DNA of 64,000 bases from Pseudohongiella sp. (GTDB taxonomy: Bacteria > Pseudomonadota > Gammaproteobacteria > Pseudomonadales > Pseudohongiellaceae). Within the stretch, counting starts at the first letter, position 1; each line of letters begins with the position of its first letter. Position numbers and translations under genes: made by a program. The notes under the pieces were generated by a model that searched no databases, was not told where the DNA came from, and was given only the letters and a program-made list of their open reading frames with translations. Shown here one piece after another: positions 1-64,000 of the stretch. The stretch covers positions 1 to 64,000 of the forward strand of contig JAUSCD010000004.1 in the NCBI GenBank assembly GCA_030651695.1. Reading direction: 5' to 3'.

Positions 1-325
1 CGGCTGCGCCGCTCAGGACTCGCACCGTCCTCCCGCGTTTTCGGGCGCCCCCTCAAATGATAAGCGCGGCCTGATTGGTCTGGCACCACCCGGTCTTCCC
101 GTCGCTCCTTCAGCTGCAGTGGTACGCACTGGCAGGAGGCAGGAGGCAGGAGGCATGTGGCAGATTGGCTGTGTCGAAGAACAATCAGACGCACAGCGTC
201 ATTCTTGATAGTTGCCTGTATGGCACAGACCCGGGCCTTGGAAGAGGGCCGCTGTGCCGGACCAATCAGGCCGCGCTTATCCTCTGCAAGGTGGCCCGAT
301 AAAGCGGGAGGACTGTCTGAGTTCG
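1..325. repeat. Inverted pair of an intergenic repeat unit
   Basis: The reverse complement of about 1-86 resembles 253-325. The best matching core is a run beginning gtgcc and continuing gaccaatcaggccgcgctta (one mismatch before it), followed after a diverged middle by a shared gcgggaggac. There is no coding sequence between 1 and 434, so this is non-coding repeated DNA. It may be a member of a dispersed repeat family, but only this window was available to judge that. Confidence 0.6.
131..154. repeat. 7-bp tandem repeat (ggcagga)
   Basis: Three perfect copies of ggcagga are followed by a partial fourth (ggca), inside the non-coding segment at the left edge. It is a small slippage-prone microsatellite with no visible gene attached. 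Confidence 0.8.
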
Positions 326-418
326 CAAGGCGCGTAGCGCCTGAGGACGAGTTCCGCACCGCCGGGCCACCTTGCAGAGGATGCGGCCGGTCCGGTGCTG
401 CGGCCCTCTTCCAAGGCC
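234..418. repeat. Long imperfect inverted repeat (arms 234-300 and 358-418)
   Basis: The left arm starts ggccttggaagagggccgc and the right arm ends with its exact reverse complement. The inner part of both arms shares the 18-base run cctctgcaaggtggcccg. The right arm lacks about 7 bases present in the left arm. The spacer holds a small perfect hairpin at 328-342 (aggcgc, gta, gcgcct). The structure lies just downstream of the LysE-family gene that ends at 435, so a transcript from that gene would fold it into a long stem. It could act as a terminator, an mRNA-stabilising element or a REP/MITE-like repeat. Confidence 0.7.
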
Positions 419-434
419 ATCGTGGGCACCAACC

Positions 435-1019
435 TCACCGAACCAGATCAAGCACAACCGGCACCATCGACAGCACCAACAGCCCAGCCATCCCGAGATT
501 GAAGCGTTTGCGCCACTGATCGTCAGCCAGCAGGCGCTGCAAACCTACGCCGAACAGCAGCCACGTCCAGGCGCTGGGCACTGAAGCCAGCATAAAAATG
601 CCCGCGATATTGAACACTTGCTGGTTGATGTCGGGCCCGGACGTGGTGAACGCGGCTATCGCTCCCATCGCCATAATCCAGGCTTTGGGATTGACCCACT
701 GGAATAGCGCAGCTTGTATGAATGTCAGCGGTCGGGCTTTGGTATCAGCTTCAGCAGGTTTTCCGCTGCCGGCTATTTTCCATGCCAGATAGAGCAGGTA
801 GATCACGCCGACCACGGTGATGACGTTGTGGATAACGGGGAAACGTTGGAACACGGTGCCCAGGCCGAGACCAATGGCGACGAACATGGCGGGGAAGCCC
901 AGCATCACGCCGAACACCAGTGGCAGGCTGCGATGAACGCCGAAGTTTACGCCGGAACTCATCAGCATGACGTTGTTGGGGCCCGGGGTGATGGCTGATG
1001 ACAGCGCAAACAGGAACAC
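435..1019 (-). CDS. LysE/RhtB-family amino-acid exporter
   Basis: This is an inner-membrane protein of the LysE/RhtB translocator family, which exports amino acids or related small solutes. The 194-residue product has the family signature TPGPNN close to the N terminus (residues 11-16), then about five to six hydrophobic segments. The N terminus is slightly short: the annotated start is GTG at 1019, but the frame stays open upstream through residues resembling the family N terminus (IEFAIS) with no ATG, so an unusual start or a start-codon change is possible. It is divergent from the secreted protein gene at 1181, and its 3' end abuts the inverted-repeat cluster. The substrate cannot be predicted. 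Confidence 0.85.
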   Translation of the reverse strand: MFLFALSSAITPGPNNVMLMSSGVNFGVHRSLPLVFGVMLGFPAMFVAIGLGLGTVFQRFPVIHNVITVVGVIYLLYLAWKIAGSGKPAEADTKARPLTFIQAALFQWVNPKAWIMAMGAIAAFTTSGPDINQQVFNIAGIFMLASVPSAWTWLLFGVGLQRLLADDQWRKRFNLGMAGLLVLSMVPVVLDLVR

Positions 1020-1180
1020 GGAAATGGCAAATTCGATGCTGATGGCGGCGGTACTCTTGGCGCAGAAATCCGATGCTTTACCGAAGGCCTGTTGTCATGC
1101 GGGCATTTGTTTCAGGTACACTGCAACGGTTTGTTGATTTCGCCGCAGTATAGAGGGGTTTACCCCCGGGAGAAATGTTT

Positions 1181-2098
1181 ATGAAAAATGGAATTATCGC
1201 AGGTGCGCTGGCGCTGGCTGTCAGCTCATTAAGTTTTGCTCAAACCGGCACGTTTACCGCGGGTGGTCCACTGGGCACTGTCAACGAAGCCGGCCAGGCA
1301 ACTCCCATGTCTTCTAACGTCAAGGTGTACGGCAGTTTCCGTTTTGCCGAGAGTTGCACCTTTGATCCGGCCAAAAACCTGATTCTGGCCATGAATGCGG
1401 GTGTTGCTCAGGACATGCAGGAAAATGATGGTTATGTCTCTCTGTTAAATCCAGACGGCAGCGTGCATACGGCTAAATGGATTGGTAACGACCGTAACGG
1501 TCTGGTGTTGAATCAGCCGCTAGGCAGCGCGATTGGCAATGGCAAACTCTATGTTGCTGACATTGATCACGTACGCACTTTTGATCTGGCCACCGGGCAA
1601 CCTGGCGATGCGTGGCAGGTTGAAGGTGCTAACGGGCTTAATGGTATTGCAGTGGCGTCAGATGGCACTGTTTACGCATCCAACACACGTGACCCGCAGC
1701 GCGTTTATAAAGTCACCGCCGCTGGGCAGTCTTCAGTGTTTCTGGACGGCTCTCCGCTGATGGCACCTAACGGTGTTGCCATGGACAACGATGGCAATAT
1801 TGTTGTTGTCAACATTGGCAACAATCATGTGATGACCTTTAATCCTGCCGGTGAGCTGATCAACACTGAGTACGCCGCAGAAGGCGGTAACGACGGCGTT
1901 GTGGTGCTGGCAGATGGCACCAAGATTGTCAGCAGCGTGCGTTTTGGCAGCATCTCCCGCATTGCGCCGGGTGCTGAGGCTGAAGTGATTGCTGTTGGTA
2001 TTCCGAGCGCGGCATCTATCTGCTACGACTCTGTTCAGAATCAGATTGTGATTCCTATGAACAACAACAATGCGATGGGTTTCCTGCCGCTGGATTGA
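1181..2098 (+). CDS. Secreted SMP-30/NHL-type beta-propeller protein
   Basis: The 305-residue product has a clear Sec signal peptide (MKNG, a hydrophobic stretch, then SLSFAQ), so it is exported to the periplasm or beyond. The mature part repeats the NHL/SMP-30 pattern: short segments such as GNGKLYVADI, NGIAVASDGTVYAS and NGVAMDNDGNIVVV at roughly 45-residue spacing. This suggests a six-bladed propeller like gluconolactonase or regucalcin. ATG 1181 is preferred over ATG 1175 because GGGAG at 1168-1172 lies 8 bases before the former but only 2 before the latter. A strong terminator follows. The enzymatic activity and ligand are unknown. Confidence 0.75.
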   Translation: MKNGIIAGALALAVSSLSFAQTGTFTAGGPLGTVNEAGQATPMSSNVKVYGSFRFAESCTFDPAKNLILAMNAGVAQDMQENDGYVSLLNPDGSVHTAKWIGNDRNGLVLNQPLGSAIGNGKLYVADIDHVRTFDLATGQPGDAWQVEGANGLNGIAVASDGTVYASNTRDPQRVYKVTAAGQSSVFLDGSPLMAPNGVAMDNDGNIVVVNIGNNHVMTFNPAGELINTEYAAEGGNDGVVVLADGTKIVSSVRFGSISRIAPGAEAEVIAVGIPSAASICYDSVQNQIVIPMNNNNAMGFLPLD

Positions 2099-2110
2099 TG
2101 TTTGTTTCAT

Positions 2111-2163
2111 AAAAAAGCCGGTAGCTGCCTGTTGTTTACAACATGTCAGCTACCGGCTTTTTT
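2111..2163 (+). terminator. Rho-independent terminator of the beta-propeller gene
   Basis: A run of A, the stem gccggtagctg, a loop of about 19 bases, the complementary cagctaccggc and a run of T make a strong hairpin. It starts 12 bases after the stop codon at 2098. It is symmetric enough to end transcripts from both sides. Confidence 0.9.
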
Positions 2164-2224
2164 GTGTGCAGCAGTTTGATTTAGCAGCGCCTCTCATCCT
2201 GAGTTGAAGCACTGGCAACCATCC

Positions 2225-3787
2225 TCATCCGTTTTCAGTCACCAGAAACTGTCCCATCATGCCGCGGTCTTCATGCTCCAGTGTGTGGCAGTGGTACATG
2301 TAGGTATGCATATCGTCTGCAAAGTCGGTAAAGGAAACGAGTACGCGCACTGTCTCACGTCCATGAAGATGCACGGTGTCTTTGTAGCCAGTCTCCTGGG
2401 CAGGCGGCGGCACACCATTGCGATCCAGCACGCGGAACTGACTGCCATGAATATGGAATGGATGCACCATGGGAGTGTCATTAATCACCTCCCAGATTTC
2501 AGTGTCGCCCAATTTAACGCGCTCGTTGATATGGCTCATGGTCATGACACGGCCATTAATGGAAAAATGGCCGCCTCCATAGCCACCACCCTGACCGGTG
2601 CGATTACCCCGACCAGGCCCTTGTCCACTGCCGCTGCGTGATCCGAAGCCCATATTCAGTCGCATGCGACGGGTGCGTATCCCCATGTCAGCACTGACAG
2701 CCGGTAATGTGGCCAGCAAGCCGGGTACCGGCGGCAAACGCTCAAGGCCGCTCTGAGGCCGGATTTCCATGACGTCAAAAGACTCACCATGCATGGCACG
2801 CATCAGCTCGCTGAACGCACCGGGAAATACCGGGAAATGGTTCTCTGACGGTTCACTGCGTAAAATAACCGGGTTGCCGTCGCTGACATCGACCAGCAAT
2901 TCCACGCGCTCACCCGGTGTCACCATGAGCCGCCGCAGTGGCACCGGTTTATCAAGTAAGCCACCATCGCTGGCGATCTGCAGGAATTCGCGCCCGTCGT
3001 TAAATGCCAGATTAAACAACCTGGCGTTTGAGCCGTTGAGAATCCGTAACCGAATTTTATCGGTGGTCGCTTCGAAAAAGGGTGACACGGTACCATTGAT
3101 CACCATTATGTCACCATGCTGGCCGATCATGATGTCACCATATCGGGACATATAATCAAAACTGCCATCGCGGTTAAAGCGCCGGTCCTGCAGAATCAGG
3201 GGAATATCATCAATACCATAACGTGATGGCAAATCCAGACTGTCACTGACATCATCATCCAGAATCATCATGCCTGCCAGGCCATGGTAAACCTGCGGGC
3301 CGGTTTTGTGCATGGCGTGTGAGTGGTACCACAACGTCGCCGCCGGTTGTCTGGCATCAAATACCGGATTCCAGCTGCCGCCATCAGCAATCGATTGCAT
3401 GGGGCCGCCATCGAAACGTTGTGGTACATGCAAGCCATGCCAGTGCAGCACAGACTCTTCGCCGATGCGGTTGTGAACCTGTATATCGAGAATATCTCCG
3501 CGCCGGTAGCGCAATGTTGGTCCCAGATAGCTGCCGTTGATACCCAGGGTCGGGGTATCGGTATCCAGCACAAACCTTGTCTGGCCTTTCTGCAAAGTGA
3601 GGTCGAAATGTCGTCGCCGCAGCCCTCCCTCTTGCTGAATCAGCGAACCACTATCCAGAGGCGGAATCTGCAGCGGATTTATAAAGCTCCCGCTGGTCTG
3701 CGCACGCGATATCAGCGGCATGGACATGGCACCGGCCGTGCCGATACCAAACATTTTCAGAAGCTGACGGCGTGAAACTGAACTCAT
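2225..3787 (-). CDS. Tat-exported multicopper oxidase (CueO/laccase-like)
   Basis: The 520-residue product begins with a Tat signal (SRRQLLK, a hydrophobic stretch, then RAQ), consistent with export of a folded, copper-loaded enzyme. All copper motifs are visible: HWHG at 115-118, HSH at 155-157, HPFHIH at 442-447 and HCHTLEHEDRGM at 499-510. The type 1 copper would be held by H442, C500, H505 and an axial M510. Such enzymes oxidise Cu(I), Fe(II), Mn(II) or phenols with O2. A Gly/Arg/Ser-rich, flexible insertion at about 378-406 sits before the last cupredoxin domain, where CueO has its Met-rich segment. The start codon overlaps the stop of the upstream mosA-like gene by four bases (ATGA), so translation is probably coupled. 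Confidence 0.9.
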   Translation of the reverse strand: MSSVSRRQLLKMFGIGTAGAMSMPLISRAQTSGSFINPLQIPPLDSGSLIQQEGGLRRRHFDLTLQKGQTRFVLDTDTPTLGINGSYLGPTLRYRRGDILDIQVHNRIGEESVLHWHGLHVPQRFDGGPMQSIADGGSWNPVFDARQPAATLWYHSHAMHKTGPQVYHGLAGMMILDDDVSDSLDLPSRYGIDDIPLILQDRRFNRDGSFDYMSRYGDIMIGQHGDIMVINGTVSPFFEATTDKIRLRILNGSNARLFNLAFNDGREFLQIASDGGLLDKPVPLRRLMVTPGERVELLVDVSDGNPVILRSEPSENHFPVFPGAFSELMRAMHGESFDVMEIRPQSGLERLPPVPGLLATLPAVSADMGIRTRRMRLNMGFGSRSGSGQGPGRGNRTGQGGGYGGGHFSINGRVMTMSHINERVKLGDTEIWEVINDTPMVHPFHIHGSQFRVLDRNGVPPPAQETGYKDTVHLHGRETVRVLVSFTDFADDMHTYMYHCHTLEHEDRGMMGQFLVTENG

Positions 3788-4635
3788 AGTGATGACGGCG
3801 CCTGAGCAGAAGCCCGCTTGTTACTGTAAATGATACTGCCCACATGTTCCCCGGCCAGCGCACGCGCCAGCAATTCAGGCTGTCTTCCATCTATGATCTG
3901 GAACTCATGCACCAGACGTGCGGTATCAAGAATATCCAGCATGATTTCGTCGAATGGCAGCGTTTTTAAATCCAGTTCGCGCAGCTCGTCTGTACTGATG
4001 CGCGGAATGAACTCGGCGGCGTCTTCAAGAAAGGGATCTGCTGTGTAAAGACCTTGTACATCTTTCACCAGCACCACGCTGCGACAACCGAAACACTCGG
4101 CCAGAATCAGGCAGCCTGAATCTGTACGGTGTGCGGGAATACGGCCAATTGCCGGCGGATGCTCCCACAAAGAATATGGCGGCACACCGTTAAAGATGAC
4201 ACCCGGCACCGAATGGATGAACATGGGCAGCAAATGACCGAACATGGCGGGCGGAATCGCAACCACACCATGTGACGCAAGCAGTGTACCGAGTATGTGC
4301 GCGTTGCCCAGCGCATCGGCAGCTGACAGTTCCGCCAGCACACCTGTTGGTAAACCCAGATCGAGACCGACTGAAAAAACGTGGCGCGAGCGCGCACCGC
4401 AACCCACACCCAGAATCAGCTTGTTTTCCTGCAGGGCATCGCCCAGCGCTTTTATCAGCGGATTGACCGTGGCTGACCCGGCTTCAAGAATGGAACGACC
4501 ACCGATTTTTACGACGTGCACCGTCGGCAGCATACGCACGACAGGTGTTTCTGTATCTGCCATCACACGTTTGTCGAGCAGACTTTCGCGCGCCAGAAAT
4601 GATTGCATATGGTGCTGTCTGGAATCGTTTTTCAT
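3784..4635 (-). CDS. Molybdenum storage protein subunit, MosA-like
   Basis: The 283-residue product belongs to the UMP-kinase-like amino-acid-kinase fold. It has VVKIGGRS, a glycine loop GVGCGARSRHVFSVGLDLGLP-like segment, HRTDSG, and KDVQGLYTADP. These match the subunits of the molybdenum storage protein of Azotobacter, in particular the ARHVFSVGLDLGLP stretch of MosA as I recall it. The known protein is an alpha3-beta3 hexamer that uses ATP to pack molybdate or tungstate as polyoxometalate clusters. The gene follows its paralogue by 2 bases and overlaps the multicopper oxidase by 4, so the three form one operon. A different oxyanion or a nucleotide function is possible, but the paired arrangement favours storage. 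Confidence 0.8.
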   Translation of the reverse strand: MKNDSRQHHMQSFLARESLLDKRVMADTETPVVRMLPTVHVVKIGGRSILEAGSATVNPLIKALGDALQENKLILGVGCGARSRHVFSVGLDLGLPTGVLAELSAADALGNAHILGTLLASHGVVAIPPAMFGHLLPMFIHSVPGVIFNGVPPYSLWEHPPAIGRIPAHRTDSGCLILAECFGCRSVVLVKDVQGLYTADPFLEDAAEFIPRISTDELRELDLKTLPFDEIMLDILDTARLVHEFQIIDGRQPELLARALAGEHVGSIIYSNKRASAQAPSSL

Positions 4636-4637
4636 AA

Positions 4638-5453
4638 TCAGTCCGCTGTAATGATGGTGCCAACCGCTTCGCCGTTAAGCGCACGCGTCAGATTGCCGGG
4701 TACCAGACCGTTGATGATCTGGATGCTGCGTCGGTGCTGGGCGTTCTGCATCATTTCCAACACACTGTGTTCAACCACCACGTCGGGCAGATCCAGGGCC
4801 AGCAGTTCAGCTGCGGTGATCTTCGGGATAAATGTTGCGTGTTTGTCTTTTTTCGGATCAGCGGTGTAAAGACCATTTTCGTCTTTCACATAAATCATGG
4901 AACGCGTACCAAAGGTTTCACTGATCAGCCAGGTGCCTGTATCTGTTCTGTTGGGCGGAAGTCTGCCGATGGTGGGATTACGCTGCCAGAATGTGTACGG
5001 CGGCATGCCAAAAAATATCACGGCCTGACGCTCTGCCAGATACAAAGGCAACTGTGCAAACTGGATTGGCTCAATAAACGGAATACCCTGATCAGCCAAC
5101 AGATAGTGCAGCATGCGCGCATTCTGCATGCTGACGAAGGTTCCCAGTACACTCAGTACGCCGGTTGGCATACCCAGCTCAACGCCCACGCTGTAGGCAT
5201 GTCGCGCGCGAGTCCCGGCTCCGGTGCCAATAATCATTTTGTGCTGAGGCAGATTTTGTTTTATTTCCTCGATCAGCGGATACACCGCGGCGCGGCCCCG
5301 GTCGATAAAACTTTGACCGCCAATTTTGATGACGTTCGCGTCCGGGAGAATTTGCAGTCCCGGCTGGATGTCGGTACGTGCCAGCAGTTCGCGGTCCGTC
5401 AGACTGCCTGTCACCAGCGCTTCGCCCAGCTCACTCAACAGCGATTCTTTCAT
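4638..5453 (-). CDS. Molybdenum storage protein subunit, MosB-like
   Basis: The 271-residue product closely resembles MosB, the partner subunit of Azotobacter molybdenum storage protein (about 270 residues). Recognisable parts are VIKIGGQS (about 42-48), GTGAGTRARH (76-85), MPPYTFW, RTDTG, KDENGLYTADP and the C-terminal NGLVPGNLTRAL with GTIIT. ATG 5453 is chosen because AAGG lies 7 bases upstream; a TTG at 5483 would add ten unlike residues. It is the first of two paralogous kinase-fold genes, as expected for a heterohexamer. It starts 37 bases after mnmH ends. No nitrogenase gene is in view, so stored Mo or W would presumably serve molybdopterin enzymes; that is inference. Confidence 0.83.
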   Translation of the reverse strand: MKESLLSELGEALVTGSLTDRELLARTDIQPGLQILPDANVIKIGGQSFIDRGRAAVYPLIEEIKQNLPQHKMIIGTGAGTRARHAYSVGVELGMPTGVLSVLGTFVSMQNARMLHYLLADQGIPFIEPIQFAQLPLYLAERQAVIFFGMPPYTFWQRNPTIGRLPPNRTDTGTWLISETFGTRSMIYVKDENGLYTADPKKDKHATFIPKITAAELLALDLPDVVVEHSVLEMMQNAQHRRSIQIINGLVPGNLTRALNGEAVGTIITAD

Positions 5454-5490
5454 GGTTATGCCTTGATCAGTTTCTGCCTGCAATTCTGAT

Positions 5491-6588
5491 TCAAATGTGT
5501 GCTGAATTTAAATACCTCAGCACCTCACTGTACTCGCCCTGAAACACCACCCTGCCCTCATGACGCTGCCATTGCCAGTCGTACATGGGGTCGTAGTAAT
5601 CGCGCAGCAAGCGCCTTATCCACTCGCGATGCAAAGAAGGATCACCCGCACGGTGTGCGTCTATGGCGGTCTCCATCATCTGTGACAATTCCACATAACG
5701 ATCGCCGCCCAGGCGTTTCTGCACGCGCTTGAGTGAATCGCGCAGATCATACACAAATGCGTCGAAACCGGCAGCCTCGTCACCCAGCTCCTGCTGCCAT
5801 TCAGACGATTTTCGCAGAATGTAGTTGAGCCATGAATGTTCGGTGCGCGACTCCAGATCACTGTCCAGTCGCACCAGCGGCGCCCGGCCCATCGCTTCCC
5901 GCAATTCAAGTGGTACGGCACAACGACCGATCAACCGGCTTTCATCTTCCACAACAATGGGTTTTTCTGGTGATCTGTGTAGTTGTTTGAGCATCGCGAT
6001 GATCAGACGGTTTTCAAAATCAATCTGCGAAGGCTGTTCGGTTGCGCGTTTACCAAAAGCACTGCCACGATGATTGGCCAGCGCTTCCAGATCAATAGTG
6101 CCCGGCACAGCATTTAGCAATTCTGTTTTTGCGGCACCTGTATGACCTGCAAGCACCAGTAGTTTGTTGCTGGCGCAGATTTTATCCAGCTGCTCCAGTA
6201 AAAACCGGCGCATGGCTTTGTAACCACCGGTCACACGTGGATAGTCACAACCGGCCTCATGCAGCCATTGCTGACAGATTTGTGAGCGCAGTCCACCGCG
6301 GAAGCAATACAGATATCCATCGGGATTTTGCTCTGCAAAATCAACCCACGCCTGCACGCGCTGTGCTTTGACATCGCCATTGACCAGATCATGTCCAAGC
6401 TTTATTGCGGCTTGCTGACCTTGTTCTTTGTAACAGGTACCAACCTGCTGGCGTTCACTGTCAGTCATTAACGGCAGGTTGACGGTATTCGGAAACGCAC
6501 CGCGTGTAAATTCCACCGGAGCTCGCGAATCAATCAAGGGCGTGTCATTCAGAAACAGACTTAAAAAATCTTCGGTGTCTGCGCGCAT
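5491..6588 (-). CDS. mnmH: tRNA 2-selenouridine synthase
   Basis: MnmH (SelU/YbbB) replaces sulfur by selenium in 5-substituted 2-thiouridine at the wobble position of tRNAs for Lys, Glu and Gln, using selenophosphate and a geranylated intermediate. The 365-residue product has an N-terminal rhodanese domain with its catalytic cysteine in YLYCFRGGLRS (C95), followed by a P-loop domain (AGHTGAAKT). Length matches the E. coli protein (364). The start chosen is ATG 6588, one base after the selD stop; a TTG at 6597 would overlap selD. Its selenium donor is made by selD next door, so the pair forms a complete selenouridine module. No selenocysteine-insertion gene is in the window. Confidence 0.93.
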   Translation of the reverse strand: MRADTEDFLSLFLNDTPLIDSRAPVEFTRGAFPNTVNLPLMTDSERQQVGTCYKEQGQQAAIKLGHDLVNGDVKAQRVQAWVDFAEQNPDGYLYCFRGGLRSQICQQWLHEAGCDYPRVTGGYKAMRRFLLEQLDKICASNKLLVLAGHTGAAKTELLNAVPGTIDLEALANHRGSAFGKRATEQPSQIDFENRLIIAMLKQLHRSPEKPIVVEDESRLIGRCAVPLELREAMGRAPLVRLDSDLESRTEHSWLNYILRKSSEWQQELGDEAAGFDAFVYDLRDSLKRVQKRLGGDRYVELSQMMETAIDAHRAGDPSLHREWIRRLLRDYYDPMYDWQWQRHEGRVVFQGEYSEVLRYLNSAHI

Positions 6589-6589
6589 A

Positions 6590-7645
6590 TCACACAAGCC
6601 GTACGCGCTGCTGCTGGCCTGATGCTGGCAACAATCGGCCTATAGGTTTAATCAAAGACTCAGCAACTCCGGCATCAGCCAATGCTTTTTCGAATTCCGC
6701 GCGTGCGGAAGGTCTTACTGCCATCAACAATCCGCCAGAAGTTTGCGGATCGCACAACAACGCTTTTTGTGCGGGCTCCAGTGGTGCCAGTTTGTGTCCG
6801 TAGCTGTCGAAGTTACGATGAGTTCCACCTGGTACACATCCCTGCTCAATGTAGTCCGGCACCGGCGCCAGCACCGGGATGGCAGAAAAGTCCAGCTCGG
6901 CATCCAGACCGCTGCCTTCACACATTTCCAGCAAGTGGCCCATCAGAGCAAAACCGGTAACATCGGTCATGGCGGTGATGTCTTTCATAGCGGATAAGGT
7001 CATGCCGGGCGTATTAAGCTGGCACATGACATCGCGCGCAAGGAATTCATGTTCGGGCTTTAACTTGCCCTGCTTTTGCGCGGTGGTCAGTACACCTACA
7101 CCAAGCGGTTTGCTCAGATATAACAGGCAACCCGCTTCTGCTGTGTTGTTTTGTTTTAACTGGTCTTTGCCAACAATGCCGGTAACCGCCAAACCAAACA
7201 CCGGCTCAGGGCAGTCAATACTGTGTCCGCCGGCCAGCATAATGCCGGCATCGGAGCAGGCCTGGCGTCCGCCATCCACCACCTGTGCCGCGATCTCTGC
7301 CGGCAATGTGTTAACAGGCCAGCCCAGAATGGCGATGGCCATCAATGGTCGGCCACCCATGGCGTAAATATCACTGATGGCATTGGTGGCGGCGATGCGA
7401 CCAAAATCAAAGGCATCGTCGGCAATCGGCATAAAAAAATCGGTGGTGCTCAGGATGACCTGGCCATTGCCAATGTCGTAAGCCGCTGCGTCATCCTTGC
7501 TGCTGTTTCCCACCAGCAACGCCGGGTCGGTAAAAAACTCGCGTTGTGAACTCAGGATTTTGTCCAGCACGGCGGGCGCAATTTTGCAGCCGCAGCCGGC
7601 GCCATGGCTGTAGGCGGTCAATTTTACTGGTGACGCGGATGACAT
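6590..7645 (-). CDS. selD: Selenide, water dikinase (selenophosphate synthase)
   Basis: SelD makes selenophosphate from selenide and ATP, the activated selenium donor for 2-selenouridine and selenocysteine. The 351-residue product starts with [10 protein letters not shown], where C18 and K21 correspond to the catalytic Cys17 and Lys20 of E. coli SelD. This is the Cys form, not the Sec form. Downstream it has the [18 protein letters not shown] segment ([11 protein letters not shown]) and a C-terminal ATP-binding PurM-like half. ATG 7645 is chosen; the frame is open to 7789 but the extra 48 residues do not resemble the family. The gene is divergent from gmk and runs directly into mnmH. Confidence 0.94.
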
Positions 7646-7736
7646 TCGCTGGTGGCTCCTGAGCTGGGTTACTTGCTGGTTACTAAACGGGCGACAGTAT
7701 AACGTGGATAGACACCCGTTAGCGGATTGACTATAG

Positions 7737-8390
<654 letters not shown>

Positions 8391-8430
8391 AACGCTACCC
8401 GGCCGAGCCCGTCAAACCGGCTTTTGATTC

Positions 8431-8464
8431 TCCTGAAAGCCCCTGAATTCGGCCGCTTTCAGGA
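8431..8464 (+). terminator. Hairpin between gmk and rpoZ
   Basis: Two perfect 10-base arms, tcctgaaagc and gctttcagga, flank a 14-base loop 40 bases after the gmk stop. There is no long T run after the stem, so it may be a weak terminator or a processing or attenuation site upstream of rpoZ, not a standard Rho-independent terminator. Confidence 0.5.
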
Positions 8465-8599
8465 ATTTGCATGCAAACAATGTATTCTTTCAGTATGATA
8501 GCCGGTCTTTTCTGAAGCAGAGCTTGTGTTTGCACACGTTTCAGATCACTTTAAGATTAATCAGCATACCGAATCAGGTAAATAAGGCAGGGTTAGACC

Positions 8600-8920
8600 A
8601 TGGCACGTATTACCGTAGAAGATTGTCTGGACAAAGTAGACAACCGTTTTCAACTGGTGATGATTTCCAGCAAGCGCGCTCGTCAGCTGCAGACTGGTGG
8701 TAAAGAAGCACTGGTTCCGGAAGACAACGACAAGCCCACCGTGATCGCGCTGCGCGAAATTGCCGAAGGTCTGGTGGATGTCAGCATTCTGAGCAGCCGC
8801 GCGACGCCGGTACGTGAAATTCCTGAATCGGATCTGGATGCAACGGCGGCCATGATGGGCGCTATCATTGCGGAAATCGAGCCGGAAGCGGCGGACGAGC
8901 CCCTTAACGACGACGAGTAA
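8600..8920 (+). CDS. rpoZ: RNA polymerase omega subunit
   Basis: Omega helps assemble the beta-prime subunit of RNA polymerase and in proteobacteria forms part of the ppGpp-binding site 1. The 106-residue product starts [20 protein letters not shown], the family hallmark, and continues with the conserved [10 protein letters not shown] and [13 protein letters not shown]. The acidic tail of about 30 residues makes it longer than E. coli omega (91). The gene lies just before spoT, as in many relatives, so the ppGpp enzyme and a ppGpp-binding polymerase subunit are probably transcribed together. Confidence 0.97.
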
Positions 8921-8938
8921 TCCTCGCAGGAGTCGGGT

Positions 8939-11134
8939 GTGGCATTAACAATCGACTCTCTCGCCAGCAGCCTTTCAGGCTACCTGGCAACTGATCAGGT
9001 GAACAGTGTTCGCCGCGCCTACTTCTACGCGGAGCAGGCTCATGACGGCCAGTTCCGTCGCAGCGGCGAACCTTACGTCACTCACCCTCTTGCAGTAGCC
9101 AATATTCTTGGTGATATGCACATGGACCATCAAAGCCTGATGGCAGCCATGCTGCATGACGTTATTGAAGACACCGGCGTCAGCAAAACCGCCATCAAAG
9201 GCCAGTTCGGCGATACCGTTGCTGACATGGTCGACGGCGTCAGCAAACTCAACAAAATCACATTCAGCAGCCACGCTGAAGCACAGGCCGAAAACTTCCA
9301 GAAAATGGCGCTGGCGATGGCGCGCGATCTGCGTGTCATTCTGGTGAAACTTGCTGACCGTCTGCACAACATGCGCACGCTGGATGTGCTGAGCCCGGAA
9401 AAACGCCGCCGGATTGCCAAAGAGACCCTGGATATCTACGCACCCATTGCCAACCGTCTTGGCATGAACGCTGTGCGGGTTGAATTTGAAGAGCTGGGTT
9501 TTGCCGCGCTTTATCCCATGCGCGCACGCCGGATTGAAGCCGCTGTCAAAGCCATCCGGGGCAATCGTAAAGAAATTCTTAAGCAGGTTCAAAGCGCGAT
9601 AGAAGCCTGCCTTGAACGTGAAGGTTTACCCGGCCGCACCATCGGCCGCGAAAAACACATGTACAGCATTTACGAAAAAATGCGCACCAAACGCAAATCG
9701 TTCTCCGAAATCATGGACGTGTATGCGTTTCGTATTGTGGTTGATTCAGTAGATACCTGTTATCGCGTGTTAGGCGCCGTTCATAACCTTTTCAAACCTG
9801 TTCCCGGCCGCTTTAAAGACTATATTGCCATTCCCAAGGCCAACGGCTACCAGTCCCTGCACACCACTTTGTTTGGTATGCACGGCGTGCCGATTGAGAT
9901 CCAGATCCGCACTGAGGAAATGGAAGCCATGGCCAATAATGGCATCGCCGCGCACTGGCTGTACAAATCAGCCGACGACATGTCGAGCAACGCGCACTTG
10001 CGTGCCCGCCAATGGGTCAACGGCCTGCTGGAAATGCAGCAAAATGCCGGCAACTCCCTCGAATTTATTGAAAACGTCAAGATTGACCTGTTCCCTGACG
10101 AGATCTACGTGTTCACGCCCAAGGGCAGCATTATGGAATTGCCGGCCGGCTCAACCGCTGTCGATTTTGCCTATGCCGTGCATACCGATGTGGGTAATTC
10201 CTGTGTTGCCTGTCGTATCAGCCGCCGTCTGGCACCGCTGAGCGAACCGCTGGAAAGCGGTCAGACCGTGGAGATTATTACGTCGCCCGGCGCGCAACCA
10301 AACCCGGCCTGGTTGAGTTTTGTGGTTTCGGGCAAAGCGCGCAGCAATATCCGTCACTACCTCAAGAACCAGCGTCAGTCCGAATCTATTGCCCTGGGCC
10401 GTCGTCTGCTCAACAAGATCCTGGCCGGATCAGGCGCTCAGCTGGAAAAACTCAGCCCGGAGCAAATTCAGATCGCACTGGAGCAGCTCAATGTTACTGA
10501 GCTGGACACTTTGCTGAGCGATATTGGTCTTGGTAATCGCATGGCGCACATGGTTGCCCACAAGATGTTGCCCGAGTCCGTGGCGCCGGAAGCGCCCAAG
10601 AGCAGTAGCAAGGACAGCAAGCAGTCTTCATTGAGCATTCGTGGTTCAGAAGGCATGGTGATGAGTTATGCCAAATGCTGTTATCCGATCCCGGGCGATC
10701 CGATTCTTGGCCATATCAGCTCAGGACGCGGCATGGTCATCCATACTGAAAGCTGCAATAACATTGCCGAATTCCGCAACAGCCCGGAAAAAATCATCCC
10801 TGTCCGCTGGGACCCTGATGTGGACGGTGAGTTTGCGGTGGAAATCCGCGTCGAGCTGGAGAATGAGCGTGGCATTATCGCCAAGCTGGCCACCGCTATT
10901 ACCAGCAAAGAAGCTAATATCGAGCGTATCAGTACCGTCGAGCGCGATGCGCGTTTCAGCATCGTAAATCTGCTGCTCAACGTCAAAAACCGTATCCATC
11001 TGGCGCGCGTGATGAAACATATCCGTTTGATCAAACCGGTTACCAAAGTGGCGCGCGTCAAAAGTAAAAAGCTGAGCAAACCCCTCAAAGGCGGAATCGC
11101 ACCGGAAGCCTTGCTTCGGCGGCCTACTGAGTAG
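8939..11134 (+). CDS. spoT: Bifunctional (p)ppGpp synthetase/hydrolase
   Basis: SpoT makes and degrades the stringent-response alarmone (p)ppGpp. The 731-residue product has, in order, the hydrolase HD domain (HDVIEDTGV near residue 77), the synthetase domain (MRTKRKSFSEIMDVYAFR, then GRFKDYIAIPKANGYQSLH), a TGS domain (VFTPKGSIMELPAGSTAVDFAY), a conserved-cysteine region (MSYAKCCYPIPGD) and a C-terminal ACT domain. The RFKD motif marks bifunctional enzymes, in contrast to the acidic motif of RelA, and the intact HD motif supports hydrolysis. Translation starts at GTG 8939, preceded by aggag. It sits 18 bases after rpoZ. Confidence 0.96.
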   Translation: MALTIDSLASSLSGYLATDQVNSVRRAYFYAEQAHDGQFRRSGEPYVTHPLAVANILGDMHMDHQSLMAAMLHDVIEDTGVSKTAIKGQFGDTVADMVDGVSKLNKITFSSHAEAQAENFQKMALAMARDLRVILVKLADRLHNMRTLDVLSPEKRRRIAKETLDIYAPIANRLGMNAVRVEFEELGFAALYPMRARRIEAAVKAIRGNRKEILKQVQSAIEACLEREGLPGRTIGREKHMYSIYEKMRTKRKSFSEIMDVYAFRIVVDSVDTCYRVLGAVHNLFKPVPGRFKDYIAIPKANGYQSLHTTLFGMHGVPIEIQIRTEEMEAMANNGIAAHWLYKSADDMSSNAHLRARQWVNGLLEMQQNAGNSLEFIENVKIDLFPDEIYVFTPKGSIMELPAGSTAVDFAYAVHTDVGNSCVACRISRRLAPLSEPLESGQTVEIITSPGAQPNPAWLSFVVSGKARSNIRHYLKNQRQSESIALGRRLLNKILAGSGAQLEKLSPEQIQIALEQLNVTELDTLLSDIGLGNRMAHMVAHKMLPESVAPEAPKSSSKDSKQSSLSIRGSEGMVMSYAKCCYPIPGDPILGHISSGRGMVIHTESCNNIAEFRNSPEKIIPVRWDPDVDGEFAVEIRVELENERGIIAKLATAITSKEANIERISTVERDARFSIVNLLLNVKNRIHLARVMKHIRLIKPVTKVARVKSKKLSKPLKGGIAPEALLRRPTE

Positions 11135-11239
11135 TCGGCGGGCAAAGCCTGACTGACCCGTTAATGAGGTGAGTTGTCGCTCCGCCTGCATCATCAATGA
11201 ATACTGAACATTGCTAATCATAATAGGGAAAGTGTATCG

Positions 11240-11635
11240 ATGGCTGAAAAGCAGATTATTTCAACCCCTCACGCCCCGGCCGCCATTGGCCCCTACTCTC
11301 AGGCCGTCCGTGCGGGCGACATGGTTTACATGTCGGGACAAATCCCGCTGGATCCGGCGACCATGGAAATTGTCAGTGGCGGTATCGAGGCACAGGCCCG
11401 TCGGGTGATGGACAATCTGGCAGCCGTTGCTGCTGAAGCCGGCGGCACACTGAATGACTGCGTCAAACTCACCATTTATCTGACCGATCTGGGCGATTTT
11501 GCAGTGGTCAACAACACCATGCAGCAATACTTCAAAGCTCCCTATCCCGCCCGTGCCACTATCCAGATATCTGCCCTTCCGCGTCAGTCGCTGGTAGAAA
11601 TCGAAGCTGTGATGTATCTGCCATCCGGCAAATAG
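11240..11635 (+). CDS. ridA: RidA-family enamine/imine deaminase
   Basis: RidA hydrolyses reactive 2-aminoacrylate and other enamine/imine intermediates released by PLP enzymes, protecting the cell from damage. The 131-residue product shows the whole family pattern: APAAIGPYSQAV, MVYMSGQIPLDP, and PYPARATIQISALPRQSLVEIEAVMY with the catalytic arginine. Length fits the trimeric family (about 128-131). It follows spoT by 105 bases, a common placement in gammaproteobacteria, and precedes recG. Confidence 0.95.
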   Translation: MAEKQIISTPHAPAAIGPYSQAVRAGDMVYMSGQIPLDPATMEIVSGGIEAQARRVMDNLAAVAAEAGGTLNDCVKLTIYLTDLGDFAVVNNTMQQYFKAPYPARATIQISALPRQSLVEIEAVMYLPSGK

Positions 11636-11676
11636 GTCAGCGACCCACCAGCAACACTGAGGTCAGGAGAGGGCTG

Positions 11677-13797
11677 ATGCCGGGCCAGATCCCCGACAGT
11701 ACAACAGAGCTGAGCAGCATAGCGCTTGACTCGCTTAAAGGTGTTGGCCCCAGCCTGAGGCTGCGGCTCGCAGGTCTGCATCTGCACAATGTGCAGGATT
11801 TGCTGTTCCATTTACCGCTCAGATATCAGGATCGCACCCGCATTGCGCCCATCGGTCGCGTACGTCTGGGGCAGGACGTAATGCTGGAGGCAGAAGTCCT
11901 CAGTTGCGATATTGAGTTTGGCCGTCGCCGCAGTCTGGTTTGCCGCATCAAAGATGGCACCGGCCTCATCAGCTTGCGCTTTTTTCATTTCAGTGCCGCG
12001 CAGAAGACCATGCTCAGCCCCGGCGCGCACCTGAGGTGCTTCGGAGAAATACGCCCGGGCAAAACCGGGTTCGAAATCTATCACCCGGAATATCAAATCA
12101 TTAAAACCGGAGAAGAGCTGCCTTTGTCCAATAGCCTGACTCCCATTTATCCCGCTACCGAAGGCCTGCAGCAAACGCGACTACGCAATCTGATCGACCA
12201 GGCGCTGGGGATGCTGGCGCCTGACACGCTGCGAGACTGGATTCCTGCCACTGTATTAGGTAGCGCATTAGGCCACGCCGGATGGCCCACATTGGCGCAG
12301 GCGCTGAGATACTTACACCACCCGCCGGTTAATGCGCCTATTCAGCAGCTACTTGATGGCGAACATCCCGCACAACAACGCCTGGCCTTTGAGGAGCTGC
12401 TCAGCCACAGGCTGTGTTTGCGTCGGCTGAGGCAGCTCTCCGGATCTCAGCGCGCCCCTGTTTTACAACCTGAGGCCTCAGCCAGTTTGCGTCAGCGCTT
12501 TCTGAAACAGTTGCCTTTCAGCCTGACAACCGCCCAACACAAAGTCAGTGAAGAGATACGTGCTGATCTGTCGCAAACCAATCCCATGCTGAGATTGTTG
12601 CAAGGAGATGTTGGTTCCGGCAAAACCGTGGTCGCCGCGCTGGCCGCCCTGCAGGCGGTAGACTGTGGTTACCAGGCTGCCATCATGGCCCCTACCGAGC
12701 TGCTGGCCGAACAACATTACGCCAATTTCAGCCAATGGCTTGAGCCTCTGGGCATTCAGCCGGGCTGGCTCAGCGGCAAGGTCAAGGGTCGGCAGCGCGC
12801 TGCTGCTTTGCAGGCTATTGGTGACGGTACCGCACCTGTAGTAATCGGCACTCATGCACTCTTTCAGGATGAGGTACGCTTCCACCGGCTTGGGCTGGTC
12901 ATCATCGATGAGCAGCACCGCTTTGGCGTGCATCAACGACTCGCTCTGCGCGAAAAAGGTAGCAGCGAACATGCCCGGCCCCACCAGTTAGTCATGACTG
13001 CGACCCCCATCCCCCGTACGCTGGCGATGAGCGCTTATGCTGATCTCGACGTAAGTATCATCAATGAGTTGCCACCGGGACGCACGCCGGTTAACACCGT
13101 TATTATTGCCAACACCCGCCGGCCTGAAGTGATCGAACGCATCCATCAGGCCTGCCGTGATGGCAGTCAGGCATACTGGGTTTGCACACTGATTGAAGAA
13201 TCCGAAGCGCTGGAATGCCAGGCGGCAGAAGTCACTGCACAGGAACTTCAGATACAATTGCCGGATCTTCGCATCGGACTGGTCCACGGGCGCATGAAAA
13301 GCGTAGAAAAAACCCATGTGATGGATGCGTTTAAATCCGGAGAACTAAACCTGTTGGTCGCAACGACAGTTATCGAAGTAGGCGTTGATGTACCCAACGC
13401 CAGTCTGATGATCATCGAGAACCCCGAGCGCCTGGGTCTGGCGCAGCTGCATCAGCTGCGCGGCCGTGTCGGCCGCGGCGCACGAGCCAGCCACTGCCTG
13501 CTGCTGTATCAGACACCGCTGTCGCTGCAGGGCAAACAGCGTCTGGGTATCATGCGTGACAGCACCGATGGCTTTTATATCGCTGAGCAGGATCTGATAC
13601 TGCGCGGGCCCGGTCAGGTGCTGGGTACGCAACAAACCGGCCTGATGAGTTTCAGGATGGCAGATCTGGTGCGTGACGCCGATTTGCTCGATCCGGTAAA
13701 ATCTGCGGCAGATCTTCTGGAACAAGACTATCCTACACATGTTGGTCCGCTTATCGAGCGGTGGCTGGGCGACAGGGAACTCTACGGTAATGTCTGA
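11677..13797 (+). CDS. recG: ATP-dependent DNA helicase RecG
   Basis: RecG remodels stalled replication forks and branch-migrates Holliday junctions. The 706-residue product has the N-terminal wedge/OB domain (about 1-250, beginning SLKGVGPSLRLRLAGLHL), then superfamily 2 helicase motifs: GDVGSGKTVVAA, APTELLAEQHY, IIDEQHRFGVHQR, TATPIPRTLAM, and ATTVIEVGVDVPNA with QLRGRVGRG. The C terminus overlaps the following HDOD gene by 8 bases, suggesting translational coupling. Length is close to E. coli RecG (693). Confidence 0.96.
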   Translation: MPGQIPDSTTELSSIALDSLKGVGPSLRLRLAGLHLHNVQDLLFHLPLRYQDRTRIAPIGRVRLGQDVMLEAEVLSCDIEFGRRRSLVCRIKDGTGLISLRFFHFSAAQKTMLSPGAHLRCFGEIRPGKTGFEIYHPEYQIIKTGEELPLSNSLTPIYPATEGLQQTRLRNLIDQALGMLAPDTLRDWIPATVLGSALGHAGWPTLAQALRYLHHPPVNAPIQQLLDGEHPAQQRLAFEELLSHRLCLRRLRQLSGSQRAPVLQPEASASLRQRFLKQLPFSLTTAQHKVSEEIRADLSQTNPMLRLLQGDVGSGKTVVAALAALQAVDCGYQAAIMAPTELLAEQHYANFSQWLEPLGIQPGWLSGKVKGRQRAAALQAIGDGTAPVVIGTHALFQDEVRFHRLGLVIIDEQHRFGVHQRLALREKGSSEHARPHQLVMTATPIPRTLAMSAYADLDVSIINELPPGRTPVNTVIIANTRRPEVIERIHQACRDGSQAYWVCTLIEESEALECQAAEVTAQELQIQLPDLRIGLVHGRMKSVEKTHVMDAFKSGELNLLVATTVIEVGVDVPNASLMIIENPERLGLAQLHQLRGRVGRGARASHCLLLYQTPLSLQGKQRLGIMRDSTDGFYIAEQDLILRGPGQVLGTQQTGLMSFRMADLVRDADLLDPVKSAADLLEQDYPTHVGPLIERWLGDRELYGNV

Positions 13798-15073
13798 TTT
13801 TTCGTTTGTGGTGCGTTGTGTACTGGTGCAGGATGACCAGGGCATGGCGCAGTGTGTTTTGTTATCCGACGCGATGCTCGATCTGAAGGCGTTGCATACT
13901 CATAGTCAGCGTAATTTGATGCCTTTGTCTCAGGCAGACATCGTCAAGGCTTCACGCAACCGAAGTCTGACGCTGGTCTCCGGAAGTGAAGAATTCTATC
14001 TGCTACCGACTTTTGTGGATCTCAGTCTGGCGGGTGAAGGCAGGCTGGTTGTTGATGCCAATGGCGGTACCTTGGGTGCACTTCGCGACACGCTGCACAC
14101 CAGCGGCCATCATGTAAGGCATCTGGAGTTTGCCATTCCCGCAGATAAACTGCGATACGATCTGCCCGACGCAGAACAGGATTCCCAGCGAATTACTGAC
14201 TCTATCCGTCATTTCACCACTCTGCGCATCAAACAACGACTCGATGAGACGCTGGAAATTCCGCCGTTGTCTGCGACCGCAGATCGAATCATGCAACTGC
14301 GCGCCAATCCCAATGCAACAGTCAACGAGTTGACCAGCATAGTGGAAGCAGACCCCAGTCTGGCCGCCCAGGTTGTGAGCTGGGCATCTTCGCCGTATTA
14401 CGCCGCTCCGGGAAAAATTCGATCAGTACAGGATGCCATTGTGCGCGTGCTGGGTTTTGACCTGGTCAGCAATCTGGCTGTTGGTCTGATTCTGGGACGT
14501 TCTGTGGAGTTGCCCAAGGAAGCCGCAGACGGTTTTACCCCTTACTGGTTGCAGGCCGTATATTGCTCAACTGCGGTGGAGGCGCTTGCGCGCTCGATGC
14601 CAGTGAGCAAACGTCCGCGTCAGGGCATGATGTATCTGGCTGGATTGCTGCACAACTTTGGTTATCTGGTACTGGCACATACCTTCCCTCCGCACTTCAG
14701 CAGTATCTGCCGCTATATGGAAGCCAATCCGGCTATCAGTCATGTTGCCATTGAAAATCATCTGATCGGCATCAGCCGGGAACAAATCAGCGCCTGGCTG
14801 ATGCAGGCCTGGAACATGCCGGAGGAAGTCTGCACCGCGCTGCGTTACCAGCAGGATGGCAGCTATACAGGCCCACATGATCTCTACGCCAATCTGATTT
14901 ATGTTGCCATGCGACTGCTGCGCCACCACGGCATTGGCGACGCACCGCCCGAACCAGTGGAAGATGCCATGTATCAAAAATTGGGATTGGATCCTGCCCG
15001 CTGCGAAGAGGCAATCCAGAAGCTGGTCAACTCTGACGATATCCGCTTGATTGCAGATCAGATGACCTGTTGA
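13790..15073 (+). CDS. YbaK-like and HDOD-domain signalling protein
   Basis: The 427-residue product has an N-terminal half resembling YbaK/ProX-type aminoacyl-tRNA deacylases (about 1-140) and a C-terminal HDOD domain (about 155-370; IPPLSATADRIMQLRANPNATVNEL, then ADPSLAAQVVSWASSPYY). HDOD proteins are output or scaffold modules in stress and nucleotide signalling. They lack the catalytic HD pair. The fusion is known in pseudomonads and relatives, but its role is not settled. Start ATG 13790 gives the best family-like N terminus and overlaps recG by 8 bases; the upstream GTG and ATG options only extend into recG. The stop overlaps the ubiA start by one base. Confidence 0.8.
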   Translation: MSDFSFVVRCVLVQDDQGMAQCVLLSDAMLDLKALHTHSQRNLMPLSQADIVKASRNRSLTLVSGSEEFYLLPTFVDLSLAGEGRLVVDANGGTLGALRDTLHTSGHHVRHLEFAIPADKLRYDLPDAEQDSQRITDSIRHFTTLRIKQRLDETLEIPPLSATADRIMQLRANPNATVNELTSIVEADPSLAAQVVSWASSPYYAAPGKIRSVQDAIVRVLGFDLVSNLAVGLILGRSVELPKEAADGFTPYWLQAVYCSTAVEALARSMPVSKRPRQGMMYLAGLLHNFGYLVLAHTFPPHFSSICRYMEANPAISHVAIENHLIGISREQISAWLMQAWNMPEEVCTALRYQQDGSYTGPHDLYANLIYVAMRLLRHHGIGDAPPEPVEDAMYQKLGLDPARCEEAIQKLVNSDDIRLIADQMTC

Positions 15074-16017
15074 TGAACATCTTGGCGCAGTACTTGCGGC
15101 GGCTGCGCCATCAGCGGCAGGCGCTGGTCCAGCAGGCAGACATCTGGCTCGCAAAAAATCTGCCTCTTGTGCATGCGCGCGCACCGGCATTTATCCTGCT
15201 CACACGCGCCAATAAACCTATCGGGACTTATCTGCTGTTGTGGCCGACGTTGACCGCCCTTTGGCTGGCGGCTCGCGGCTGGCCAGACTGGCACCTGATC
15301 GTAATATTTGCTCTGGGCACCTGGCTGATGCGATCAGCGGGTTGCTGTATCAACGACTTTGCTGACTCCGCCGTTGATGGCAGTGTTAAACGCACTGAAG
15401 GCCGGGCCATTGTAACGGGTCAGGTAACACGCAAGGAGGCAATCAGCTGTTTTTTAGTGTTATGCATGCTGTCAGCCACTCTATTGCTGTTCCTGAATAC
15501 CTTTACAATGATGATGTCACTGGGTGCGGTTGCGCTGACAGCTATTTATCCTTTTATGAAACGCTACACCCACCTGCCGCAGGTGGTGCTGGGAATGGCT
15601 TTCTCCTGGGGTATTCTGATGGCTTTCACTGCGCAGACCGGAACGCTGCCCGCCATCGCGTGGGTGCTGTATGTTGCCAACTGTTTGTGGACGGTGGCCT
15701 ATGACACGCAATATGCCATGGTTGATCGCGAAGATGATCTGAGGATTGGCGTGAAATCAACCGCAATTCTGTTTGGCGATGCTGACCGCGTCATGATTGG
15801 TATGTTGCAAGCTATGTTTATACTGGCTTTGCTGTTGGTGGGCCGCTCCCTTGGACTCTCCTTCTGGTATTACCTTGGGTTATTGATTGCGTGCGCATTG
15901 CTCGTATATCAACAGTGGCTGATCCGGGAACGCAAACCTGAAGCCTGCTTTGTTGCATTCCTGAACAATCATTGGGTGGGGTTAGCCGTGTTTGCCGGCG
16001 TTGTGCTTTCGGTATAG
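15073..16017 (+). CDS. ubiA: 4-hydroxybenzoate polyprenyltransferase
   Basis: UbiA attaches the polyprenyl tail to 4-hydroxybenzoate in ubiquinone synthesis, in the inner membrane. The 314-residue product has the two Asp-rich prenyl-diphosphate sites: NDFADSAVDGSVKRT with the following EGRAI near residues 95-115, and YDTQYAMVDREDDLRIGVKSTA near residue 215. It has about nine hydrophobic helices. The start ATG 15073 overlaps the HDOD stop by one base (TGATG), and a TTG at 15070 is not needed. No ubiC lies beside it. Length matches E. coli UbiA (290) with an N-terminal extension of about 25 residues. Confidence 0.95.
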   Translation: MNILAQYLRRLRHQRQALVQQADIWLAKNLPLVHARAPAFILLTRANKPIGTYLLLWPTLTALWLAARGWPDWHLIVIFALGTWLMRSAGCCINDFADSAVDGSVKRTEGRAIVTGQVTRKEAISCFLVLCMLSATLLLFLNTFTMMMSLGAVALTAIYPFMKRYTHLPQVVLGMAFSWGILMAFTAQTGTLPAIAWVLYVANCLWTVAYDTQYAMVDREDDLRIGVKSTAILFGDADRVMIGMLQAMFILALLLVGRSLGLSFWYYLGLLIACALLVYQQWLIRERKPEACFVAFLNNHWVGLAVFAGVVLSV

Positions 16018-16161
16018 GTGCTCGCAACAAAAGTACTTGAGGGGAACCTTTACACATAATCCTGATCGAAATACATAGCTATACCGTGCTGCGTCTGTCG
16101 TAATATGAATCTGTTGCCTGTGCAGACAGATCCATGGTAGTCGGGTAAACAAGGAAAAGTT

Positions 16162-17748
16162 ATGGTGATCGATCTCTTCCCCCGCGATTGGGGTACGGCA
16201 ATACCAATTACGTTGTTGCTAAGTTTCGCAACTCCGGCCTTTGCACAAACAAACGAAGCAGGCAATCTTGCAACCGCTGCGCAACCTGTCACTGAAGCTG
16301 AGCGTGTGACACATGCGTTCAGCCGTAGCTGGCTGCTTGAACGGGCGCAGGCTTTGTCCGGGCAGGAGTTTGACCTGCAGGTAATTGATCAGAACAGCAG
16401 GCTCAATGAGCTGGGATATGATGACTATCGTCGTATATCTTTTGATCCTTACGCTGCCATCTGGGCGCGTCAGGATCGCAACTTCACGATTGATCTTTTC
16501 CATCCCGGATTTCTTTACACGACACCTGTCACCATCAACCTTGTAGTTGGCGGCATCTCGAGGCGCGTGCTTTATAACACAGACATTTTCCGTTACGACG
16601 ATGATATAGCTGATGTACGTAACGAAGATGCACAGGGTTATTCCGGTTTCCGGGTCTACCATCCCATAAATGTTCCTGACAGATTTGAGGAATTCCTGGT
16701 CTTTCAGGGTGCCAGTTACTTTCGCTCGACTGCCAAAGACCAGTTTTACGGATTGTCTGCTCGCGGACTGGCCATAAACACCGCGCGCCCGCAAGGTGAG
16801 GAGTTTCCATACTTCACTGATTTCTGGATCGAACGACCGGAGGTTGGCGCTGACCGTATCGTGGTTCATGCCTTGCTGAACAGCCCGTCGGTGACTGGCG
16901 CTTACAGCTTTGAGATTAACCCTGGTGACTCAACAGTTATCGACGTTGAAGCTACACTTTTCCCGCGTCAGGATTTGACACACTTCGGGTTTGCTCCGCT
17001 GACTTCCATGTTTCTTTTTGACCCTACCAACCGGTCGCGTTTTGATGACTACCGCAACTCTGTACACGACTCCGATGGCTTGCAGATCATGATGAACAAC
17101 GGTGAGCAGATCTGGCGGCCGCTCGCCAATCCACAGAGACTCCAGGTGTCTTCTTTTCAGTCATCATCCCCGAAGGGGTTTGGCCTGATGCAGAGACACC
17201 GCAGTTTTGAGGATTTTAATGACAGCGAAGCGCGTTACGACAGGCGCACTTCCTTGTGGATAGAGCCACAGGGAGACTGGGGAAGCGGGCATGTTGAGCT
17301 CGTGGAGATTCCGACAGCACAGGAAGTTCACGACAATATTGTTGCCTACTGGCAACCTGATGCGCCGCTGCTGGCTGACAGCAGCCACACCTTTCAGTAC
17401 CGGATGCACTGGGGCCCGGCTGCACCTTATGAAGTCAATGACGGCAAAATCGTTGACACCCGCAAAGGCAAGGCAATGGACGGTGATGACGTGGTTTTTG
17501 TGATTGACTACAGCAACGGCCGCTCCATTCCTGGTGCAGCCACTGACCCGGAGGCGGTGGAAGTTCGTGCTGAAACCAGTGCCGGTACCGTGGTCGCGGC
17601 AAATGGCGTGCTGGTGGAAGCGACCGGAAACTACCGCGCGTATGTCAGGCTTAATCTCGCAAGAGAGGATCTGGCAGAACTTCGGGTGACGCTGCACATT
17701 GACGACGAACAATGGGGTGAGACCTGGATCTATAGATGGACCCGATAA
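16162..17748 (+). CDS. opgG: Periplasmic glucan biosynthesis protein OpgG
   Basis: OpgG (MdoG) is a periplasmic protein required for making osmoregulated periplasmic glucans, acting on the beta-1,2-glucan backbone made by OpgH. The 528-residue product has a signal peptide (hydrophobic PITLLLSFATPAFAQ near residues 13-29) followed by the family domains: FDLQVIDQNSRLNELGYDDYRRISFDP, YFRSTAKDQFYGLSARGLA and FGLMQRHRSFEDFNDSEARYDRRTS. Length is close to E. coli OpgG (511). It overlaps opgH by 13 bases, giving the standard opgGH operon. Confidence 0.95.
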   Translation: MVIDLFPRDWGTAIPITLLLSFATPAFAQTNEAGNLATAAQPVTEAERVTHAFSRSWLLERAQALSGQEFDLQVIDQNSRLNELGYDDYRRISFDPYAAIWARQDRNFTIDLFHPGFLYTTPVTINLVVGGISRRVLYNTDIFRYDDDIADVRNEDAQGYSGFRVYHPINVPDRFEEFLVFQGASYFRSTAKDQFYGLSARGLAINTARPQGEEFPYFTDFWIERPEVGADRIVVHALLNSPSVTGAYSFEINPGDSTVIDVEATLFPRQDLTHFGFAPLTSMFLFDPTNRSRFDDYRNSVHDSDGLQIMMNNGEQIWRPLANPQRLQVSSFQSSSPKGFGLMQRHRSFEDFNDSEARYDRRTSLWIEPQGDWGSGHVELVEIPTAQEVHDNIVAYWQPDAPLLADSSHTFQYRMHWGPAAPYEVNDGKIVDTRKGKAMDGDDVVFVIDYSNGRSIPGAATDPEAVEVRAETSAGTVVAANGVLVEATGNYRAYVRLNLAREDLAELRVTLHIDDEQWGETWIYRWTR

Positions 17749-19889
17749 CAGTGACGAGTAATACTCCCCCTGCGGCGCCAATGGACATGCCTGCGCAGGA
17801 TTTAAGCAAAGCGCCGGGCACCCGCTTCAGGCGCCAATCGTTTGCTACCTTTCTGGCGCGTCTGCTGACCTTTGGTGGCGCTCTGGCGCTCACCGCTTAC
17901 GCAGCCCATCAAATGTACCTGATCATTTCGCTGACTGATGTCACCGCGCTGCAGTGGCTCTTGCTGGTGTTGTTTGTAATTACCTTCGGCTGGATTGCAC
18001 TGGCCGCGTCCAGCGCAATAGCGGGTTTGTTTTTGGGTCACCCGCGCCCCAAGGCTGCAAAAGAAGCTAAGCCGCAGGGTAAAACCGCGCTGCTGATGCC
18101 AGTTTACAACGAGGATCCCGCTGCCACCTGTGCTGCCTTGCACGCCATGGCAAGCGCTCTTATTGCTAAACAGCTGCACAATTGTTTCGAGATTTTTATT
18201 ATCTCCGACTCCACTGATCCGGCGGTTTGGGTTAAGGAGACCGCTGCTGTAGCGCAGTTGCGCCAAGAGCTCCAGAACCAGATACCTGTGTGGTACCGAC
18301 GGCGCTATCACAACACCGCGCGCAAGGCCGGCAACGTAGAGGATTTTGTCACCCGCTGGGGAGCACGTTACGAGTATATGATCGTGCTTGATGCCGACAG
18401 CCTGATCGCGGCGGACACACTCAGCTTTATGGTGCGGGAAATGGACGCGGATGCTCACTGCGGCATTCTGCAAACACTGCCTCGTCTGTATGCGGGCAAA
18501 ACCCTGTTTGCCCGTCTGCAACAATTTGCGGGGACACTTTACGGTCCCGTAGTGGCCCACGCCATCACCGCCTGGCAGGGCGACGATGGCAACTACTGGG
18601 GACACAACGCGATTATCCGCACACACGCTTTTGCCAGCGCGGCGGGTTTACCTGTCATGCCCGGACCGCGCCCATTTGGCGGCCACATAATGTCGCACGA
18701 CTTTGTGGAAGCAGCACTGATTCGCAGGGCTGGCTGGAGCGTACGCATGATGCCGGCGCAGCCCGGATCGTGGGAAGAAAGCCCGCCTACTTTGCTGGAT
18801 TCCGCGATACGGGACCGGCGCTGGGCGCAGGGTAATATGCAGCATCTGGGAGTGATTCCTACCAAGGGTATGCGCTGGCCGAATCGCGTACACATGATGA
18901 TAGGTGTAATGAGTTATCTGGCGTCACCACTGTGGCTGGCAATGATGACCGTAGGCCTGGTAATCAGCGGTCAGATTGCAACGCAGGACTTTGTTTATTT
19001 CACCGAAGAGTTTCAGCTGTTTCCCAATTGGCCGGTGTTCGATTCCCAGCGCATGATCGAGTTGTTTATTTTCACTATGGGTGTTCTGTTATTGCCAAAG
19101 GCAATTGGATTTTTGGCAGGCCTGTTCCGTCGCGACATCCGGCAAGGCCTTGGCCCGATCCGCTTGGCGCTGAGTGTGTTTGTTGAACTGTTGTTCTCTA
19201 TCCTGTTCGCGCCCATTTTTATGATGATACACACACGACAGCTCTGGGAGATCGTGCGCGGTAAGGACTCCGGCTGGTCCACACAACAAAGGGACAGCCA
19301 CGGCACCGACTGGAAGCTGATGTTCTCCCTTCACTGGTTTCATACCGTCATGGGCCTGGCCGTCACCGGTGTGCTGGTCTGGCTGGAAAACCCTCTGCTG
19401 TACTGGATGCTGCCCACTGTGGTCGGATTGATCCTGGCGATTCCTTTGTCGGCGCTTAGCGGCAGTAAGAGTTTTGGTAATTTCCTGGCGTGGCTGGGTT
19501 TGCTGCGCATTCCGGAGGAGGCAGTATACCCGCCGGAGATGCAAGACCGGGATAAATGCCTTGGTGAATTCCGGGAAACTGTTGATCACGTCACGCTGGA
19601 GTCTCTGGTAGCCGACCCCTCGCTGGCGGATCGCCATTTTACAATGGCAGGCTCACTGCCTCCGGCCAGACGCGGCCAGCCGGACATGGACGCAGCTGGC
19701 GCAAAGCTTAAACTTGCTGATGCGCACTCCCTGACTGAAGCCGTGTCATGGCTGAACCGACGTGAGCTGATGGCCACGCTGACTGATGCGGAGCTCTTCA
19801 GTTCCTTGTGTCAGATCCAGCAACGAGCCAACCCGGGTAGCGAAGTAAACCACGCGCACTCGCCGGGACTGGCTGCCGCCTCGATTTGA
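17736..19889 (+). CDS. opgH: Glucans biosynthesis glucosyltransferase OpgH
   Basis: OpgH (MdoH) is the inner-membrane glycosyltransferase that polymerises beta-1,2-linked glucose from UDP-glucose for periplasmic glucans. The 717-residue product has two N-terminal membrane helices (about 45-105), a cytosolic GT2 domain with VYNEDP, VLDADSL (DxD type) and the RDRRWAQGN (QxxRW-like) site, then several more membrane helices. E. coli OpgH is about 847 residues; the difference is mostly a shorter cytoplasmic N terminus and tail. In E. coli the N-terminal region carries the FtsZ-inhibiting function, so that role may be absent here. It is translationally coupled to opgG. Confidence 0.95.
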   Translation: MDPITVTSNTPPAAPMDMPAQDLSKAPGTRFRRQSFATFLARLLTFGGALALTAYAAHQMYLIISLTDVTALQWLLLVLFVITFGWIALAASSAIAGLFLGHPRPKAAKEAKPQGKTALLMPVYNEDPAATCAALHAMASALIAKQLHNCFEIFIISDSTDPAVWVKETAAVAQLRQELQNQIPVWYRRRYHNTARKAGNVEDFVTRWGARYEYMIVLDADSLIAADTLSFMVREMDADAHCGILQTLPRLYAGKTLFARLQQFAGTLYGPVVAHAITAWQGDDGNYWGHNAIIRTHAFASAAGLPVMPGPRPFGGHIMSHDFVEAALIRRAGWSVRMMPAQPGSWEESPPTLLDSAIRDRRWAQGNMQHLGVIPTKGMRWPNRVHMMIGVMSYLASPLWLAMMTVGLVISGQIATQDFVYFTEEFQLFPNWPVFDSQRMIELFIFTMGVLLLPKAIGFLAGLFRRDIRQGLGPIRLALSVFVELLFSILFAPIFMMIHTRQLWEIVRGKDSGWSTQQRDSHGTDWKLMFSLHWFHTVMGLAVTGVLVWLENPLLYWMLPTVVGLILAIPLSALSGSKSFGNFLAWLGLLRIPEEAVYPPEMQDRDKCLGEFRETVDHVTLESLVADPSLADRHFTMAGSLPPARRGQPDMDAAGAKLKLADAHSLTEAVSWLNRRELMATLTDAELFSSLCQIQQRANPGSEVNHAHSPGLAAASI

Positions 19890-19999
19890 GGCCGGTTTCG
19901 GGTATGATGCGCAAGTTATCCCTGATTCGAATCAAACGACGGCGCTGTATGGACAGTGTTGTCTTACAATACTGATCAGCTTCCAAAGGTCCAATTAAT

Positions 20000-21868
20000 A
20001 TGTACAAGGTCATCGCGGTTTTTGTTTTATTGGTCACATTGACGGCATGCGGAGAGCCCACCGCTCCCGCAATTCAGACACGGTCTCCCGAAGCGCCCGA
20101 TACGTCGGTGGTTTCAGCCCAAACCGAATCACAACGTCTGAACAGCTGGTTCGACGCAAAATATGAAGAACAGCTTCAGTTCAGCCCGATTGCTCTCACG
20201 TTTCTCGGTCGAAAAGATCGTCAGGCTGAGATAGATGACTTTTCAGCAGAGGCCGAGGACCGCCAGCTCGAATGGATGCGCGCGAGTGTCGAAGAAATGG
20301 AACGCGAGTTTGACTACGATAGTCTGGACAGTGAAACCAAAACTTCCTGGGATATCTGGAAGTATCAGTATGACCAGGCAGCACGCGGTGTGGAGTTCCG
20401 TTATAGCGGCCTGACTTTTGAACAGATGAATGGCGCGCAAGGTTTCCTGCCGACGTTCCTGATCAGTTTCCACACAGTTGAAACTGTTGCCGACTTTGAA
20501 GCTTATATATCTCGCCTGGCAGAATCTGCCCGCGCACTGGATCAACTGGTTGAGCGCGCAATTGAATCTGCCAACCGCGGTGTGATTACCCCGGGCTTTG
20601 CTCTGGACGGGGTGATCGAACAATCGCGAAATGTCGTCACCGGCGCTCCCTTCACTGATGGTGACGACTCAGCCCTGTGGATGGATGCCAAGACCGATCT
20701 TGCGGCGCTGGTGGAAGACAGCCAACTTGAACAATCGCAAGCAGATTTGTTGTTATCTCAGACAGAGGACGCGTTGGTGACCTATGTTGGACCGGCGTTT
20801 GAACGTGTGATTGCCTGGGCAGAGTCGGAAAAATCAAAAGTGCCGGAAGTGTCTACAGGTCTTTTGTCACAGCCCAACGGTGAGGCCTATTATAATTATC
20901 TGCTCTCCGTTCAAACTACAACCGATCTGACCGCTGACGAAATTCATGAAATGGGTCTGGCTGATGTGGCACGTCTGCGTGCTGAAATGGAAGCCGTAAA
21001 AGATTTGACCGGGTTTGGCGGTTCTTTGCAGGAATTTTTTGTCATGCTGCGCGAAACGCCAAATGATGAGCGTTTCTATTACCCCAACACCGATGAGGGC
21101 CGACAGGCCTACATCGATGATGCGACAGCTGCGATCAACAACATCAAAGCAGTGCTGCCTGATTATTTTGCGACCTTGCCAAAGGCCGATCTGGTGGTCC
21201 GACGCGTAGAGCCGTTCCGCGAACAGGACGGCGCTGCACAGCACTATTATCCCGGCACACCCGATGGCTCACGTCCCGGCGTGTACTACGCTCACCTCTC
21301 TGATATGAATGCCATGCCAAAGTCGGAGATGGAAGTGATTGCCTATCACGAAGGTTTGCCTGGCCATCACATGCAAATCTCGATTGCACAGGAGCTGCAA
21401 GGCATTCCGCAGTTTCGTACCCAAGCCGGGTTTACTGCCTACTCTGAAGGCTGGGGCCTGTATTCCGAATATCTGGCCAGCGAAATGCCTGGCACTTATG
21501 CAGACCCCTACTCGCAGTACGGGCGTTTGATGTCGGAAATGTGGCGCGCAGTTCGCCTGGTAGTGGACACCGGCCTGCATGCCCAAGGCTGGACTGAGCA
21601 ACAGGCGATTGATTATTTTGCACAGAATTCTTCGGTGCCTCTTGCCGCGATCACGTCCGAAATTCAACGATACATCGTGATGCCGGGGCAAGCTACCTCT
21701 TACAAAATCGGCATGAACAAATTCCTGGAACTGCGCGCGCGTGCCCGTGAAGAACTGGGCGACGCTTTTGACATCCGCGAGTTCCACGACACCGTTTTGT
21801 TAGGAGGAGCGATGCCACTGGCCTTGCTGGAACGCCGTGTTGATCAGTGGATTTCCGAGGGGAGATAA
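20000..21868 (+). CDS. DUF885-family lipoprotein (putative metallopeptidase)
   Basis: The 622-residue product starts with a lipoprotein signal (MYKVIAVFVLLVTLTACGEP; lipobox LTAC), so it is probably anchored in the outer or inner membrane facing the periplasm. The rest is a DUF885 protein, mostly alpha-helical. It carries AYHEGLPGHHMQ near residue 450, an HExxGHH motif like that of M3/M32-type zinc peptidases, plus the family's GWGLYSEYLASEMG-like segment (GWGLYSEYLASEMPG). Zinc-dependent peptidase activity is likely but not established for the family. It overlaps the region leading into ndh. Confidence 0.8.
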   Translation: MYKVIAVFVLLVTLTACGEPTAPAIQTRSPEAPDTSVVSAQTESQRLNSWFDAKYEEQLQFSPIALTFLGRKDRQAEIDDFSAEAEDRQLEWMRASVEEMEREFDYDSLDSETKTSWDIWKYQYDQAARGVEFRYSGLTFEQMNGAQGFLPTFLISFHTVETVADFEAYISRLAESARALDQLVERAIESANRGVITPGFALDGVIEQSRNVVTGAPFTDGDDSALWMDAKTDLAALVEDSQLEQSQADLLLSQTEDALVTYVGPAFERVIAWAESEKSKVPEVSTGLLSQPNGEAYYNYLLSVQTTTDLTADEIHEMGLADVARLRAEMEAVKDLTGFGGSLQEFFVMLRETPNDERFYYPNTDEGRQAYIDDATAAINNIKAVLPDYFATLPKADLVVRRVEPFREQDGAAQHYYPGTPDGSRPGVYYAHLSDMNAMPKSEMEVIAYHEGLPGHHMQISIAQELQGIPQFRTQAGFTAYSEGWGLYSEYLASEMPGTYADPYSQYGRLMSEMWRAVRLVVDTGLHAQGWTEQQAIDYFAQNSSVPLAAITSEIQRYIVMPGQATSYKIGMNKFLELRARAREELGDAFDIREFHDTVLLGGAMPLALLERRVDQWISEGR

Positions 21869-21869
21869 C

Positions 21870-21883
21870 GGGGACGGAGGAGT
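21870..21883 (+). repeat. Half copy of the msrB palindrome, placed as ndh ribosome-binding region
   Basis: The 14 bases ggggacggaggagt are identical to 23265-23278, the inner half of the perfect palindrome between ndh and msrB. Here they lie directly after the DUF885 stop codon and 8 bases before ATG 21892 of ndh. They contain ggagg, the only plausible Shine-Dalgarno sequence for that gene. Confidence 0.7.
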
Positions 21884-21891
21884 GCCGACGT

Positions 21892-23214
21892 ATGCCAGAG
21901 ACCACACCGGATGTACAACTGCCTCGTATTGTGATCGTGGGCGGAGGAGCTGGCGGTCTGGTGCTTGCCACGTTGCTCGGACGCAAGCTGGGTAAAAAGA
22001 AGCTCGCATCTGTCATTCTGGCAGACACGCAACTGACCCATATCTGGAAACCTCTGCTACACGAAGTTGCCGCCGGTTCGCTAAATCCTTATGAGGACGA
22101 GCTTAATTATTTTGCGCAAGCACACCGCAACCATTTTGAGTTTCAGCCCGGCACGCTGACAGGGCTGGATCGCGAGCGCAAAGTAATTCTGCTTGATGAT
22201 ATGAAGGACACAGACGGCGAGAAGGTTCTGGATGCGCGCGAGCTGTCTTATGATTATCTGGTACTGGCCGTTGGCAGCGTTACCAATGATTTTGGTACAA
22301 CCGGCGCGCAGGACTTCAGTATCCATCTTGATACCCGCCAGCAGGCTGAGTATTTTCATCGTACGATGCTGAACCATTATTACCGCGCTGAAGCCAGTGG
22401 CAAGACCGAGGCGCTGGGCATTGTGATTGTAGGCGCCGGCGCAACCGGTGTTGAACTCGCGGCGGAAGTACACCATGCCATCCCGGTGCTGGCGCGTTAT
22501 GGTCTGGATCGGATCCAACCTGCCGATGTCACCATCACACTGGTGGAATCCGGCTCGCGCATTCTGTCCGGGCTGGACGACCGCACTGCCGCCGAAGCAC
22601 ATAAAGAGCTGGAGAAAATCGGGGTGCAGGTGCTGCTTAACGAATCTGTATCCGAAGTCAGTGCGGACGGCATCACCACCAAAAGCGGGCGCTTTGTTTC
22701 TGCCCAGCTGCGCGTATGGTCTGCCGGTGTCAAAGCACCCGATTTTATGAAAGGGCTGGCCGGTCTGCACAACGAGCGCGGCAATACGCTGGTAGTGGAC
22801 GATTTTTTGCGCACCGATGATCCCTATATTTTTGCCTTAGGGGATTGTGCCTATTGCAACGCTCAAACTGCTTCCGGGAAAAGACGTGCTGTGCCTCCGC
22901 GAGCGCAATCGGCATTCCTTCAGGCCAAATGGCTGACAAAACACTTTCCCGATCTGATGGCAGGCAATCCGGTTCCCGCGTTTGAATATCGCGATTACGG
23001 ATCGCTGATTTCATTGTCCGAAGCCCGCACTGTTGGCAACCTGATGGGCAACCTCACCGGGCGTGTGAATGTCGACGGTTATATTGCCAGGCTGATGTAT
23101 GTATCACTATACCGGCGACACCAGGCCGTGCTGTACGGCTGGACGCGGACTTTTATTTTTGTGTTGAGAGATCTGTTGATCCGCAAAAGCGGACCACGAT
23201 TAAAAATGCATTAG
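21892..23214 (+). CDS. ndh: Type II NADH:quinone oxidoreductase
   Basis: NDH-2 passes electrons from NADH to quinone without pumping protons, as a monotopic enzyme on the inner face of the membrane. The 440-residue product has the FAD-binding IVIVGGGAGGLVLAT at about 13-27, the NADH-binding VIVGAGATGVELAAE near 180, and FALGDCAY near 315. It has a C-terminal amphipathic region (RRHQAVLYGWTRTFIFVLRD) that would bind the membrane. ATG 21892 is chosen; the frame extends 15 residues upstream into the DUF885 gene. The gene is convergent with msrB, separated by a perfect palindrome. It may be the dehydrogenase partner for a terminal oxidase such as the one at 44914-48973. Confidence 0.9.
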   Translation: MPETTPDVQLPRIVIVGGGAGGLVLATLLGRKLGKKKLASVILADTQLTHIWKPLLHEVAAGSLNPYEDELNYFAQAHRNHFEFQPGTLTGLDRERKVILLDDMKDTDGEKVLDARELSYDYLVLAVGSVTNDFGTTGAQDFSIHLDTRQQAEYFHRTMLNHYYRAEASGKTEALGIVIVGAGATGVELAAEVHHAIPVLARYGLDRIQPADVTITLVESGSRILSGLDDRTAAEAHKELEKIGVQVLLNESVSEVSADGITTKSGRFVSAQLRVWSAGVKAPDFMKGLAGLHNERGNTLVVDDFLRTDDPYIFALGDCAYCNAQTASGKRRAVPPRAQSAFLQAKWLTKHFPDLMAGNPVPAFEYRDYGSLISLSEARTVGNLMGNLTGRVNVDGYIARLMYVSLYRRHQAVLYGWTRTFIFVLRDLLIRKSGPRLKMH

Positions 23215-23249
23215 TCCGCTTTCCGCCGGTGCTTTGTCAACGACTCCAG

Positions 23250-23310
23250 GGAATGGCAGGGAATGGGGACGGAGGAGTTTCACTCCTCCGTCCCCATTCC
23301 CTGCCATTCC
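23250..23310. repeat. Perfect palindrome with 29-base arms, between ndh and msrB
   Basis: Left arm 23250-23278 and right arm 23282-23310 are exact reverse complements, with only ttc between them. The arms contain two related units, gaatggcagg and gaatggggacggagg. Being this long and perfect, it should form a very stable hairpin in transcripts from either side, so it can end both convergent genes. It resembles REP-type elements. It overlaps the 3' end of msrB, including its stop codon. Confidence 0.9.
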
Positions 23311-23783
23311 ACAAATTTTAACGCCGCGCCATTGCTGCAATAACGCAGCCCGGTCGGCTGAGGACCGTCTTTAAATATATGACCGTGATGTCCGTCGCAA
23401 CGAGCGCAGCGATATTCCACCGGAGCTCGAAACGCGTAAATCATCCGACGTGTTGTCAGATGTTCGTGAATGGCATCCCAGTAACTGGGCCACCCGGTAT
23501 GGCTGTTATATTTCCATTCCGACTTGAACAGTGGTAAATCACAACCTGCGCAAATATAAGTGCCTGCGCGATACTCATTGTTCAGCTCGCTGCTGCCGGC
23601 AAATTCAGTTTCTGAATAACGCAGCACGGCGTATTGTTCTGGTGTCAGACGCGTGCGCCATTGTTCGTCGGTAAGGCGGAGTTTGTCTACAGGCAATGAT
23701 TCGCTGGCAACGGCTTGCCTGATACAGGTTGTCATCAATAATGCAGATGCTGCTGAGTGTTTTATAAAAAGCCTTCTGTTCAT
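23280..23783 (-). CDS. msrB: Exported peptide-methionine (R)-S-oxide reductase
   Basis: MsrB reduces the R form of methionine sulfoxide in proteins. The 167-residue product begins with a twin-arginine-like signal (NRRLFIK, then a hydrophobic stretch), so it should act in the periplasm. The two zinc CxxC pairs are present (CAGC and CARCDGHHGHIF), as are the YNSHTGWPSY segment and the catalytic cysteine in RYCSNGAALKF. Start ATG 23783 has agaggc upstream; the frame is open to 23819. The last about ten residues and the stop codon are encoded by the right arm of the palindrome at 23250-23310, so the tail is probably an acquired extension. It follows a small secreted-protein gene by 19 bases. Confidence 0.9.
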   Translation of the reverse strand: MNRRLFIKHSAASALLMTTCIRQAVASESLPVDKLRLTDEQWRTRLTPEQYAVLRYSETEFAGSSELNNEYRAGTYICAGCDLPLFKSEWKYNSHTGWPSYWDAIHEHLTTRRMIYAFRAPVEYRCARCDGHHGHIFKDGPQPTGLRYCSNGAALKFVEWQGMGTEE

Positions 23784-23802
23784 TGCTGCCTCTTGTCGGC
23801 GA

Positions 23803-24174
23803 TCAGAACACTTTGACAATATTCACTACTACAACTGAGCATACTTCGCAGATCGGATAAAAAGAGCCTTGATCGGGAGATTCAAAGTGTAGTTGCACTT
23901 GCCGGTGAATATCCGGGTAGGCCTCTGCAGACAATCTGGCCACCCGCAGATCGGATTTATCACCCATGTATGAGTAGCGGAGCGTATCTGCTGTGGATTC
24001 GATCCCAGGCAGTGCTATCAGTAAAATATTCTCTCCGTTTTCCTGGATGACGTAATAATCTGAGCTTCTTTCTGTATCCTGCCATATACCGGTATAGTTG
24101 GTGCCGGCTTCTGCAGAGAACGCTGATGCTGACATACCTATTGAGAATAAAAGAGCGGCAGTCTTTAAAATCAT
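23803..24174 (-). CDS. Small secreted protein of unknown function
   Basis: The family was not recognised. The 123-residue product has a Sec signal peptide (MILKTAALLFSIGMSASAFSAEA), then a short beta-rich domain beginning NYTGIWQDTERSSDYYVIQENG. This pattern resembles small secreted lipocalin-like or DUF-type domains that start with a GxW segment. Near the C terminus is a CxxC (ICEVC) followed by a hydrophobic VVVVNIVKVF, so the cysteines could form a disulfide or interact with a redox partner. ATG 24174 is chosen because the residues upstream do not extend the signal peptide. It is immediately upstream of msrB in the same direction, so an oxidative-stress setting is possible. Confidence 0.6.
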   Translation of the reverse strand: MILKTAALLFSIGMSASAFSAEAGTNYTGIWQDTERSSDYYVIQENGENILLIALPGIESTADTLRYSYMGDKSDLRVARLSAEAYPDIHRQVQLHFESPDQGSFYPICEVCSVVVVNIVKVF

Positions 24175-24273
24175 GGCTTCTGATCTCCTGTCGTACGCAC
24201 GAGATGACGTGGCTTCCAAAAGGACTTTTCAGAAAAGTAACATATTTCTTTCGGCTAAATCTTATTCGTAAAA

Positions 24274-24314
24274 CGCAAAAGGCCAACCTCTTTTCAAAGA
24301 TCAGCCCTTTTGCG
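24274..24314 (-). terminator. Terminator downstream of gcdH
   Basis: The arms cgcaaaagg(c) and (g)cccttttgcg flank about 20 bases. On the minus strand the stem is followed by tttt. It lies 19 bases beyond the gcdH stop at 24334 and would separate gcdH from the small secreted gene starting at 24174. Confidence 0.6.
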
Positions 24315-24333
24315 GAACTGCTAACTTATAAAA

Positions 24334-25521
24334 TCAGAAAAACGCCTGAATCCCCGTCTGCGCACGACCCAGAATCAACGCATGAATATCCTGCGTGCCT
24401 TCGTAGGTGTTCACCACTTCGAGGTTCTGCATATGACGCATTACCGGATACTCGTCAGAGATACCATTGCCGCCCAACATGTCGCGCGCTTCACGAGCCA
24501 CTTCCAGAGCCTTCAGGCAGTTGTTGCGCTTAAGCAATGAGATAGTCGGAATACCGAGTTTACCCTGATCTTTCAGACGAGTTGCTTGCAGGCAGCCCAG
24601 CAGCGCCAGGTTAATATCAGTTTGCATAACCGCCAGTTTTTTCTGGATCAGCTGATTGGCTGCCAGTGGGCGGCCGAACTGTTTACGATCCAGTACATAT
24701 TGACGTGCCGCGTGCCAGCAGGTTTCTGCCGCGCCGAGTGCGCCCCAGGCGATGCCCAGACGTGCGGAGTTCAGGCAGCTGAACGGGCCTTTCAGGCCTT
24801 CAACGTGTGGCAGCATGTTTTCTTCAGGAACAAATACTTCGTCCATCACAATTTCGCCGGTCACTGATGCGCGCAGCGCCAGCTTGCCTTCGATCTTGGG
24901 TGCTGACAGGCCTTTCATGCCTTTTTCCAGAATAAAGCCCTTGATGATGCCGTCATCGTTTTTGGCCCAGACAATAAACACGTCTGCAAACGGTGAGTTA
25001 CTGATCCAGTTTTTGGCACCGCTCAGGCTGTAACCGCCCGGCACAGTGCGTGCGCGCGTGATCATGCTGCCCGGATCTGAGCCGTGGTCTGGTTCGGTGA
25101 GACCGAAACAACCAATAAATTCACCGGTGGCCAGTTTGGGCAGGAACTTCTGTTTCTGCTCTTCGCTACCGAAAGCGTGGATGGGGTGCATCACCAGCGA
25201 GGACTGCACGCTGAACATGGAGCGGTAACCGGAGTCCACAGCTTCCACTTCTCTTGCAACAAGACCGTAACTGACATAGTTGGTGCCGGTGCAGCCGTAA
25301 CCTTCCAGAGCGGGTCCGAGCAGGCCGAGCTCACCCATCTCGCGGAAAATCGCCGGATCTGTGTATTCGTTGCGGTATGCGTCACGCACACGCGGCAGCA
25401 GCTTTTCCTGGCAATACTGGCGCGCAGCATCACGGATCATGCGCTCTTCTTCTGTCAGAAGTTCTTCAAACAGAAACGGGTCTTTCCAGTCAAAAGGTGC
25501 GTTGTCTGATTTTGCAGACAT
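24334..25521 (-). CDS. gcdH: Glutaryl-CoA dehydrogenase
   Basis: GcdH oxidises and decarboxylates glutaryl-CoA to crotonyl-CoA in lysine, hydroxylysine and tryptophan breakdown, using FAD and passing electrons to ETF. The 395-residue product is a full acyl-CoA dehydrogenase. It has [17 protein letters not shown] and [18 protein letters not shown] in the middle domain, [19 protein letters not shown] in the C-terminal domain, and the catalytic-base region [21 protein letters not shown] near the end. These segments, particularly [14 protein letters not shown] and [16 protein letters not shown], are specific to glutaryl-CoA dehydrogenases. It is divergent from uvrD with 257 bases between them; no other glutarate gene is adjacent. 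Confidence 0.92.
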
Positions 25522-25657
25522 AATCTACTCCTGGCTAACGTGTCGTGTATGGGCTGCGCCCCGGGTCTGAATTCTGTTACCGAGCGAAGGCTCAGTAGTT
25601 TATCAGCATGCCTGCGCCGGAAAAAGCGCAATTACCGGCAAGCGGGCAGTCTGGGCT

Positions 25658-25690
25658 GGTGGAACGACAAATCGTTGTCATTCCGCCACC
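25658..25690. repeat. Imperfect inverted repeat in the gcdH-uvrD gap
   Basis: ggtggaacgacaa, four bases, then ttgtcattccgccacc form a stem with one mismatch and one or two bulged bases. It sits in the middle of the 257-base divergent region 25522-25778, which otherwise holds no gene and no recognisable LexA box. It may be an operator or an RNA hairpin in one leader. Confidence 0.4.
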
Positions 25691-25778
25691 CGTCTTGCGA
25701 CCGAAGCTATGACATCGGGCCAGTTAAAAGTGTAATCGATGAAGCCAGCCGCGTTGCCGTGCTGCTATCATACCCCTC

Positions 25779-27998
25779 ATGGACGTTTCATACCTTTTAG
25801 AATCTTTGAATGACGAGCAGCGCCGCGCAGTCGCTGCTCCTCCCGCCAGCATGCTGGTATTGGCCGGTGCTGGCAGCGGCAAAACCCGTGTATTGGTACA
25901 CCGGATTGCGTGGTTGATGCTGGTTGAAGGCGTCTCCCCGTTTGGGATTATGGCAGTGACCTTTACCAACAAGGCAGCGCGCGAGATGCGTAGCCGTATC
26001 GAGGAACTGCTGGAGCGTCCCATCGGTGGTATGTGGGTAGGTACTTTTCATGGTCTGGCTCACAGACTTCTGCGCACTCATTGGCGCGAAGCCAACCTGC
26101 CCGAGAACTTCCAGATTCTGGACAGCGACGACCAGCTGCGTCTGATCAAGCGACTGTGCAAAGCACTGGGTGTGAACGACGAAAAATGGCCTCCGCGCCA
26201 GATTCAGTGGTACATCAACGGCCAGAAAGACGAAGGACTGCGCGCCGGCAATATTGAACATTTTGGTGACGAATACACCCGCACCATGATCACTGTGTAC
26301 AGCGCCTATGAAGATGCCTGTCAGCGCGGCGGCATGGTGGATTTTGGTGAAATTCTGCTGCGCGCTCACGAACTTTGGCTGAACAATCCGGAATTGCTTG
26401 AGCATTATCAGCAGCGCTTCCAACACATATTGGTAGACGAGTTCCAGGATACCAATGCGGTCCAGTATGCCTGGCTGCGTGTGCTCGCTGGTAAAAACAG
26501 TCACCTGATGGTAGTTGGCGATGACGACCAGTCCATCTACGGCTGGCGTGGCGCACGCATCGAAAACATTCAGCAATTCAACACTGATTTTGCTGGAGCA
26601 GACATTATCAAGCTGGAACAAAATTACCGTTCCACCTCTACCATTTTGAAAGCCGCCAACAAACTCATTGCCAACAACCAGGGTCGGCTTGGGAAGGAAC
26701 TGTGGACAGACGGTCACGAAGGCGAATGCATTTCTTTGTATGAAGCCTTTAACGAACAAGACGAAGCACGATTTATTGTCGATCGTTTGCAGGACTGGAT
26801 GAATACCGGTCATAGACTGACTGAAGCCGCAATTTTGTATCGTTCCAACGCACAATCGCGCGAGCTGGAAGAAGCACTGCTGCGTGTGGCCATGCCCTAT
26901 CGCATTTACGGTGGTCAGCGTTTTTATGATCGCCTGGAGATCCGTAACGCGCTGGCTTATTTAAGACTGGTGATCAACCGCTTTGATGATACAGCCATGG
27001 AACGGGTAATCAATGTGCCAACACGTGGCATTGGTGACCGCACACTCGATATTTTGCGAGACCTGGCACGTACGGACGATAGCTCCTTATGGCAAGCCTG
27101 CGAAAAAAGTATTCATCAAAAGCTCTTGCCCGCGCGGGCAGGTGCTGCCGTACAAGCTTTTATGCGTCTTATCGATGACATGGACGAAGCCTGCCAGCCC
27201 ATCGAGCTAGGTGAAAAAGTTGCTCATGTGATCAAACACAGCGGTCTGATTCCCTATCACGAAAAAGAAGGCGGGGAAAAAGCTCAGGCGCGTCTGGAAA
27301 ACCTTGATGAACTGATCACCGCCACACGCAGCTTTGCAGAAGAGTGGCGAGGCCTGGAATCCAGCGACGATCCTGGCGTGTTGAACGAACCGGATGCCCG
27401 CGATGCCAATGTGCTGGCCGCGTTTCTGGATCAGGCTGCACTCGATGCAGGAGAATCGCAGGCGGCGGAATCCGATGACGCCGTGCAGTTGATGACCCTG
27501 CACAGTGCCAAAGGTCTGGAGTTCCCACTGGTATTTATGGTGGGCATGGAAGAAGGTCTGTTCCCACACAAAATGTCGATGGAGAATCTCAGCGGCATCG
27601 AGGAAGAGCGCCGGTTGTGTTACGTCGGTATCACGCGTGCCAAACAAAAACTTTTTATCTCCTGTGCTGAGTCCAGACGCTTGCACGGTGATGTTGCCCG
27701 TTGCCGCCCTTCGCGTTTTATCCGTGAATTGCCGCAGGAGCTGGTTGAGCCGGTGCGAATGAAAACCACCATTCAGCGGCCTATGGTTTCTCCCGGCCGC
27801 CAACCTTCGTTCCGCAATGGCGCGGATGTGCCTGATACCGGGATCACGTTGGGGCAACGCGTCCGCCACGGTAAATTTGGCGAAGGTGTGGTGCTCAACT
27901 ATGAAGGCAGCGGACCTAATGCGCGCGTTCAGGTCAACTTCAAAGAGGTCGGCAGCAAATGGCTGGTGCTGTCATACGCACGGTTGGAGCCGGCGTGA
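25779..27998 (+). CDS. uvrD: DNA helicase II
   Basis: UvrD is a 3'-5' superfamily 1 helicase used in nucleotide excision repair and methyl-directed mismatch repair. The 739-residue product starts with the Q-motif region (LNDEQRRAVAAP), then has Walker A (AGAGSGKTR), VTFTNKAAREM, VDEFQDTNAVQY, VGDDDQSIYGWRGA, LEQNYRST, VQLMTLHSAKGLEFP and EEERRLCYVGITRAK. The C-terminal Tudor-like tail (GQRVRHGKFGEGVVLNYEGSG) is typical of UvrD/PcrA and contacts RNA polymerase in some species. Length matches E. coli (720). Confidence 0.97.
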   Translation: MDVSYLLESLNDEQRRAVAAPPASMLVLAGAGSGKTRVLVHRIAWLMLVEGVSPFGIMAVTFTNKAAREMRSRIEELLERPIGGMWVGTFHGLAHRLLRTHWREANLPENFQILDSDDQLRLIKRLCKALGVNDEKWPPRQIQWYINGQKDEGLRAGNIEHFGDEYTRTMITVYSAYEDACQRGGMVDFGEILLRAHELWLNNPELLEHYQQRFQHILVDEFQDTNAVQYAWLRVLAGKNSHLMVVGDDDQSIYGWRGARIENIQQFNTDFAGADIIKLEQNYRSTSTILKAANKLIANNQGRLGKELWTDGHEGECISLYEAFNEQDEARFIVDRLQDWMNTGHRLTEAAILYRSNAQSRELEEALLRVAMPYRIYGGQRFYDRLEIRNALAYLRLVINRFDDTAMERVINVPTRGIGDRTLDILRDLARTDDSSLWQACEKSIHQKLLPARAGAAVQAFMRLIDDMDEACQPIELGEKVAHVIKHSGLIPYHEKEGGEKAQARLENLDELITATRSFAEEWRGLESSDDPGVLNEPDARDANVLAAFLDQAALDAGESQAAESDDAVQLMTLHSAKGLEFPLVFMVGMEEGLFPHKMSMENLSGIEEERRLCYVGITRAKQKLFISCAESRRLHGDVARCRPSRFIRELPQELVEPVRMKTTIQRPMVSPGRQPSFRNGADVPDTGITLGQRVRHGKFGEGVVLNYEGSGPNARVQVNFKEVGSKWLVLSYARLEPA

Positions 27999-28070
27999 TT
28001 CGTCTCTTGCAGAACCCTGCCCAGTTATCCTTTTAATGAGTGGTTTTCCGCTGCTCCAAACCTGCTGCCG

Positions 28071-28088
28071 GTGCATAAGCTTATGCAC
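28071..28088. promoter_or_regulatory. Perfect 18-bp palindrome upstream of the cystine transporter
   Basis: gtgcataagcttatgcac is a perfect palindrome 68 bases before the transporter start and 73 bases after the uvrD stop. Its position in the promoter region suggests an operator for a dimeric regulator. No separate terminator is visible between the two genes, and the palindrome lacks a T run, so a terminator role is less likely. Confidence 0.5.
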
Positions 28089-28155
28089 AAATAGCGTTTG
28101 CCCTCAGACGCTTATCCGGCTATAACTGCCTCACAACAATAAGGGAGTTTCCTCG

Positions 28156-29499
28156 ATGTCATTTCTGAACGCTGTTAGCGTGCTGATTTTTATAGCCCTG
28201 CTTTTTGCCCTGTTTAAACTAAAAAAACCTGACACCAGCCTGGCCAAACAAGTCTTTGTTGCCTTGATTCTGGGTGTGTTGTTCGGCTTTCTCCTGCAAA
28301 TTGTTCATGGTGGCGATATCAGCGCCATCGCTCCCACGCTGATCTGGACCAATCTGCCCGGCGATGTGTATGTGGCGCTGCTGCGCATGATTATCATGCC
28401 GTTGGTACTGGTCACCATGATTGCAGCGGTGGTTAAACTGCATCAGGTAGCTGCCTTGGGGAAAATCGGGGCCTCTGTTATCGGGGTACTGGTGTTTACC
28501 ACCATGATTGCTGCACTGGTCGCAATCCTGGTTACCAGTATTTTTGGTTTGAGCGCTGAGGGCATGACGGGCGGCGATCGTGAAAACGCCCGCGCCACTG
28601 TGCTCGAATCACGTCAGCAGGTGGTAGCCAATCTGAACATGGCTCAGGTTATTGTGCGTTTTATACCCACCAATATTTTTTCAGACCTCACCGGCGCGCG
28701 TGATACCTCCATCATTGCGGTGGTGATTTTTGGCATGTTGTTTGGCTTGGCCGCGCTGCTGGTGAGCCGCGAAAAACCAGAACATGCCGATCGTATACGC
28801 GACTTCACGGACACCATACAGTCAGTCATCATGCGGCTGGTAAAACTGGTCATGAGCCTGACACCCTACGGTATCCTGTCGCTGATGACCTATGTTGTCG
28901 CCAGCTCCAACGGCTCTGATATTCTTAACCTGATTGGTTTTGTTATTGCGTCATATGTTGCGATTGCGATCATGTTCCTTGTACATGGTTTGCTGCTCAG
29001 CCTTACGGGCAACAATCCGGTGAATTTCTTCCGCAAAATCTGGCCCGTACTGACATTTGCTTTTGCCACCCGTAGCTCAGCCGCAACCATTCCCTTGAAC
29101 ATCAAAACCCAGGTAGATGAGCTGAAAGTGCCACCATCCATTGCAAGCCTCTCGGCCTCCTTCGGTGCCACTATCGGTCAGAACGGTTGCGCCGGTATTT
29201 ATCCTGCAATGCTTGCGGTGATGGTGGCGCCTACGGTGGGCATCGATCCACTGGCTCCGGGCTTTATTCTGAGCCTGATCGGCATCATCACCATCAGCTC
29301 CTTTGGCGTGGCCGGCGTCGGCGGCGGCGCCACTTTTGCCGCCCTGATTGTACTGCCCGCCATGGGCCTGCCGATTACGCTGGTGGCACTGTTGATTTCT
29401 ATCGAACCGTTAATTGATATGGGACGCACAGCACTTAACGTAAGCGGCGCCATGACCAGCGGGGTGATTACCAGCTCTGTAGTCAAAGAAGGAGTCTGA
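28156..29499 (+). CDS. tcyP: L-cystine:cation symporter, TcyP/YdjN type
   Basis: This inner-membrane symporter of the dicarboxylate/amino-acid:cation family resembles E. coli YdjN (TcyP), which takes up L-cystine. The 447-residue product has the family's re-entrant and ligand segments: RSSAATIPLNIKTQ, ASFGATIGQNGCAGIYPAMLAVMVAPTVGI, GVAGVGGGATFAALIVLPAMGLP and the C-terminal LIDMGRTALNVSGAM. These regions match YdjN more closely than GltP. It may support sulfur supply or redox homeostasis. The gene stands alone between a palindromic site and a strong terminator. Confidence 0.85.
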   Translation: MSFLNAVSVLIFIALLFALFKLKKPDTSLAKQVFVALILGVLFGFLLQIVHGGDISAIAPTLIWTNLPGDVYVALLRMIIMPLVLVTMIAAVVKLHQVAALGKIGASVIGVLVFTTMIAALVAILVTSIFGLSAEGMTGGDRENARATVLESRQQVVANLNMAQVIVRFIPTNIFSDLTGARDTSIIAVVIFGMLFGLAALLVSREKPEHADRIRDFTDTIQSVIMRLVKLVMSLTPYGILSLMTYVVASSNGSDILNLIGFVIASYVAIAIMFLVHGLLLSLTGNNPVNFFRKIWPVLTFAFATRSSAATIPLNIKTQVDELKVPPSIASLSASFGATIGQNGCAGIYPAMLAVMVAPTVGIDPLAPGFILSLIGIITISSFGVAGVGGGATFAALIVLPAMGLPITLVALLISIEPLIDMGRTALNVSGAMTSGVITSSVVKEGV

Positions 29500-29521
29500 C
29501 GTTTACTGATGTGCGGGCAGC

Positions 29522-29554
29522 AAAAAGGGCGCTTAAGTAAAGCGCCCTTTTTTT
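29522..29554 (+). terminator. Rho-independent terminator of the cystine transporter
   Basis: aaaaagggcgctt and agcgcccttttttt form a GC-rich stem with a short loop (about aagtaa) followed by a T run, 22 bases after the stop. The A run before it allows function in both directions. Confidence 0.9.
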
Positions 29555-29566
29555 AGCCGTCTTTTA

Positions 29567-29594
29567 TTGGACTTCTGGTATTAGACTTCTGGTA
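29567..29594. repeat. 14-bp direct repeat
   Basis: ttggacttctggta and ttagacttctggta are adjacent copies with one mismatch, between the transporter terminator and the convergent thioesterase gene. Confidence 0.7.
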
Positions 29595-29630
29595 CCAACC
29601 ACCTGTAATCAGCAGCTGCTTGCGGGCAGC

Positions 29631-30044
29631 TCAGGTGGGCATATTAATACGCCGGGTCCGGCCATTGTCATCAATCGCTACAAATACAAACAGACCTTCC
29701 GCCACTTTGCGCTGCGCTGTCTGAATCAGAGAGTTGGATATCCACACTTCAATGTTGATATGCATCGAACTGCGGCCTATCTCGAGTATCTCGGCATAAC
29801 AGCTGACCACAGACCCCACGCTCACCGGCGCCAGAAACTCCACATTTTTAATGGCTACCGTTGCAGATCGTCCACGCGTGACCTGCTTGGTAGCAATTCC
29901 CGCAGCGAGGTCCATTTGAGAGACCAGCCAGCCGCCAAAAATGTCGCCATTGGCATTTGTGTCCCGCGGCATGGCCAGCGTCTGCAGCGCCAACTCGCCT
30001 GTCGGAGTTGGGTCTTTGTCCATGTCATCGTCGATCAGGCCCAT
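29631..30044 (-). CDS. yciA: Acyl-CoA thioesterase, YciA family
   Basis: This hot-dog-fold thioesterase hydrolyses acyl-CoAs, with broad specificity in the YciA family. The 137-residue product has the N-terminal GELALQTLAMPRDTNANGDIFGGWLVSQMD, which carries the catalytic Asp and the CoA-site residues, then KNVEFLAPVSVG and a second conserved strand AEGLFVFVAID. ATG 30044 is chosen, with ggag 9 bases upstream; TTG 30047 is an alternative. It is followed by an open intergenic stretch and lies downstream of a small membrane protein in the same direction. Confidence 0.88.
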   Translation of the reverse strand: MGLIDDDMDKDPTPTGELALQTLAMPRDTNANGDIFGGWLVSQMDLAAGIATKQVTRGRSATVAIKNVEFLAPVSVGSVVSCYAEILEIGRSSMHINIEVWISNSLIQTAQRKVAEGLFVFVAIDDNGRTRRINMPT

Positions 30045-30126
30045 CAAATCGCTCCTGTTTGTATTATTTTGCCGGCTTCTGCCTGAACTATATTAGCAGT
30101 ATTCCCGTGACAGAAACTATGGACTA

Positions 30127-30492
30127 TCAAGTCATGCGCAGCCACGCCATCGTCAGCTGCAAACTGGTTAGTGCCCATGCAATTGTCACCAGCATCATGA
30201 ACCAGGCAAACAGGTGGTATACGAATCTGACGAACCTGCGCTTCAACCTGTAGAGCCAGGGTTCGGCGGGATCTACCCGCGGCGGGATCACGGCAAACAG
30301 ACTGAGGCCGGAATAGAACTGCAGCAGCCACAGCATCAGCAGCACGACGGGTATCAACCACAGATCCAGCGTGGAGCTGGAGGCACTGACCACCATCGCA
30401 AAAAAGCCGCCTGCAGTGATGACCAGCATCAGCAACAGAGGGCGCCGCCAGCCTTGGTGCCGACGGGCAAACTTTTCAAACAGTTCCAGCAT
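30127..30492 (-). CDS. Small inner-membrane protein, three predicted helices
   Basis: The family was not recognised. The 121-residue product begins with a basic segment (MLELFEKFARRHQGWRRP), then three hydrophobic stretches: LLLMLVITAGGFFAMVV, LWLIPVVLLMLWLLQF and VYHLFAWFMMLVTIAWALTSL. Between the second and third is a basic loop (YRLKRRFVRFVYH). ATG 30492 is chosen; the open frame to 30747 upstream overlaps the divergent DUF4265 gene and looks like its antisense shadow. It may be transcribed with the yciA-type gene that follows. Its function is unknown. Confidence 0.6.
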   Translation of the reverse strand: MLELFEKFARRHQGWRRPLLLMLVITAGGFFAMVVSASSSTLDLWLIPVVLLMLWLLQFYSGLSLFAVIPPRVDPAEPWLYRLKRRFVRFVYHLFAWFMMLVTIAWALTSLQLTMAWLRMT

Positions 30493-30577
30493 AAGACTCC
30501 GCGGGGTACAATGCCGCTCCCGAAAAACGAGCTCGCCCACAGACACGAGCAACTGATACACGCGCCTGGAGCACTTC

Positions 30578-31081
30578 ATGACCGACGATGCGACTAACAC
30601 GGTACAACTTCCCCTGATCGCTGGATACAACCCGCAAGGCGAAGCCATTGTCGAGCAAATAAACGCCAGTGTGATCGAAGGAAACCGCAATGAGTTCCGT
30701 GTGCAGACGTCTCCCGCCTTTGTGCGGGGCCTGGCCGCTGACGACAAAATCAGATACCCGATTGACGATCAGGCAGGCTGGGAGCTGGTCGAACACAGCG
30801 GAAATCTGTGTATCCGAGTGTTCAGCAAGCATAACACAGAGGAGCTGGACCAGATGCTGACTCCGGAGATCGAGCTGATTGACGGTAAACTGGATCTTAA
30901 ATCTCCTCGTATCCTGATCTATACCATTCATGTATCCATCGGTTTCCAGAAGATCGAGGATGTATTGAACAAAGTGCTGGCCGGTTTTCCCGATACCGTC
31001 TGGTACTATGGCAATGTATATGACCCGGAAGATGGCGTGACGCCATTGAACTGGTGGCAGGAAATTGCCGGATCGGTATAA
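30578..31081 (+). CDS. DUF4265-domain protein
   Basis: The 167-residue soluble product matches DUF4265, a small domain of unknown function. The first half (KIRYPIDDQAGWELVEHSGNLCIRVFSKH) is beta-rich and the second half (IYTIHVSIGFQKIEDVLNKVLAGFPDTVWYYGNVYDPEDG) is typical of the family C terminus. There is no signal peptide, so it is cytoplasmic. It starts 85 bases from the divergent small membrane protein and 30 bases before yaaA, so it may be co-transcribed with that peroxide-stress gene. Confidence 0.65.
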   Translation: MTDDATNTVQLPLIAGYNPQGEAIVEQINASVIEGNRNEFRVQTSPAFVRGLAADDKIRYPIDDQAGWELVEHSGNLCIRVFSKHNTEELDQMLTPEIELIDGKLDLKSPRILIYTIHVSIGFQKIEDVLNKVLAGFPDTVWYYGNVYDPEDGVTPLNWWQEIAGSV

Positions 31082-31111
31082 CTCCGGCCCCGGTTTCAGT
31101 CAGAGGCGCTT

Positions 31112-31900
31112 ATGTTATTGGTATTATCCCCGGCCAAGTCGCTGGACTTCCAAAGTCCGCTACCGTCTTGTGGTCAAACTGACACTGATTACAGTTGTCC
31201 TGAATTTCTGGATGCGGCCGATAAACTGAACAGAACGTTACGTAAACTGTCCCCTGAGGACTTGTCCGGGCTGATGAGCATCAGCCCCAAACTGGGTGAA
31301 TTGAATTTTGAGCGTAATCTGAACTGGTCTGTACCATTCACTCCGGAAAACGCCCGACCCGCTATTTTTGCCTTTACCGGCGATGTTTATGTCGGGCTGG
31401 ATGTGAAATCTTTCAGTCACGGCGATTTGATGTATGCTCAGGATCATTTACGTATTTTGTCGGGTTTATATGGTCTTTTGCGGCCGCTCGATCTGATGCA
31501 GGCTTATCGGCTGGAAATGGGCACTGCGCTGAAACAGGGCAAGCTACGATCCCTTTACGCGTTTTGGGGGGCCAGCCTCGGCAAAAAATTGCACGGGACT
31601 TTACTGACACACAAACAGCAGAGTCTGATTAATCTGGCATCGACGGAATATTTTCGCGCCGTGGACAGGAAAGCTTTAGGGTTGCCCGTGATAAGTCCTG
31701 TGTTCAAGGATTATAAAAACGGTCAATACAAAATTATCAGTTTTTTTGCAAAGAAGGCACGCGGGACCATGGCAGCTTATGTGATTAAAAACCGTATCGA
31801 TTCACTGGACGGAATCATGCAGTTTGATCTGGACGGTTATCGCTATAGCAGCAAGGAATCAACACCAGACACCCCCGTGTTTTTGCGTAAACAGGTTTGA
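31112..31900 (+). CDS. yaaA: Peroxide stress resistance protein YaaA
   Basis: YaaA (DUF328) lowers intracellular unincorporated iron during H2O2 stress and binds DNA with an unusual cantaloupe-like fold in E. coli. The 262-residue product shows the family signature at the start, MLLVLSPAKSLDF, then FTGDVYVGLDV, LRILSGLYGLLRPLDLMQAYRLEMGT and the ending DGIMQFDLDGYRY. Length matches E. coli (258). It lies between the DUF4265 gene and a response-regulator gene that begins one base after its stop. Confidence 0.93.
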   Translation: MLLVLSPAKSLDFQSPLPSCGQTDTDYSCPEFLDAADKLNRTLRKLSPEDLSGLMSISPKLGELNFERNLNWSVPFTPENARPAIFAFTGDVYVGLDVKSFSHGDLMYAQDHLRILSGLYGLLRPLDLMQAYRLEMGTALKQGKLRSLYAFWGASLGKKLHGTLLTHKQQSLINLASTEYFRAVDRKALGLPVISPVFKDYKNGQYKIISFFAKKARGTMAAYVIKNRIDSLDGIMQFDLDGYRYSSKESTPDTPVFLRKQV

Positions 31901-31901
31901 T

Positions 31902-32738
31902 ATGAAAATTCGGATTTTGCTTTGTGATGATGCCAGTTTTATACGGGACCTTATCAAACGGACTTTACGGAAATTTTTGCCACAGAGCGAAATTCTTGAA
32001 GCATCCGATGGCAAAAAAGCTCAGGCTATTCTGAATCGTCAGGCTATTGATCTGATACTCAGTGACTGGGAGATGCCCGGTCTGAGCGGTGAAGAGCTAC
32101 TGCAATGGGTGCGTGCTGACGAACGCCTGCAAGCCATCCCGTTTATCATGATTACCAGCCTCGGTGGTAAAGAAAATATTATGAAAGCCGTGGAGTCCGG
32201 CGTCAGTGATTATCTTGGCAAACCCTTCACGCCTGAAGAGCTCATGCAAAAGGTCAGCAAAGCCCTGGTCAAAGTGGGCAAACTCAATATGCCCAGGCAG
32301 GATAGCGCTGCACGAGGCGGGCCGTTCAGCTCCCTGGATATTCTCAGTGGCAAAGGAGACACGTTGCCCGGCGGTTCTGCCGAGGCATTGACTGGTTCAG
32401 CACGCGCCAAAGAAGCACCAAAACTAAAAGGCACTGCGCTGGTACAGTGGCAGCAGTCCGAATACAAGTGCATGATCAAAACGATCAGCATTGAAGAAGT
32501 GGTTCTGGTCAGCAAGCGCGCAGAAAGACATCCAGGTGTATTTGAACAGCTGTCGCTGACACTCTCTCCCGGCAATCAGACTCGCCTGGCTATCAACAAC
32601 ATCAACGCTTATGTCCATAGCTGCGCTGCAATGGAAAAACGCGAAGACTCTGATTTTGTGCAGATGCTGTTAAGGTTTACAGCACTGGATGAAGAGCAGA
32701 GGCGTCAGTTATCCTCTTTTATTATCGACAATCCCTGA
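31902..32738 (+). CDS. Response regulator with REC and C-terminal PilZ-like domain
   Basis: The 278-residue product has a CheY-type receiver domain: the acidic pair D9-D10, phosphoacceptor D55 in LILSDWEMPG, and the conserved K in LGKPFTPEEL. A linker (about 130-165) leads to a C-terminal region that begins LKGTALVQWQQSEYKCMIKTIS and ends FVQMLLRFTALDEEQRRQLSSFI, a pattern typical of the end of PilZ domains. The basic RxxxR c-di-GMP motif is not obvious. It could control motility or surface behaviour. It starts one base after yaaA. Its last 34 bases overlap the convergent acyltransferase gene. No histidine kinase is adjacent. Confidence 0.7.
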   Translation: MKIRILLCDDASFIRDLIKRTLRKFLPQSEILEASDGKKAQAILNRQAIDLILSDWEMPGLSGEELLQWVRADERLQAIPFIMITSLGGKENIMKAVESGVSDYLGKPFTPEELMQKVSKALVKVGKLNMPRQDSAARGGPFSSLDILSGKGDTLPGGSAEALTGSARAKEAPKLKGTALVQWQQSEYKCMIKTISIEEVVLVSKRAERHPGVFEQLSLTLSPGNQTRLAINNINAYVHSCAAMEKREDSDFVQMLLRFTALDEEQRRQLSSFIIDNP

Positions 32739-33916
32739 TTGCCTGAGTTGTCGGCTTTGAAAGGAAGCTGCTCCCGGGCAGCTTGTTTATACGCTTCCGT
32801 GTGCGACCTTTCTTCTTCACAATAATCACGAATCGCTTTGGAAAACTGCGGGTGACTGATCCAGTGGTACGAGCAGGTTATAACCGGCTCGAAACCGCGG
32901 CGCAACTTGTGTTCACCCTGGGCGCCCGCATCAAAGCGTTGAAGCTTCTCCGCAATGCAGATATCTATCCCCTGATAATAACAAGTTTCAAAATGCAGGT
33001 TTTGATAGTCCTGCTCACATCCCCAGTAGCGGCCATACAGGGTTGTGTCGTCTTTCAGAAACATAGCGCCGGCAACATACCCGCTACGATCCTGGTGGCT
33101 GACCATGATCAGAAACACCTGTGCCGGCATTGACGCGTGCAGCGCAGTAAAGAACTCACGTGTCAGATAACCATATTGCCCGCGCACCTGATATGTGTTC
33201 TGGTAAAACACATAAAATTGATCCCAGATTTCTGCAGTAATCTGTGCTCCGATCAGGCGCTCAAATCTGAACCCCTGCTGCGCCACATCACTACGCTCTT
33301 TTTTCAGGTTTTTGCGTTTGCGCGAGTTGCATGTCGCCAGAAAGTCGTCGAAACTCCGGAAGTTTTTATTGTTCCAATGAAACTGACAAGCTTCGCGGCG
33401 GATCAGGTCAGTCGTATCCAAAACTTCGGCTGTGCCGTGATCCGGGAACAGCACATGCCAGGAACTGGCACCGATTTTTTCACCGTACGCCTTCACTGCT
33501 TCAAAAATTGGCGCTGCCAGTCTGATTGGTAATGTACGATCCTGTGTCAGCAATCGTGGCGACTGACTGGGAGTGAACGGAATAGCGGTCAGCAGCTTGG
33601 GGTAATATGCCAGGCCATTGCGCCGGTAGGCATCAGCCCATGCCCAATCAAATACATACTCGCCATAAGAGTGATGTTTGATATACAAGGGCATGGCAGC
33701 AACCAGACAACCTTGCTGATAGACAGCAATATGACATGGCTCCCAACCGGTTTTTGCGCTGACCGAACCACTTTGCTCCAGCGCCAGCAAAAATCCATGC
33801 TGCACAAAAGGGCTCTGTCCGCAGACCAGGGAATTCCAGGCATGGGGTTCGATGTCTTTGATAGACAGTCCCAGTTGTATTTCCAGTGCCGAATCGGACA
33901 TAAATGCGGATGTCAT
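32705..33916 (-). CDS. FemAB-like GNAT-family acyltransferase
   Basis: The 403-residue product resembles the FemAB-like (formerly DUF482) group of the GNAT superfamily, linked by annotation to peptidoglycan or cell-surface modification. It has a first GNAT half (QSPFVQHGFLLALEQSGSVSAKTGWEPCHIAVYQQGCLVAAMPLYIKHH) and a second half with RYWGCEQDYQNLHFETCYYQGIDICIAEKLQRFDAGAQGEHKLRRGFEP, which is the family's best-conserved stretch. No signal peptide is seen. It converges with the response-regulator gene and overlaps it by 34 bases at the 3' ends. The acyl donor and acceptor are unknown. Confidence 0.8.
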   Translation of the reverse strand: MTSAFMSDSALEIQLGLSIKDIEPHAWNSLVCGQSPFVQHGFLLALEQSGSVSAKTGWEPCHIAVYQQGCLVAAMPLYIKHHSYGEYVFDWAWADAYRRNGLAYYPKLLTAIPFTPSQSPRLLTQDRTLPIRLAAPIFEAVKAYGEKIGASSWHVLFPDHGTAEVLDTTDLIRREACQFHWNNKNFRSFDDFLATCNSRKRKNLKKERSDVAQQGFRFERLIGAQITAEIWDQFYVFYQNTYQVRGQYGYLTREFFTALHASMPAQVFLIMVSHQDRSGYVAGAMFLKDDTTLYGRYWGCEQDYQNLHFETCYYQGIDICIAEKLQRFDAGAQGEHKLRRGFEPVITCSYHWISHPQFSKAIRDYCEEERSHTEAYKQAAREQLPFKADNSGNQGLSIIKEDN

Positions 33917-33999
33917 AAGAGCCTGAACTAATCAGAAGGTGGTGAATACAGTCAGCTTCCTGTTATATTCGCCGCAGGCAGTGTAACAGGATCACTCAG

Positions 34000-34866
34000 G
34001 TGGAAGCTCAGAATCTGATCAGTAAAATCAAGGAACGACGCGAGCAACTGCGTAAATCAGAGCGCAAAGTGGCAGACTTTGTTCTTGAGCACACGCAAGC
34101 TGTTCTTGGCATGCGCATTGTAGACGTCGCCGCCGGCGCAGAAGTCAGCGAGCCTACCGTAGTGCGGTTCTGTCACGCGCTGGATGTGGACGGGTTTCAG
34201 GCGTTCAAGTTGCAACTGGCTCAGAACCTTGGTGCCAGCAGCAGCTACTCGCAGTTTTCGGTAGATGATTCCGACACCATCACAGATTTAAGCCACAAGG
34301 TGTTTGACTCGACTATCGGATCATTGATCACTGTGCGCGATGAGCTGGACCCGCATGCGCTGGAACGTGCAATAGAAGCCATAAACCGCGCGAAACGCGT
34401 TGAGTTCTATGGCTTCGGTGCGTCAGGCTCGGTTGCCTCTGATGCACAACACAAGTTCTTCCGGTTGCAGTTGTCCAGCGCCGCTTATACCGATCCGCAT
34501 ATTCAGCATATGTCGGCAATTTCTCTCAGCCCCAAGGACGTTGTGGTTGCTATCTCACAATCCGGGCGCACCAAGGCATTGATTCAGAGTGTTGAACTGG
34601 CGCTTGACGCCGGCGCAACCGTGGTCGGACTGGCACCTCAGGACACACCCCTGAGTAAACTCAGCACCATTCCTATTTTTGTGAATATGGAAGAGGACCT
34701 GCAGGTGTTTACACCGGTTTCTTCACGGATTGCACATCTGCTGGTAATTGATGTGCTGGCCATGGGTGTTGCCCGATTGAGGAAAGACCTGCTGAAGGAC
34801 TACCTGAAGCGGATAAACAAAAGCCTGAAGGTTCTGCGTACACCAAAATCAGATCTGGCTGGCTGA
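34000..34866 (+). CDS. hexR: HexR-type RpiR-family regulator
   Basis: The 288-residue product is an RpiR/MurR regulator: an N-terminal helix-turn-helix (about 14-75; SERKVADFVLEHTQAVLGMRIVDVA, then VSEPTVVRFCHALDVDGFQAFK) and a C-terminal SIS sugar-phosphate-binding domain (FYGFGASGSVASDAQHKFFR, then AISQSGRTKAL). In proteobacteria HexR represses the Entner-Doudoroff and central-carbon genes and responds to KDPG. No zwf, edd or eda gene is adjacent here, so its targets are elsewhere. Translation starts at GTG 34000, with cagga upstream. Confidence 0.88.
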   Translation: MEAQNLISKIKERREQLRKSERKVADFVLEHTQAVLGMRIVDVAAGAEVSEPTVVRFCHALDVDGFQAFKLQLAQNLGASSSYSQFSVDDSDTITDLSHKVFDSTIGSLITVRDELDPHALERAIEAINRAKRVEFYGFGASGSVASDAQHKFFRLQLSSAAYTDPHIQHMSAISLSPKDVVVAISQSGRTKALIQSVELALDAGATVVGLAPQDTPLSKLSTIPIFVNMEEDLQVFTPVSSRIAHLLVIDVLAMGVARLRKDLLKDYLKRINKSLKVLRTPKSDLAG

Positions 34867-34888
34867 GGATTTTGTCTGCCAAACCTGG

Positions 34889-35968
34889 CTATCTGTTATC
34901 GGGCGTCTGATACCCCGCCATAAACCGCAGCATTATCTCCGCCAGCTCCGGACCATGACTTTCCTGTAAGAAGTGCCCTGCCCCGTTTATGGTAATGTGC
35001 GACTGCGACCGGGCGCCCGGGATGCGCTGCTGGAATTCAATATCGCCACCTGCCGTGATGGGATCACCGTCACTGAATGCTGTCATAAACGGTTTCTGCC
35101 ACTGCTCCAGCACCTGCCATGCCTGCGCATTCAGGCGTAACTCTGAGGGCACCAATCTCGGCATGATCATGGGGCCGGCTTTATAACGCGCATCCGGAAA
35201 CGGTGCGTCATAGGCGTCAACAATGACCTGGTACTGCGGGTCGGATGCGTCTGAATCGACAGCAACAATCTGCCCCACCGGCATATCTTCAACTGATTGT
35301 GAATACGCAGCCCATTTCAGAAAGGAAGGGTCGGACTGCAATTCATCCCAACTGACATCACCTTGCCACCACAGGCCAAGCAAAAACAGCGGGTAACCTA
35401 TAAGCCCCTGTATTCCATCGGCGGCGGGAAGCCCGGTGTTGGCAGCGACAACTCCGGCAAAACGGTCTGGCATTTCGGCCAGCGTTCGCAAACCTATCAG
35501 CCCGCCCCAGTCCTGAATAAACAGCGTGATATCCTGCAACTGTAACGCGGTTATCAACGTCTTGATATGTGCCACATGCCCGCTGTGGCTGTGCGCTGAC
35601 ATCAGCGCCGGCTTGTCGGATCGGCCAAAACCAATCAGGTCCGGCACTATGACGCGGTAGCCCGCATCTGCCAGCACCGGAATCATTTTGCGGTAGAGAT
35701 AGCTCCAGGAAGGTTCGCCGTGCAACAGAAGTACGACCTGGCCCTGTTCGGGACCTTCATCCACATAATGCATTCTGACATCATCCAGCTGCAGATAGTG
35801 CGGCGCAAAAGGGTAATCGGCCAAAGAGCGGAATCTCTCGTCCGGTGTCCTGAAGATGCCGGGGGAAATCTCGTCTGCCAATGTCGTCTGCGCAGACATC
35901 AATACAAAACCTGTCAGCCACAGAACCCTGAAAGCTGATTTTTTAATGCTGATCCGGATGTCCAACAT
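34889..35968 (-). CDS. Exported haloalkane-dehalogenase-like alpha/beta hydrolase
   Basis: The 359-residue product has a signal peptide (basic MLDIRISIKKSAF, then LWLTGFVLMSAQTTLA), followed by an HLD-I-type alpha/beta hydrolase. HGEPSWSYLYR at 83-93 forms the oxyanion region, the nucleophile is D153 in QDWGG with the halide-binding W154, and the catalytic His lies in NGAGHFLQE near the C terminus. Haloalkane dehalogenases split carbon-halogen bonds hydrolytically; most are cytoplasmic, so an exported form is notable. Epoxide or ester hydrolysis is possible, though the Asp-Trp pair favours dehalogenation. It lies 44 bases after the sulfatase in the same direction, so it is probably part of that operon. 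Confidence 0.8.
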   Translation of the reverse strand: MLDIRISIKKSAFRVLWLTGFVLMSAQTTLADEISPGIFRTPDERFRSLADYPFAPHYLQLDDVRMHYVDEGPEQGQVVLLLHGEPSWSYLYRKMIPVLADAGYRVIVPDLIGFGRSDKPALMSAHSHSGHVAHIKTLITALQLQDITLFIQDWGGLIGLRTLAEMPDRFAGVVAANTGLPAADGIQGLIGYPLFLLGLWWQGDVSWDELQSDPSFLKWAAYSQSVEDMPVGQIVAVDSDASDPQYQVIVDAYDAPFPDARYKAGPMIMPRLVPSELRLNAQAWQVLEQWQKPFMTAFSDGDPITAGGDIEFQQRIPGARSQSHITINGAGHFLQESHGPELAEIMLRFMAGYQTPDNR

Positions 35969-36012
35969 AGTTTCCTTGTTTGCTGACTGGGACTTCTGCA
36001 ACAGAAGTTACA

Positions 36013-37677
36013 TTAATTTGGCCAATAGATATGTTCATCGTCCGGGTATTCTGTCCGCCCTAATGGTTTGTCGATACTGACCGGCATTTCAACAACGGAC
36101 GGCCACATGGGGTCAGGCAGTTCAGCATTGTGTTGATCGAGCAGACTGGTCAGTTCTGCCAGCTTCTCCGGGTTTTGCGATGACACTTCAAATTGTTCAG
36201 TAGGATCATTCTGCAGATTGAATAACCAGACTTTGTCGGGACGCTGTGCGCGTTGCAGTTTCCAGCCATCTGCAATCACTACCTGATAATGTCCGCTTCT
36301 CCAGAACAAGGCGTCATGGGGGTCACCTGCCACTTCCTGAGTGATAAAGGGAATCAGATTGACTCCATCTATTACTCTGTCATCGGGCAGTGCAGCGCCT
36401 GCGGCGTAAGCCAGCGTGGGCAATACGTCGGTATGATGCGTAAACGGCAGAAACTCCGTGCCTGGCTCAATGACATCCGGCCACTTGATGAAAAACGGCA
36501 CTCTGATACCGCCACCAAAGAACGTGGTTTTCCATCCGCGATAGGGTTGGTTTATGTCAGGCAGTCCGAGGTAGTGAGCCCCGCCATTATCGGAGGTAAA
36601 GATAACAATGGTGTTATCTTCCAGCCCATTTTCCCGCAGTGCATCGGTTACCTGCCCGACACCGCGATCCAGCGCTTTGATCATGGCGGCATAAACCCGC
36701 TCAGTGTGGTTTTCGATATGGTCCAGCGCGTCGTAGTCCGATTTGAGGGCTTGCAGCGGCGAGTGCGGTGCCCAATGCGCCAGGTATAAAAAGAAGGGCT
36801 GGTTCTTGTTTTTTTCAATTGCAGTGATGGCTTCCCGGGTCAGATAGTCAGTCAGGTATCCCTCGGCCGCAAACCGGGCTCCCTCATTAAAATTCATCGA
36901 ATAACGCGCTACCGACCAGAAAAATTTGTCGATAGGATCAAAGTCCTGACGGGCGTTTACAGCATCCGGGTGATCCACCGGCAGGTACAACAGACCTGCC
37001 AGATTCAGGCTTTCATCAAATCCCTGCCCGGTCGGTTCAGAACCGTTTGTACTACCAAGATGCCACTTGCCTATATGGATGGTTTTGTAATCTTGCGCCT
37101 TTAAAAGATCGGCTATGGTTTGCTCGGACTGCGGCATACCCATACTGCTGAAATCATTCTGATAAACGCCGGGTTGGCCCAGATGGCTGATCAGTGAACG
37201 TCTGTAGTCCGCCTCGATCTGTCTGTCCAGTCTTGCAGTGATGTCGGCCATACCATTGGGCAGAGGTGTAAACTCAAAACCAAAGCGGGTGGCATAGCGC
37301 CCGGTCAGCAACGCTGCTCTGGACGGTGCACACACGGCACTCGATGACATGCCTTGGCTGAGCGCAACGCCCTGTCGGGCAATATTATCGATGTTGGGCG
37401 TTGGCACAGTGCCATTTGCCACACCGCCTCCGTAGAAACTGATGTCGTTCCAGCCAAGGTCGTCCGCAACAATCAAAACAATGTTCGGTTGCTGGCTTGT
37501 TCTCGGGCCTTCTGGCCCCTGTTGCCAGACAACGGGCTGATTCGGGCCGGTCGGGCTTGTAAAATCGATCATCAATCCCGGCAGGTAGATAATCCAGCGG
37601 TCTATGGTCAGCCAGGCCAGCAAGGGAAATGAGAGCAGTATCAGAACAAGGGCCGATATTTTTTTGGCCAGACTCAT
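36013..37677 (-). CDS. Membrane-anchored sulfatase (formylglycine type)
   Basis: The 554-residue product has an N-terminal membrane helix (about 7-25) and a sulfatase domain. It has metal ligands D72-D73 in ADDLGWND and the CxPSR motif SAVCAPSRAALLTGR, where C116 would be converted to formylglycine. Also present are IGKWHLG and the later SDNGGAHYLGLP. Sulfatases remove sulfate from organic esters, here presumably in the periplasm. The start codon overlaps the upstream FGE gene by 4 bases (ATGA), so the enzyme and its activator should be made together. The substrate is unknown; marine polysaccharides, steroids or alkyl sulfates are all possible. Confidence 0.9.
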   Translation of the reverse strand: MSLAKKISALVLILLSFPLLAWLTIDRWIIYLPGLMIDFTSPTGPNQPVVWQQGPEGPRTSQQPNIVLIVADDLGWNDISFYGGGVANGTVPTPNIDNIARQGVALSQGMSSSAVCAPSRAALLTGRYATRFGFEFTPLPNGMADITARLDRQIEADYRRSLISHLGQPGVYQNDFSSMGMPQSEQTIADLLKAQDYKTIHIGKWHLGSTNGSEPTGQGFDESLNLAGLLYLPVDHPDAVNARQDFDPIDKFFWSVARYSMNFNEGARFAAEGYLTDYLTREAITAIEKNKNQPFFLYLAHWAPHSPLQALKSDYDALDHIENHTERVYAAMIKALDRGVGQVTDALRENGLEDNTIVIFTSDNGGAHYLGLPDINQPYRGWKTTFFGGGIRVPFFIKWPDVIEPGTEFLPFTHHTDVLPTLAYAAGAALPDDRVIDGVNLIPFITQEVAGDPHDALFWRSGHYQVVIADGWKLQRAQRPDKVWLFNLQNDPTEQFEVSSQNPEKLAELTSLLDQHNAELPDPMWPSVVEMPVSIDKPLGRTEYPDDEHIYWPN

Positions 37678-38594
37678 TGCTGCAAACCCTCTTCAGAGAT
37701 CGGTTCAAGCGAGCGTGCACAACGAAAGCCAACGTGCATAAGTGTGCTGTCGGGTGTGGAGTGGCTGCGCGCCGACACCCGATAGCCGTGACAGACCGCC
37801 GCATCGCACAAGAACGATCCGCCGCGCTGCACTTTGCTCACCCCTTGTTGCGGCGCATCAAACTGGCCTTCTCTGCCGGCATAAGAGCCATACCAGTCAG
37901 CCGTCCATTCCCATACGTTGCCGGCCATATCCGTCAACCCCGCTGGCGAGACCCCGAATCTGCCCACGGGTGATGTCACCGGATATCCATCCGAAGCGTC
38001 ATTCAGAACAGGGAATACTCCTGTCCAGACATTTGCCAGGTAGTCTCCCTCTTTCAGCAGTTTGTCTCCGAAGGCATAGGACACTTCACCCTCATGCCCG
38101 GTTCTGGCTGCATGCTCCCATTCCACCTCTGATGGCAGTCGTTTACCCTGAGCAGCACAGTAATTAACCGCATCGTGCCAGGAAACCTGCGTAACCGGGT
38201 GGTTGGGACTGGCGTCAATACTTTCATTGCCGAATGGTTTTTTCCAGTTCGCCCCTTCCTGCAAATACCAGTGACCGGTACCAAACTGCATGACAGCGGC
38301 GCTTCCCAACTGTTCTGCTGTGCTGATGTAATTGTGCGAATTTACAAATTCTGAAAATGCGCTGACTGTGACAGGAGTTCTGTCGAGGAAAAAGCTTTCC
38401 ACCCGCGCCTCAAAAACGGCTTGTTCATCTGCCTGACCCTGAAGAGACCCGATCCGGGAAACTCCCGCAGGAATCAGCACCATTTTTGGTGATGGGCCGG
38501 CAAATGATAAGGATGGTGCTACAATCAGCGCTAAAACCAGTGCAGCCGACCGTCGCGTAGCGATATTTCGTACCAGATAAGAGCAGTTGACCAT
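37674..38594 (-). CDS. Exported formylglycine-generating enzyme
   Basis: The 306-residue product is an FGE-sulfatase family protein that would oxidise the sulfatase active-site Cys to formylglycine. The two catalytic cysteines of aerobic, copper-dependent FGE are present in GGSFLCDAAVCHGYRVSAR (C263 and C268). The LTDMAGNVWEWTADW segment and the RLPSEVEWEHAAR segment are also present. Unlike most bacterial FGE, it has a signal peptide (MVNCSYLVRNIATRRSAALVL, then hydrophobic LIVAPSLSFA), so it probably acts in the periplasm on the sulfatase gene product that follows. It is the first gene of the operon, divergent from tetR. Confidence 0.9.
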   Translation of the reverse strand: MVNCSYLVRNIATRRSAALVLALIVAPSLSFAGPSPKMVLIPAGVSRIGSLQGQADEQAVFEARVESFFLDRTPVTVSAFSEFVNSHNYISTAEQLGSAAVMQFGTGHWYLQEGANWKKPFGNESIDASPNHPVTQVSWHDAVNYCAAQGKRLPSEVEWEHAARTGHEGEVSYAFGDKLLKEGDYLANVWTGVFPVLNDASDGYPVTSPVGRFGVSPAGLTDMAGNVWEWTADWYGSYAGREGQFDAPQQGVSKVQRGGSFLCDAAVCHGYRVSARSHSTPDSTLMHVGFRCARSLEPISEEGLQQ

Positions 38595-38627
38595 ATCGGA
38601 TTGTTGCCCCTTGTTTTAATTATCCAT

Positions 38628-38653
38628 CAGTATAATTATGCGAATTTATACTG
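38628..38653. promoter_or_regulatory. 26-bp palindrome in the tetR-FGE divergent region
   Basis: cagtataa and ttatactg are 8-base arms around ten AT-rich bases, in the 87-base region between the divergent FGE and tetR starts. Its size and place fit an operator for the TetR-family regulator, from which it would control both its own gene and the FGE-sulfatase-dehalogenase operon. Confidence 0.65.
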
Positions 38654-38681
38654 TCCACCTTTCATTTTATTTGACTTTTTA

Positions 38682-39347
38682 ATGACAGAAACCTCAAAAA
38701 ACAAATCACGCGCCGGCAGGCCTGTAAACGCCAACCCTGAACATCAAAGGGAAAATATACTCCGTGCGGCACTGGCCGAATTTTCCGCCAAAGGCTTTGC
38801 CGGTGCTTCTGTGCGTACAATTGCGCAGGAAGCCGGCGTTGCGCACGGCCTGATCCGGCATTATTTCCTGAGCAAAGAAGAACTGTTCAGGTCAACAGCG
38901 GATTACCTGTTTGGTCAGATACATAAGTCTTTGATTGAGTCAGCCGGTAATGAATCTGCCACCAATCCTGTCCAGCAGCTGCAACAGCAAATCCGCGCAT
39001 TTGTCCACTTATCCGCAAAACTGCCGTACATGGCAGCATTTTTGATGCAGGCAGGTCTGGATGGTGGCGAGCACTTTTTGTATGTTGTTAACAAGTATGT
39101 GAAACCCTTACAGGAACTGTCTCTTGCTCCCTACCGGGAGGCCGTTGCGCAAGGTCTGATGCGCGATTTTGAACCCGATTTTGTATTTTTGATCGCTACC
39201 CATGCCGCTACGGCTCCTTTTGCCAACAGCGCCATCCGTAACGTCGTAGTCGGCGACTATATGGAGGACACTGCAAAAATTGACCGATATGCGGACACCT
39301 TAATCGATATCCTGATGTCCGGGTGCATAAAAAAGGCCGGTTTCTGA
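38682..39347 (+). CDS. TetR-family regulator
   Basis: The 221-residue product has an N-terminal helix-turn-helix (about 17-65; REN ILRAALAEFSAKGFAGASVRTIAQEAGVAHGLIRHYFLSKEELF) typical of TetR proteins. The C-terminal ligand domain is alpha-helical and undiagnostic. ATG 38682 is chosen, since the open frame upstream runs over the presumed operator region. It is divergent from the FGE-sulfatase-dehalogenase operon and separated from it by a palindrome, so it probably represses that operon until a ligand, perhaps a sulfated or halogenated compound, binds. The next gene downstream is the TonB-dependent receptor in the same direction, with 203 bases between. Confidence 0.88.
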   Translation: MTETSKNKSRAGRPVNANPEHQRENILRAALAEFSAKGFAGASVRTIAQEAGVAHGLIRHYFLSKEELFRSTADYLFGQIHKSLIESAGNESATNPVQQLQQQIRAFVHLSAKLPYMAAFLMQAGLDGGEHFLYVVNKYVKPLQELSLAPYREAVAQGLMRDFEPDFVFLIATHAATAPFANSAIRNVVVGDYMEDTAKIDRYADTLIDILMSGCIKKAGF

Positions 39348-39550
39348 TAATTCTCGTCCGGTTCACACGGAGGATCACACCAGGCATGACCTAGTTGTAT
39401 TTTGTAAACAAATCGCCGTAATTTCCCTGTTTTTCCACGAACATATTGTCTTTGTTAACGTTAATTTAACCGTTATCCAACAGTTACACGCTGCTTTTAT
39501 GTAGTGGGTTCATGTAGTGTCCCTGTGCCATTAAAATTCAAGGGAAAACC

Positions 39551-41665
39551 ATGAAGAATCTGAATACCCCAGTTGTTCCGGGTGTGGTAGGAACACGTTT
39601 CAACGGCTCGACACATTCATTTGCACTGAACTCTGCAAAGGGCCTGTCGCGCCTGTCTGCTATTGGACTGCTGACGCTTTACGCCGCATCCGGTCTGGCG
39701 CAAACCTCAGACGGTCAAACCCCTGGCCGTCAAGCCGCAGGCACTCAGAACAGTTCTGCAGCTCCCGCCCTGCAAGAAGTGCTGATCACCGAACGCAGCA
39801 TAGAAAGTACGCTGCCACTTGAACTCTCTCGTTTCGGTGTCGATCTTGAAATCGTGACCGAAGAGCAGGTACGCAATCACGGTTTTGTCGACGTTGCCCA
39901 ATCCCTGGAGATGTTGGTACCCGGCGTGCACCTGACAACCCAGGCCGGTGCCTTCAGCTACATCAATGTGCAAATGCAGGGTTCACGCAACAGCGACCTG
40001 CTTTGGGCACTGGACGGGGTAAGAATCAATAACCGCCTTTATAACAGCACCAGCCCTGCCGATACTTTGCCCTCAAGTATGATAGAGCGGCTGGAGATAT
40101 TAAAAGGCAGTCACGGCCTGATGTATGGCACTCAGGCGATCGCCGGCGTAGTAAATGTGGTTACACGTGGTTTTTCTTCTACACCCGATGGCTCGGTGAC
40201 ACTGGGCGCAGGCAGCAATGGCCAGCGCCGGGCCAATGGATACGTGCGCGGTTCGCTGGGTGATCACAAAGTAGTTGCCTGGGCCTCAAAAGACCAGACT
40301 GACGGTTACGAGCTTTACGACAACTACCAACCTACAGCAATCAACAAAAAACGCGGTTATGACGTTGACAGCATTGGCCTCAAATACGGCTACGATTTCA
40401 GTGAGACGCTCAGTTTCAGCGCCACCGGTATCCAGACTAACGCCCGGCTGGACTACCCCAACGTCAGCAACGTGTCAGTAAACGATCGTGAAGAATCCAT
40501 CCTTAGCGCCAAGTTCGATTACATTCCAAGCGATACCGCCCAGTTTATTCTCAAAGGCTATTACCATAGCTGGGATACAGACTACTACACCCCTCCGAAT
40601 CCATCCGCCTACTGGGGATATAAGGACAAGGGTTTGACCGCTGCTACTGTGCTCAAACCACACCGCTTTTTTGAGTATCACCTCGGTTACGACTACCAGA
40701 CTTACGAAGGTCAGGATGAAGTATTGGTGATTGCAGGCCTGCGCGAAGAAGTTCACGCGGTTTACACACAGATACGAAGCAGTGACGACTTGTCGGAGCG
40801 TGCACGCTTTGCGGCGGGTGTGCGCTACAACGAAACCGGTGGAAACGACTCGACTGTATGGAACGCATCCGGCGTTTACGAGCTCACTGATTCTTTGTAT
40901 GTACAGGGCATGGTGGCTACATCCTTTATGTTGCCCAGTGCTGAAAACCTCTACCGCATACACTGCCCTACAGGTCAGAACTGCACACATGGCAATCCCA
41001 ACCTGGCACCAGAAGAAAGTTTCGCAGTAAACCTTTCGGTGGGCGGGTTGTTAGATGCAGCCGACCGTCAGTTCAACTGGCAGCTGACTGGCTGGGACAG
41101 GAAAGTCGACAATCTGATTACCACCGATGCTATCCCAGCCGGGCAGATTGGTCAGTTCCCCGACGGTTTCACGCGCACTTTTATCAACGTCTCTGATGAA
41201 GTGACCGTCCGCGGCGGTGAGTTACTATTTAGCGGCCCGGTTAGTGACGCGGTCTCTTTCAATCTCAGTTATACCTACAGCAAAGAAGAGGCACGTGGCA
41301 CTAATCAACAGATCTCAGACCGACCCCGTCGTCAGTATAAAGGTTCGCTGTCCTATGCTTCGCAGACCCTGCCTTTAGGTGCCAATCTGGCGGTGAAATA
41401 TGTTGGCCGCAAATCGTCGAATGTGACCGGTTTTGGTACGCAATACTACGGCGATGCCTACGTGGTTGATGCCGGTGCGCATGCTTATCTGGACGCCGCT
41501 GAAAAACACCGCGTCACTCTGCGTGTTGAAAACCTGCTGGATGAAACCGTTGCGACTGCAGTGAACTCAGCCGTGTTAGTGGGGTCGAACCCCCAAGAGC
41601 GCTTCCTGTGGCAGCGCCTGGCAGTGCCCCGTTCCCTGTATGTTAATTACCAATACAGCTTCTGA
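39551..41665 (+). CDS. TonB-dependent outer-membrane receptor
   Basis: The 704-residue product has an extended signal region (basic and polar residues 1-30, hydrophobic GLSRLSAIGLLTLYAASGLAQ at 31-51), then a TonB-box-like ITERS, a plug domain (VTEEQVRNHGFVDVAQSLEMLVPGVHL, LDGVRINNRL, SMIERLEILKGSHGLMYGTQAIAGVVNVVTR) and a 22-strand beta-barrel ending in an aromatic residue (YVNYQYSF). It would import a metal complex or another large substrate using the proton-motive force. The PepSY and HGW-type lipoprotein genes that follow suggest a metal, perhaps copper, nickel or a metallophore. The 203-base upstream region holds a TTAACGTTAA palindrome at 39455-39464 and no Fur box I could recognise. 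Confidence 0.9.
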   Translation: MKNLNTPVVPGVVGTRFNGSTHSFALNSAKGLSRLSAIGLLTLYAASGLAQTSDGQTPGRQAAGTQNSSAAPALQEVLITERSIESTLPLELSRFGVDLEIVTEEQVRNHGFVDVAQSLEMLVPGVHLTTQAGAFSYINVQMQGSRNSDLLWALDGVRINNRLYNSTSPADTLPSSMIERLEILKGSHGLMYGTQAIAGVVNVVTRGFSSTPDGSVTLGAGSNGQRRANGYVRGSLGDHKVVAWASKDQTDGYELYDNYQPTAINKKRGYDVDSIGLKYGYDFSETLSFSATGIQTNARLDYPNVSNVSVNDREESILSAKFDYIPSDTAQFILKGYYHSWDTDYYTPPNPSAYWGYKDKGLTAATVLKPHRFFEYHLGYDYQTYEGQDEVLVIAGLREEVHAVYTQIRSSDDLSERARFAAGVRYNETGGNDSTVWNASGVYELTDSLYVQGMVATSFMLPSAENLYRIHCPTGQNCTHGNPNLAPEESFAVNLSVGGLLDAADRQFNWQLTGWDRKVDNLITTDAIPAGQIGQFPDGFTRTFINVSDEVTVRGGELLFSGPVSDAVSFNLSYTYSKEEARGTNQQISDRPRRQYKGSLSYASQTLPLGANLAVKYVGRKSSNVTGFGTQYYGDAYVVDAGAHAYLDAAEKHRVTLRVENLLDETVATAVNSAVLVGSNPQERFLWQRLAVPRSLYVNYQYSF

Positions 41666-41787
41666 GCTGCGTACTGCCGTGCCAGACCCTGTAATTGGCA
41701 GTGTCTGGTTTATTATCGTTCGGCAGGGACGCTGAGCGACCTTTTTGCGGTATCGTTTTAAGTGCGGTGCCTGAGAGACTTTCTGAT

Positions 41788-43272
41788 ATGCGTTTTATCT
41801 TGCTTGTACATCGCTACCTCGCCGTTGCTGTTGGCTTCTTGATGACACTGTGGTGCCTTTCCGGTTTTGTCATGATGTATCAGGCCATGCCGGTTCTCAG
41901 CAATGAGCAGCGCCTGAATGGACTGCAGCCGCTGACGCTTACCGAGTGTTGCAATCTGGGCGATTATGCTCCGCACGATAGCACGCCACTTGGTAATTTT
42001 CGTATTGAAATGCTGTTGAGCGAACCCGTGCTGCGTTTTGCTACGGGTCAGGACAACCAGATTATCTCCTTACGTTCAGGCGAAGCTATGCCTGCACTCT
42101 CCTCTGACCAGGTGCTTGAGGTGGCGGAGCTTTACCGCACGGGCAACGGTGTCGCTGGCACTTCTGTCGCACGCGGTACCATCGAGACGGATCAGTGGAC
42201 AATACAAAGCGCGCGCCGCAATCAACCTGCCTGGCATATCGCTTTTAACGATGCCGCCGGAACTGAAATTTACATCAACGGCCGCACCGGAGAAGTATTT
42301 CAGCAAACCAACCGACGTGAGCGGGTACTCGCCTGGCTTGGCGCTATTCCCCATTGGCTCTACCCTGCTGTGCTGCGACAAAACGGAGCACTGTGGACTG
42401 ACGTAGTGGTCTGGACCTCCATTCTGGGAACCTTTCTTGCTGCCACAGGAATGTACGTCGGCATAACCCGTCTGCGTCGTCGGCGCGATACCAATGAACT
42501 CAGATCACCCTACAAAGGCTGGTGGTATTGGCATCACGTGAGTGGCCTCTTTTTTGGTGTGCTGGTGCTGACCTGGGTGTTCAGCGGTTTGATGACAATG
42601 AACCCCTGGGGCGCTCTGAGCGGAGGTGGTGGCGGCAACTACCGGCCACAACTGACAGGCAGCGCACAATGGTCTGATCTCAAGCAGTTTCTTGCAGCAG
42701 TTGAAAATGGCAGCGCACAGTTACCTGATTCCGGCAACATCAAGCAGATCACGCCCACCGTGTTTGATCATCGTTTGTATCCTATGCTCCACCTTCAGCA
42801 TGGCGAACAGCGCCGACTTGATTCAAACGGCAGGTTGGCAACATTACAAATCGCAGACATTGAGCGAGTTGTTACTGCGCTCGACACGCCCGTCATTACG
42901 ACTGGCCTGATGTACGGCGAAGACAGTTATTACTACGGACACAAGCGCGAAGTGCCTCTTCCTGTCTATCGCGTTATCATGGACGACGCAGAACAGACTC
43001 GCATTTACATCAATACAGAAACCGGCGCCGTGCGCAGTCTGGGCACCACAGGACGCTGGTCACGCTGGATCCGCACCGGGTTGCATGATCTCGATTTCCC
43101 GGTGTTACGCCTGCGTCCGCTCTGGGACATTGTTGTTATTTTGCTTTTGATTGGTGTCACAATGGTGTGTGGCACAGGAACATGGATGTCCTTTAGACGA
43201 ATCCGACGCGATATAAAAAGTTTGCGACGTCGTCTGGCAGCGCCCCGCACCAGCAAACTATCCACTCATTAA
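41788..43272 (+). CDS. PepSY-domain inner-membrane protein
   Basis: The 494-residue product has a PepSY_TM layout: first helix near residue 10 (LLVHRYLAVAVGFLMTLWCLSGFVMMY), two periplasmic PepSY repeats (around TEIYINGRTGEVFQQTNRR and RIYINTETGAVRSLGTTGRWSRWI), helices near 205 and 255, and a C-terminal helix. The WHHVSGLFFGVLVLTWVFSGLM segment with its histidine matches the FMN or heme-binding helices seen in iron-uptake flavocytochrome-like proteins (FsrB/PiuB type). Such proteins are often next to siderophore receptors and reduce the imported metal. It starts 123 bases after the TonB receptor. ATG 41788 is chosen; the frame is open 31 residues further upstream. Confidence 0.85.
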   Translation: MRFILLVHRYLAVAVGFLMTLWCLSGFVMMYQAMPVLSNEQRLNGLQPLTLTECCNLGDYAPHDSTPLGNFRIEMLLSEPVLRFATGQDNQIISLRSGEAMPALSSDQVLEVAELYRTGNGVAGTSVARGTIETDQWTIQSARRNQPAWHIAFNDAAGTEIYINGRTGEVFQQTNRRERVLAWLGAIPHWLYPAVLRQNGALWTDVVVWTSILGTFLAATGMYVGITRLRRRRDTNELRSPYKGWWYWHHVSGLFFGVLVLTWVFSGLMTMNPWGALSGGGGGNYRPQLTGSAQWSDLKQFLAAVENGSAQLPDSGNIKQITPTVFDHRLYPMLHLQHGEQRRLDSNGRLATLQIADIERVVTALDTPVITTGLMYGEDSYYYGHKREVPLPVYRVIMDDAEQTRIYINTETGAVRSLGTTGRWSRWIRTGLHDLDFPVLRLRPLWDIVVILLLIGVTMVCGTGTWMSFRRIRRDIKSLRRRLAAPRTSKLSTH

Positions 43273-43287
43273 ACAAAAGTGATTTTT

Positions 43288-43770
43288 ATGAATTCTGCAA
43301 AATATCTGGTATTACTTATTTCCGGCGTTCTGCTCGTCGCCTGCAGTCAGGACACGGACCAGGCTGCTCCGGCTGAACCTGTGGCCTGGATAGACATGCC
43401 GCTGAGCGAAAACACCTGGTGGCCTGCCGACAGAGAGTTCCGCACCGGCACGTACCAGATTGTTCTGGATGCCTTTGCCGGGCTTGAATTCAAACTCGGC
43501 ATGAACGCCGGCGACATGATTGTGTATGAATGGGACGCAGGAAACATCGAACCAGAGATGCTGCTGTCCGAGTTCCATGGCCACACCGAACGTCAGGGCG
43601 ATGCACCCGGCAATTTAATGTTTTACAGCAATCATACCAACGGCAGCGAAAGAGGCACCTTGCTCGCCCCGTTTAGCGGCATTCACGGCTGGTATCTCAA
43701 GAACAATAGACTCGAAGAAATTGTGGTAACCCTGAAAGTCGCAGGGTTTTATGAGGAGGTTGCACAATAG
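43288..43770 (+). CDS. Lipoprotein with HGxT/HGW-type metal-associated domain
   Basis: The 160-residue product has a lipoprotein signal (MNSAKYLVLLISGVLLVAC). Its C-terminal half carries EFHGHTE and GTLLAPFSGIHGWYLKNNRLEEIVVTLKVAGFYEEV. This resembles the periplasmic part of a family annotated as transmembrane anchor proteins, in which HGD or HGW-type motifs are conserved and which occur next to metal-uptake genes. In the anchor family the N terminus is a membrane helix; here it is a lipid anchor. ATG 43288 is preferred to GTG 43279. The gene follows the PepSY gene by 15 bases, so both are probably in one operon with the receptor. Confidence 0.6.
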   Translation: MNSAKYLVLLISGVLLVACSQDTDQAAPAEPVAWIDMPLSENTWWPADREFRTGTYQIVLDAFAGLEFKLGMNAGDMIVYEWDAGNIEPEMLLSEFHGHTERQGDAPGNLMFYSNHTNGSERGTLLAPFSGIHGWYLKNNRLEEIVVTLKVAGFYEEVAQ

Positions 43771-43891
43771 CCCCCTGATACAAGTTACCTCCATCCGGCA
43801 GCGATCTGTTTTCAATCCACCCGTATTCTGCGGTATGGTTAGAAAGTAAGTTGCACTTCCTCGACCGGTGCTGCCAACAATGGAGGCTTTT

Positions 43892-44332
43892 ATGATATGG
43901 ATACTGGCGCTGCACATTGTCATGCTCCTGTGCTGGTGCGCTTCCTTGTTGTATCTGCTGAGCGTGATTGCAGGAGCCTGCCCGTCTCGCAGCGGACAGG
44001 CCGAATTGCCGGCGGTCTACCAACATCACGATTCTCTGGCCAGGTTTGTATTCACTACTGTGGCCACGCCAGCGGCCTTGCTGGCTATTATTTCCGGAAC
44101 AGCAGTGTTCCTTGTCTATCAGACCGTTGAGCCCTGGTTAATAGTCAAAATGACTTTGGTGACGATGCTGGTGGCCGGACACGCATGGGCGGGGAAACTG
44201 ATTCTCAGACTTGAAGCCGATGGACCTGTGCGCAACCAGGCAATCATATTGGCTTGCGGACTCAGTGTGCTGATGCTGATTATTGTGTGGATTGTGTTAG
44301 CCAAACCTGATGGCGGAGCAAACCCATGGTAA
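43892..44332 (+). CDS. HemJ/CopD-like four-helix membrane protein
   Basis: The 146-residue product has four hydrophobic helices and a pattern like the HemJ/CopD group: ALHIVMLLCWCASLLYLL, ATPAALLAIISGTAVFL, and WLIVKMTLVTMLVAGHAWAGKL. HemJ is a protoporphyrinogen oxidase and CopD imports copper; the short length and the HIV/VKxxLV/HAW spacing favour the HemJ-like fold. The cell may instead use another heme-synthesis enzyme, so function is open. The start ATG 43892 has ggagg 5 bases upstream. Convergent DUF2231 follows, then the oxidase operon, so a role in heme or copper supply for the oxidase is reasonable. Confidence 0.6.
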   Translation: MIWILALHIVMLLCWCASLLYLLSVIAGACPSRSGQAELPAVYQHHDSLARFVFTTVATPAALLAIISGTAVFLVYQTVEPWLIVKMTLVTMLVAGHAWAGKLILRLEADGPVRNQAIILACGLSVLMLIIVWIVLAKPDGGANPW

Positions 44333-44346
44333 TAGTACAGTGGGCT

Positions 44347-44841
44347 TTATATATCCGGTCGGTTTCCCGCCGCCTCTTCCAGATCAACGCCAACGGCATA
44401 CTCGTAAACCAGTTGCGCTCCCAAAAAACCAGTCACGCCAATCAGCAAACCGCTAAGGAGCGACAGGTACAGACCCCATGGCAATATGGCCGTATCCGCG
44501 CCCGCGCTGAATCGCAGCAACCAGTTCAAAGACGCCAGCGACAACAACATGACTGCCAGAATGCCGTGACACCAGGCCGTGATTACTCGCCGGATCTGCC
44601 TGACCAGAATCAGATCAGCCAAACCTGCACAACCGGACAGTGCCCCTCCCAGCGCTCCCACGCCAGACAACCACAGGCCGGCACGGGCCCAGAAATAGTC
44701 ACTGGTCAGCAAATAAGCAAGATCGGTTGCGACCAGGCCGAACAGCGCAGCCACCGGAAAATGGATCATCGCCGGATGCAGTGGATGGCCGAACATCGTT
44801 ATTTTACTGCCGATAGGTCTGAGGGTAGCTTTGGCTGGCAT
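44347..44841 (-). CDS. DUF2231 membrane protein
   Basis: The 164-residue product is a DUF2231 inner-membrane protein: after a short N terminus it has GHPLHPAMIHFPVAALFGLV (the family hallmark, with its HPxHPxxxHFP histidines), then three more hydrophobic helices. The conserved histidines may bind heme or metal, but no function is established. It converges with the HemJ/CopD-like gene (14 bases between) and is divergent from subunit II with 72 bases between. ATG 44841 is chosen; a TTG two codons earlier is an alternative. Confidence 0.8.
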   Translation of the reverse strand: MPAKATLRPIGSKITMFGHPLHPAMIHFPVAALFGLVATDLAYLLTSDYFWARAGLWLSGVGALGGALSGCAGLADLILVRQIRRVITAWCHGILAVMLLSLASLNWLLRFSAGADTAILPWGLYLSLLSGLLIGVTGFLGAQLVYEYAVGVDLEEAAGNRPDI

Positions 44842-44913
44842 ACGCAACGATCCTTCCTTTGTCTGTTGAAGCCCTGCAATGTATTAAGATCCAGCTTAAC
44901 AGCCTCACGGCTG

Positions 44914-45624
44914 ATGATCATCCCTCTCCTTGTCACGGCCTGCAGCGGACCATTGTCCATTCTCGACCCTGCCGGCACTGCTGCCGCAGAGACAGCCCCT
45001 TTGTGGTGGGGAATGTTTGGCTTTTTTACGCTGGTCTTGTTTGCCGTAGTGCTGGCTTTTGTCTATGCCGTCCGGCGTACCCCGCGCAGCCACACGGAGC
45101 CAGGTCCAGATACAAGCGAATCTGACACGCCACAACTTCAGCGGCAGCATCAGGTCTGGATAGTCGGCGGCGGAATTGTGCTTCCGGTTGCAACCATCGT
45201 TACGCTGCTGGTTTTTGGTATCCCGGCAGGTAACCGGATGGCGGGAGTTGGTATCGACCCCGATCAGGCTCTGCACATAGAAGTAACCGGCTATCAGTGG
45301 TGGTGGGAAGTCCGCTACCCCAATCTGTCTCTTACTCTGCGCGATGAGGTCCACATTCCCGCTGGGGTACCCGTTCGATTACACCTGACCAGCGCGGACG
45401 TCATCCACTCGTTCTGGGTACCGCGCATAGGCCAAAAACTGGACATGATCCCGGGCCATGTCAACGAGCTGCTTTTGCAAGCTGATGCGCCCGGCATCTA
45501 TCCGGGGGTTTGCGCCGAATTCTGCGGGCTGGCACATGCCCACATGAAGTTTAGTCTGCATGTGCACTCACCTGAAGACTTCGCCGCCTGGCAAACTGCT
45601 CAGCAACCGGGGGCCGCTGAATGA
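44914..45624 (+). CDS. coxB: Cytochrome c oxidase subunit II (CuA type, lipoprotein-like)
   Basis: Subunit II takes electrons from cytochrome c through the binuclear CuA centre. The 236-residue product has two membrane helices (about 31-52 and 80-103) and a cupredoxin domain with all CuA ligands: H165 in DVIHSFWVP, and C200, E202, C204, H208, M211 in CAEFCGLAHAHM. The N terminus ends in LLVTACSG, a lipobox, so it is probably lipid-modified. ATG 44914 is chosen, but the frame is open upstream and a TTG at 44866 would give a longer, basic lipoprotein signal. It overlaps the fused subunit I gene by 4 bases (ATGA). No cytochrome c domain is fused. Confidence 0.9.
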   Translation: MIIPLLVTACSGPLSILDPAGTAAAETAPLWWGMFGFFTLVLFAVVLAFVYAVRRTPRSHTEPGPDTSESDTPQLQRQHQVWIVGGGIVLPVATIVTLLVFGIPAGNRMAGVGIDPDQALHIEVTGYQWWWEVRYPNLSLTLRDEVHIPAGVPVRLHLTSADVIHSFWVPRIGQKLDMIPGHVNELLLQADAPGIYPGVCAEFCGLAHAHMKFSLHVHSPEDFAAWQTAQQPGAAE

Positions 45625-48152
45625 ACGACTTCCAACAACCAGATCAAAACAGGCATGACCGAGACCAGGAATTACATCGTGGATTGATGGCCATCTGGTC
45701 GAATCTGCCGGGCTGGGGCTCGCTGTCGGCAGTCAACCACACAACGGTGGGCGTGCGCTTCATGGTGACTGGCGCTGTTTTCTTTTTGATCGGCGGTGTA
45801 CTGGCCATGTTGATGCGCAGTCAGCTGGCATTGCCGGACAACACGCTGATCGACGCGGCCCTCTACAATCAACTTTTCACCATGCACGGCACGGTGATGA
45901 TGTTTCTGTTTGCAATTCCTGTACTGGAGGGGCTGGGCATCTACATGGTGCCCAAGATGACGGGCACGCGCGACCTGTTATTTCCAAGGATAGGAGCGTT
46001 TGGTTACTACTGCTATCTGTTTGGCGGCATCATTATTATGTACAGCCTGTTTGCAGGTATCGCACCGGATGCCGGCTGGTTCATGTACACACCGCTCAGC
46101 GACGCCGAGTTCAGCCCCGGGCGCGGATCGGACTTCTGGTTGCTGGGTATCACCTTTGTCGAAATATCAGCTGTGTCCGCTGGTGTAGAGCTGACGGTTT
46201 CCATTCTGCGGGGCCGCGCTCCCGGGATGACGCTGACGCGGATGCCAATCTTCTGCTGGAGCATCCTTGCGATGTCCCTGATGATAGTTTTCGGATTTCC
46301 GCCATTAATTCTGGCCAGCATCCTGCTTGAACTTGAACGCGCTGCCAGTATGCCGTTTTTTAATGTTGCTGCCGGCGGAGACCCGCTGTTGTGGCAACAT
46401 CTGTTCTGGCTATTCGGCCACCCTGAGGTCTATATCATTTATCTGCCGGCCGCTGGCGTGGTTTCCACATTGATCCCGGTCTTTGCGCGCCGCCCGCTGG
46501 TTGGTTATGGCTGGGTGGTATTTTCGATTGTACTGATGGCGTTTATCAGTTTTGCTATTTGGGCACACCACATGTTTACGGTAGGCATCCCGGTGGCCGC
46601 CCAGGCGTTTTTCTCCATTGCCAGTATGCTGGTAGCCATCCCGACCGGTATCCAGGTTTTTTCCTGGCTCGCCACTTTGTGGAGTGGCCGGGTTGTTTTT
46701 GCGTTACCCATGCTGTGGATTTTTGGTTTTCTGGTGATTTTTGTTTGTGGCGGACTGACCGGCGTGATGCTGGCACTGGTGCCGTTTAACTGGCAGGTGC
46801 ATGACACCCATTTTGTTGTGGCACATATGCATTACGTTCTGGTCGGTGGCATGTTTTTCCCGATGATGGCCGGGCTTTACTACTGGCTGCCATTATTTTC
46901 TGGTCGCATGCCATCAGAAAACCTCGGCCGCTGGGGATTTTGGCTGACCTTTGGTGGTTTTAATATGACCTTCCTGCTGATGCACCTGACAGGATTGTTG
47001 GGCATGCCGCGCAGGGTCTACACCTACGAGTCTGGCCTGGGCTGGGACTGGCTCAATCTGCTGTCGTCGGTGGGCGGCTTCGTTATGGCGGCAGGTATCG
47101 CAGTGATCATTATCGACATTGCCATGCATTTCCGATTTGGTCGTAAAGCTCCGCAAAATCCTTGGCAGGCAGATACCCTTGAGTGGGCGCTGGAGGCTCC
47201 TCCACCACCCTATAATTTTATTTCCATACCCAGTGTGTCGAGCCGCCATCCATTGTGGGATAACCGGAACCTTGCACAGGAAATAGCCGCCGGGGAACAT
47301 GCAATGGCCGACTTTGAACATGGCCGCAGAGAAGTACCTTACACCAGTGGCCTGGATGCCAGGCCACAATCCATTGTGCATTTACCGGGAAATTCATGGA
47401 TACCCTTGCAGGCAGCCACCGTTATGGCAGTGCTGTGCATCTGTCTGTTGACACGTTGGTATCTGCTTGCAGCAGTCACTGCGGTGATCAGTGGCGTCAT
47501 GTTGCTGCGCTGGAGCTGCTTTAATGGGGCGCATCCGCAATCCGCTCCGGTAAATGACAAACGCGCTGACGATCTTCAGCTACATTCGCGCACACTCGAT
47601 GGTCCGGGAATCCGGGGGATGAAAGTCACTATAATGGCGGATGCAACGCTTTATCTGTGTCTGTTGTTCGGCTGGATATATTTCTGGATATCACCGGATC
47701 GTCCGTTGCCTGATCAGATGCCATTGGATGTCAGTGTCATGGTCGCTTGCTCGTTGTTTGTCCTTCTCGCTAACCTGAGTTATCTCACTGCTGTCCGTCG
47801 CGCCAAAGCGGGTATGGGTACGGGTCTTGAGTACCGGTTGTGGCTGACATGCGCTTTTGGTTTGCTGCATTGTATTAGCCTTGCGTGGATACTGGTCTTC
47901 TCCCCCTTGCAGTTCACCACGCTGACTCACGATGCGTTAATCATGTTTGCAATACTTTACCTTATGTTCCATAGCGTGCTTGCGCTCTTCCTGACACTTA
48001 TACAAATACAGCGCTATCGAGCCGGGTACGTCAGTGAGCTTCTTCCTTATGAGTTCCTGGTTCTTGCACCCTGGTGGATCTACACCACCGTGATCGCGTG
48101 GTCTGTGCTGATCATCTTTGCAGGCTTGCCGATGTTGTGGCCAATTGGCTGA
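45621..48152 (+). CDS. Fused cytochrome c oxidase subunits I and III
   Basis: The 843-residue product joins subunit I (about 1-560) to a subunit III-like domain (about 620-843). In subunit I the heme and copper ligands are all present: H89 for heme a, H267 with cross-linked Y271 (HPEVY), H316-H317 for CuB, H402 for heme a3 and H404 for heme a. The D-channel entry Asp (D118 in RDLLFPR) and E269 are also present. The paired Asn that follow D in typical A-type oxidases are replaced (RIGAFG). The K-channel lysine position in PTGxKVFSW is glutamine (PTGIQVFSW, Q345). It resembles the CoxN-like alternative oxidases of rhizobia as I recall them. CoxB precedes it and CtaG follows. Confidence 0.9.
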   Translation: MNDFQQPDQNRHDRDQELHRGLMAIWSNLPGWGSLSAVNHTTVGVRFMVTGAVFFLIGGVLAMLMRSQLALPDNTLIDAALYNQLFTMHGTVMMFLFAIPVLEGLGIYMVPKMTGTRDLLFPRIGAFGYYCYLFGGIIIMYSLFAGIAPDAGWFMYTPLSDAEFSPGRGSDFWLLGITFVEISAVSAGVELTVSILRGRAPGMTLTRMPIFCWSILAMSLMIVFGFPPLILASILLELERAASMPFFNVAAGGDPLLWQHLFWLFGHPEVYIIYLPAAGVVSTLIPVFARRPLVGYGWVVFSIVLMAFISFAIWAHHMFTVGIPVAAQAFFSIASMLVAIPTGIQVFSWLATLWSGRVVFALPMLWIFGFLVIFVCGGLTGVMLALVPFNWQVHDTHFVVAHMHYVLVGGMFFPMMAGLYYWLPLFSGRMPSENLGRWGFWLTFGGFNMTFLLMHLTGLLGMPRRVYTYESGLGWDWLNLLSSVGGFVMAAGIAVIIIDIAMHFRFGRKAPQNPWQADTLEWALEAPPPPYNFISIPSVSSRHPLWDNRNLAQEIAAGEHAMADFEHGRREVPYTSGLDARPQSIVHLPGNSWIPLQAATVMAVLCICLLTRWYLLAAVTAVISGVMLLRWSCFNGAHPQSAPVNDKRADDLQLHSRTLDGPGIRGMKVTIMADATLYLCLLFGWIYFWISPDRPLPDQMPLDVSVMVACSLFVLLANLSYLTAVRRAKAGMGTGLEYRLWLTCAFGLLHCISLAWILVFSPLQFTTLTHDALIMFAILYLMFHSVLALFLTLIQIQRYRAGYVSELLPYEFLVLAPWWIYTTVIAWSVLIIFAGLPMLWPIG

Positions 48153-48163
48153 GGACAGAAAAC

Positions 48164-48973
48164 TTGAACGTTCCGGTCCCGCTGCTGGCAGTTGTAGCAA
48201 TAGCACTGCTGGTCATAAGCAATGATGCGCTGGCCCACAATCCCTTCTCCGGTTCTATCGAACAGCGAATAGCGGGCAGCATAAGTGCCTTACTCCTGTT
48301 GAGCTTCTGGTGGGTGTATGTTCGTGGCAGCAATCGCGTCAGCCCCGGGTTTAACCAGGAGCTGGGTTTTTATCTGATTTGTGTCATTTGTGGCATCACC
48401 ATATTGGGTCCACTCGATGAGCTTGCCAGCAACAGCACCGCTGCTCACATGAGTCAGCATATGTTGCTGATCGTTGTGATTGCCCCGCTTTGGGTGCTCA
48501 CCCGTCCCCTGCCGCAATTGGTAGCTGGCGGACTGCGCCTGATGTTGCCATTTTGGAAACCCTTGTTGCGGCTGGTCCGGCAACCGATGACAACGGCTTA
48601 TCTGCACGGCGCCGCAATCTGGATCTGGCATATCCCATGGTTCTACATGCTGGCAGTTGAAAGTCCCGGGTGGCACACTTTTGAACATGCTTGTTTTCTG
48701 GTCACCGCGGGCCTGTTCTGGTGGGCTGTACTGAGATGCAGCAGTCGCAACCTGCCGACTGCCGCTCTCGCACTACTATTCACCCTGATGCATACCGGGT
48801 TTCTCGGTGCTATCCTGACTTTCGCCCGGCTACCTCTTTATGATGAATCACGCACTCTTGCCGATCAGCAACTGGCGGGTCTGATCATGTGGGTAGCCGG
48901 TGCTTTTCCGTATCTGCTGGGAATCAGTTGGCTGGCGCGACGCTGGTACCGACGCCATTCCCATGATGGTTGA
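48164..48973 (+). CDS. ctaG: CtaG-type cytochrome oxidase assembly membrane protein
   Basis: The 269-residue product belongs to the caa3_CtaG group of polytopic membrane proteins that assist assembly of cytochrome oxidases, perhaps by delivering copper to CuB. It is not the Cox11-type CtaG. It has about seven hydrophobic helices and the family's histidine-containing segments: STAAHMSQHMLLIVVIAPLWVLTRP, HGAAIWIWHIPWFYMLAVE and WHTFEHACFLVTAGLFWWAV. The start proposed is TTG 48164, with gagga about 8 bases upstream; the frame is open through the end of the fusion gene. It lies 11 bases after the fusion gene and converges with glmS. Confidence 0.85.
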   Translation: MNVPVPLLAVVAIALLVISNDALAHNPFSGSIEQRIAGSISALLLLSFWWVYVRGSNRVSPGFNQELGFYLICVICGITILGPLDELASNSTAAHMSQHMLLIVVIAPLWVLTRPLPQLVAGGLRLMLPFWKPLLRLVRQPMTTAYLHGAAIWIWHIPWFYMLAVESPGWHTFEHACFLVTAGLFWWAVLRCSSRNLPTAALALLFTLMHTGFLGAILTFARLPLYDESRTLADQQLAGLIMWVAGAFPYLLGISWLARRWYRRHSHDG

Positions 48974-48989
48974 CTTGTGCCACTGCCGA

Positions 48990-50825
48990 TTATTCCACCG
49001 TCACCGACTTTGCCAGGTTGCGCGGGTGATCCACATCAGTGCCTTTGAGAATCGCCACGTGATACGAAAGCAATTGCAGCGGAATCGTGTACAAAATTGG
49101 AGACAGTACATCCGGTACCGGAGGCAAACGAATCAGCTGGTAGTCACCCTCGTCATCAAATCCCGCGGTTTCATCTGCTATCACAAATAACTTGCCACCT
49201 CTCGCGCTTACTTCTGCCAGGTTGCCTTTTAACTTACCCAGCAACTCATCGTTTGGCGCGATCGCAATCACCGGCATTTTATCGTCCACCAATGCCAATG
49301 GGCCGTGTTTGAGTTCACCGGCGGGATAGGCTTCTGCGTGAATGTAGGAGATTTCTTTTAGCTTGAGAGCGCCTTCTTTGGCTACCGGATACTGAATACC
49401 GCGCCCGAGAAATAGCGCGTGGTGCTTGTCTGCCAGATTGATGGAAAGCTGCTGAATGGCTTTGTCCTGCTTCAGCACTTTATTTATCAAATCCGGCAGT
49501 CGATGCAGATCTTTGACGTATTGCTCCTCATCCTGACTAGTCATGCCGTTGCGGCGCCCGAGTACAAGAGCTAGCAATAACAGCGCAGTAAGCTGAGTGG
49601 TGAACGCTTTGGTGGATGCAACACCAATCTCACGGCCGGCCATTGTAAGCAACGAAAAATCCGACTCTCTTACAAGAGAACTGGTTGCTACATTACAGAT
49701 CGCAAGACGGCCAACGTAATCCGCTTCCTGTGCATAACGTAGTGCAGCGAGCGTGTCCGCTGTTTCCCCGGACTGAGAGATTGTTACGAACAAAGTGCCC
49801 GGTCGCACAATAATATTACGATACCGGTAGTCGCTTGCGATATCGACCTGCGATGGCATTTTTGCGATATTTTCAAGCCAATACTTGGTTATTAACCCGG
49901 CATGGAAGCTGGTGCCACAGGCCACAATCTGTACGTTAGTGACCTGATCGAATATGGCTTTTGCTTTGATGCCAAATGCCTCTTCCAACACATGTTTATC
50001 GCTGATGCGTCCACTCAAGGTGTTCTTGACTACCTTTGCCTGCTCGTAAATTTCCTTGAGCATGAAATGGCCGTATTCACCTTTTTCGATTTCATCAATC
50101 TCACTTTGTATACGCGTCGTCTTCCTTTCTACCGGCGTGTCGCCAGAGAATATTCTGATTTTATCGCGAGTGACCTCAGCAACATCGCCCTCTTCCAGAT
50201 AAATAAATCGGTCTGTTACCTGACCAAGCGCAAGCGGATCAGAGGCAACAAAGTTTTCGCCAATACCAACACCAATCACCAGCGGGCTGCCACTGCGTGC
50301 TACCACGACGCGATCTGGTTGTGATGTGCGGATAACGCACAGGCCGTAGGCGCCGTGCAGGCGGGCAACAATTCTTTGTACGGCGGTTAGTGTGTCGATT
50401 TCGTTTTTTGTGCATTCCTGATGCAACATGTGAACAACAACTTCCGTGTCAGTATCTGACAAAAACTCGTAACCGTCTTCGATCAGTTCCCGACGAAGTT
50501 CTTCATGGTTTTCGATAATGCCGTTATGCACTAACGCAAATTCATCGCGAGAGATATGGGGATGGGCATTGCGCTCACTCGGGACCCCGTGTGTTGCCCA
50601 GCGTGTGTGTGCTATACCGGTTTTACCGTGAACCGGCTCGCCGGCAATCTTGTCAACAAGCTCTTTGACTTTACCAACCGCTCTTACACATTTGAGCGTT
50701 GATGTTTTTCCATCTACAACTGCAAGGCCTGCAGAGTCGTATCCACGGTATTCGAGGCGCTTCAGGCCTTCGAGCAGGATACCAATTACATCACGTTGGG
50801 CTACCGCCCCCACAATTCCACACAT
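48990..50825 (-). CDS. glmS: Glutamine-fructose-6-phosphate aminotransferase
   Basis: GlmS makes glucosamine-6-phosphate, the first step toward UDP-GlcNAc for peptidoglycan and lipopolysaccharide. The 611-residue product starts MCGIVGA, with the catalytic N-terminal Cys exposed after Met removal. The glutaminase domain has THTRWATHG-like HTRWATHG and two SIS domains (CGTSFHAGL, then SQSGETADTL, and GRGIQYPVAKEGALKLKEISYIHAEAYPAGELKHGPLAL). It ends with the expected LAKSVTVE. It follows glmU by 12 bases. No glmS ribozyme or sRNA site was seen in the leader. Confidence 0.97.
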   Translation of the reverse strand: MCGIVGAVAQRDVIGILLEGLKRLEYRGYDSAGLAVVDGKTSTLKCVRAVGKVKELVDKIAGEPVHGKTGIAHTRWATHGVPSERNAHPHISRDEFALVHNGIIENHEELRRELIEDGYEFLSDTDTEVVVHMLHQECTKNEIDTLTAVQRIVARLHGAYGLCVIRTSQPDRVVVARSGSPLVIGVGIGENFVASDPLALGQVTDRFIYLEEGDVAEVTRDKIRIFSGDTPVERKTTRIQSEIDEIEKGEYGHFMLKEIYEQAKVVKNTLSGRISDKHVLEEAFGIKAKAIFDQVTNVQIVACGTSFHAGLITKYWLENIAKMPSQVDIASDYRYRNIIVRPGTLFVTISQSGETADTLAALRYAQEADYVGRLAICNVATSSLVRESDFSLLTMAGREIGVASTKAFTTQLTALLLLALVLGRRNGMTSQDEEQYVKDLHRLPDLINKVLKQDKAIQQLSINLADKHHALFLGRGIQYPVAKEGALKLKEISYIHAEAYPAGELKHGPLALVDDKMPVIAIAPNDELLGKLKGNLAEVSARGGKLFVIADETAGFDDEGDYQLIRLPPVPDVLSPILYTIPLQLLSYHVAILKGTDVDHPRNLAKSVTVE

Positions 50826-50837
50826 AGTACAATTCCC

Positions 50838-52220
50838 TTAGTCTGCTTTGATCTTGACTGGTCGTTTCCAGCCGCTGATATTCCGTTGTTTGCCTCTGGC
50901 AACAGCCAAATCCTGATCTGGCACTTCGTGTGTAATAACTGACCCCGCACCTATAGTTGCATTAACCCCAACTGTTACTGGTGCCACCAATGCAGTGTTT
51001 GACCCGACAAATACGCCGTCTTTGATCGTGGTCTTAAATTTGTTTACACCGTCGTAATTGCAGGTAATGGTACCTGCCCCAATATTTACGGACGCGCCAA
51101 GCTCGGCATCGCCCACATAACTAAGGTGATTTATTTTACTCCCGGGCCCTACGATGGCTTTTTTGGTTTCAACAAAATTTCCTATTTTTGCCCCCGGCAT
51201 CAGTACGGTACCAGGCCTCAATCTTGCGAAAGGACCTATCGTGCAGCGTTGTTCGACAACTACGCTTTCAAGATGGCTGTTGGCAAGTATCTCGCAATCA
51301 TCACCTATCTCGCAGTTGATCAGCACTACATTAGGACCCACTGTTACCCGATTACCAATACGGTTTTTCCCTTCAAATACGATATTTATATCTAGAATTA
51401 CATCGCGGCCAGCCTGCAATTCACCGCGCACATCAAGTCGATTGACATCAGCGATTGTAACGCCGCTCTTCGCCAGTTGACGGGCCTTATTCAGTTGGTA
51501 GCTGCGCTCAAGCTCGCTCAGCTGGAGTCTGTCATTAACGCCTTGCACTTCGTCAGCGTCAGAGGTTTGTAGACTGTTAATCTCGATACCAGCGTCGTGC
51601 GCGATGGATACTGTATCTGTCAGATAGTATTCACCCTGTGCATTGTTGGTGTTGAGTTGCTGGAGCCAGGACTTTAGTAGCCCGGCATTGAAGGCCATTA
51701 TGCCGGTGTTTATTTCGGTTATTCTTCGCTGTTCCTCTGTGGCATCTTTTTCTTCGACTATCGCAACAATCTTGTTTTTGTTGTCACGGACGATGCGTCC
51801 GAGGCCGTGTGGTGTGTCAGTTACCAGAGTCAGCACAGCGATACCTGAATCAGCAGCTTTGTTAAGCAGACCAGACAAGCTGCCGGGCTTGATGAGTGGT
51901 ACATCACCATACAGAACCAAAACCAATGCATTATCCTGTATGTGTGGAGCTGCCTGCATTACGGCATGTCCGGTTCCCAACTGTTCAGTCTGCTCCACCC
52001 AATTGAGTTTTTCTGAAAACTCACCAGGACTGTAACGTTGTTTGATCAGGTCTGACTGAAACCCTGTGACCAGATGCACTTTTTGCGGCATCACAGTCAG
52101 TGCGGCTTCCAAAACATGAGTGAGCATGGGCTTGCCTGCCAGTGCGTGTAGTACTTTTGGCAGATCTGAGTACATGCGGGTACCTTTGCCCGCTGCCAAC
52201 ACGACAACTTCTGTATGCAT
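50838..52220 (-). CDS. glmU: Bifunctional GlmU uridylyltransferase/acetyltransferase
   Basis: GlmU acetylates glucosamine-1-phosphate and then transfers UMP to form UDP-GlcNAc. The 460-residue product has the N-terminal pyrophosphorylase domain (VLAAGKGTRMYSDLPKVLH at about 7-25, ALVLYGDVPLI near 100) and a C-terminal left-handed beta-helix of hexapeptide repeats (IGPFARLRPGTVL, GAKIGNFVETKKA, NHLSYVGDAELGASVNIGAGTITCNYDGVNKF). Length is that of E. coli GlmU (456). It lies 100 bases after atpC, behind a terminator, and is followed by glmS. Confidence 0.97.
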   Translation of the reverse strand: MHTEVVVLAAGKGTRMYSDLPKVLHALAGKPMLTHVLEAALTVMPQKVHLVTGFQSDLIKQRYSPGEFSEKLNWVEQTEQLGTGHAVMQAAPHIQDNALVLVLYGDVPLIKPGSLSGLLNKAADSGIAVLTLVTDTPHGLGRIVRDNKNKIVAIVEEKDATEEQRRITEINTGIMAFNAGLLKSWLQQLNTNNAQGEYYLTDTVSIAHDAGIEINSLQTSDADEVQGVNDRLQLSELERSYQLNKARQLAKSGVTIADVNRLDVRGELQAGRDVILDINIVFEGKNRIGNRVTVGPNVVLINCEIGDDCEILANSHLESVVVEQRCTIGPFARLRPGTVLMPGAKIGNFVETKKAIVGPGSKINHLSYVGDAELGASVNIGAGTITCNYDGVNKFKTTIKDGVFVGSNTALVAPVTVGVNATIGAGSVITHEVPDQDLAVARGKQRNISGWKRPVKIKAD

Positions 52221-52261
52221 AAGTCTGGCCTGTTAAATAATCGCCAATAGAATTAATCCCG

Positions 52262-52296
52262 AAAAAAAAAGGGCAGCCCATAGGCTACCCTTTTTT
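52262..52296 (-). terminator. Terminator of the ATP synthase operon
   Basis: gggcagcc, cata, ggctaccc form the stem between a run of 9 A and a run of 6 T. It therefore works in both directions; on the minus strand it sits 25 bases after the atpC stop and ends the atp operon before glmU. Confidence 0.9.
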
Positions 52297-52320
52297 CTAT
52301 CTCTTTTCACTGACAACGGT

Positions 52321-52734
52321 TTATTTGCGCAACTGCTTTAGAGCACGCAACTGGGCAACGGCCTCTGCCAACTGAACTGCTGCACGAGAATACTCGAACT
52401 CAGCGTCTTTGTTTGCAATAGCTCTTTGCACATCATCAATAGCCTGTTGTGCCGCTGCTTCATCCAGATCGCCTGCGCGCAGCGCAGTATCTGCCAATAC
52501 AGTAACGTTGCCACTTTGTACTTCAAGGTAGCCGCCGGAAACGTAGTAAATCTCTTCGGCGCCACCGGGCAATACGCAACGTACTGGCCCCGGGATCAGC
52601 TCAGTCAATAAGGGCGCGTGGCCGTAAACTACACCGAGATCTCCCAGAGAGCCGGTCGCCACTACCATTTCGACCATGCCGGAGAAAATCTGCTTCTCGG
52701 CACTTACGATGTCACACTGCATTGTCATCGCCAT
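52321..52734 (-). CDS. atpC: ATP synthase F1 epsilon subunit
   Basis: Epsilon couples rotation of the central stalk and inhibits ATP hydrolysis. The 137-residue product begins [19 protein letters not shown], the family start, and continues with the N-terminal beta-sandwich ([19 protein letters not shown]) and a C-terminal helical hairpin ([20 protein letters not shown]). It is the last gene of the atp operon. Confidence 0.97.
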
Positions 52735-52763
52735 AATGTCCTACTCTTTGTGCGGTTTCAGAC

Positions 52764-54197
<1,434 letters not shown>

Positions 54198-54231
54198 CTA
54201 TCTGGTTAAATTCAATGTCTGCCGTGAGCAC

Positions 54232-55092
54232 TTAAACCGCGGCCGCACCGCTAACAATCTCTGAAAGCTCTTGTGTGATAGATGCCTGACGCGCTTTGTT
54301 GTAAATCAAACCCAGCTCTTCTATCAGATCTCCGGCATTGTCTGTCGCGTTCTTCATCGCGAGCATCCGGGCGGCCTGTTCGCTGGCGATGTTTTCAACC
54401 ACGCCCTGATATACCTGTGTTTCGATATATCGGTTAAGCAGGCCGTTCAACAACGCTTCTGGCGCGGGCTCGTAAATATAGTCCCAATGGTGCTTCAACG
54501 ACGTGTCATCCGACGGCTGTAGTGGCAACAATTGCGCAACCACAGGTTTCTGAGTCATTGTGTTGACAAAAGAATTGCTGACAAGATACAGGCGGTCAAT
54601 TTCACCAGCGGTAAACTTATCCAGCATTACCTTCACAGCGCCAACTACCTGACTTAACTCAGGCGCATCACCCAGACCACGAATGGAAGCAACTACTTTG
54701 CCGCCGTAACTGTTGAAGAACGTCGCAGCTTTAGCACCTACAGCAGCAAACTCAACGGAAACGTCTTTTTTACGCCACTCAGCAACTTCTTTAACAACTG
54801 CCTTGAACGCATTGATGTTCAGACCGCCGCACAGGCCGCGATCTGAAGATACAACGATGTATGCAACGCGTTTTGCTTCCCGCGTGTTGAAATACACGTG
54901 ACGATACTCAGGATTCGCATTCGCCACATGTCCAATCACGTTGCGGATATGAGTGGCATAGGGTTTACCCAGCGCCATCCGCTCCTGAGATTTACGCATC
55001 TTGGACGCAGATACCATTTCCATGGCACTGGTTATTTTCCGCGTGTTATTGATGCTGGAGATCTTATTCCGAATCTCTTTGCCACCAGCCAT
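54232..55092 (-). CDS. atpG: ATP synthase F1 gamma subunit
   Basis: Gamma is the rotating central shaft. The 286-residue product starts [32 protein letters not shown], the conserved N-terminal coiled coil, and ends with the matching C-terminal coiled coil ([40 protein letters not shown]). The middle segment [10 protein letters not shown] is conserved. It lies between atpA and atpD. Confidence 0.98.
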
Positions 55093-55129
55093 AATTCACC
55101 GCCTACCAAAAAATTACCAGGTCTGGGTT

Positions 55130-56674
55130 CTACCAGGTTTGTGTTGCTTTGAACTGCTGAATCAGCGCCTTGAATTTTGAGGCGATATCATCATTGTAGT
55201 CCGGCTTGGCGTTGACGCTTGCCAACAGCTCAGCGTGCTGGCTTTTGGCGTAAGACAACAGTGCTTTTTCAAAGGCAACGACCTTCAGCAGCTCCACATC
55301 TTTCAGGAAGCCTTCGTTGGCAGCAAACAGTACCAGACCCATTTCAGCAACTGACAGCGGCGCGTATTGGCTCTGCTTCATCAGCTCTGTTACGCGCTGA
55401 CCGTGTTCCAGCTGTGCACGTGTGGCTTCGTCCAGATCAGAAGCAAACTGGGCGAATGCTGCCAGCTCGCGGTACTGAGCCAGGGCGATACGAATACCAC
55501 CGCCCAGTTTCTTGATGATCTTGGTCTGAGCTGCACCACCTACACGCGATACTGACAGACCCGCGTTGATAGCAGGACGGATACCAGCATTAAACAGGTT
55601 GGTTTCCAGGAAGATCTGACCGTCAGTGATAGAGATCACGTTGGTTGGAACGAATGCGGAAACGTCACCGGCCTGTGTTTCGATAATTGGCAGCGCAGTC
55701 AATGAACCGGTCTGGCCTTTTACTTCACCGTTGGTGAACTGCTCAACATAATCGGCGCTCACACGTGATGCGCGCTCGAGCAGACGTGAATGCAAATAGA
55801 ACACGTCGCCAGGATAAGCTTCACGGCCTGGCGGACGGCGCAGCAGCAGGGAAATCTGACGGTAAGCCCAAGCCTGTTTGGTCAGGTCGTCATAAATGAT
55901 CAGGGCGTCCTGACCACGATCACGGTAGTACTCGCCCATGGAGCAACCTGAGTAAGGTGCCAGGTATTGCATGGAGGCCGGATCTGACGCACTGGCTGCA
56001 ACAACAATGGTATATTCCATTGCGCCGTGTTCTTCCAGTCTGCTTACCACGTTAGCGATAGACGATTGTTTTTGACCGATCGCCACGTAAACGCACTTAA
56101 CGCCTTTGCCTTTCTGGTTGATGATGGCGTCGATGGCGACAGCTGTTTTACCAACCTGACGGTCACCAATGATCAGCTCGCGCTGACCGCGACCAATCGG
56201 CACCATCGCGTCGATTGCTTTCAGACCGGTTTGTACTGGCTGATCAACTGACTTACGGGCGATTACACCAGGAGCAACTTTCTCAACCGGTGAGGTCATT
56301 TTGGCATTGATGGCGCCTTTGCCGTCGATGGGGTTACCCAGCGCATCAACTACGCGACCTTCAAGTTCAGGACCTACCGGCACTTCCAGAATACGGTTGG
56401 TGCAACGACAGGACTGGCCTTCCGCCAGACCCTGATAGTCACCCAGTACCACCGCACCCACGGAGTCACGCTCAAGGTTGAGCGCCATACCGAACAGGCC
56501 GCCTTCAAACTCGATCATCTCACCATACATAACATCGGCGAGGCCGTGAATACGAACGATACCGTCAGAAACGCTGACGATAGTACCTTCGTTTTTTGCC
56601 TGCACAGAAACGTCGAGACTATCGATTCTCTGTTTAATAATTTCACTGATTTCTGACGGATTCAGTTGTTGCAT
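55130..56674 (-). CDS. atpA: ATP synthase F1 alpha subunit
   Basis: Alpha carries non-catalytic nucleotide sites in the F1 hexamer. The 514-residue product starts [17 protein letters not shown], has the P-loop [15 protein letters not shown] near residue 170, and later [24 protein letters not shown] and the catalytic-finger region [20 protein letters not shown] with the conserved Arg. Length equals E. coli AtpA (513). Confidence 0.98.
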
Positions 56675-56699
56675 GCTTTTTCCCTCATTCCCAGATCGT

Positions 56700-57236
56700 C
56701 TAGGAACTCAATGATTCGGCTAATTTGTTCAGTTTTCCTCGAACAGAATTGTCGATGACTGTGTCACCTGCTCGAATGACAACGCCTCCGATCAACTGCT
56801 GGTCTACACTACTGTGCAGTTTGACCGTACGGTCCAGACGCTTCTCAAGTGCCGCAGTCAAACTCTTGACTACAGCATCACTGAGTGCATACGCCGTAGA
56901 AACTTCGACGTCTATGCTTTTTTCGCGCGCTGCTTTGAGCGTGTCAAAAAGTTCTGATATCTGAGGAAGCAGGGCCAACCGGCGATTCTCCGCCAGCAGC
57001 CTTACCATATTGCTGCCCTTGTCGGAGACTGAATCTCCACAAACGGACAGCAGTGCATCAGACTGCTTTGTCGCAGTCAGGGCCGGGCTCTTCAACAGAT
57101 TGCTGATTTTTTCCTGCGACGTTACCGCCGCCAGCGTTCTCAGCATCTGTGACCACTGGGCCAGGGCGTTGTCTGCCGCAGCGACTTCAAAAGCTGCATT
57201 TGCGTAAGGCCGGGCTAATGTAATTGACTCTGCCAT
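56700..57236 (-). CDS. atpH: ATP synthase F1 delta subunit
   Basis: Delta joins the F1 head to the peripheral stalk. The 178-residue product starts [19 protein letters not shown], the usual family opening, and ends with the C-terminal region [31 protein letters not shown]. Length matches E. coli (177). Confidence 0.97.
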
Positions 57237-57247
57237 CGTATGTTCGC

Positions 57248-57718
57248 CTATAACTCAGAAGCGAGTTTTTTTACCAGCTCTTCGTTTGCTGCCTGATCAA
57301 TGGATTTCTCAAGGATCTTCTCGGCACCGGCGATAGCAATAGCGGCGACCTGCGCACGCAAAGCTTCACGGGCTCGCTGAATCTCCATATCAATTTCAGC
57401 TTTTGCACCGGCGATAATCCGCTGACCTTCCTCGCGAGCTTTGTCTTTTGCTTCGTCAACAATCTGATTGGCGCGCTTGGTCGCCAGATCGATGATTTCA
57501 GCACTTTTCACTTTAGCTTCGCGAAGATCCTCTGCAACCCTGTTTTGAGCAAGATTCAGGTCACGTTGCGCGCGGTCGGCCGCTTCCAGTCCGTCTGCTA
57601 TTTTTTTCTGCCGATCAGCCAGAGCTGCCGTAATTGGCGGCCAGACATACTTCAGGCAGAACCAGACAAAAACGGCAAATGCAATCGATTGGCCGAGTAT
57701 GGTTGCGTTAAGATTCAT
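57248..57718 (-). CDS. atpF: ATP synthase Fo b subunit
   Basis: The b subunit is the peripheral stalk. The 156-residue product has an N-terminal membrane helix ([28 protein letters not shown]) and a long, charged coiled coil, ending near the delta-binding tail. Length equals E. coli AtpF (156). Confidence 0.97.
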
Positions 57719-57774
57719 GGTTTCACCTCTGCGTTAGTTTGTCGCTTGGCTTGAAGTCTTTTTCAAGCGGTCGA

Positions 57775-58020
57775 TTAACCGACGAAAGGATTTGCGAACA
57801 TAACCATGAAAGACACACCCACGCCGATGATCGAGATTACGTCAACGAAACCGGCAACCAGGAAGAACTGAACCTGCAGCTTAGGTGCAAGTTCTGGTTG
57901 ACGTGCTGAACTTTCAATCAGCTTGCCACCCAGGTTACCGAAAGCAACCGCAGTGCCGGCTCCACACAAACCGAAGATGAGGGCAATAGCGATTACTGAA
58001 AATGCCTGAATAGTTTCCAT
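57775..58020 (-). CDS. atpE: ATP synthase Fo c subunit
   Basis: The c subunit forms the proton-driven ring. The 81-residue product has two membrane helices joined by the polar loop ARQPEL. The proton-binding carboxylate is the Asp in GFVDVISIIGVG, equivalent to D61 of E. coli, and no sodium-ligand pattern is evident. ATG 58020 (METIQ) is chosen because ggag lies 6 bases upstream; TTG 58032 would only add four residues. Confidence 0.96.
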   Translation of the reverse strand: METIQAFSVIAIALIFGLCGAGTAVAFGNLGGKLIESSARQPELAPKLQVQFFLVAGFVDVISIIGVGVSFMVMFANPFVG

Positions 58021-58067
58021 TTTTTTCTCCAAGTTTTAACAAAGGGTCTGACAAAAAGGTTAAGGGT

Positions 58068-58949
<882 letters not shown>

Positions 58950-58963
58950 TTAGTTTGCCGATT

Positions 58964-59353
58964 TTACGGGTTATTCCGGTCAGTCTTGCTTATGCGGACA
59001 AACACAAGCACGCCTGTTATATGCACCAGAATAAATCCTGAAAACAAAGCCATAACATTCAAAGGTGTTACGAACAAAAAACTCAGTGCGAAGCCCGCAC
59101 TTATCAAGACCAGCTTTAATGCTTCGCCGGTATACATTTCCCTGACGATGAGCTCGGTTGATCGTGCGCCCCGGTATTTGAACACCTTTTTTGCAAAAAG
59201 TGCTCCAGGCAAAGCTGAAATCAAACCACCGATCAGTAAAGAGTACGCACTTATCCAGCCCGTCAGAACTACTGCTGCTCCGCAAAGCACCAGCAGAAAC
59301 AGCAACTGGAAGGCTGTAACTTTATATATTGGAGGAGCTTTAATGCTTGACAT
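58964..59353 (-). CDS. atpI: ATP synthase assembly protein AtpI
   Basis: AtpI is a small membrane protein that helps assemble the c ring; it is often the first gene of the atp operon. The 129-residue product has four hydrophobic helices and the family pattern SLLIGGLISALPGALFAKKVF. ATG 59353 is preceded by ggag. It lies directly downstream of the atp promoter. Confidence 0.93.
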   Translation of the reverse strand: MSSIKAPPIYKVTAFQLLFLLVLCGAAVVLTGWISAYSLLIGGLISALPGALFAKKVFKYRGARSTELIVREMYTGEALKLVLISAGFALSFLFVTPLNVMALFSGFILVHITGVLVFVRISKTDRNNP

Positions 59354-59415
59354 AGGTTAGCCAGTCGTCAAAAAGCTCTCTTGTACTTGGCATCCGTTCC
59401 CTTTCAGAGGTGCGC

Positions 59416-59444
59416 ATTATAGGGGCATAATGGCAGCCAATCAA
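59416..59444 (-). promoter_or_regulatory. Sigma-70 promoter of the atp operon
   Basis: Reading the minus strand: TTGATT, 17 bases, TATAAT, which is a near-consensus sigma-70 promoter. It lies between parB and atpI, 62 bases upstream of the atpI start, so it should drive atpIBEFHAGDC. Confidence 0.85.
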
Positions 59445-59462
59445 CACGATATTTCGGCCAAT

Positions 59463-60359
59463 TTACTTGATATGAGCAAGTATTCCATCGAGCTCATCCA
59501 GGCTGTTGTAGCGAAGTGTCAGCTTGCCCGAACCTTTGCTCGAATGCTGTATCTCAACCCTGGCGCCAATAGTCTCCGACAAAGTCTGCTCGAGCCTGCT
59601 GATATCGGGGTCCTGACGCTGCGGCCCGGTATTCTTCGCTGGCCCCTGTTCGAGCAATTTGCGCACCAGCACTTCTGTCTGCCGAACTGACAGAGCTTTG
59701 CCAGCGACCGATTTCGCCGCTTCACTTTGTTGTTCCGGTTGCAGGCCTAACAAGGCTTTGGCGTGACCCATTTCAATATCACCACGCTCCAGCATCAGTC
59801 TTACATCGTGGTTCAACGACATCAGGCGCAGGAGGTTAGTCACCGTTGTTCTGGATTTCCCTACTGCTTCCGCCACTTCCTGTTGGGTCAGTGTGAATTC
59901 TTCCTGCAGACGCTTGAGCGCCATGGCTTCTTCAATAGGATTGAGATTTTCACGCTGAATGTTTTCGATCAATGCCATGGCTATGGCAGACTCGTCGCCT
60001 ACCAGCCGGATCACGGCGGGGATGGTATCCAGGCCGGCGATCTGAGTTGCACGCCAGCGACGCTCTCCGGCAATGATTTCAAAACGATCACCCGGGATAG
60101 GGCGAACCACAATTGGCTGCATGACACCCTGAACCCTGATAGAGTCAGCCAGCTCCTGCAACGCTTCTTCGTGCATGTCGGTACGCGGTTGATATTTTCC
60201 GCGTTGAATGAGATCAACTGGCAGATGTCTCAGCTCACTGTCTACCAGTCCGGACTGTGATTTTTCTGCAGCTGCTACCGCCTCTGCTGCCGAAGCTTTA
60301 GCGGCTACGCCGCCCAGTAGCTTGTCCAGACCGCGGCCCAGTTTTTTCTTTCCTGACAT
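59463..60359 (-). CDS. parB: Chromosome partition protein ParB
   Basis: ParB binds parS near the origin and spreads as a CTP-dependent clamp for chromosome segregation. The 298-residue product has the CTP-binding motifs GERRWRAT and ENIQRENLNPIEEA, and a helix-turn-helix (TQQEVAEAVGKSRTTVTNLLRLM). It ends in a dimerising C-terminal domain. It follows parA, close to the chromosome origin as usual. Confidence 0.97.
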   Translation of the reverse strand: MSGKKKLGRGLDKLLGGVAAKASAAEAVAAAEKSQSGLVDSELRHLPVDLIQRGKYQPRTDMHEEALQELADSIRVQGVMQPIVVRPIPGDRFEIIAGERRWRATQIAGLDTIPAVIRLVGDESAIAMALIENIQRENLNPIEEAMALKRLQEEFTLTQQEVAEAVGKSRTTVTNLLRLMSLNHDVRLMLERGDIEMGHAKALLGLQPEQQSEAAKSVAGKALSVRQTEVLVRKLLEQGPAKNTGPQRQDPDISRLEQTLSETIGARVEIQHSSKGSGKLTLRYNSLDELDGILAHIK

Positions 60360-60415
60360 GTAGTTGCCTTATATATTCCCTGATGGTTAAGCGCCGGGTG
60401 TCAAACACCTGCTGT

Positions 60416-61204
60416 TCAGACAGCTGCCCGCTGTTCCTGACGTCTGAGCATTTCGCCGGCGAGAGCAAGATAGGCCAGAGCTCCCCGGGACTGTCTGTCG
60501 TATTGCAATACCGGGAGTCCGTAGCTGGGCGCTTCTGCCAGACGGACATTTCTCGGAACTACCGTGCGGTACACTCGATCCCCAAAGTGGCTGAACAACT
60601 GGCTTGATACTTCTACTGTTAATTTATTGCGTGGATCGTACATGGTGCGCAGAATCCCCTCAATCCTGAGCTCTGGATTATGCGTAGCACTGATAGCTGA
60701 AATGGTGTCCACCAGTGCCGACAGGCCTTCCAGCGCATAATACTCACACTGCATCGGTATGATGACGCCTTGAGCGGCGACCAGGGCGTTCAGCGTCAAC
60801 ATATTCAGCGAGGGCGGACAATCAATAACAATGAAGTCGTAACGATCAGATATCGCCGAGAGCAGGTCTTTTAATCGACGCTCACGATTTTCCATATCCA
60901 GTAACTCAATCTCCGCGGCAACAAGATCTCCGTTGGCCGGCAACATGTCAAACCCGGCATCCGGGGTGGTTACGCAAGCCTCATCAAAATTGCACTCACC
61001 CATCAACACATCATAAACCGAGTTGGTCAGCTCGCTTTTGTCGATTCCGCTTCCCATTGTGGCATTACCTTGCGGATCCATATCAACCAGCAAAACGCGG
61101 CGCTTGGTTGCCTGTAGGGACGCCGCCAGATTGACCGAAGTCGTAGTTTTACCTACGCCACCTTTCTGATTGGCTATCGCGATAATTCGTGTCACCTGAT
61201 CCAC
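60416..61204 (-). CDS. parA: Chromosome partition ATPase ParA
   Basis: ParA (Soj) is the ATPase that moves ParB-parS complexes along the nucleoid. The 262-residue product has the deviant Walker A KGGVGKTTTSVNLAASL at about 14-30, Walker A-prime VLLVDMDPQGNAT and Walker B VIDCPPSLN. It is transcribed with rsmG and mnmG upstream and parB downstream. Confidence 0.97.
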   Translation of the reverse strand: MDQVTRIIAIANQKGGVGKTTTSVNLAASLQATKRRVLLVDMDPQGNATMGSGIDKSELTNSVYDVLMGECNFDEACVTTPDAGFDMLPANGDLVAAEIELLDMENRERRLKDLLSAISDRYDFIVIDCPPSLNMLTLNALVAAQGVIIPMQCEYYALEGLSALVDTISAISATHNPELRIEGILRTMYDPRNKLTVEVSSQLFSHFGDRVYRTVVPRNVRLAEAPSYGLPVLQYDRQSRGALAYLALAGEMLRRQEQRAAV

Positions 61205-61245
61205 CTGAGCTGCGTCACTGTCTGATGCTGATTGTTAGTTGTTTT

Positions 61246-61923
61246 TTAAGTTATGCGGGCAAGTTCAATAAAGTGTCTTTCACCATCGGTACCCGGGACT
61301 TGCAACTCGTGCGTCCGAATGAGCTGCCAATGAGCGGGAAGTTCTGCTATTTCGTCTGCCGGATATTGCCCTTTCATTGCAATCAGCCTGGTGCCGGGAC
61401 CTGAAACAAGTTCACAACCGCGAGTGAAGTCCAGCAGCGATGCAAACGCTCGGCTGACGACAATATCAACTTGACGTGTACTTTGGTAGTTTTCGATACG
61501 TGTGTTCTCTACTTCAACGTTTTTTATATCCAGCTCAATACAAGCCTGAAACACGAATCTTGTTTTTTTGCCATTGCTGTCTAACAACACAAATTTGGTA
61601 TCGGGCATACAGATAGCCATTGGTATGCCAGGAAGACCAGGACCGGTTCCAACATCGAGTACCGTGAATGGGCCAGCTGGCAAGTCCGAACGCAGCTCAC
61701 GTACCAATGGCAACAAACTTAAACTATCCAGCAGGTGTCGTGACAACATTTCTTTCGGCTCACGCACAGCTGACAGATTAAATGCCTTGTTCCATTTGTG
61801 TAGCAAGGCTAAATACTGCAAGAGCTGGCTGATCTCTGTAACTGACAGATCGACGCCAAGTTTTGCTGCACCCTGCTTGAGGGTCACGGAGAATTCCTGA
61901 AAATGAATTTCTGACTCCGACAT
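61246..61923 (-). CDS. rsmG: 16S rRNA (guanine-N7)-methyltransferase
   Basis: RsmG (GidB) makes m7G527 in 16S rRNA; loss gives low-level streptomycin resistance. The 225-residue product has the SAM-binding VLDVGTGPGLPGIPMAI near residue 92 and the SRAFASLLDF segment. It starts one base after the mnmG stop (ATG 61923), the normal order. Confidence 0.96.
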   Translation of the reverse strand: MSESEIHFQEFSVTLKQGAAKLGVDLSVTEISQLLQYLALLHKWNKAFNLSAVREPKEMLSRHLLDSLSLLPLVRELRSDLPAGPFTVLDVGTGPGLPGIPMAICMPDTKFVLLDSNGKKTRFVFQACIELDIKNVEVENTRIENYQSTRQVDIVVSRAFASLLDFTRGCELVSGPGTRLIAMKGQYPADEIAELPAHWQLIRTHELQVPGTDGERHFIELARIT

Positions 61924-61924
61924 A

Positions 61925-63829
61925 TCAGGCTGTTTTCTGCGCTCTGATAGCCTGATGTTTTTTCAGGTAAATCAACAGTAAAGATACTGCCGCCGGGGTG
62001 ATTCCGGGGATTCTTGCAGCTTTGGCCAATGAATCGGGGCGGGCTTTCAGCAACTTCTGTTTTAGTTCGTTCGAAAGACCTTCGATATGCTGATAATCAA
62101 AATCTTCAGGTAAAACTGTGTTTTCCTGTCGTTTGAGCTTCTGGATATCCTCTTCCTGACGAGTGATATATCCCTGATATTTCAATTGAATTTCAATTTG
62201 CTCAGAAACCAGGTGATCAACTTCAGGCATCTCGCCTGAGGTCCCTTTCAACGCCTGTGCCATCTGAACGTAATTGACATCTGGGCGCGATAGCAGATCA
62301 GCCAGACTGTATTCACGACTGACCGGCTTTTCAAGTAAGGGGTTCATGGCATCAGCCCTGTCGCTTCCGGGCTGCACCCAGGTGGTTTTCATACGCTGCA
62401 GTTCTGTTTTGATGCTGTCCTGCTTACGACAGAAGGCCTCCCAGCGAATATTGTCTACCAGTCCGAGCTCGCGACCGATTGTTGTCAGTCGCAGATCCGC
62501 ATTGTCTTCGCGAAGCAACAACCGATACTCTGCCCGACTGGTGAACATGCGGTAAGGTTCATTTGTGCCGAGACTGATCAAATCATCAACCAACACACCG
62601 ATATAAGCCTGATCCCGGCGCGGACACCAGCTTTCCAGCTCTTTTGCCGCCAGCGCCGCATTGATGCCGGCTAACAAACCTTGTGCAGCAGCTTCTTCGT
62701 ATCCGGTTGTGCCATTAATCTGGCCGGCAAAGTACAGACCTTTGATAAATTTGGTTTCCAGTGAATAACGCAGATCCCTGGGGTCAAAAAAATCGTACTC
62801 AATAGCATAACCCGGACGGGTTATATGTGCGTTTTCAAAACCTTTTATCTGACGAACCAGTTCAATCTGGACGTCAAACGGCAAACTCGTGGATATGCCG
62901 TTGGGGTAAAGTTCGTGTGTGGTCAAACCTTCCGGTTCTACAAAAATCTGATGCGAAGTTTTGTCTGAAAAACGCATGACTTTATCTTCGATTGACGGGC
63001 AATAACGCGGCCCCAGGCCTTCAATCACGCCGGTGTACATCGGTGAACGGTCAAGCCCGCCGCGTATTATGTCATGCACTTTTTCGTTGGTATTGGTGAT
63101 GTAACAAGGCACTTGCCTGGGGTGGTCTTCAACCTTCCCCAGAAAAGACATCACCGGCAAGGGGGTGTCACCCAGTTGCTCCTGCATAACTGAAAAGTCG
63201 ACAGAACGGGCGTCAATGCGTGGAGGGGTACCTGTTTTCAGGCGACCAACGTTAAACGGAAGTTCCCGAAGGCGCTGCGCCAGCTTGATTGATGGTGGAT
63301 CCCCGGCCCTGCCTCCTGCTGAATTTTCCAGACCAATATGGATTTTGCCACCCAGAAAAGTCCCGGTAGTGAGCACCACTCTGGAAGCAAAAAAGCGTAC
63401 TCCCATCTGTGTAACGACACCGGCCACGTGGTCTTGTTCGATAATCAGATCGTCTGCTGCTTGTTGAAAAATGTCAAGATTTTCCTGATTTTCCAGCATG
63501 TTACGAACGGCGGCTTTATACAGTGCACGATCAGCCTGCGCCCGTGTTGCCCTGACCGCCGGGCCTTTGCTGCTGTTCAGAATACGAAACTGTATCCCGG
63601 CAAGATCAGCGGCTTTGGCCATGGCTCCGCCCAGCGCATCAATTTCTCGTACCAGATGGCTTTTGCCTATGCCACCAATGGCCGGATTGCAGGACATCTG
63701 ACCAAGCGTTTCGATGTTGTGAGTCAGCAACAAGGTTTTTACGCCCATGCGCGCAGCGGCGAGAGCAGCCTCGGTGCCGGCGTGCCCACCTCCCACAACA
63801 ATCACGTCATAACGTTTGGCATAGTCCAT
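61925..63829 (-). CDS. mnmG: tRNA uridine-34 modification FAD enzyme MnmG
   Basis: MnmG (GidA), with MnmE, adds 5-carboxymethylaminomethyl to wobble U34. The 634-residue product has the N-terminal FAD motif [21 protein letters not shown] at about 9-29, [22 protein letters not shown], and a C-terminal helical domain. MnmH in this window acts on the same wobble uridine. Confidence 0.97.
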
Positions 63830-64000
63830 AACAGAACTTCTTGGGAATCATCAGATTTTCAAAGGTGCACAAGTATAAGCGCTGACGGGGAAATTTAAAG
63901 TCTTTACGCAGAAAATATCCACAAGTGAATTTGGTGTGAATCTATCAAGTTAATTAACTAATGTTTATATATGAATATAGATAAATACTTAATGATGTTA
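63830..64000. other. AT-rich non-coding DNA, possible edge of oriC
   Basis: No gene is visible. The stretch is markedly AT-rich toward the window edge, with attaattaactaatg-like runs and tatatatgaatatag. It has one DnaA-box-like site (atatccaca at 63915-63923, one mismatch from the consensus ttatccaca). In many gammaproteobacteria oriC lies beside mnmG. In others mnmE, yidC, rnpA and rpmH lie between, so only the sequence beyond the window can decide. Confidence 0.4.

Follow-up and report, generated by a model that had tools for sequence, protein, structure and literature searches.

Introduction

The closest described system is the molybdenum storage protein (MoSto) of Azotobacter vinelandii, composed of the subunits MosA (alpha) and MosB (beta). 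PMC9769095 presents MoSto as a specialised trait found in certain N2 fixers, and PMC6448029 states that protein databases contain no known homologues of it. In the Azotobacter alpha subunit, Glu129 and His156 bind the Mo8 cluster and His140 binds W3, as described in PMC4504029 and PMC8154434. On the distribution of the family, nothing was found in the open-licence literature beyond the statements of PMC9769095 and PMC6448029.

Here, a gene pair in Pseudohongiella sp. was compared with these systems. All positions refer to the window, that is, the whole stretch of 64,000 nucleotides that was analyzed. The pair probably represents a subfamily of MoSto that is widespread, differs in its cage chemistry and serves as a general molybdenum reserve.

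Identity of the gene pair

The sequence-only reading had placed two adjacent genes for a molybdenum storage protein at 3784..5453, and both were located there in the same orientation (Table 1), with a 2-base gap between the stop codon of P0002 and the start codon of P0001. All the kinase-fold motifs it had named were recovered, with KIGG, GTGAGTRAR, RTDTG and GLYTADP present in P0002, and KIGG, GVGCGARSR, RTDSG and GLYTADP in P0001.

Table 1. Positions of the genes and key codons in the window.
Feature	Position	Strand	Details
Multicopper oxidase gene	2225..3787	minus	520 aa; CueO profile, Pfam Cu-oxidase_2 and Cu-oxidase_3; HWH, HSH, HIH and HCH motifs
mosA-like gene, P0001	3784..4635	minus	283 aa, alpha-type MoSto subunit; ATG 4635, stop 3784; second in transcription order
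mosB-like gene, P0002	4638..5453	minus	271 aa, beta-type MoSto subunit; ATG 5453, stop 4638; first in transcription order
selU/mnmH, tRNA 2-selenouridine synthase	5491..6597	minus	NCBIfam MnmH 522 bits; directly upstream, 37-base gap
selD, selenide water dikinase	6590..7789	minus	NCBIfam SelD 541 bits; upstream neighbour
Codon of alpha His159	4159..4161	minus	His in 71/75 alpha rows; MosA has Phe
Codon of alpha Ser155 (MosA ligand His156)	4171..4173	minus	Ser in 64/75 alpha rows, His in 0/75
Codon of alpha His134	4234..4236	minus	His in 72/75 alpha rows; MosA has Asp or Ser
Codon of alpha Pro128 (MosA ligand Glu129)	4252..4254	minus	Pro in 72/75 alpha rows
Codon of beta Met150 (= MosB Met149)	5004..5006	minus	Met in 80/80 beta rows
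Codon of beta Glu128, aligned with Azotobacter alpha Glu129	5070..5072	minus	Glu in 75/80 beta rows

The similarity of both products to MoSto subunits was far beyond chance. Among solved structures, P0002 matched MoSto beta (2ogx_B) best, with an E value of 4.4e-92 (311 bits), while P0001 matched MoSto beta with 3e-67 (230 bits) and MoSto alpha with 1e-54 (189 bits). Non-MoSto kinases of known structure reached at most 36.3 bits, leaving MoSto ahead by more than 190 bits for each protein.

In a quick tree, for which only SH-aLRT support was calculated, P0002 formed one group with the MosB proteins of Azotobacter and Azospirillum (support 100); judged by its sequence, it is the MosB (beta) orthologue. 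A branch with support 100 separates the beta-type rows and MosB from MosA and the alpha-type rows. P0001 lay with the latter, and in the residue alignment it carried His10, Arg17, His114 and Glu159 of MosA, none of which occurs in MosB. Although its best structural match is a beta subunit, P0001 is most simply read as the MosA (alpha) orthologue, and the tree and residues lend this assignment strong support. The same two lines of evidence ruled out a second beta subunit, which the best PDB match might have suggested. Because the outgroup branch is very long and the root falls close to MosA, the alpha rows may or may not form a single clade.

Pump, arm and cluster-ligand residues

Residues were counted in 80 beta rows and 75 alpha rows, some of them cut by contig ends. 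The interrupted alpha gene of L084 was excluded, and L101, L102, L104 and L110 contributed no alpha row. An earlier row set, without L109, L110 and L111 among the beta rows and without L109 and L111 among the second subunits, was superseded by these counts.

Equivalents of beta Lys42, Met149, Lys189 and Asp190 were present in all 80 beta rows and in P0002. These four are the pump residues of MosB, in which Met149 acts as the gate for molybdate. The arm residues His10 and Arg17 were likewise invariant in the alpha rows (75/75).

A different picture was obtained for the cluster ligands of the alpha subunit, on which the sequence-only reading had made the storage assignment depend. Glu129 was found in 3/75 alpha rows, and His140 and His156 in 0/75 each; the window alpha subunit has Pro, Phe and Ser, respectively, at these positions. 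For the alpha subunit, the reading therefore fails the check that it had set itself, and the three residues are missing from nearly all relatives as well. In addition, the kinase Lys/Asp pair, lost in Azotobacter MosA, was present in 74/75 alpha rows for each residue. The conserved set of beta Glu128 and alpha His134/His159 may stand in place of the covalent cluster ligands. Since those ligands are not retained, another set is conserved and the alpha kinase Lys/Asp pair is kept, the clusters and the ATP stoichiometry are probably unlike those of Azotobacter.

Neighbouring genes in the window

The start codon of the multicopper oxidase gene overlaps the stop codon of the alpha gene in the sequence ATGA, and co-translation of the oxidase with the pair is very likely. 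A twin-arginine-like leader, SRRQLLK, was spotted by eye, and the protein scored 446 bits on the NCBIfam CueO equivalog, below the cut-off of 525. This overlapping gene was absent from the sequence-only reading.

On the upstream side, selU/mnmH is probably merely a neighbour, perhaps sharing a transcript with the pair. A selenium link through selD and selU was considered and rejected: homologues occurred in only one of the 80 related loci (L033), and their presence was therefore put down to mere adjacency. Scans for promoters and terminators yielded about as many sites as shuffled sequence. Neither the window nor the modABC stretch of the Pseudohongiella genome yielded homologues of the methyltransferase or exporter permease known from related loci; in the modABC stretch, the exporter ATPase query matched ModC only.

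Relatives and their gene neighbourhoods

The relatives were the best 80 of 363 loci, ranked by similarity to the window beta subunit; because of this selection, the frequencies given below do not represent the whole family. Genes in the loci were open reading frames of at least 80 aa, and the sequences for the neighbour models came from these same loci. The family occurs in 13 named phyla, in hosts mostly without detected nifD, and its distribution is patchy, the pair being present in 5/95 genomes and in 5/369 of the class sample (the Pseudohongiella genome counted in both).

An alpha-type gene was observed downstream of the beta gene in 76/80 loci, the copy in L084 being interrupted. As for the remaining loci, the sequences of L101 and L102 stop within the first gene, and no alpha-type gene was found in L104 and L110. 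A methyltransferase was present in 52/80 loci, ModA or ModB in 45/80 (families confirmed on one representative operon), a multicopper oxidase in 23/80 (two of them, in L043 and L057, truncated at a contig end or close to one) and an ABC-2 permease in 20/80. Among the 34 loci with full flanks, the oxidase occurred in 12, compared with 0.28 expected, and was missing from 22; mod genes were missing from 12. For a single operon, the binding protein was scored against both kinds of model: it exceeded two ModA cut-offs, but fell far short of the thresholds of the WtpA tungstate models.

A literature link between molybdenum storage and multicopper oxidases was not found in open-licence papers, among the matches listed. 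CueO oxidises catechol siderophores. Oxidation of Cu(I) by CueO is supported by PMC9426971, and PMC7356571 supports only that catecholates bind Mo(VI) strongly.

Nitrogenase and molybdenum users in the genome

The profile search for nitrogenase (PF00148) gave no match in any of five genomes, that of Pseudohongiella among them. The NifH family profile PF00142 matched at five places in the Pseudohongiella genome. Four of these exceeded the Pfam cut-off, but the scores were 22.7-44.9 bits and most matches covered a short stretch; one match lay at a parA-like gene near 61 kb of the window. In a control search, this profile matched in 14/14 genomes. Given the low scores, the short stretches and the control result, the matches were provisionally taken as other ATPases of the superfamily.

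Among the host genomes of the nearest relatives, nifD was over the cut-off in 13/80, whereas 67/80 were without it (many being MAGs and maybe incomplete). The lack of a nitrogenase setting, proposed earlier for the locus, thus extends to the whole genome in the absence of PF00148, and with 67 of the 80 nearest-relative genomes lacking nifD over the cut-off it is no local peculiarity. A role of the pair as a nitrogenase accessory was rejected on the absence of PF00148 together with the nifD counts among the hosts of relatives.

The genome search that had been proposed for nif and molybdoenzyme genes did reveal molybdenum users: four PF02738, two PF00174 and one PF00384 protein. It also revealed ModA, with ModABC on a different contig from the pair. 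The presence of ModA and several molybdoenzymes makes a store for molybdopterin enzymes a reasonable role in Pseudohongiella.

Alternative explanations

That the pair might be an ordinary UMP kinase or another amino acid kinase misread as MoSto is barely credible. The Pfam domain AA_kinase is common to both kinds of protein, and Azospirillum MosB is itself annotated as uridine kinase or UMP kinase; however, in the search with the UMP kinase profiles TIGR02075/TIGR02076, the two proteins scored 47.4 and 56.3 bits against a cut-off of 158.05, roughly one-third of what the PyrH equivalog demands, and P0002 scored 34.5 bits against a cut-off of 243.9. The genome also holds six other AA-kinase genes. 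Together with the lead of MoSto among structure matches, the profile scores refute this explanation, and with the tree they place the pair in the MosA/MosB lineage, outside UMP kinase and acetylglutamate kinase, as the sequence-only reading had assumed. A two-subunit kinase of the same fold acting in a small-molecule pathway is a more serious, though still unlikely, candidate; the methyltransferase, DrrAB-like exporter and multicopper oxidase would then perform further steps, and molybdate uptake would merely be co-regulated. It would account for the retained kinase Lys/Asp pair, the missing cluster ligands and the frequent methyltransferase and permease genes. Against it stand the position of both subunits with MoSto in tree and residues, the invariant Met149 equivalent, ModA or ModB in more than half of the loci (45/80), and the Pseudohongiella window and modABC stretch, where no methyltransferase or exporter-permease homologues were found.

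It is also conceivable, at a rather low probability, that the cage holds tungstate or another oxyanion instead of molybdate. PMC6448029 reports that W is taken up by MoSto as well, and the ligand set is unlike that of Azotobacter; on the other hand, the scores of the representative binding protein favour ModA over WtpA, and the enzyme families in the Pseudohongiella genome are of the Mo type.

Discussion

We consider it likely that the pair forms a MoSto-type (alpha-beta)3 cage of amino acid kinase fold, an oxyanion store with altered chemistry that serves molybdopterin enzymes. The homology of both subunits, the kinase and pump residues, the alpha arm and the recurrent ModABC linkage of the family were observed directly; from sequence, we infer the hexamer, ATP-driven loading and the molybdenum cargo. 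In such a cage, the beta subunit would take ATP and molybdate and pump molybdate inside, while the N-terminal arm of the alpha subunit would close off the site and the same subunit would line the cavity. Inside, the oxyanion would be kept in polynuclear clusters of Mo-O, possibly W-O, and be set free on demand, supplying, in Pseudohongiella, molybdopterin enzymes and not nitrogenase. Counting against this reading are the missing cluster ligands, the location of ModABC on another contig, the full-flank loci without mod genes or oxidase and the patchy occurrence of the pair. The exported multicopper oxidase may belong to the storage module. Plausibly, it would free molybdate from catechol-type ligands before uptake by ModABC; alternatively, it could handle copper that antagonises Mo before this uptake.

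As relatives in many phyla often lie beside genes for molybdate uptake or copper oxidases, the cage seems to be a molybdenum store of general use, with the Azotobacter protein as a specialised form of it. Storage does not explain the methyltransferase and DrrAB-like exporter genes that adjoin the pair in other phyla. A broader scheme can be offered only tentatively: an undescribed, phylum-spanning module for molybdenum acquisition and storage, comprising multicopper oxidase, methyltransferase, MosB, MosA, DrrAB-like exporter and ModABC in varying subsets. Its cage might nucleate clusters on non-Azotobacter ligands, with both subunits hydrolysing ATP and the oxidase liberating molybdate outside the cytoplasm, and the nitrogenase-linked MoSto of Azotobacter might be a derived offshoot with a rebuilt alpha cavity.

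In this comparison, MoSto appears as one branch of a family in 13 named phyla that has its own conserved residues where the known cluster ligands would be, and natural cages with altered interiors would be on offer for polyoxometalate chemistry. Two questions become testable, namely molybdenum buffering in cells without nitrogenase and the reason why a copper oxidase so often adjoins a molybdenum store.

Comparison with known systems

UMP kinase (PyrH) belongs to the same fold family, that of the amino acid kinases, and is weakly similar to the pair, but stands apart from it on the very long outgroup branch. The Azospirillum plasmids (pAB510e and others) carry the genes in the order beta then alpha, as in the window. 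Their pair is of near-Azotobacter type, with 57% identity to the window beta subunit and all three alpha ligands kept. On the two plasmids inspected, whose gene tables may be incomplete, neither a multicopper oxidase nor a mod gene is annotated next to this pair.

The uncharacterised pairs L042-L112, from methanotrophs, cyanobacteria, Acidobacteriota, Bacteroidota and others, belong to the subfamily of the window pair, with beta identities of 62-78% and the same residue pattern in nearly all. A methyltransferase, DrrAB-like exporter or ModABC often adjoins them, whereas the window is without these locally.

The Azotobacter vinelandii protein (PDB 2OGX, 4F6T) consists of two homologous subunits, as in the window, and the window proteins group with it subunit by subunit. 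Beta Lys42, Met149, Lys189 and Asp190 and alpha His10 and Arg17 are kept in the window pair. In contrast to Azotobacter, the pair lies in a genome in which no nitrogenase was found and is followed by a multicopper oxidase gene. Glu129, His140 and His156 of the Azotobacter alpha subunit are all missing from the window alpha subunit, which has instead His134, His159 and the kinase Lys/Asp pair, while the window beta subunit has Glu at the position of Glu129.

Identity and Descent of the Pair

The window products P0002 (beta-type, MosB-like) and P0001 (alpha-type, MosA-like) were searched against all PDB sequences. The top match of P0002 was the beta chain of MoSto, the Azotobacter vinelandii molybdenum storage protein (2ogx_B, 311 bits, E 4.4e-92), and P0001 matched MoSto beta with 230 bits and alpha with 189 bits. 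Kinases other than MoSto did not exceed 36.3 bits with either protein, and both scored far below the cut-offs of UMP-kinase models. The sequence-only reading had proposed a MoSto pair; this assignment was upheld, MoSto being the best PDB match for both, and all the motifs it had listed were found in the two products.

A 67-row tree was built from the pairs found at 30 of the 80 related loci, those of the window, Azotobacter and Azospirillum and, as outgroup, the UMP kinase of the own genome; the reference MosA and MosB sequences were near-complete and drawn from alignments. A branch with support 100 separated MosB and all first-gene proteins from every second-gene protein, MosA and the outgroup. 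MosB was nested within the first-gene proteins, with the one from L108, an Acidobacteriota pair, as its neighbour (support 98). The branch of MosA was long (1.28). MosA, the L108 second-gene protein and the outgroup were all placed outside the other alpha rows (98), the joining order of these three being ambiguous. As the tree was quick and its outgroup branch very long, the root was unsure and a single clade of alpha rows was not established. From this topology, P0002 is the MosB orthologue and P0001 is most simply read as that of MosA; the pair of Azotobacter and Azospirillum appears to be a rapidly diverged branch within a larger family.

Gene Layout and Genome Context

Genes of the window locus in order of transcription
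Gene or product	Coordinates	Strand	Place in order
selD	7789-6590	minus	first of five
selU/mnmH	6597-5491	minus	second, after selD
P0002, 271 residues	5453-4638	minus	third, after selU/mnmH
P0001, 283 residues	4635-3784	minus	fourth, after P0002
Multicopper oxidase	3787-2225	minus	fifth, after P0001

The start of P0002 was separated from selU/mnmH by 37 bases. With 2 bases between P0002 and P0001, and with the oxidase start codon sharing bases with the P0001 stop (ATGA), co-translation of all three genes is very likely. By eye, window positions 49000-64000 resembled the gene set commonly seen near the origin (glmS, glmU, atp genes, parB-/parA-like, rsmG, mnmG), and the storage genes therefore appear to sit in a core chromosomal region.

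A search of 95 genomes found the whole pair in five, one of them the own genome; within the own genus, 2/15 genomes had it. Some match at E 0.001 was obtained in 12/95 genomes; the seven beyond the whole pairs were fragments (genome G047) or weak matches resembling other kinases. In the class sample, matches at E 1e-30 occurred in 5/369 genomes, own included. All five pair-carrying genomes had ModA, and a profile search for nitrogenase-like PF00148 was negative in all five, in agreement with the earlier claim of a setting outside nitrogenase. The own genome (3.86 Mb, 35 contigs) had its ModA gene away from the pair, on contig 9, alongside genes resembling ModB and ModC. Its molybdoenzyme families comprised 4 PF02738 proteins, 2 PF00174 proteins and one PF00384 protein, read as 960 residues, which looks like an assimilatory nitrate reductase (named by eye).

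Relatives in Other Bacteria

A species-genome scan yielded 363 relatives, and the best 80 of 363 spanned 13 named phyla by record title. The alpha-type gene came next after beta in 76/80 loci. Thirteen of the 80 host genomes (9/50 and 4/30) had nifD over the cut-off, namely cyanobacteria, Bradyrhizobium and one methanotroph; as many nifD-negative hosts were MAGs, some of the absences may reflect incomplete assembly.

Within up to 7 kb of the pair, the 80 loci had a methyltransferase in 52, an ABC-2 permease in 20, ModA in 36, ModB in 42 (either in 45) and a multicopper oxidase in 23, the last across 6 phyla. The 34 loci with full flanks gave 22 with methyltransferase, 22 with mod genes and 12 with oxidase. 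Four loci (L044, L047, L055, L103) shared the order methyltransferase, MosB, MosA, DrrA-like, DrrB-like, ModA, ModB, ModC, the families being profile-confirmed in L044 only. In Arenicella (L099, 2812-11456), multicopper oxidase, methyltransferase, MosB, MosA, ModA, ModB and ModC lay on one strand. An 8-base overlap between the oxidase frame and the methyltransferase frame was seen in L062 when frames were called from the first start codon.

Several single loci were also recorded. A Trichodesmium MAG (L094, 2243-7650), in which no nifD passed the cut-off, carried a methyltransferase, both storage genes and a ModB-ModC-like fusion; a review proposes that a Mo storage mechanism is possible in Trichodesmium (PMC3440940). 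Each of the 11 cyanobacterial loci encoded, close to the storage genes, a protein of about 110 residues (L096, 4967-5299, and homologues); the one representative searched had no Pfam or NCBIfam match. The alpha gene was broken across two frames in Bradyrhizobium (L084, 6812-7658). A planctomycete (L104, 6070-7813) had the methyltransferase and beta gene, and no alpha gene was found within 7 kb downstream of beta. MosB of the MoSto pair was labelled uridine monophosphate kinase on Azospirillum plasmid pAB510e (L122, 5989-7646) and uridine kinase on other Azospirillum plasmids.

KEGG has an entry for mosAB, which was applied in a metagenome study (PMC13188454); genes of this kind are therefore annotated on a large scale. 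In the literature searched, nothing was found on the multicopper-oxidase link, the altered ligand set or the branching order.

Association with Multicopper Oxidase

Among the 34 full-flank loci, 12 oxidase loci were observed versus 0.28 expected by chance, the expectation resting on 101 PF07731 matches in about 199 Mb of 34 host genomes (sizes rounded) and the neighbours being called with a different model than this background. The 12 loci are non-independent, including several gammaproteobacteria and Okeania; the chance probability of even 5 or more is about 7e-6, and at least 9 changes of oxidase state were needed on the beta tree.

In close relatives of the window, the pair was found in three different contexts. 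The oxidase lay beside it, on either strand, in 6/7 loci extending past the pair (L033, L034, L037, L038, L039 and L041; absent in L035). In G047, which belongs to the family of the window genome, both storage genes were reduced to decayed fragments directly upstream of an open oxidase frame (L147, 5326-7288). Because the pair is in fragments while the adjoining frame is open, the pair has been lost there and the oxidase kept.

Proposed Working

In the most likely scheme, molybdate would enter through ModABC, its uptake perhaps preceded by the action of the exported oxidase. ATP would then drive it into the MosBA cage, where it would stay as oxide clusters, and stored Mo would be handed back to molybdopterin enzymes. 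Besides copper(I), the oxidase CueO oxidises catechol siderophores. Catecholates bind Mo(VI) strongly (PMC7356571), and the copper(I) activity of CueO is given in PMC9426971. For these reasons, the oxidase may release molybdate from catecholate-type ligands, or may restrain copper. Storage does not account for the methyltransferase and the exporter.

Comparison with Known Storage Proteins

Residues were counted over 80 beta rows and 75 alpha rows. The equivalents of Lys42, Met149, Lys189 and Asp190 were invariant in all 80 beta rows, window included. Bruenle and others (PNAS 2019) reportedly described molybdate as being forced through a gate formed by Met149, and the beta-bound ATP as covered by the alpha arm. 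His10 and Arg17 of this arm were invariant in the 75 alpha rows, while His114 was present in 72/75 and Glu159 in 74/75; all four residues occur in MosA and none in MosB.

The cluster ligands gave another picture. PMC4504029 and PMC8154434 name alpha Glu129 and His156 as Mo8 ligands and alpha His140 as a W3 ligand in Azotobacter MoSto, although PMC8154434 is inconsistent (Glu126 in a figure legend, Glu129 in the text). Position 129 was Pro in 72/75 alpha rows and Glu in 3/75 (L109, L111, L112), position 140 was Phe in 68/75 and position 156 Ser in 64/75, with His in 0/75 at both. Conserved in alpha instead were His134 (72/75) and His159 (71/75), and beta carried Glu at the alpha-Glu129 position in 75/80 rows. 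By these counts, the loading residues are kept but the known cluster ligands are not.

The kinase Lys and Asp were each present in 74/75 alpha rows, whereas these positions are Glu and Asn in Azotobacter MosA and Glu and Asp in Azospirillum MosA. Judged by its descent and its pump residues, the window pair is a member of the MoSto lineage, but by its aligned ligand positions it is not of the Azotobacter type.
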